This document shows positions 1 to 26,420 of a stretch of 26,420 nucleotides of DNA, in pieces; the stretch's first letter is position 1, and every line of letters starts with the position of its first letter. The position numbers and the translations under genes are program-made. Source of the DNA: Actinidia chinensis. Its lineage: Eukaryota; Streptophyta; Magnoliopsida; Ericales; Actinidiaceae. The stretch spans positions 1-26,420 of the forward strand of contig VIGQ01002187.1 in NCBI GenBank assembly GCA_009663005.1, in the 5' to 3' direction. The notes beneath the pieces are model-generated. The model had not been told where the DNA came from. It searched no databases and was given only the letters and a program-made list of their open reading frames with translations.

Positions 1-587
1 ATACGCAGTGAGTTTCCTTGTAGCATATCGACGTACCTTGTGTAAGTAAGTCTATCACGGTTCGTTCCTTGAGAGGAAGACGTACCACTGCGCCTCATCA
101 GTCAAGTACCAGCGATTCTCTCACAAACCTGGGATAAGCCATGAGAGTCCTTCACCCTGTGACCGAGAGGACATCTACAGTACAACAACCAATCATCCTG
201 CGACGCAGTTTTCCTGATCGAAGATCCGCTATCGAGAATCACGTAATCAGGGCAATCCTTCCCGGATACCGTGCCTCAACGTGTCGACAGCCATAAAAGA
301 GCAGTTACTGGCGCTTCAATCCGAAGATTCCCACTGTGACTCTGACCGTCACGTCCGGAAACGCGTCGGTTCAATCAATTCGGGAACGGCCAATCACATA
401 CGTCGATTGGGACGCGACGGCCCGGGTTGGGTGGGATCCTACGGAGTGGAAATAGATAAGATTCGAAGTCCTGTACGCCCTACCCCATTTTCTCTCTGCT
501 GATGGAGCTGGACCCGGCTAAACGTGTACTTCACACAATCCCACAGGACCGCGGTACAAGTAAAAGCGACTTTCCGGTGATCCGCAA
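1..587 (+). pseudogene. upstream part of copia-A polyprotein, poorly resolved (protease region expected)
   Basis: This stretch precedes the pre-integrase segment, where a copia element encodes its protease and the end of gag. The only weak hints are a hydrophobic stretch around 460-500 (reading YALPHFLS) and the run YFTQSHRTAVQV near 520-565, similar in style to the region between protease and pre-integrase. I see no DTG/DSG protease motif, no CCHC knuckle and no LTR. The assignment is positional. Confidence 0.3.
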
Positions 588-835
588 ATGGGGACATCCA
601 TGGTCCACCTGCGCGCGCAGAGCATCCCGGGTATTCCTGACGGAAACGGAACTCCGACTTTAAACCGGAGGTTCGGGCACCCGTCGTGGAACGGTTATAC
701 GACTACTCAGACCTGCGGGCCACGCGAACTGGGGAACAGATGCTCAGAGAATCCAAAAGCGATGCCACACTGCCAGGCGCACGATCCAGCGCCACGGACG
801 ATCAAGTTCAGCCCTAAAGATGACGAGAGTTAACG
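588..835 (+). pseudogene. copia-A pre-integrase zinc-binding segment
   Basis: The segment contains RRFGHPSW (666-689), the histidine end of the HHCC zinc finger that precedes copia integrases. The cysteine end lies near 760-780, where MPHCQAH is in frame and the partner cysteine is in the +1 frame. It is followed by a TIKFSPKDDES-like stretch that in this lineage leads directly into the integrase core. One open frame (588-833) covers most of it, which is unusual for this relic. It is not a separate gene: it is an internal piece of a gag-pol polyprotein. Confidence 0.7.
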
Positions 836-1650
836 TCGAGAATCCGTGTCGTGTGATGTACCTAGGTGGGAAGCCAGTGCTGCAAAGTGATCGATTCGGC
901 TACTACATTTAACGTAGCACGGTTTCCTACCGTCTATGACACGAAAGACACCTGGGAAACGCTCCGTATGCTCTGGATTGAATACATATCAGGGGCCTCC
1001 GGATATCATCGACCCACGACTCCGGCACCAACGTTGCGTCGGGCGAGTTCCAAATCCGAGGCGAAGATTATTGGAATCACATGCAAGTGCCAATCGAAGC
1101 CCATTGGTCTATGCGGCAATGTGGAAAGATACCACGCCCACCCGCTTAGACGCGCATTGAGAACCTCATTGCGGAGCTCGACTCCAAAACCAGCGACTAC
1201 GCGGTGCTACAGATGCCGTTAATCCGTCAACGACACCGCAGGCCCGGACGGGCCTTGTACCGACACTACTCTACTCGTCTCGGGGCATACCCCCGATCTC
1301 ATGGATTCGCCACCATCGCCGTCAATCACCCAACGCTGCTAGGCAATCCAGACAGCTATGAAGGCGCTACTGAGGCTGGCAGCGAACGTACAGTGAGCGA
1401 CCGCTTAATACCGAGGAACGGGCCGACACAGATGAAGTTTATCAATTCCTTTGCAGAGCGAAGGTGATGATATGGCGTGAAGAACGGGTGGCAAGGCCGT
1501 ATAAGGATCATCACCTCAAGTACCACGATGTGACTCGTAGACATGGTTAACGGACCACCAACTTCAGACAACGGTGTAAACCCTCTATACCGTGATCCAA
1601 CCATAGAAGTGACGGACCCGGCGAATACAAGACACAAGATCGACTACCGC
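836..1650 (+). pseudogene. copia-A integrase core and C-terminal part
   Basis: The integrase inserts element cDNA into the host genome. The first acidic residue is probably the GAT at 855-857, just before LGGKPVLQ. The second is the D of THDSGTN (codon 1018-1020). The glutamate is in GNVERYHA (codon 1124-1126), giving a DD35E spacing once indels are allowed for. ATTFNVARF (910-936) and AELDSKTSDYAVLQM (about 1173-1215) lie in between, and VDMVNGPP (near 1540-1560) marks the C-terminal part. Frames change at least four times. The catalytic triad survives as codons, but no continuous protein can be made. Confidence 0.85.
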
Positions 1651-1849
1651 ACAGCCCACCACCTTCGACGGGGCCGACCACGGCGCATCCCGCGGCAAAC
1701 GAGGCCGGCCGCCCGGGTCCCATACCCCCAGGTTCTGTACCTCTCTAAGAAGAAGAGACGATTATGCTCTTAGCAGTTAAGCGACGCAGGGGACGTTTAA
1801 TTAACACCCCCCGGTGCTTCCAGTTTCGAAGCATCCGATCAAAGGAGTC

Positions 1850-2560
1850 GATGACCTTGTTGCCCGAGTGTTCAGTTTTTCCGAGCTGTTGACTCGACTG
1901 TACATAGAGGATTCGCATTCAAGTCACGCCATGGTCCGCGAAGTCAGGTGGGAAGACCAGGTCCCATTGAGAAACACGCCTTGTTCGTCCCAGGCTATAA
2001 CGAGAAGGCAAACAAGAAAATCCTAACGCAGTCCACAAATATCCAGCGATCTAGCACGACTGATACTGGCACTAGCGGACCTGCGTTTACTTCACGAGAA
2101 TGCCCGTCAGCTACGCGACATCACGCAGGCGTACTCCGCAAGCACAAAAAGACCGAGCGGTTCCGCCTCAGTGCTGGCTCACTCCCAAGGAACTTAATAA
2201 CAAAGTACCCCCGAGGGGACGATCATTCGCGTAATCAAGCACGTATGGAATCGCAGAGGCAGAGTCCACTGGGTCGCCACGTACCAAGGACCACCACTGG
2301 CGAGACTAGGCATGGCCCAATCACGTACTAAACCCTGCCTCGTTGATCACGAACGGGGTACCGGAAGGCATTGGATGGAATAGTGGGGGGGCACAGAATG
2401 AGTCAAACAGACACGATTACTCTAGCGCAGATAAGAAGCTAAGATACCCCCAGCAGGGCTTGCTTTCTCGGACCGAGGTCGGAATTCTAGACGTGCTGAA
2501 CAGTGTGGGATGACTCATCTGGGAAAGAGAGAGTCGCAGAAGCACTAACTGTCAAGGCAC
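1850..2560 (+). pseudogene. copia-A reverse transcriptase
   Basis: Reverse transcriptase of the copia-A/B lineage, which copies element RNA into cDNA. VPGYNEKANKKILTQS lies at about 1987-2036 in one frame, LRDITQAYS near 2114-2140 in another, and TIIRVIKHVW with HWVATYQG (2218-2300) in a third. The last corresponds to the conserved segment just before the catalytic loop. The expected catalytic QTDD/YVDD region should lie around 2350-2420, but I cannot recognise it there, and a run of G in that stretch suggests local damage. Confidence 0.85.
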
Positions 2561-2679
2561 AAAGCCAGGGCGAGGTAGGGTGAGGGAACGGGGCGGGTGA
2601 TCACTGAAAGTAGAGGCCGACTGGAGTGAGTTCACTGACGATGTCACCCCTGTACTACGCAGCTGAGCCGAAGACACGT

Positions 2680-3680
2680 CCTTCCTTACACACAGAAGGG
2701 CCAAGGTACCAAGATCTCTACATGAACTTGAGGGCGTAGCCGTGCACAGAAGTACAGGGCAGCGTGCCGCGCGGCGCGTACAATTGCGTCCATATGCCCA
2801 GACCGCCACCCGAAGCACATCGTTCGATCTTTCCGTTTCCGCAGCTGCGCAGATACACAACCTCGGACGGAGACTATACAAATCTCTCTCAACCGCCGGC
2901 TGCAGTGGCCAGTCCGAGAACTTGGAACAGGGGTGCCCATACGGTCCTATCGACCTTGCGAACATGCCAAATTAATAGTGTTCACGGACGGCTCCTTGGC
3001 CAACATACGCAAGACCTTGAGCTCGCAGCTAGGGGTACCGAAGGGTCCTTGCTACGAGAAGAAGATACGCACGGATAACCGGCAGCACTCAATATCCGGA
3101 GGTCACGGGGGGGGGGCAATCGGCGGCAATTCGGAGTTCGAACGGGTGGTGAGCGGCAAACGGATTGCGTCTATAGGCAAGCGACGAGTCAGGGTGTCCT
3201 CCAAGAGTAGGCCGATAAAGAGAAAGCAGAAAAAGGACGCCTCGCCCCGAGACGTACGGCATGTGCCTCTTCAGAGAGTCGGCTCGTACGACAGGATAAG
3301 CTCGGGCGATCCGCCCATCCTGTAACAGACTACAGTGCCAAAGAGGGATACGACAGAACGCCTAGCCTGCTCTGACCGCAACCGCGGGGCCGTTTGGATG
3401 TGAGCGGTTGTTCATGCTGCGTACGATATGAGTAGCCAGAGTGTGTAAACTGGGCACGAAACGATCATTGATATAGGGGTATCGCTGAAGTAATGATCTG
3501 TTTATAAAACGCTGAGAATAAGAGAGAGGGGCGGCGTGGATGTCAAGGTCATATCGAGCCCGCTTGTTAGGTCACGAGATCAATGGATCAACGGCCAGAC
3601 GACGTCCGCGGACGCTTAACAAAGCAACACCCAATCGTCGGCCCTAAACTTTGTCATCTATACTAAACAACACTAAGTCG
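2680..3680 (+). pseudogene. copia-A RNase H and C-terminal pol
   Basis: The region begins with QKGQG (2694-2708). QRAARGAYI-like sequence follows at 2758-2790 across a frameshift, then SFDLSVSAAAQ (about 2824-2855), RLQWQSENLEQG (about 2900-2933) and KLIVFTDGSLANI (about 2967-3008). The last holds the first RNase H aspartate in the FTDGS form of this lineage. The C-terminal end is INGQTTSADALTK (about 3583-3625), equivalent to the DNPADAFTK end of copia-B. A run of ten G at 3107-3116 lies in the middle of the domain, and the frame breaks repeatedly. Confidence 0.85.
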
Positions 3681-3788
3681 GATCCAATTATGATCCTTTG
3701 CAGCAAGAACATCTAGTGGAGTAGCGCACATGCCTCTCAGATTACTTCCTTGATAATTTGCCTCCTTACAACCCCAGTCGCTTTCAAC

Positions 3789-3803
3789 ACGAGAAGATTG
3801 CAG
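3789..3803 (+). other. copia-A polypurine tract
   Basis: The purine-rich stretch ACGAGAAGATTGCAG sits directly before the degenerate LTR start TGTCGG at 3804. It aligns base by base with the copia-B tract next to its own LTR (AAGAAAAGAGTTCAG on the minus strand, 6404-6419). This is the priming site for plus-strand cDNA synthesis in LTR retrotransposons. Confidence 0.55.
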
Positions 3804-4010
3804 TGTCGGTCATACGTATCGATAGGCACGTCCGGCTGCTCACTGCGGCGCTGTCCCCAGAACATACGAGCGGCATGCATCTACTTCGCCCGACTTGCGA
3901 CGGACATATGAATACTTCACGAATATGATCGAGCAAGCACCCCCGTTGTAGTAACACTAGACCATACCGCAGTCACCAGAAAACCTCGTTGTTGTGTAAA
4001 TATCAAAGCG
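3804..4010 (+). repeat. degenerate 3' LTR of copia-A
   Basis: The sequence begins TGTCGGTCATACGTATCGAT and continues with GGCACGTCCGGC. It aligns with the start of the copia-B LTR read on the minus strand (TGGTCGGCCATGAGTATCAT, then GGTACGTCGGC), with most positions matching over the first ~30 bases. Further shared words (GCGCTG, ACGAGC, CCGACT) follow in the same order. The right boundary is uncertain because similarity fades after about 3900. Confidence 0.5.
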
Positions 4011-4329
4011 AACAAAAACGTAAACACAAGATATCGGGGTACGGGGGCACAAATAACCAGAAACAGCGTTAGTCGTAACTACTCTTACGTCTAGGTTTAT
4101 ATATCTTAAGTATAGGCGTTAAGGAATACTTACTTTAGTTGTTAAAAGCCTCTTAAGTGTTCCTTTTTTTATTTAAACCTACTACTGCTTCTTAGAATCT
4201 CTATAAGTATGTGGTATATCTAAGAGTATTTCTTAATAAACTTGAGAAAAGTGTTATGATTCTAGAAAGAATTATATATCCTTAGCTAGGTGTTGATGCA
4301 GGGTAGCTGACTCTTACTAGTATGGTCAC
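4011..4329. other. TA-rich, RIP-like tract without a gene
   Basis: From about 4080 the sequence is rich in TA, TTAA and CTTA, with few CA or TG dinucleotides, unlike copia-A upstream. No motif, repeat or reading frame is recognisable. It ends exactly at the left inverted repeat of pogo-1 and is probably pre-existing, RIP-damaged target DNA. Confidence 0.5.
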
Positions 4330-4401
4330 TACCGTAACCCCCACCGGAGTCTGGTCACCCACCGAGCTGGTCAAAATGCTTGGCAGCACTACTCCCCAAC
4401 A
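4330..4401 (+). repeat. left terminal inverted repeat of pogo-1
   Basis: Reads TACCGTAACCCCCACCGGAG and continues with CTGGTCACCC, CGAGCTGGTCAAAA and TGCTTGGCAGC, ending near CCCCAAC. The right end of the element contains the reverse complement with a few mismatches and indels. The word CTGGTCA occurs twice within the repeat, a likely transposase-binding direct repeat. Confidence 0.85.
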
Positions 4402-4410
4402 CAACGCGAC

Positions 4411-6055
4411 ATGATCAACAACATAATGTGCAGCCTTCTAATCAGAGGCAGAATATTCTTGCGCTTTCTGCCTAATACGTAACGGCCGCCAATTTAAAGC
4501 CTCCGACTCGCTGCTGCGGCGTTGGGGTGCCTCCTTCCACGTTTGACTACCGATCAACGGAATTCCAGTTTCGACCTATACACGACCTAACAGCCTAAGC
4601 GTCGTACGAACCCAAGAGCGACATCGTTCATATATCCTCGAACACCTTCGATTCGCGAGGATTCGCGCCGCGGCTTGCGAGTGGCAGAATTGCCGATAAA
4701 ATCTGGCTGGTACGCGGTGGCCGAGCCTGTAGGCAAGAACTGGCCTGATCGCTTTGTGGCGCGTTTCAGCTGAGCTCAAAATGGCCTTCAACGAGCAAAG
4801 GTAGACAGAGGACTACACGGAAGATCCAAGATAATTGGCTGCGTGGTTATCGGTGAAGGAAACCAAAAGCCAAGTCTGCGTCCACGACGACGACGTGGCA
4901 CAACCTTGATGAGAACGGCTTCCAGATGGCGTTATTGGCTCAATGAAGGTTGTTACCCGGCGCATAGAGACCGCGCTCGACCAAGCGCTAATGTACCGCC
5001 CGCGATCGCGAGTGTGGGTTACAGTCATCATAGCATCTGTCTGCGCTGCCTGGTACGCGACCCCCGCCCTTTTAATCATCTTTAAGGACGGTCCCACACA
5101 TCTCAGCGTTGTACGAGAGGCACATCTACCGCGTAATGGAAGCTCTCGTGTCATAAACGGCTGGACCAATAACGCGCATTGGTCTAAGTGGTTGAAGCAC
5201 TTTGACGCGCGTAACAAAACGCGCCAGGTGGGGGTGTAATACCGGCTGCTTATCTGGCGGCCATGAGAGCCACGTACCGGGTTTTCAAGGACTACGCCTT
5301 GACATAAGAGCCTAACCCTCTGCAATGCCACCCACTCATCGCACAAATCCTCCAGCGCTTGACGTGGTCTGCTTTTCGCCGAAAGCGCATGTCTCCAGCG
5401 CGTCAGAGACTGGGCGCGCCGACGCGTCTTCCTATAACCAGGAAGCTTCCTCCCCCGCCTTTTAAGGATGCGTTTTTTCGACGTGTTTACGAGGAACTGC
5501 CGCAAGGCCTTAAGGCGTCAGGGATAGTCCCTATTAACCAACGCGCAAGTATGTTGGATATCGCCTTGAAGTACGGTTGCGTACTCCGCCAAGAACCCCT
5601 CTCCTAGAACGCCGTGGCATTTAGCGAAGACTCCCAGCAATACGCACACGGTTTGGATCGTCAGTCACAAGCTCGTACGCGAGTCTTGTACTCGCGCGCC
5701 TGTTATCAGCCCGTCTTGCTTCTCTCTCCCAGCTTATAAAAGTGTGAGCATAATGCTCACCAAAAAACGCGCTTCACTGCTCGGATCCATGAGCTTGAGA
5801 GCACTTGCAGTAATAACAAGCGCAAAACGCGTAAGCGCAAGCGTATCCCTCACGGCGGCACTATAGAGGTATGGATTGCAGCAGCGCAGGTAGCCGCTGA
5901 AGGCGTCCGCACGCCTGTCAGCGATCTAAAAAAGGCTCGTGGGTAGTAATTGATCAGAACCAGCCCAACCACTCTACGGCGCTGTTGGAATGCGGCGGGT
6001 GGGGCACAATGCGCGAACGTGCAAAAAAGATACCGATCGCTTCTGAATCAAATTT
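4411..6055 (+). pseudogene. pogo-1 transposase (CENP-B HTH plus DDE domain, C-terminal CCHC remnant)
   Basis: This is a cut-and-paste transposase relic. The N-terminal CENP-B-type DNA-binding region ends in VGKNWPDRFVAR (about 4729-4765 across frames). The first DDE aspartate is in HNLDENGFQM (4899-4928). WVTVIIASVCAAWYA (about 5014-5058), IIFKDGPTHLS (about 5073-5106) and NNAHWSKWLKHFDA (about 5167-5208) follow. The second aspartate has been lost: near 5250-5265 the bases before GGCCATGAGAGCCAC are missing. The third is retained in the LQ-LDVVCFSP block (GAC at 5361-5363). The C-terminus (about 5985-6030) keeps a GHNARTCKKD-like zinc knuckle. At least eight frameshifts or stops are present. 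The start near 4411 is only the first plausible ATG. Confidence 0.88.
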
Positions 6056-6111
6056 GAGTACGACGTACGCAGCTCTTTTTAATCAGCGATTAATTTTAAT
6101 ATGCGCAACAT

Positions 6112-6180
6112 GAGTTGGGGGGCTGCCAAGCATTTTTGACCAGCTCGGGGGTGACCAGCTTCGGTGGTGGTTTACGTTTA
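6112..6180 (-). repeat. right terminal inverted repeat of pogo-1
   Basis: On the minus strand it reads TAAACGTAAACCACCACCGA followed by GCTGGTCACCC, CGAGCTGGTCAAAA and TGCTTGGCAGC, matching the left repeat. The two CTGGTCA words are conserved here too. Confidence 0.85.
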
Positions 6181-6206
6181 TATTTTCTTTTAAATTTATT
6201 TTCACA

Positions 6207-6403
6207 TGTTTGGGGTGCTCACTATTGAAGGAAATAACATAGCTATGAATGCATTCTGTACGATGTTGGTTACTTGTTCTTGTTGCTAGTGAGGGGCACG
6301 GCGTATACATGATCTGAGATGAGTAGAAGGCCGACGTAGGATCGAGTCGGCTCGTTGGGCACGCTGAGGCTCCGACGTACCTACTGATACTCATGATCTG
6401 ACA
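6207..6403 (-). repeat. 3' LTR of copia-B
   Basis: Starts TGTTTGGGG and ends TGACA on the plus strand, so TG...CA ends are kept in both readings. It shares long words with 12179-12379, including GCATTCTGTACGATGT, GTATACATGATCTG and CGAGTCGGCTCG (6343-6354), plus the block GACGTACCTA followed by TGATACTCATG. Confidence 0.9.
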
Positions 6404-6408
6404 CTGAA

Positions 6409-6419
6409 CTCTTTTCTTT
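6409..6419 (-). other. copia-B polypurine tract
   Basis: The minus strand reads AAAGAAAAGAG immediately upstream of the 3' LTR, followed by TTCAG and then the LTR start TGTCAG. Position and composition fit the plus-strand primer of an LTR retrotransposon. Confidence 0.75.
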
Positions 6420-6489
6420 ATAGATAGCAGCAACTCGTATGTATCAGTAGTCACTTATAGGTGTTGTAGTGACAGTGTGGTAAAGAATC

Positions 6490-7330
6490 AAACAGTAGAG
6501 CCTGTTGGGCTCTTGAACCCAGCCACCACCGACTGTCAGCCCATTGCCTGTCGATAAAGCGTTCAAGAGCACGATTCGGCGATGCCCCCTAGTAAAGGCG
6601 TCTGCAGGATTGTCCCGTCGCCGTTGATCCAAGCGGATTCTCTGTGGAATCTCGCGACGCTTCAATATGATTGACGCAGCGCCATAAATGTCGATATTAA
6701 GACGCTTCCCTTCGTTGTCCCAATCTTTACAAGGCACTCTACAGAGAGTAACGAGTCCTGTACTATGACTAGGGAATTGAAGGTAGCCAAGTCTTCTGTC
6801 CACCATCCTAAGGGTGTGGCAATCGCGATGCCTATATCAAGCCGTTTGAACCATGCCTAGCTCTGAAGCTAGTACGCTGCGCGTGACGCGTTTGGCATTT
6901 CGTAGAGCTGTAGTGGATCACATGCCATGGATCGTGAAGTGTTGCCGTCGTAGACTCGGTTCACGAGCATAAGGATAAAGCCTAGCATTAGCTCAGGTCC
7001 TTATTGTTTGGCAAATAAGCCGTCCACAAATACCATCAGTTGGCGTTGATTAATCTCACCAGGGGTACGTAGCGCAGACCGCGGTCGAAATATTCTCCAT
7101 CTGCCATTTTAGCGTTTGTGAGCCACCATTGATGTGCCTCGCGAAGGCTGCTGCGCTTGAGCGGCGACGGAACAAATCAAAAGACCTCTGGTTTGGCACG
7201 TTGATGCGATGTACGCTCCTCGGCACGTTGTGTCATGTCCTGTTGTCGCGATCGGGTGGACCGAGTGTCGGCACAAGCTTGATCTTTGGCTCACTTGTCC
7301 TTTCTGTCGAAGGTACGGACTGGTTCGCTG
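6490..7330 (-). pseudogene. copia-B RNase H and C-terminal pol
   Basis: Read on the minus strand, LRQKGQ lies at 7295-7312 and RGAYIAS at 7202-7222. A FVDGLFAK-like block near 7020 corresponds to the FTDGS(F/L)AN of copia-A. EGKRLNIDIYGA (about 6670-6710) and DNPADAFTRG (about 6590-6620) mark the C-terminal end. RNase H degrades the RNA strand of the cDNA hybrid. The domain is spread over all three frames with several stops. It ends about 80 bp before the polypurine tract, as expected. Confidence 0.85.
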
Positions 7331-8180
7331 GCGTCTATCGTGAGTGTACAGCCATTGAAAGTCTAACGCCAAGTCTGACGTAAGTACAGTCTTTGCTTTG
7401 ACCGAAAATGTGCTTTCTCGAGCTTTTCCTCTTCGAGTGAGAGATGCGGCGTCCTCAGCATGGAGTGTCGTCTGTTTGCATGCCGACGATGCCCGAGGCA
7501 TCTGCGTCGTCCGCTGTTCGTGATTAACAGGCATGGGTCGTCCTTAGATGTCGACATGTCCGCTCGCTTGCAGTGGGTGGCCATGATAACGTGTCCACCA
7601 TGACTCCTGCTTCCCCGCGATCCCATTAGCGGGCTTGAAATCACAGGAGTAGCGTGCTTCTGGATATCGAGATACCATCTTCAGTAGGAAGATGTGCGAG
7701 TATCGTTTCTCTGAGTTCGTCTGTGCCTGTGGATCTTCCTCGTGATGTCGCGAACTCGATGCTCATTCCGCGTTGTAAGAGCCACAGGCGTGAGGCCGAA
7801 TCAGAACGCGGCTACATCGTTGGATGGTCGGGGACTCGTCCAGACGCCTCCTTGCCGTGGTCCTGGTAGCCTTGGATACCAGACGGGATTTCTGTACGGC
7901 TTAGTCGTCTTTTTCCCTGACCCACTTACTAGACGTGACTTAAGATTCGGATTCCGCTGTGTAAGCCCTCTATCGTATTGCTCAAACTTAAACCTCCACG
8001 CCTACAGATCGCTAATCTCTTTGTCCGTCAACACTTCAAAAGGTGCTCCGCTGTGGTGATTAACACTATCGCTGCCGAAAGCTTGATAGCTAGCTCTATC
8101 GGTTTCCATCTTCCTTCTTGGGGATTGTACGCCGCGCCTTAACGCTTATTCCTTTGATCCTGGAGGGGCGGCCCTCTCCT
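7330..8180 (-). pseudogene. copia-B reverse transcriptase (QTDD-type)
   Basis: The LRDIT of the conserved DITQAY block lies at about 7741-7758. DPCLLITNSG (about 7515-7545) is followed by SGIVGMQTDDT, whose MQTDDT codons are at 7464-7481. In this lineage the catalytic pair of aspartates is presented as QTDD where most copia reverse transcriptases have YVDD; both aspartates are kept here. SLEEEKLEKAHF (about 7400-7440) follows. The reading frame shifts several times between these blocks. Confidence 0.85.
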
Positions 8181-8209
8181 GCTGGTTTGCGCTGCCGGAG
8201 GTACTTCTA

Positions 8210-9120
8210 TAGGCCATGCAGCTCATCTCGCTCATCCGACGCGTGTGGCCGCATCGGGGGGTCGCTCCACAAGTGGTCTGGTCTGTAGTCTGGCTTGACA
8301 ACGTTGATCTGAATGTTGTTTGGACCAGTGACCATGTCAACAGTGACATTTGTGGCCGTCCTATACTGGCGATCTTGTCCTGGCATTCCAGCCATCGCTC
8401 TCCTCTCTCCTACTAAGATCCATTCGCTCTGGAGTGGGAGCGCGAGCATGTCTGCATTGGCTGTCCATTTTCGAGTGTTCAAGGCGTCTTGCAACTTGCG
8501 CTCTGCATTTGAAGCTTGCGCAGGGCTTTGGTTCGCCTTTTGGATAGCCTCGCCTCTGCGTTTTGATCATTTATGGATGGCGGTGACTTCTGTAGTCATG
8601 CTGTGGGTAGGCTCCAAAGACCAGCAATGTACAGGGACTAGCCCATCGGGTCCAGCAGTGTCGCTTGGAACGGCCTTTCAACAAGCCATTTGAATTATCG
8701 CCTCATCAGATTTCACTGTCATTGAGCTCTGCATGAGTATAATCCCATGCGCCGCGGTGGGGCAGAGGTGCAATGATACCTCTCTCTACCTACATACTAC
8801 CAGTGCGCTCGTAGGTACTACTTGCTGCATTACTCCCATGATCTTTGCTTCTGCACGGAACTCCTGACTCTGCGCTCCGCGAAATTGGGTGCCTGCGTGT
8901 GCGTATGAATATCTGGTGGCCTTGATACGTGGGTGTCGAGTCCAGAGCATCCGAGTTGCTTGCATGTTCTCTTGTCTGAGATAAGCGCTAAGGAACTTCG
9001 CCGCCTTTGAATGCAGTCGAAGAATCAAACTACATGTAGTACGCTTGGCTACTAAGATTACTTACGTCTACCAGTATCTCGTAGTTGAAGTAATGATCGT
9101 CCTTAAGAGGTGAATTTGAA
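8210..9120 (-). pseudogene. copia-B integrase
   Basis: On the minus strand, FLSAY (about 8980-9000), AGTQFRGAQ with EFRAEAKIMGV (about 8830-8900), and a VERYH-like block near 8770-8785 trace the catalytic core. LALPLQSEW and NVTVDMVTGPNN (about 8310-8440) trace the C-terminal part. The second catalytic aspartate, expected just before AGTQF, is missing: a base is lost near 8897 and the frame reads YAHAGT. The glutamate of the VERYH block can still be read. Confidence 0.82.
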
Positions 9121-9129
9121 TCGGCGTGG

Positions 9130-9800
9130 CGCCGACTATGGGAGCTGGCAGTGGTGACAGAATCCTCGTCCACTTCGTCAAGGGCTCTCTCTTCGAAGTC
9201 GTCATGGCCGCGTCCTCAAGAGCTTTGACTAGTCGGTCCACAGTCTGGGTGTCCAAAACGACGATGGAGCCGCCTCACTCAGCTCTGTCTCTGTCAAGAA
9301 CACTGTTGCTCTCTCTCTCTTGTTCAGATTGAACCAAGGATGTCCCATTTCCGGAGCAACAGGGATGCCTATCTTTGTTCTTGGACGAGCTCGTCTGTAG
9401 TGTTGTGAAGTAGAACCTTTTATAGGCCTGTCCATATCTGCAAGACATAGTAAGAATGGCGTAGGCGCGCCCTCGAGCATTCGAAGTTGAATCCTCCAAT
9501 CTCTGTAGAGACCTGTGCCTGTATACCAATTGACGCTGTACCTCGACCTTGCCAAATTTGATTAGATGCCTTGCCTGCTGTAAGATGTATCTATCTTGAC
9601 GTTGGGTCCTCCCGTGCCAGGCGCGATGTACTACTGCTCCTGCCAACCGTAGATACGTTGGCGGCGCCTGTAAATCAGGTAAGGATTCCTTGGTACACAG
9701 ATCGGTGTAGCGGGTCCTAAGCAGGAACTGTGACGCTGGTGCTGACGGCGCGTCTCGGCTTGTATATGTCTCGCCAGAGATGTGAATCAAGAACGCCTGG
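9130..9800 (-). pseudogene. copia-B protease and pre-integrase region
   Basis: RRFGHP is encoded at 9246-9263, the histidine end of the pre-integrase zinc finger, identical to copia-A. Upstream of it, HPWFNLNKRERATVFLTETE (about 9290-9350) is the usual lead-in. A degenerate protease lies at about 9480-9720, with LPDLQAPPTYLRLAG (about 9640-9690) as its best block. The protease DTG motif is not readable: the expected position near 9700-9715 reads LLRTRYTDLC. Confidence 0.75.
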
Positions 9801-11000
9801 TCTGCAAAGGCAATTGTTCCTTGAAGAACTGGTGTTCAAAGTATTGCTGATCGCCGCGCCGTCGTCATTGTCGCTATCCTCGCATCTTTCTCTTTCTCTC
9901 TCTCTCTCTCCAGCCTCTCTTGGTTGTCTGGCTGGCGTGCTCACGCCTTCGTCTCTGCCAGTGTACTGAAAAATCCTCATGTGCTGGTGCCCCTGCAAGT
10001 ACAGCGTAGAGAAGAACTGCGCGCGTGCCTGCTTTGCGCCGCGTCTGGTGTGGTTTTTGTCGACACATCACCTTCCTCCTTCTGGCATCAAAGGCATTTT
10101 TCTTCCAGCGGTTGGCTTAAATCCCTGAAATCCGCGTTCATTGGCTTCTGTTGCCCTTCTTGGCCTCTTCCAGTCCCACTATCTGAATCTGGCTTCCGCC
10201 TCAAAAACCCCCTCGGTTCTTCCATTGCTTTGTAGCGCGGTCCAAGTAGTATTGGTCCTCAGTGACCATCTGTGCTGGTGTTGTCGTGCGAGGTGTGTCC
10301 CCTCAACTGCGGACCGTAGGTCTGAGAAGAGCCCTCACAGATTGTGGCTGGCTTGACATGCCATCCCCTCCAGTTCTGGAACTCCTCGCAGGCGTTGATA
10401 ACGGTAGTTGCGAAGGGCGGTCTTCACCTTCAAAGTTTCTTACCAAGCGCGCGTTGGCATAGCTGCCGCTTATCAAGCAGGAGCTGCCAAACCTCGTGTA
10501 GGCCTTTCTCTGGTTCTCTGGGCGCGGGCGGGAAATGTTGTAGTCGTCCAGTCCGTTTGTAGTTGTGTAGTAATGCTGGGGTGGAAGTCGTGGTCGAGTG
10601 GTTTCGTGTTGCCATATACGCATACAGCAAAGCTGTCCCTCTATTTCTACGACCGTTGGAAAATGTCTCCGCACGTTACGTAAGGATACGGGAAAACACT
10701 GCATGGAAACTGGCTCCTCCGGGATGTCACTTGCCAGCAAATGCTAAAAAGATCTTGATCTTATCGTCTAGAGATCGTACGCTTCACGTATACTTGTTGC
10801 GTTGTCCCAGGAGCTTGAGAGAACTGCGTGATTTGTTGCGTCGAGGCGGTCGTTGCGGGACCATCGTGGCGGTGGTAGCGTCTTGTATGGATCGTGGGCG
10901 GGTCAGGGTGGTCGAGCAGGTACACGGTTATAGGCTGCTGTGGTGAAAGGTGTTAACCTCGCGTAGGTTGGGGATACGGAGTCAATTCGCGAACGTAGTT
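9801..11000 (-). pseudogene. copia-B gag remnant
   Basis: This is the gag position of the minus-strand element. A DQYYLDRATK-like stretch (about 10215-10245) matches the region after the gag zinc knuckle in this type of element, but the CCHC cysteines are not recognisable. Further upstream, about 10300-10800 gives mostly open but unremarkable sequence in overlapping frames. A TC microsatellite (9886-9912) interrupts the region between gag and protease. Assignment rests mainly on position. Confidence 0.5.
9886..9912. repeat. TC microsatellite
   Basis: A pyrimidine run of mostly TC units lies inside copia-B between the gag and protease regions. It probably expanded after the element died. Confidence 0.9.
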
Positions 11001-12178
11001 CCCAAGCGGTCGTGTCGTGTCTGCAGGCGATGTTGGGCTCCTGAGGTTGAGAGTGGCTTCGGATCCGTATGTTCTTCTCTAACCCGTAGCCGCTCGCTGC
11101 TTCGGATTGTTTTGGTTGTAGCCGTGGCTGCAGCTGCTATGATCCTGCAGGGATGCTTGCAACGGCTGGCTGCGTTTGCGGCCTGCGTCTGACGGCGCTG
11201 CGTATGAGGCGTGGATCGTCTGCGACGGTCGTCGTTCGGTACAGGAGCTACTGGCGGCGTTCTGCTGGCGTTGGTACGCTTTCGATCGGTGGTCGAAACG
11301 TCATCGCTTGAAACTCAGCAGGATCCCATTCGGGGATGTCATCCATGGCCAGTGTCTTGTATAGGGAGGCGGCGACTTTCGCGCGGTTGTACCAGGTAGA
11401 TTCTCTGTTATCGCAGTACGGTTTGAGAGACTTAAGAGTGTTTCGATCAACTTAAGGAATAAGCTCGTGTCCCTCCCTCAAAGTCTATTATAATCGTCGA
11501 AGAGTTGATCGTCCCATTACCATTGTCGGTGTAATCGGGATCATCTTGCAAACCCAGGTTGTTAGAGGGTAGGCGTCTGGTCTCTCGGCCAGGCACATCC
11601 CATAGGGATTGTATCGATGACCTTCAATGCTACTGTGTATGGACAGTCTTCATGAGTTCCTCTGCGGTATATTTCCGCCCATAGGGAAGCAGGGTTTGCC
11701 GTTCGCTTACGCTGTGTGTTTGGGGGCCTTTTTTCGGGGGGGAAGGGGGCGTTAAGCCGTTGCTCTTTGAACAGACTTATCGATATTGCTAGAGTCGCTC
11801 TCGTTCGTCGCCATCGTGCCGGAGGGGATCGAAGGCGTGGTCTTGAGTTGTCTAGCTGGATTATGTTTCCAGCGCGTTGTTGTAGGATCGGATCGTCCGG
11901 GGCGGGACGCTAGTACGGTTGGCTTGACAACTCTGTAGTTGTCCCGAGACTTCTCCGCGGTAGGGATTCCAAAACAGTCTGCCTTGTGCGGTGCTGACGC
12001 GCTGTGATCGAGCTTCGGCCTGAAGCAAGCAGCTGTTAGAGGGAGGTTTTTTGATCGTGTGCGTTATCTCTGCTGATCTGTTCTTAGCACAATTGTTCGT
12101 CCGAGGTTCTCGCGTCGGGCTGTCAACAGTTCTGTCTCTTCACATGCTGTTCTGTGATCGCCTAAGCAATACTGTCAG
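11001..12178 (-). other. 5' part of copia-B, gag start and leader, unresolved
   Basis: Between the recognisable gag remnant and the 5' LTR there are about 1.2 kb without any motif I can name on either strand. By position it should hold the gag N-terminus and the untranslated leader with the primer-binding site. A stretch near 11720-11760 contains runs of G. No host gene is evident. Confidence 0.4.
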
Positions 12179-12379
12179 TGTGGGAAGGCTCACTCGTGAA
12201 AGGATAATTAACGATAGATATGAAGCATTCTGTACGATGTGGGTTGACTGTTCTTGTTGCACGTGAGGGTGCTAAGGACGTATACATGATCTGCGATGAG
12301 TAGAGCCACGTCGGATGCGAGTCGGCTCGTTTGGCAGCGCTGGAGGCGCCGACGTACCTATGATACTCATGGCCGACCA
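12179..12379 (-). repeat. 5' LTR of copia-B
   Basis: Direct repeat of 6207-6403, starting TGTGGGAAGGCTCACT and ending CCGACCA on the plus strand. It keeps AGCATTCTGTACGATGTGGG, GTATACATGATCTGCGATGA and CGAGTCGGCTCG (12318-12329). Differences from the 3' LTR are scattered substitutions and small indels, indicating an old insertion. I found no primer-binding site I can name in the adjacent bases below 12179. Confidence 0.9.
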
Positions 12380-12757
12380 TAAAGCCCCTTAAGACCTTTT
12401 ATAGAATAGGAGCCTCTAAAACCACCTGAACCCTAATAAATAGCCGTAGAAGAATAAGAAGAGAAAAGATCAGAGAATAGTAAAAATATATTAATCTACT
12501 CTTAAGTATTGCGTTAATAGATTAGGCATAATCTAGATCCTATCTAGTATAAGGCCCTCTAACTTTATAGGATCCCCTTAATAAGTTATAAGAGTTTTAT
12601 AAAAAAGTATCTGAGACTAGCTAGGCCCCCTATAAGCGCTTATAAGTAGATTAAAGCTTAAGAGAAAGGTTGTCGGATATAGATTACCTAGAGGATCATT
12701 AAGTTAAAACTAGGAGCATGAAGAGGAGGTTACTATATAGTATACTAAAAAAAAAAA
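12380..12757. other. RIP-like TA-rich tract ending in A11
   Basis: The tract is very rich in TA, TAAG and CTATA, with CA and TG nearly absent, the pattern left by C-to-T changes at CpA (RIP). It starts immediately after the copia-B LTR and ends with eleven A (12747-12757), where composition changes abruptly to GC-rich. No gene is readable. Confidence 0.6.
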
Positions 12758-13139
12758 TCTCCCTTAGACATCCACATCCGACGTCCCGCCCTTACTCCGA
12801 ACGCTCAATCGCCGCCCCTACCCCGGACCACCTCCGCGCCCGATCGTGAGAGGTCACTCTCAGACTCTACACCCCACCCGTTACTTCCCCTTTTCTTCGT
12901 ATGGCGCTGAACCACGCCCCCACCCGCGCGTCACTCGCGTCTCAAAGGTGGCGACCGGTGTCCAGAACAGAGACATGCTCAAGAATCTGTCCTAGGAGAT
13001 GATGCTGTAGTCAACAACTCTAGAGCACCTAGGTCTTTTCCTAGCCCGAGTCACTGGACGCTTAGATTAGCGACTGGCGCCGTAAAACCTCGCTAACTGC
13101 CGCCTATTGTTATCGCCGTTCGAAAGTTCCTGTACGCCT
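12758..13139. other. GC-rich island between RIP-like tracts, unassigned
   Basis: Composition is C-rich on the plus strand (CCGCCCCTACCCC and similar) and lacks the TA bias of both flanks. Short frames exist in all directions, but none shows a known motif. It may be a small insertion younger than the RIP of its surroundings, or a piece that escaped mutation. Confidence 0.4.
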
Positions 13140-13910
13140 CTAGTTTTTAAAGTTAGGACTATTAAAATCCTTACTAAACGTAAATTAGAATCTAGAGTAA
13201 TAAGTAAAGCCACTATTAGCCTAGTACTAGATACTTACTAGGTTACACGAACCCTTCTGATTTAGTGCAGTACGCGCACTTGCTTGGATTCCCCGCGAGG
13301 CAAAACCGATACTCGATAATATGAGCCTCTCGCCATGGCCTTGGCCGCCCGAAGGGGCACATTGCGGGGGCCGCCGGCAGCGCTCCGAAAGGGCAAGCGC
13401 CACAGGCATTAGAGAGAGAGTGTGTGTTGTGTGTTTGAGGTGAGATAAGATCTATACAACAGGAGTAACTAAAAAAACCTATAGAGTAAAAGAAACGTAC
13501 ATATATTATTATTATAAAGGATAATAAAGAAAGAAGGTTAAGATAAAGAGAAGAATATAGAAGTAATAAAGTTTGCAAGATATTAATACTTAACGCCGCT
13601 TACCTTAAACATTCAAACGCCGGCCTTACCTTAATATTTCACGTACCTTACTTAGATTTTAGCTAAATACTAGTCGTTAAGCATTAAACATATATAGATT
13701 AATATATAATAATTAAGATAACCTCATACTAAAATAATATTAAATAAATAGGGACATTTGTTTTCGATAAAGGGGGGAATATAACGAGGCTACCTCCCAT
13801 ATTATAGTATAGCTAAGACTAGACGTTAGAGTTAACTTTAAGAGCTTTAGACCTATCCTAACTTAGGTCTAACTAGCCCCCCTAGCCTATATATATTTAA
13901 GCCATCCATA
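13140..13910. other. RIP-like TA-rich tract with a small GC-rich island
   Basis: 13140-13250 and 13435-13905 are TA-rich with few CA/TG. Between them, 13255-13410 is GC-rich; read on the minus strand it gives ACPFGALPAAPAMCPFGRP, a short doubled CPFG motif. An AG/TG microsatellite follows (13411-13437). I recognise no gene. Confidence 0.45.
13411..13437. repeat. AG/TG microsatellite
   Basis: An AG run continues directly into TG-rich sequence at the edge of the small GC-rich island. Confidence 0.85.
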
Positions 13911-13916
13911 GTTTGC

Positions 13917-14052
13917 TGGAGGAATGGCCCCAGGGCATCCTTCCACGAACCGTCGGACGCTAATTGGCTGGCCCGGAAATTAAGGGGGGCATTCCTCCAC
14001 GCTTAGCATAGGGGCATTTCTCCATAAACGCGTCCGAAACGCTCATTGGCTG
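13917..14052 (+). promoter_or_regulatory. cluster of GGGCATTCCTCCA repeats with inverted CCAAT boxes
   Basis: The 13-mer GGGCAT-(T/C)-C-TCCA occurs three times in direct orientation (13933-13945, 13987-13999, 14012-14024) and once inverted (13917-13931, TGGAGGAATGGCCCC). Two of the units are followed by a related block CGTC(C/G)GA...GCT-ATTGGCTG (13950-13970 and 14031-14052), so a larger ~80 bp unit is repeated. ATTGG, the inverted CCAAT box, is at 13963-13967 and 14045-14049. It lies upstream of the recombinase/RecQ relic and could be its promoter or an element terminus. Confidence 0.5.
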
Positions 14053-16289
14053 TAGCGCTAACCCTTAAATTAGCGCGTCTGCTTTCCGCTAGCTTATACG
14101 CTAGCGAGCATCTAGCGTTTTGTAGCGATTTTACGTACCAAGAGCGGTAGGTGGCTTACGCAAAAAACCTACTATACTCTATCTACCCTATCTCTTTCTA
14201 CCTCAATATTCATTTCTTATGTTCTTCATCTCGCATCCTATAGCGTGTGAATCTGTCTAGAGGCATAAGCATGCTGTAGAAAACCTTGACGAGCATCTAA
14301 ACCGTGACAATTCGTCTGCCAATAGCCCGGAGGCAGCACTGCTAGACAAATACGGAGCTACTCTCTCTGCCTACCACAGCAGTCCCTTTGCCAGCGCCCA
14401 AAGCGGCGCCTATTGGCTGCGCAGGCCCAGCGCAAGAGGCGTTCCTGCGGCCCAAGGCAAAAGCAGCAGCACAGCAGCCACCACAGCACCAACAGGCAGC
14501 TGTATCCGTGGCAGGAAGGGGCGCAGTAGCAGTAGAGCAGAGAGGGAAGCTATAGCAGTAGCTGTAGCTATATCACGATAAGTCCAAGGACGATGCGAAA
14601 GATACGGAATCAGCAGCACCGTGTCAAGCTCTCACGCTGGTCTACTCCCTAAGCGCCTCCTACGCTGAGACGCTGCCCAGCTATGGAGCCTGTCAAGGTG
14701 AGACTTCGTTCCGCAGAGCGACGCTACGTCCGCGACTTGTCGTGCAAGAGGACGAGCACAAAACCAGCGGCTGGACCAAACAGCGCGGGCGACCAGCAGC
14801 AGAGCAAACGAGCAAGCAGGGCGACAGCAGAGGGCGGGACAAGCAGCAAGAGTGGGAACAGCAGAGCGTTTCCAGCAGAGGCTTGCGCTTCCTCTCCTCT
14901 AGCCTAGAGGCCCTAGAGCGCGGCGGACAGCGAGGCGACCATCGCACGCCGAGGAGGCCTCGGTCAAGGACCGTAACGGCTTGGTTCAAGAGGAACGCGG
15001 ATGGGAACGAGCCCCGCAGGCCTACCCAGACTGGAAGAGTTACTTGCGTACGGATCGCTGCCATGCCAACGACGAGCCGCAGCTGCAGCGCGTTTGTACA
15101 GCTAGAGAGGCGTGGTCGATGGAGGCAGTACAAGGGGATTAGCACGCTACTCTTGAGACGTCCGCTGGCTACGCAGTCAAAGGCTCAGGAGCTGATTGTA
15201 CGACCCTTCAGCCGTATGCAGAACAAGGCGAGTCAGCTACGTGCAGCGGGCTCTGGGAGCGGCTACTCTGCTACTGCTCCGTATGGGGCTATTGTCTGGA
15301 GCAAGACTGCGCCAGAGTGTGCGAGGGGGGAGAGAGAGCCAGCCGCTGCCAAGCAGCACCAGCACCCGCCGCACCCGCAGCACCACAGCACCAGCCGTAC
15401 CCGCACTGGCCAGCATTGGCTGTATCTTCCCATGGCATGCAGGCAGGAAGCTGGCAGACAGGAGGGCTTGGCAGTAGTCTCCTCTCACGAAGCTCTACCA
15501 CAACCGCCAAGCAGCGTTACGTAAATGCTACCGCCTTATCCCAAGCTTCATCTGCCAGGACGACTGCCACCAGCCATTCAAAACAGCGCATAGGCCATTT
15601 CCTGCGGTCTTGGTGGTATCATGCAGAGACTGCCGGCTACGTGCTGAGCTCAGTTTCCTCTCTATCAGCTCACTTAATCTACTGCGTACGCGCACTCCAG
15701 TAGAGATCTTTCTCCCAGCAAGCAAGCGGGATGGCAAGGCGCTGCGGAGACACGTGGATTCTTGAGAAGCGCGCTGCATCTGGTAGATGGCTTCTACAAG
15801 CCTATGAGCGTAATGCTGAGGCGCTCTCCTACGCAAGTCATCTCTTGCGTACGCCAGGTAGTATGCTGGCAGCAAGTGTGGTGGTCTAGAGACCAGCAGA
15901 CGTACGTATTAAGGGCGGCAGTAGCACTACACAGCTAGCAGGCTGGCGAAAGGGAAGTAGCAGAGAGAGGGAATGCTCTGGGAAGAGCTACTCTGGGTGA
16001 CAGCGAAGACCAAACCTGCTCTCCACACCCAACCTGGCAGCTATCCAGGAAGATCTCTGTAAGCGCAGCGTTGGCGTATCCTTTCTATCGCTGCCCAACT
16101 GCAGGCAGGCCAAGCGTTGGTGTTGGAGAGGCTAGCAAACGTTCCAGTGCACAGCGACTTACCAAGCACCAGCGCGACCAGCGCGACCACCATCCAGCCA
16201 TACCATTGAGCATGGCATCCAGTGGAGAAGAGCGCGCGTATACGGCCAGTATATCAGGCGAGAGTAGAGCGCTTCCTCGACCTTCTTCT

Positions 16290-16930
16290 GCTGCTGTTCA
16301 TATCACAGGTGGCCAGCCTTGCTCGTGGGCCAGAGCGCTATCCCGTACGATGGCGCACTGGCGGGCTACAGGACCCGCCAACTGTACGTGATAGCTGGGC
16401 AGGTGTATAGTACTCGCTTACCATAAGACGCAGTTCAATGGGATCGGCCCTAAGGTAATCGCCCCGGGTGCCTGCCCAGAGCCGTAGGGCAGGCTGATGA
16501 CTTGCGTACCTGCTGTACATACGGCCGTGCGCGCGCTGCTCCTTAGTAGCCTAGGCAAGCTGGCTACGCTGCTGGAAGTGACTACCTCTGGGTGGATGAG
16601 CATGGCCATGGGATACCAGTCGACTCACGCGTATCATGACGAGCCGAGACGGCCTGACGGCGACGAGGGCACACGACTGACCCTGGCTGACTACCGCCAG
16701 GTAGCTTGTTGGATGGGCGTGGAAAGTAGCGGTGTGAGCGGTTTGCTACTTGGCTACAACCAATCAGCGCAAGTGTACAGCGTACCACGCAGAGGGAGGC
16801 GAGAGGGTAGCGCTCGGATGAGGATGGTGAGGATCCAGTGAGCTGCAGAATGGCCGATGATACAGCAATCGGCCTAGTGGCATACGCTGTGAAGGCAGGA
16901 TATCGTCAGGGCCTCAGTGTGGCGCTCCAT
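16290..16930 (+). other. tyrosine-recombinase-like signature in the N-terminal half of the RecQ relic
   Basis: Four blocks have the order and spacing of a tyrosine recombinase catalytic domain. Block I is TGGQP followed, after a one-base frameshift, by ARGPE (arginine codon 16324-16326), resembling the TGxRxxEL box. A lysine lies in YHKTQ (codon 16425-16427). YRQVA (arginine 16695-16697) resembles LRH, with Q for H. LQNG, then an interrupted histidine codon (16855-16858), leads to DTAIGLVAY, with the tyrosine at 16883-16885, nine residues after the histidine as in GHSS...Y boxes. From the first arginine to the tyrosine is about 186 codons. This is my reading; it was not tested by profile search. 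Confidence 0.5.
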
Positions 16931-17304
16931 TGAGTGTTTCGACACTCAGCTCTGATGGCATGCCTCCTTGGCTGCCTAGACCTCTAGCACCTCCAGTACC
17001 TCAGCATCTCCAGCGTCTATCCTAGGCTAGAGCGGGACCGGACAAAGAGGGCACTAGCAGAAAGAACGAAGCAAGATTTCTTTGAAGAAAGCGAGAAAGC
17101 AGCGGAGGCTGGAGCTAGAGCCGAGCCCGAGCCGAGGCAGAGAGACCAAGCGGTACACCGTGACCGGGCGAGGAAAGATAGAGAGAGGGTTACGGACGCA
17201 GTCCGTCAAGGTACTGTTGTATACCCGATGGCCAGCCAGTCACGTACAAAATCACCAGACCAGAAAACGCGCTATTGGACGCGGTTGTACAAGGAAGTGT
17301 CAAT

Positions 17305-18520
17305 GCTAGTAGGCTGCCTACAGGTGGAGGGAAGACCTTAGTACCGTACCGCAGCTGCGCAGTACGTGACAACCGGGAGCCTAGCTACCCCAAGTCACTC
17401 TGCTAGTCCTGCCTTTCGCGCGCTCATTGAAGATATGCTTGTTACGTTCCTTAGCCACGCCAGGATCAGCGCAGTGAGTGGGCGCCAGGTGTTGTACCAG
17501 GAGAGCTTGCAGAGCCGTAGGAGATTACCCAGGTGACATATCGTGAGGCCGGACCCGATGGGAGCAGAGTGGCGAGTTTCTCTCGTACGTGCATCTGTAG
17601 ACCCCACCAGCAGATCCTCCGACGCGTAAGCCCGTAGAGTGATTGATGAAGTTGCACACAGCCATTACAGCCGACTCATGGCGGCCCAAGCGTACTCGGC
17701 TAAAAAGGACGTACAGCTGCGCAGCCAGCTTGTACTTCTAAAGCTACGCTCCCTCCCTCACAGGTAGGGCAGCTGTTTAAGGATGCTCCTTGTACCTACA
17801 GCAATGTGTACGTGCAAGATGTTACGCAGAGTCCAGGGCGCCACAGTACATTTCCTGTCTGCCAGAGAAGTGAGCTGAGAGAGAGAGCTACTAAGCAAGT
17901 CAGCAGATGATAGAAGGAAGGCTCAGTCTTGTACTGTAATACAAGTAGAGGGTAGGCAGGTAGCTGCAGGAGTGACTGTAAGGGGCGTTGTATATGCCGT
18001 ACGAAGCAGATCTGTGCGCAGCTTGCTACCGCATTGGCTGCCACGCTTACCACGACGGGGGAGCATCTGTACCGAGATACTGAGGAGTGGCGACAGGCAG
18101 GTGGCTGAATGTGTGTCATCTGATCTTGGTGTAGGGTCCGATATACATGGGTACAATTTTACGATAAACGTAGAGCAGCCATGGAGCATGGTAGACTGTG
18201 TACAGGCGAGTGGGCGAGCGCGATGAGAGGAGGCAGGCAGTGATACTGGTATAGTTACAGCAGCTGGCAGCGGCCAGCAGCAGCAGCAGGCAGCCAGCGT
18301 AGCTTCTCTTCCGTCTCAGAGCAGAAGTAGACGAGGGAAGAGGAGGGAAGAATTAGAGATTAAGAGGATAGTAAGGTATGGAGGCGGTGTATACAAGCGC
18401 CTGGCTGCCGCGTGTAGCTATGAGTAGAATATATGGATGGCTTACAGGTCAACTGTAGCGAGCTGGCAGAGATGATAGCTCTTACGGCGTAGTAGCATGT
18501 GATTACTTGCGATGGTCAGG
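17305..18520 (+). other. RecQ helicase core motifs of the relic
   Basis: Motif I is LPTGGGKTL at 17314-17340. Motif Ia is FRALIEDM at 17414-17437. Motif II is VIDE (17639-17650), then HTAITADSWRP (17655-17687) in a shifted frame, so the DExH box is split by an extra base. Motif III is LVLLK followed by TLPPS with one base missing (about 17731-17760). Motif IV is VVYA and then RTKQICAQL in a second frame (17986-18030). Motifs V and VI are LGVGSDIHG (18125-18151) and EQPWSMVDCVQASGRAR (to 18223), all in one frame. A CDYLRW-like end near 18495-18515 may be the zinc-binding tail. At least six frame changes make it non-functional. Confidence 0.85.
18275..18289 (+). repeat. CAG microsatellite
   Basis: Five CAG units lie just after helicase motif VI. 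They probably encoded or expanded a glutamine stretch. Confidence 0.85.
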
Positions 18521-18536
18521 CCCTAACCATATGAGG

Positions 18537-18673
18537 GAGGCGAAATCCGGCCTCTAACAATATAGGAGGCGAATCAGGCCTGATTCGTGCCCGAAACTAG
18601 GCTTTAGCGTTAGGGTTTCCGCCCGCATCCGGTAAGACGATCACCCCCGATTGCGATTTTAACACCCCCGATT
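18537..18673. repeat. palindrome and short direct repeats downstream of the RecQ relic
   Basis: GGAGGCGAA occurs at 18537-18545 and 18565-18573. The second copy runs into a perfect 18 bp palindrome, CGAATCAGGCCTGATTCG, at 18570-18587. The first copy forms a GAGGC/GCCTC stem (18538-18554). CACCCCCGATT is repeated at 18642-18652 and 18663-18673. Together they make a compact repeat-dense block at the end of the relic gene, possibly a terminator or element end. Confidence 0.65.
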
Positions 18674-18778
18674 CATGCACATAGGATCTATAGGACTGAC
18701 TTCTATACAACTTATCGCGCTAAACTTCGTAGTCTATATATAGAGTTTAGCTACTAGCAGGCACGTTTGTGTAGTAAG

Positions 18779-18796
18779 TTAGGGTTTAGGGTTTAG
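18779..18796 (+). repeat. interstitial telomere-like repeat
   Basis: The sequence is TTAGGGTTTAGGGTTTAG: two TTAGGG units and a partial third, separated by an extra T. An isolated TTAGGG also occurs at 18610-18615. The fungal telomere unit is usually TTAGGG. The run is short, so chance cannot be excluded, but it lies directly downstream of a telomere-linked helicase relic. Confidence 0.6.
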
Positions 18797-20802
18797 AGCT
18801 ACCGTGTCCGTGCGAGCAATGCGCGGATTGCCGCAAGGCGCCGAGGCGTCTTATGCACTATACTCAACCACACATTAGCTAAACGCCACAATGACGCTGG
18901 AGACGCCTTTTACAGGAGTGTGCTACTTATAAAGATATTTGCAGAAGATATCCCTTGGGACGCAGATTATCAAAAAAGCCTGAGTTGTGCGATCACGTTG
19001 ACGCGAAGATAACCGAACGCGAAGAGACCGCAATCCGCGGGAAAGAGCAGGCAAGCACAACAGAAACTCACCCAGCAACAAGAGGGAGGAGCTTGTAGGA
19101 TATAGAATAGCTTACTGCTCGTCAGTCCCCCCTCCATAGAGAGATGATGCAAAATTTCGCGGCAGCAGTCGCCCAGATACCAGTGAGCGAGAGGCTGGGT
19201 GGGTTACCCCTTCATCAACGGACGCTATCCCATCTCATCTCTCAATACTAACGTGTATGGACGCCAACCGCCACCCAACCGCACAACGCTGATTCATAAC
19301 TAAGTATGTTTATACTTCAACCTGCTGGTGAGCGCAAGATCCCGAATATAAGATTGACAGCTGCCCACCAATACAATAGGACGAGAGAAGGGCTTCTGAT
19401 TGGAGTCACCACTAGGACCAACACGTGTTCAGTAGGAGGATGTGGGAGAAAGGGGAGGTCAAAGCGTCACTTCAAGAGGGCAATCGTGCCTGGATTACGG
19501 GTGGCCTGCGTGTGTGGTGATGGATCAGCTCGGCGGCCAGGTTCCTATACGAGTCTGCAACAGAACCATCCAATCAAGCTGGGGAGAGGAAATACAGCCA
19601 GGGGTACACTCTGTTATTCGGTCTTCATCTCCGACAGGCGGGGACCAACAACAGCATAGGCCTTGCATTGGCTTTTGAACAGGTGTTGATCGCTTCACCA
19701 AGACCAAGGGCGGAGAAGTGGGGCCTCCATGATCCTTTGAGGCCCTGTATCCACGTAACGATGGACTTCATTAACTACTGTGATCGGAACAAGATTATTC
19801 CTGTTATCCTTCCTCCTATTAACCCACACGCTGCAGCCGCCTGATGTAGTGAGTTAAAACCTTCTTCAACTGCGTACTCTCAAAAGGAGCTACAACACAC
19901 CTTCACACTGGCCCGGGCTATCTGTATCAAGAAAAGCCGACTTCTCCACCTGTTTGGAAAGCCCGGACGAGCACGTTTACTTCAGGGTTAATACTCAAGT
20001 CTTTGAGTCTACGGGTATAGCACCCCTCCAGCCCCAACGTTATCCTCCACCGCTTTGCTGAGCCTTCTCCTAAGGCCTTGATGGCAGCGGAGAGCTCTGC
20101 TTCAACCTATTCTGGCAAGGATTGGCTCAACATAGAGACTCTACTAGCACAAAGTGCTAAGGATCAGGGCAGTAAGGAGCTAAGGAAAAGGAAGATAGCC
20201 GCTCATGCACACACTCTCAATCAAAGATCAATATCCACAGTGAGGTAGAGGCTGTTCAAGAGGTGGTTAGACTCAGAAAGCCGCAAAAGAACAAGAGCAA
20301 AGCTCTTGACTTTCAGGAACCTTGATGAACATCAAGGTAAAGACTCTAGTCTATTCTCTCATAGGAGTAGATAAAGCACGCCAGTATGAGCAAGTAAAAC
20401 AACCGGAAGAAGAAAGAAGGCAGAAGAGGTTAGAGAAGCAGAAGAGGTTAGAAAAGAGAGTGGCTGAACCAGGCACGCCACAAGCAATAAGGAGAGAGTG
20501 ACTCAGGGAGAAGCGTGAGAAGGCGGTTGAGGGAAAGGAAAGAGCGAACAGGCCAAAGCCAAGAAGGCAAGAAGAAGTGCAGAAACGCAGGCTGAAAGAG
20601 AGCGTCGAAAACAAAGCCCGCGACGCACAAGAGCGAAGCTCTAAAATTGTCTTCCCCAAGCGGCAATAAGAAGACTTCAAAAGATCTGCCGTCGAGAAGA
20701 GCCGGCGCGTAGAGTAGTGTGGGCGCGCGTGTCACCAACGCTGCGACGCCTCCTGCCTAACTCGCACTCCATTACCACCGCAGCGCGCATGCCAAACTCT
20801 AT
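18797..20802 (+). mobile_element. pogo-2: second Fot1/Pot2-type element, inactive
   Basis: Contains a full-length but broken pogo transposase (18891-20720). The element ends are not firmly resolved. A candidate boundary is TAGAG at 18794-18798 against the complement of the same pentamer at 20797-20801, giving about 2.0 kb with TA at both edges, but the inverted repeats inside are weak. On that reading the element begins in the telomere-like repeat and ends 1 bp before the copia-C LTR. Confidence 0.75.
18891..20720 (+). pseudogene. pogo-2 transposase
   Basis: The likely start is ATGACGCTGGAGACGCC at 18891. The CENP-B-like DNA-binding half shows QQKLTQQQEG (about 19058-19090, in frame pieces) and MMQNFAAAVAQIPVSERL (19144-19194). 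The first DDE aspartate is the GAC at 19380-19382, next to EKGF. The middle shows CVCGDGSA and a YSQGYTLLFGLHL block (about 19510-19640). The second aspartate is lost: near 19735-19745 the LILDGHGSH motif is corrupted, though VTMDFINYCDRNKII follows cleanly. The third is kept in TLQPPDV (GAT at 19843-19845). HTGPGYLY and TFTSGLILKSFESTGIAPL (about 19905-20025) follow. The C-terminus is a basic, coiled-coil-like tail ending at KIVFPKRQ. There is no zinc knuckle, unlike pogo-1. Confidence 0.87.
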
Positions 20803-21012
20803 TGTGGGCGGAGGACAGAACGGAGAGGACTCGTTGATTATTCTATGGAGTAGAGATGTGTAAGTGCTATATACATGAGGTAACGTCAGTATAGGATGTA
20901 GATGACATCAGCGAAGGTATTTTTTTTTTCGAAAGGGGTAGAAGATACTAGAAGATATGATGAGGGAGTATCGGGCCGCCACACGGACATCTAACCGTGT
21001 TGGCTGACACAC
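20803..21012 (-). repeat. 3' LTR of copia-C
   Basis: Shares GGCGGAGGACAGAA, GGAGAGGACTCGTTGATTAT, AGAAGATACTAGAAGAT, ATCGGGCCG and TCTAACCGTGTTGGCTGACA with 26160-26352. A run of ten T (20920-20929) is present here and absent from the other copy. Confidence 0.92.
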
Positions 21013-21114
21013 CCCAGCTTGAGTGATGATAAGTAACGAAAGCTGAAAAGATAGCAACTCTAGTACTTCCTCGATAGTGGTATCTGCATATGAAGGTCGA
21101 TGTACCACAACCTA

Positions 21115-21960
21115 ATTAGGCTAAGTTAGGGTGACTGGACATCCTCTGAATTCGTTCGGGTCTGCAGCTTTGATGAGATCTCACTAAAGTCCTAATGTCG
21201 TACAAAATGAGCGTGTTCTGACGAGAAGAAAGATCTTCGTGAGCCGGTCGCTGGCATTTCTGCAGTGGGTTTCCACTCAATCTGCAGTCTGCCTTATGAT
21301 ATCTCCTGGCGTATCCACTGGTGGTGCACACGTCTACGTGCTTGAGCTCGTCGACGCTTATCAATTTGTCTTCGTTGGCAATTGGGACCAGTCTGCTGGT
21401 TGTCACATCCAGAGTGATGGTGTACATTTCTGGATCGTCGAATTGCCTGGAGCAGCGTTGCCACCAGTCCATCTCTGAGCCTGCTAGTGAGAGAGAAGCA
21501 GCTCAGCTTCCCGTAGTTGACTTTCGTGACTGATCGTTGAACTGTCGCTTTCCAGTTAGATAGGTAATCCATAAAGCTTGAAGAGATAGCCTGAGAGCTT
21601 CGACTGTCCCTCCGGCTCATCTGCAAAAAGCCGCATCCGATGCGCCATAGATAACGGTTCTAGCTCCTGTTGCCGCTTCAGTGTTGAAATGCTCGTAATG
21701 CCATTTGGGATATCCGCTTACGCTCGAATAGCGAGATTTCGTTGTGCCGATTAGGTATCGCCAGACATGCTTGGATGCTACAGTGTTTTCTGCCCTGGTT
21801 TTGGAGATGAGTGCAGTATTGATATGCCGTGCAACGTCAACGCGTTGATGTTGAGATGTATGCCAATGAGCCAACTCAGCTGCTTGCATATCTTGTGTGT
21901 CCGAGCGCGTTTGGGTTCTTCCGTACGGCATAAGATAGTTTTCCTTCAATGGCACGTCTG
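21115..21960 (-). pseudogene. copia-C RNase H
   Basis: KHVWRYLIGTTKSRY (about 21735-21785) and YGASDAAF (about 21625-21650, first catalytic aspartate) open the region. FMDYLSNWKA (about 21545-21575), REAELLLS (about 21490-21515, catalytic glutamate), MDWWQRC (21452-21472), CDNQQT (about 21390-21407, next aspartate), and a LKHVDV / HHQWIRQEI overlap of two frames (about 21300-21345) continue it. All blocks fit a copia RNase H and its C-terminal extension. Confidence 0.9.
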
Positions 21961-22640
21961 GATACGTCTATTAATCTTGAGGTCGAATTTTGTCGTATCT
22001 TGTTGATGACTGAGTCCTGGATTCGGTAATGGAGTTCCGTGACTCCTCTCGTATCACTCGAATCCCTAGAACCATTTAAGCTGCCTAGCTCTCGAATATC
22101 GGATGTTCTTTAACAGCTGTTTTTGTTTAAACACTTGATAAGCGTTTATGTTGAGTGGATGCACGAGGACACGATATCATCCACGTAAAAGAACACAATT
22201 AAGTGATCGCTGGCGTGAACAGACTGGAGCTCCTAGTACTGGCTTTAAGCCAAGTTTTCTCAAGGTTGAAGACAGCTCCTGGTCTCAGAGCAATGGGCTT
22301 CTTTTGCATGAGTGCTCGTTTGCAGCTCAAGAAGCTCACCAGACCCATAGTGAAGGCCTGCTGGGCGTACGGCAGTCATCTTTTGTGGTAAGCTTTGGCG
22401 TTGAGAAAAGCGTTCAACGCATCAAATTGAAACATCTCAAGTCCAAATGCGCCTGCAATTGCGATAAGAGATCGTAGGAACTTTTATCGCTAGTGTGGCT
22501 GCATATTGTCTCCCCACGGTTCTTGAAGGTCACCTCGTACGAAAGGCGTGGCTTGTACTTTACAAATATCCATCTTCGTCAAACTTTTACGTGAAGACCC
22601 ACATCAGAGGCAGTATCTCGGCGTCTGCTGTAGTCGAAGT
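21960..22640 (-). pseudogene. copia-C reverse transcriptase (YVDD-type)
   Basis: LMWVFT (22590-22607) and KFDEDGYL (22563-22586) open the domain, interrupted by one stop between them. ATLAIK follows near 22455-22475. The catalytic block is LIVFFYVDDIVSS, with YVDD at 22176-22187, fully intact. Frames change between blocks. The domain copies element RNA into cDNA. Confidence 0.9.
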
Positions 22641-23479
22641 TGCCTCCGTGCGTTTGAACATCTTTTGCCCAGCGCTATCAGGTTCTTTTCGGGCTGCCTG
22701 GTAATTCCGCGCTCAACGGATGTTTCCTTGAGGTCTTTCCAGCGTTTGGCGGTGGGGAAGCTTGAATCGCGATGGAGCTTATCTTCGGTAGTTCTCCAGC
22801 GAGTTTTGATGACAGTGTCGGATTTGCTGCTGCTGCAAAGCTGCATAGTAATGTGGCTAGGGCTTGATTTGGGGCGCTTCCTAGCTCTTTTGGCCGGATA
22901 TGATGTTGCTGCTGCTAACCGCGGGTCAGCTTTTTCGGGTGCGGGTTGTTTCTCCCGCGATCTGGATATAGTTGTTCGAGCTCGCCCATCTCTTGGTAGA
23001 GTTTGAGGGTGCGTCTTGAGGCTGCTATAGTGTCTTCTCTTGCTGAGGTACTCTAACATGGATACTGAGCTATCGTTTATCTTGGATAGACTGTTGTTGT
23101 CTTCTTGGTCTGATTGCATCTCGTGCAGGCAACTGCCGCTTGCAAACGGTTGTTCTGGAGTTCTGCTCTTCTGCAGTTTTGCCTGATCGTCCTCCGCATC
23201 CTGCGCATCCATGTGGGTGATATCTTCGTCTCCCTCTGCTGAGGCGGAGCTTGTATTGTCGCGAATGATGGTTCTGGCTCGGTAGATAGTTTAAATGCGT
23301 ATGAGGCTCGTCACTCCTTCTGAATCTCGTGTTGCACTGCGTGTCGCCCGTGGACTGCATTGGCGCGATTAAGATCGCTTAGAGTAACTTGTGCTCTGCG
23401 GGTAAGTATACTAGAGTCTCGATGTCTTCTTGTTATTATAGCCTCTTTTTCTACGACTAAGTATGCTAAAGAGGGACTA
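22640..23479 (-). pseudogene. copia-C integrase-RT linker
   Basis: A long open frame of 202 codons (23212 to 22604) rich in K, R, S, P and Q, with ATSYPAKRARKRPKSS and later AKRWKDLKE, a tail that leads directly into the reverse transcriptase. Low-complexity linkers of this kind separate integrase and reverse transcriptase in fungal copia polyproteins. It is not an independent gene, although it is the longest open stretch of the element. Confidence 0.7.
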
Positions 23480-24179
23480 TGCCTTAAAAATACGTTCGTA
23501 CCGCCGAATTACTTGGTCTTCTTAGGTACCATATGCGAAAATGTTGTGGGGTCATATCCCAACCAAGTATCAATAAAGGTACGAGGATGCAAGCTTGTCA
23601 GCCTTCTTCAACTTCTGTTGTGAGGAACTGTAAGCTTGGCATCCATCGGAGCAAAAGAGCAATTAAAGGCGGCTTGCGTGGACAATTCGTTTGGCGTCTT
23701 CCAGTCGATGGCTTTCGTTTGGAGCGTCCCCGAAACGTTGGTGATTCGAGGATGCCAGTGATGGATAGCTAATTGACAGTTTGACTTCGGTAGCCCTGCC
23801 TTGAATTCGAAAGCGCTCTTGCTTTTGTGATGATGATATGGCCTGCCTTTTCTGCTTGGCCAAGCTGCTCAGCAGTGCAGGGGCTCGTAGCTCGATCTTG
23901 AAGCCTGCTTGCTTCGCGTCTCATAGAGCTCAAGGCCCATAGCCTCGCCTCACCATCAATCTTGAGTACGGCTACAATATAACCATTACGACGTTGGATG
24001 TTGTTAATAATGCTTTTAGAGCTGGCACTACTATTGCAGTGTCTTGTTGGTGAGTGTGGCACCTCAGGCACTTCGAGTACTAACACACAGCGTTGTTGTG
24101 CAAGTATCGGTCCCGTGTAGCAAGTCTCCCAGTTGGGATGGTTGTACAAGGTAACTATAATCCGATAGAACGGCCTTGA
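23480..24179 (-). pseudogene. copia-C integrase
   Basis: One frame (24149 down to 23769) carries VAVLKIDGE, with its aspartate codon at 23955-23957, and AEQLGQAEKAGHIIITKARA, whose second glutamate codon is at 23850-23852. There are 34 residues between them, as expected for a DD35E integrase. A GYDPTTF / FRIW block near 23530-23560 marks the end of the domain. The first aspartate is not identified. Two of three catalytic residues are therefore present in a single open frame. Confidence 0.8.
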
Positions 24180-24340
24180 TAAGCCGGATCTCAGGTTGGC
24201 GCCTGCCTCACTGAGCTGTCAAATTTCGCTTCAATGCAGGTAATCGATTCCTGCAGCGAGTGCTGAGCATCGGCTCTAGGCTATACCCGCAATCTCTTTC
24301 AAATGATCGAATCGCTTCTTTGCTGCATGAAGGCAAAAAC
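24180..24340 (-). pseudogene. copia-C pre-integrase segment
   Basis: On the minus strand, YSLEPMLSTRC followed by ALKRNLTAQ and then RRQPEI in a shifted frame fits the cysteine end and exit of the pre-integrase zinc finger. The histidine end near 24330 is not cleanly readable. Confidence 0.65.
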
Positions 24341-24399
24341 AGCTTATGAGCGTCCACGTATAAGATGCTGCAATCGGGACGTCGATCTTCCTCGAGGTT

Positions 24400-24870
24400 T
24401 GTAAGACTCGTCGTCGAGGCTGTAGCCAAAGGACTTAGCGTTGGTCGGTCGTTGTCGTCGCATCGATAATCCAGTGGCCATCCTTGTGCTGTAGTGAGCA
24501 GAGGACATTTGACGGATGATTCTGATATAAACACTCGTCCGGAGTCAAACCTGAACGCCTTACTCTCCGCGCCATTTGAGAGGCTTACAACGTTTGTCTG
24601 AAGAAAACCTTCTACAAGGCCAACTTCTGTGAGTTGAATCTGACCTACGCCCTGAGGCAGGGTTAGCATTGAGGAAAGGAACCTTTCCCCAGGACTGTTA
24701 TAGGCACTCCGATACTCCCGCAAAGGGAATCTTGTTGATCTGCTTGGCGCGTCTCTGTCCATTCCAAAACGAGTGGAGTTTGCAGACATGGATGTTGGAG
24801 CCAGGGTCAAGGATCAATCGGTTGATAATCGTAGGAGAGCATTCTGCTGTACCTGCTGCGGCTGTGTAAC
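24400..24870 (-). pseudogene. copia-C protease
   Basis: An aspartic protease that would process the polyprotein. The active-site block reads RLILDPGSNIHVC with DPGSN at 24794-24808: the aspartate and glycine are present, with P in place of the usual S or T. It is followed in another frame by QIQLTEVGLVEGFLQTNVVS and FRFDSGRVF (about 24520-24650), the downstream strand pattern of copia proteases. Confidence 0.8.
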
Positions 24871-24949
24871 GGAGAATGAAACTGTGGGCAGCAAAAGCTC
24901 TGGCTAGCTGTGCAATCTCTCTCGTCATCCAGCTTCCAATTTCGTTTAT

Positions 24950-25813
24950 GCTCGCAATCTTCGTGTTATCTTGGTAAGATATTCCTAATTCTCTTCGACT
25001 TGCGATGGGCTTTTAAGGTCGGCCAATCTAGCTTCTACGTCCTTATTTGGTCGAAGTTCTCGGTCTTGTGAGGAGTGATTGGGAAAAGAGGGTACCCAGC
25101 AGTCCTGTGTACCAGTGTTTGCCTCAGCAAATACACCTTGGTGTCCTTTCTGATAGCTCTCGCATGACGATGTTCCTCTTCTTCGTTTGAACTCTGCTTT
25201 TCCGCAAGCGTTTAGACTCGCAAAAGGTCCCGAGTGATGATGTAGAAGGACTCGTTCTTGGTGATACATCCTAAACTGCGCAATATAATCCGCTAGTGAT
25301 TGGATCTAATTTATTCTTCCAGTGGTTTCTTTCAAGATAAGGTCTTGATGCGGCTGAGGCGCCCACTCTGGTGCGACCGCTCTCACGACTGTCAAAAATC
25401 GTCCTTGAGCGCGATTCCCTGTCGTCTCGGGAAGGTCCTGCTTTCCCTGCATTGGTTCGTAACGTGAATCCATTCGTCACCATTGTTCGAGGTTGCGGCC
25501 TCGAGGCTTCCCCCCCTTCTTGCAGAGCGCGGGTAACTTTGGTTCCAGCTCTCTGTTTGCGTACAGCTGCTGTCGGTGCAAGCTGCTGCTTGGAGCGCGA
25601 TTAGCGATCATAAATCTCGTCCTTTCCGTTGATTTAGGTAGAGGTGCGAGTTGCGATCGTTCGGGGCTTATCTCCATAAGCAGCTCGCCTTCTTTTCGCT
25701 TCATGTTCGCATATTCTGTTCTCTCGACTCTCCATCGTGCAGGAATCGCTGTACAATTGCCTGCTGTGCCTGCCGTCCAGCTGGCTATCGTGGTTGCCTC
25801 CAGCCCTACATCG
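24950..25813 (-). pseudogene. copia-C gag, middle and C-terminal part
   Basis: The region continues the gag reading in changing frames. The block around 24985-25269 contains NACGKAEF and later QDCWVPSF, possible remains of a C-rich zinc knuckle, followed by NKDVEARLADLK, the style of the gag-protease junction in this lineage. The knuckle spacing is not clean. Confidence 0.55.
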
Positions 25814-25993
25814 CTAGGCAAGTTTTTGTGGGTTCGATAGCTTCGGTAGCTCATCCTTCGGCTTGAGATGTCGCCTACTTCCGGTAGCGTCTACGACGGC
25901 CTTTTCTCGTCGTAGCGGAACCATGACTCCCATCTGCTGTTTTATCCAGTACGAACTGTCCACGCGTGTGACTCCTTCGTCGCTAAGCGCCAT
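25814..25993 (-). pseudogene. copia-C gag, N-terminal part
   Basis: Starting at ATG (25993 reading down), the frame gives 59 codons beginning MALSDEGVTRVDSSYWIKQQ and stops at TAG (25814-25816). The sequence continues in a shifted frame with DVGLEATTIASWTAGTAG and WRVERTEYANMKRKEGE, so the stop is a break, not the real end. The start lies about 150 bp inside the primer-binding site, a normal leader length for a copia element. No signal peptide or membrane segment is seen. Confidence 0.55.
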
Positions 25994-26142
25994 CGTGATC
26001 TATCGATCGTATTACCAGTCGGCTCTTAATGCTGCAAGGGCTTCGACAAGGTGTGTAAATAGCGATGCCGACGTTTACGGCTATCGAAAATCGGGGTTTA
26101 TTTAGTGCACATAATGGAACGCAGTCGTTGTCAATTGCAGTG

Positions 26143-26159
26143 CAATCCGGGCTCATAAC
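26143..26159 (-). other. copia-C primer-binding site, initiator tRNA-Met anticodon arm
   Basis: Directly inside the 5' LTR the minus strand reads GTTATGAGCCC (26149-26159), complementary to GGGCTCATAAC, the 3' side of the anticodon stem and loop of initiator tRNA-Met as I know it from fungi. Established: Drosophila copia primes with a 39-nucleotide 5' half of initiator tRNA-Met cut in the anticodon region. The match here ends at the equivalent of position 39. Confidence 0.7.
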
Positions 26160-26352
26160 TGTGGGGCGGAGGACAGAAAGGAGAGGACTCGTTGATTATT
26201 CTATGGGTGAGATTGTGTGCTTATATAATGATGTATACGTCAGTAAGGATGTAGATCTTACATCAGCGAGTATCGAAAGTGGAGAAGATACTAGAAGATC
26301 TGATTAGATTATCGGGCCGACCCACGTACTCTAACCGTGTTGGCTGACAACA
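26160..26352 (-). repeat. 5' LTR of copia-C
   Basis: Direct repeat of 20803-21012. On the minus strand it begins TGTTGTCAGCCAACACGG and ends CCGCCCCACA, so TG...CA ends are intact. It abuts a primer-binding site at its inner edge. Confidence 0.92.
26221..26227 (-). promoter_or_regulatory. TATA box in the 5' LTR of copia-C
   Basis: The minus strand reads TATATAAGC in the middle of the 5' LTR, a suitable place for the start of the element transcript running leftwards. In the 3' LTR the site is altered. Confidence 0.5.
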
Positions 26353-26420
26353 ATGGTGGACCTACCGCTCACATTTTGGACTGAACATTTCGTCTACTAC
26401 GCTGTATCCGCGTTAGGATA
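26353..26420. other. right flank, no feature recognised
   Basis: Sixty-eight bases beyond the copia-C LTR show no motif. They do not repeat the bases left of 20803. Confidence 0.4.

Follow-up and report, generated by a model that had tools for sequence, protein, structure and literature searches.

The closest described counterparts of the gene analysed here are the telomere-linked RecQ helicases of fungi (TLH), such as the Ustilago UTAS genes and the Metarhizium recQ. To our knowledge, the multiplication of helicase genes at the chromosome ends of fungi still lacks an agreed mechanism and reason. OrsD has been reported with telomere-linked helicase genes, and the available parts of the same two papers make no mention of a recombinase domain (PMC11457142, PMC10532341). 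Among fungal recombinases, CryptonF proteins carry a GCR1_C domain and most of the fungal ones are accompanied by 6-bp terminal direct repeats, according to the accessible part of PMC3212892. The gene present in the window, that is, the whole contig of 26,420 nucleotides that was analysed, shares with TLH genes the RecQ core and, in its relatives, OrsD, as well as the occurrence in repeated copies and the presence of telomere hexamers nearby; two of the relatives, P0025 and P0077, bear the NCBI name telomere-linked helicase 1, and another, P0145, comes from a lichen fungus. In the intact relatives, a single protein unites OrsD zinc fingers, a tyrosine recombinase of very divergent sequence and a RecQ helicase.

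The gene extends over positions 14218..18519 of the forward strand, on which all features described below are located, and its frames are broken throughout; these limits come from a collinear frameshift-tolerant alignment with 30 intact relatives. The frameshift-tolerant profile made from these relatives gives the full-length gene a lax score of 372.5, compared to the maximum of 189.4 in 24 shuffles. Under strict scoring, the RecQ core (17314..18220) scores 47.6 against a shuffle maximum of 25.0, and the tyrosine-recombinase-like catalytic domain (16220..16890) scores 37.9, with a mean of 18.3 and a maximum of 22.2 in 60 dinucleotide shuffles and 18.4 on the reverse strand. Because the scores of both parts exceed those of the shuffles, the motifs in the window are more than chance matches. 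Within the recombinase part, the best local piece is 16252-16350, the only one significant on its own; the second piece, 16668-16803, scores 22.3, under the shuffle maximum of 23.4. Possible remains of OrsD and the N-terminal region (14563..15025) are marginal (25.2, with shuffle maxima of 25.6 and 26.4), and the middle part of the gene is not significant (19.1 against 23.9). Methods that do not tolerate frameshifts detect the helicase end only, namely, six-frame hmmsearch (E-value 1.6e-7 for 18086-18289) and tblastn with 60 relatives, among the 60 of 146 matches listed; a protein search with the window alone found no match.

A clear RecQ core was noted in the preliminary description of this locus, and all the motif positions given there were found again. 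Walker A, LPTGGGKTL, is read at 17314-17340, and the frameshift-tolerant alignment places VIDE at 17633-17650, an ATLPPS block from 17723 and GCHAYHD at 18036-18056. The GVGSDI and QASGRA motifs follow at 18125-18220, with GVGSDIHG from 18128 and PWSMVDCVQASGRA ending at 18220. When the profile of 76 relatives was compared to PDB, RecQ5 was matched with an E-value of 5.1e-55.

The recombinase active site is represented by a series of short motifs. Box I, VHITGGQP..ARGPE (16296..16335), is split between two frames, with HITGGQP starting at 16299 and RGPE at 16324-16335, one frame apart; its arginine and the glutamate three residues on, which we take to be the counterparts of R173 and E176 of Cre, are each invariant across all 165 segments of the relatives that can be read there. 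Downstream, YHK (16419..16427) contains the catalytic lysine position (166/166 readable segments) and Box II, YRQVA (16692..16706), the second arginine (163/165). The histidine position, conserved in 164 of 165 segments, is occupied in the window by an arginine (16855-16857) that follows ELQNG (the motif as a whole spans 16840..16857), and the nucleophile tyrosine (163/164) is found at 16883-16885 within AYA (16880..16888), on the basis of both the motif and the alignment. The order and positions of the four recombinase boxes recognized in the preliminary description hold, and the window keeps R, K, R and Y but not the histidine. In the relatives, R689, E692, K724, R812, H856 and Y865 (P0002 numbering) are near-invariant, and the five letters R/K/R/H/Y occur together in 158 of 162 segments (7 of the 169 segments do not fully cover the five positions), so that the conservation proposed for intact homologs is borne out. 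The histidine of the Box II HxxR motif is not conserved, being replaced mostly by alanine (92) or glutamine (53), with histidine in only 2 of the 169 segments. This place varies among known tyrosine recombinases too, judging from the accessible part of the description of the Sanctuary captain, in which a tyrosine lies three residues before the second arginine (Y424/R427; PMC12506042).

The GC content of the window, 51%, differs from that of the sampled contigs of the 638-Mb assembly (32-43%), hence the window is probably a fungal contaminant in this assembly. The gene in the window has been described as decayed, and the stops and frameshifts along its entire length, together with the arginine at the histidine position, which is probably present also in the first copy on a second contig (C1325), are what a true pseudogene with frames broken by mutation would display. 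Nevertheless, pseudogenization appears unlikely, and the label is doubtful, given that the pattern of errors resembles that of uncorrected long reads. The two copies compared differ by 411 mismatches and 333 gap openings, and transitions account for only 25% of the mismatches, whereas A/C plus G/T differences account for 51%. In six pairs of bacterial xerD loci, which are mostly coding and therefore serve as a control for mismatch types and not for gaps, the respective values are 48-66% and 19-27%. The LTR pairs inside the window show the same bias, with A/C and G/T at 10 of 10 mismatches in one pair and at 10 of 17 in the other. Inactivation via RIP, which produces mainly transitions, does not fit this spectrum either. 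Because gap openings nearly equal mismatches and transitions are so few, the broken frames probably reflect, for the most part, uncorrected long-read error.

The structural similarity that was to be expected of a recombinase is found in the models: the predicted fold of the domain is that of tyrosine recombinases, and the top matches are tyrosine recombinases or topoisomerases, although no Foldseek match reaches an E-value of 0.001. The histidine and the tyrosine lie within a poorly modelled region (model residues 331-372, pLDDT <50), so their placement in the active site is not seen in the model. Conversely, the expected profile similarity is absent: hhalign against XerD, Cre, lambda Int, P2 Int and FimB yields probabilities of 0.1-1.0%, whereas XerD compared to the other four references in the same setting yields 64.6-98.8%. 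Similarly, a profile search of PDB sequences retrieved no recombinase chain, and six proteins produced no integrase match in PHROGs. Of the 44 Pfam families matched by 27 members, the 25 listed do not include Phage_integrase (any family outside these 25 matches at most one member). The proposed fusion of a recombinase with a helicase is thus supported in part, by the conserved R/K/R/H/Y and the predicted fold, but not by profile similarity. The recombinase-fold domain is very probably real and part of the gene in the window, and is probably catalytically active in the intact relatives.

Should the fold be a retired one that only binds DNA, like the Crypton-domesticated proteins, with the RecQ helicase doing the work, the lack of profile similarity to known recombinases, the loss of the HxxR histidine and the arginine at the histidine position of the window copy, and probably of the first C1325 copy, would be accounted for. 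Such a scenario is improbable considering that the five letters are intact in nearly all segments; by contrast, none of the Crypton-derived DUF3504 proteins retains the tyrosine or the second arginine, according to the part of PMC3212892 that was available. Slightly less probable still is a topoisomerase IB-like partner of RecQ, analogous to RecQ-Top3, that would nick and swivel DNA at chromosome ends and so assist in the unwinding or dissolution of recombination intermediates there, without site-specific integration. Topoisomerases are among the top fold matches but are outranked by Xer and Cre in both models, and GH..9..Y is spaced as in recombinases. That the motifs resemble a recombinase by mere chance, although compatible with the failure of sequence-only methods to find anything, is very improbable because the predicted letters are near-invariant with the right spacing and tyrosine recombinases or topoisomerases head the list of similar folds.

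With Xer and Cre, the family shares the predicted fold, the order R..E, K, R, H, Y and the spacing of nine between H and Y; it differs from them in the lack of detectable profile similarity and of the HxxR histidine, in an acidic insert before the histidine and in the fusion to OrsD and RecQ. CryptonF elements likewise have a fungal recombinase gene and possibly spread by themselves, but membership in this group is not supported, with GCR1_C missing from the same 25 of 44 families listed for the 27 members; the text of PMC3212892 makes no use of the term helicase. The Starship captains (DUF3435) resemble the family as tyrosine recombinases of Pezizomycotina in which the Box II histidine is also replaced. 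They differ in the absence of a fused RecQ helicase and, at the HxxR place, in the tyrosine of Sanctuary (PMC12506042, seen in part) as opposed to alanine or glutamine here. DUF3435 is absent from the families listed as well, which leaves membership in Cryptons or Starships unsupported.

Taken together, the window contains one copy of a fungal gene of the telomere-linked-helicase type, from an error-rich, probably fungal contig, in which the recombinase-like domain appears to sit between the zinc-finger and helicase parts. In the predicted mechanism, Y865 would attack DNA to form a 3'-phosphotyrosine, helped by the two arginines, the lysine and the histidine, at a site chosen by the zinc fingers and helical parts, and the RecQ motor would unwind or branch-migrate the junction. 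Most likely, subtelomeric units would thereby be exchanged or copied from one chromosome end to another, and the gene itself would spread with them. This explanation as a whole, comprising identity, predicted mechanism and subtelomeric exchange, is likely. The near-invariance of the active-site letters suggests that these genes may aid their own spread or the rearrangement of chromosome ends; that the gene spreads its own copies is plausible but falls somewhat short of an even chance. More tentatively, the OrsD-RecQ telomere-linked helicases could represent a new class of self-spreading chromosome-end elements, in which a single protein combines site binding, recombinase and helicase and has its own unit integrated or exchanged at those subtelomeric repeats that telomere hexamers mark.

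Judging from sequences and models, the fusion of a recombinase to a telomere-linked-type helicase seems to be a new combination. Neither this fusion nor the combination of recombinase, OrsD and RecQ was found described in the literature covered, to which most subscription papers and bioRxiv preprints do not belong; in the wider searches, none of the titles or beginnings of abstracts listed describes the fusion. A conserved recombinase active site in a helicase protein would provide a direct, testable reason for the multiplication of these genes, with a single residue, a single covalent intermediate and a single junction sequence as handles. If correct, this would add a helicase-fused tyrosine recombinase whose profile shows no detectable similarity to those of the known recombinases compared.

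Three genes of this type are present on two contigs, the pair on C1325 being arranged in tandem, head to tail; together with the telomere-hexamer repeat adjacent to the genes, this constitutes indirect evidence of spreading. The stretch common to both contigs is approximately 6.2 kb long (13913..20109 in the window) and includes a leader of about 0.3 kb, followed by the gene with some 1.6 kb of its 3' flank. In blastn, identity is 79.8% over 13913-18146 and 79.1% over 18529-20109, and 18147-18528 has no match in the first C1325 copy. The 5' edge at 13913 is sharp, at TTGCTGGAGGAATGGCC, and no matching 3' terminus was found for the shared stretch. Around the end of the gene, the 3' repeat (18516..18802) comprises a minisatellite (18516-18581) and telomere-like units (18779-18793). 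This repeat occurs three times in all, in the window and at 8451-8708 and 10078-10332 of C1325, and each of the three copies contains two TTAGGG-type units.

The family represented by the gene at 14218-18519 on the plus strand of the window combines in one polypeptide, as shown by computation, an OrsD zinc-finger part, a domain with the recombinase fold whose active site is conserved (approximately 16220-16890) and a RecQ motor (core at 17314-18220). The conserved residues were counted in 169 segments from 165 proteins and are numbered after P0002, a relative protein. Among the readable segments, R689 and E692 are each kept in 165 of 165, K724 in 166 of 166, R812 in 163 of 165, H856 in 164 of 165 and Y865 in 163 of 164. 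The conservation of R/K/R/H/Y in intact homologues, which follows from the proposal in the preliminary description of a tyrosine recombinase fused to RecQ, is thus borne out: of the 162 segments spanning all five residues, 158 retain every one, and the exceptions are P0065, P0067, P0084 and P0095. The successive spacings are 35, 88, 44 and 9 residues, that of 44 containing an acidic insert. The chance that five random R/K/H/Y columns are all at least 98% conserved is 0.001 for the 77 such columns of the domain and 0.004 for the 48 columns of the catalytic part alone.

The active residues of Cre are R173, E176, K201, H289, R292, W315 and Y324 (PMC12506042). In their order and spacing, residues of the family correspond to all of these except H289, in place of which Ala or Gln is mostly found, and the His-Tyr spacing of 9 equals that of Cre. 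The position of Cre W315 is occupied by His in the family. Xer proteins have His at this place as well, in agreement with the XerD sequence used here. Profile-profile comparison gave 0.1% against an XerD profile of 81 sequences; for Cre, lambda Int, P2 Int and FimB the values were 0.1-1.0%, whereas XerD compared with the latter four under identical settings gave 64.6-98.8%. Of the proposed similarity to tyrosine recombinases, the structural half stands, as judged by the predicted fold, but the profile half does not. We read the domain as a very divergent member of the tyrosine recombinases rather than a non-member.

Since the window's own pieces matched no protein in a protein search, the bait for relatives was a segment of this family. 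From 4949 candidates this search yielded 653 proteins with E<=1, 120 of them among the matches listed; a search with the distant member P0109 yielded 211 proteins among 1054 candidates, with 45 new ones among the 120 matches listed. Relatives with a named source include those from Alternaria, Pyrenophora, Plenodomus, Paraphaeosphaeria, Didymella, Neofusicoccum, Coniosporium, Aspergillus thermomutatus, Hortaea and the lichen fungi Polycauliona, Teloschistes and Brigantiaea; P0025 and P0077 carry the name telomere-linked helicase 1. In a Pfam scan of 27 members, OrsD was found in 24, and DEAD and Helicase_C in 26 each; Phage_integrase, DUF3435 and GCR1_C are absent among the best 25 of the 44 Pfam families, the remaining 19 of which match at most one member each. 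The full-length relative P0054 is recorded under the plant Tanacetum cinerariifolium and is probably a fungal contaminant sequence within a plant record. P0082, from A. thermomutatus, contains OrsD and two recombinase-like stretches, the first lacking the tyrosine as judged by eye, with no helicase domain listed.

In the window sequence, all the motifs listed in the preliminary description were found where it had placed them. The pieces of the gene are spread over three frames, none of which contains it whole, and therefore the DNA was aligned, with frameshifts allowed, to a profile from 30 full-length relatives; frameshift-intolerant methods detected the helicase end only. The resulting alignment is collinear over 14218-18519. 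Dinucleotide shuffles of 14000-18700 served as the background. The scores of the recombinase-like part (37.9; shuffle mean 18.3, maximum 22.2) and the RecQ part (47.6; maximum 25.0) each exceed those of all 60 shuffles, the OrsD and N-terminal part is marginal (25.2; maximum 25.6) and the middle part is not significant (19.1; maximum 23.9). The reverse strand scores 17.5-20.2 with the parts of the profile. The best single recombinase piece is 16252-16350; the second best, 16668-16803, reaches 22.3, while the highest of 120 shuffles scored 23.4. In the rest of the window, the scores of the four shuffle-tested parts all fall inside their shuffle ranges.

The window is the entire contig C1461 of an assembly of 638,422,350 bases in 1499 contigs, and a DNA search with the gene gave matches in at least two of these, C1461 and C1325 (13,942 bases). 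C1325 4162-8422 is 79.8% identical to window 13913-18146, the common stretch starting sharply at 13913, and C1325 8429-10026 is 79.1% identical to window 18529-20109. An AT-rich island (13001-14000, 41% GC) adjoins the 5' edge of the gene. Farther on in C1325, a second, more distant family gene lies in tandem in the same direction at 10985-13942, incomplete at the contig end; its recombinase part (12340-12823) scores 63.5 and its RecQ part (13139-13644) 40.9, both without shuffles on C1325. Downstream of the gene in the window lies a repeat of approximately 280 bases (18523-18802), found again downstream of gene copy 1 in C1325 (8451-8708); a third copy of the repeat precedes gene copy 2 (C1325 10078-10332). 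Each contains two TTAGGG-type units; TTAGGGTT occurs 4 times in the window against 0.57 expected. The repeat and the gene copies agree with subtelomeric units in tandem, seen here on contigs without a chromosome end.

Aligned with C1325 copy 1, the window has 333 gap openings, of which 254 are of a single base, and 411 mismatches; transitions make up only 25% of these mismatches, and A/C or G/T changes 51%. The pattern recurs in the 3' flank (158 mismatches, 110 gap openings; 27% transitions, 52% A/C or G/T). RIP is expected to yield mainly transitions. One single-molecule sequencing platform typically confuses A with C and G with T. Six bacterial xerD locus pairs, mostly coding and thus uninformative on gaps, show 48-66% transitions and 19-27% A/C plus G/T. 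The window probably consists of uncorrected single-molecule reads. Its GC content is 51.4% and that of C1325 52.9%, compared with 31.7-42.6% in twelve readable samples, one per contig (12 of 1499 contigs, the first 19.75 Mb long), so that both are likely fungal contaminant contigs within a plant- or animal-like assembly of lower GC. Given the probable read error and contaminant origin, the broken frames should not be read as a sign of inactivation, and perhaps neither should the Arg at the His position. This Arg is probably shared with C1325 copy 1, and hence might be a genuine change in the subfamily.

In the proposed working of the protein, the tyrosine would cut DNA covalently and RecQ would unwind or branch-migrate it, with exchange of subtelomeric units as the putative outcome. 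Subtelomeric RecQ genes are described in Mycosphaerella graminicola, where nine chromosomes carry 13 copies, 7 of them full length (PMC4522978), and in telomerase-negative Ustilago the telomere-linked helicase gene UMAG_12032 is up in both mutants (PMC10532341). This rise fits a role at chromosome ends and is silent on the recombinase. OrsD has been linked to recQ or UTAS genes (PMC11457142, PMC10532341), Cryptons and their retired derivatives are described in PMC3212892, and a RecQ helicase is mentioned for Academ, a different transposon (PMC3627910). A tyrosine recombinase within these helicases is not described in the available portions of the literature cited here, and in that of PMC10799480 RecQ and tyrosine recombinase appear in the references only. 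The literature search found nothing joining a tyrosine recombinase with a telomere-linked helicase, or recombinase, OrsD and RecQ.

The window also contains an LTR-type element at 20806-26349, with direct repeats 20806-21009 and 26164-26349 (82.7% alike with gaps, 98% over the first 43 nt), and a second LTR-type pair spanning 6217-12371 (6217-6395 and 12188-12371, 83%). The X-read minus-strand frames of 20806-26349 and of 6251-12306 gave no Pfam domain at E<=0.1. Within one LTR pair, all 10 mismatches are A/C or G/T, with 14 gaps; the other has 17 mismatches (10 A/C or G/T, 4 transitions) and 11 gaps. A short inverted pair, 4336-4387 and 6122-6172 (span 4336-6172), is 90.6% alike.
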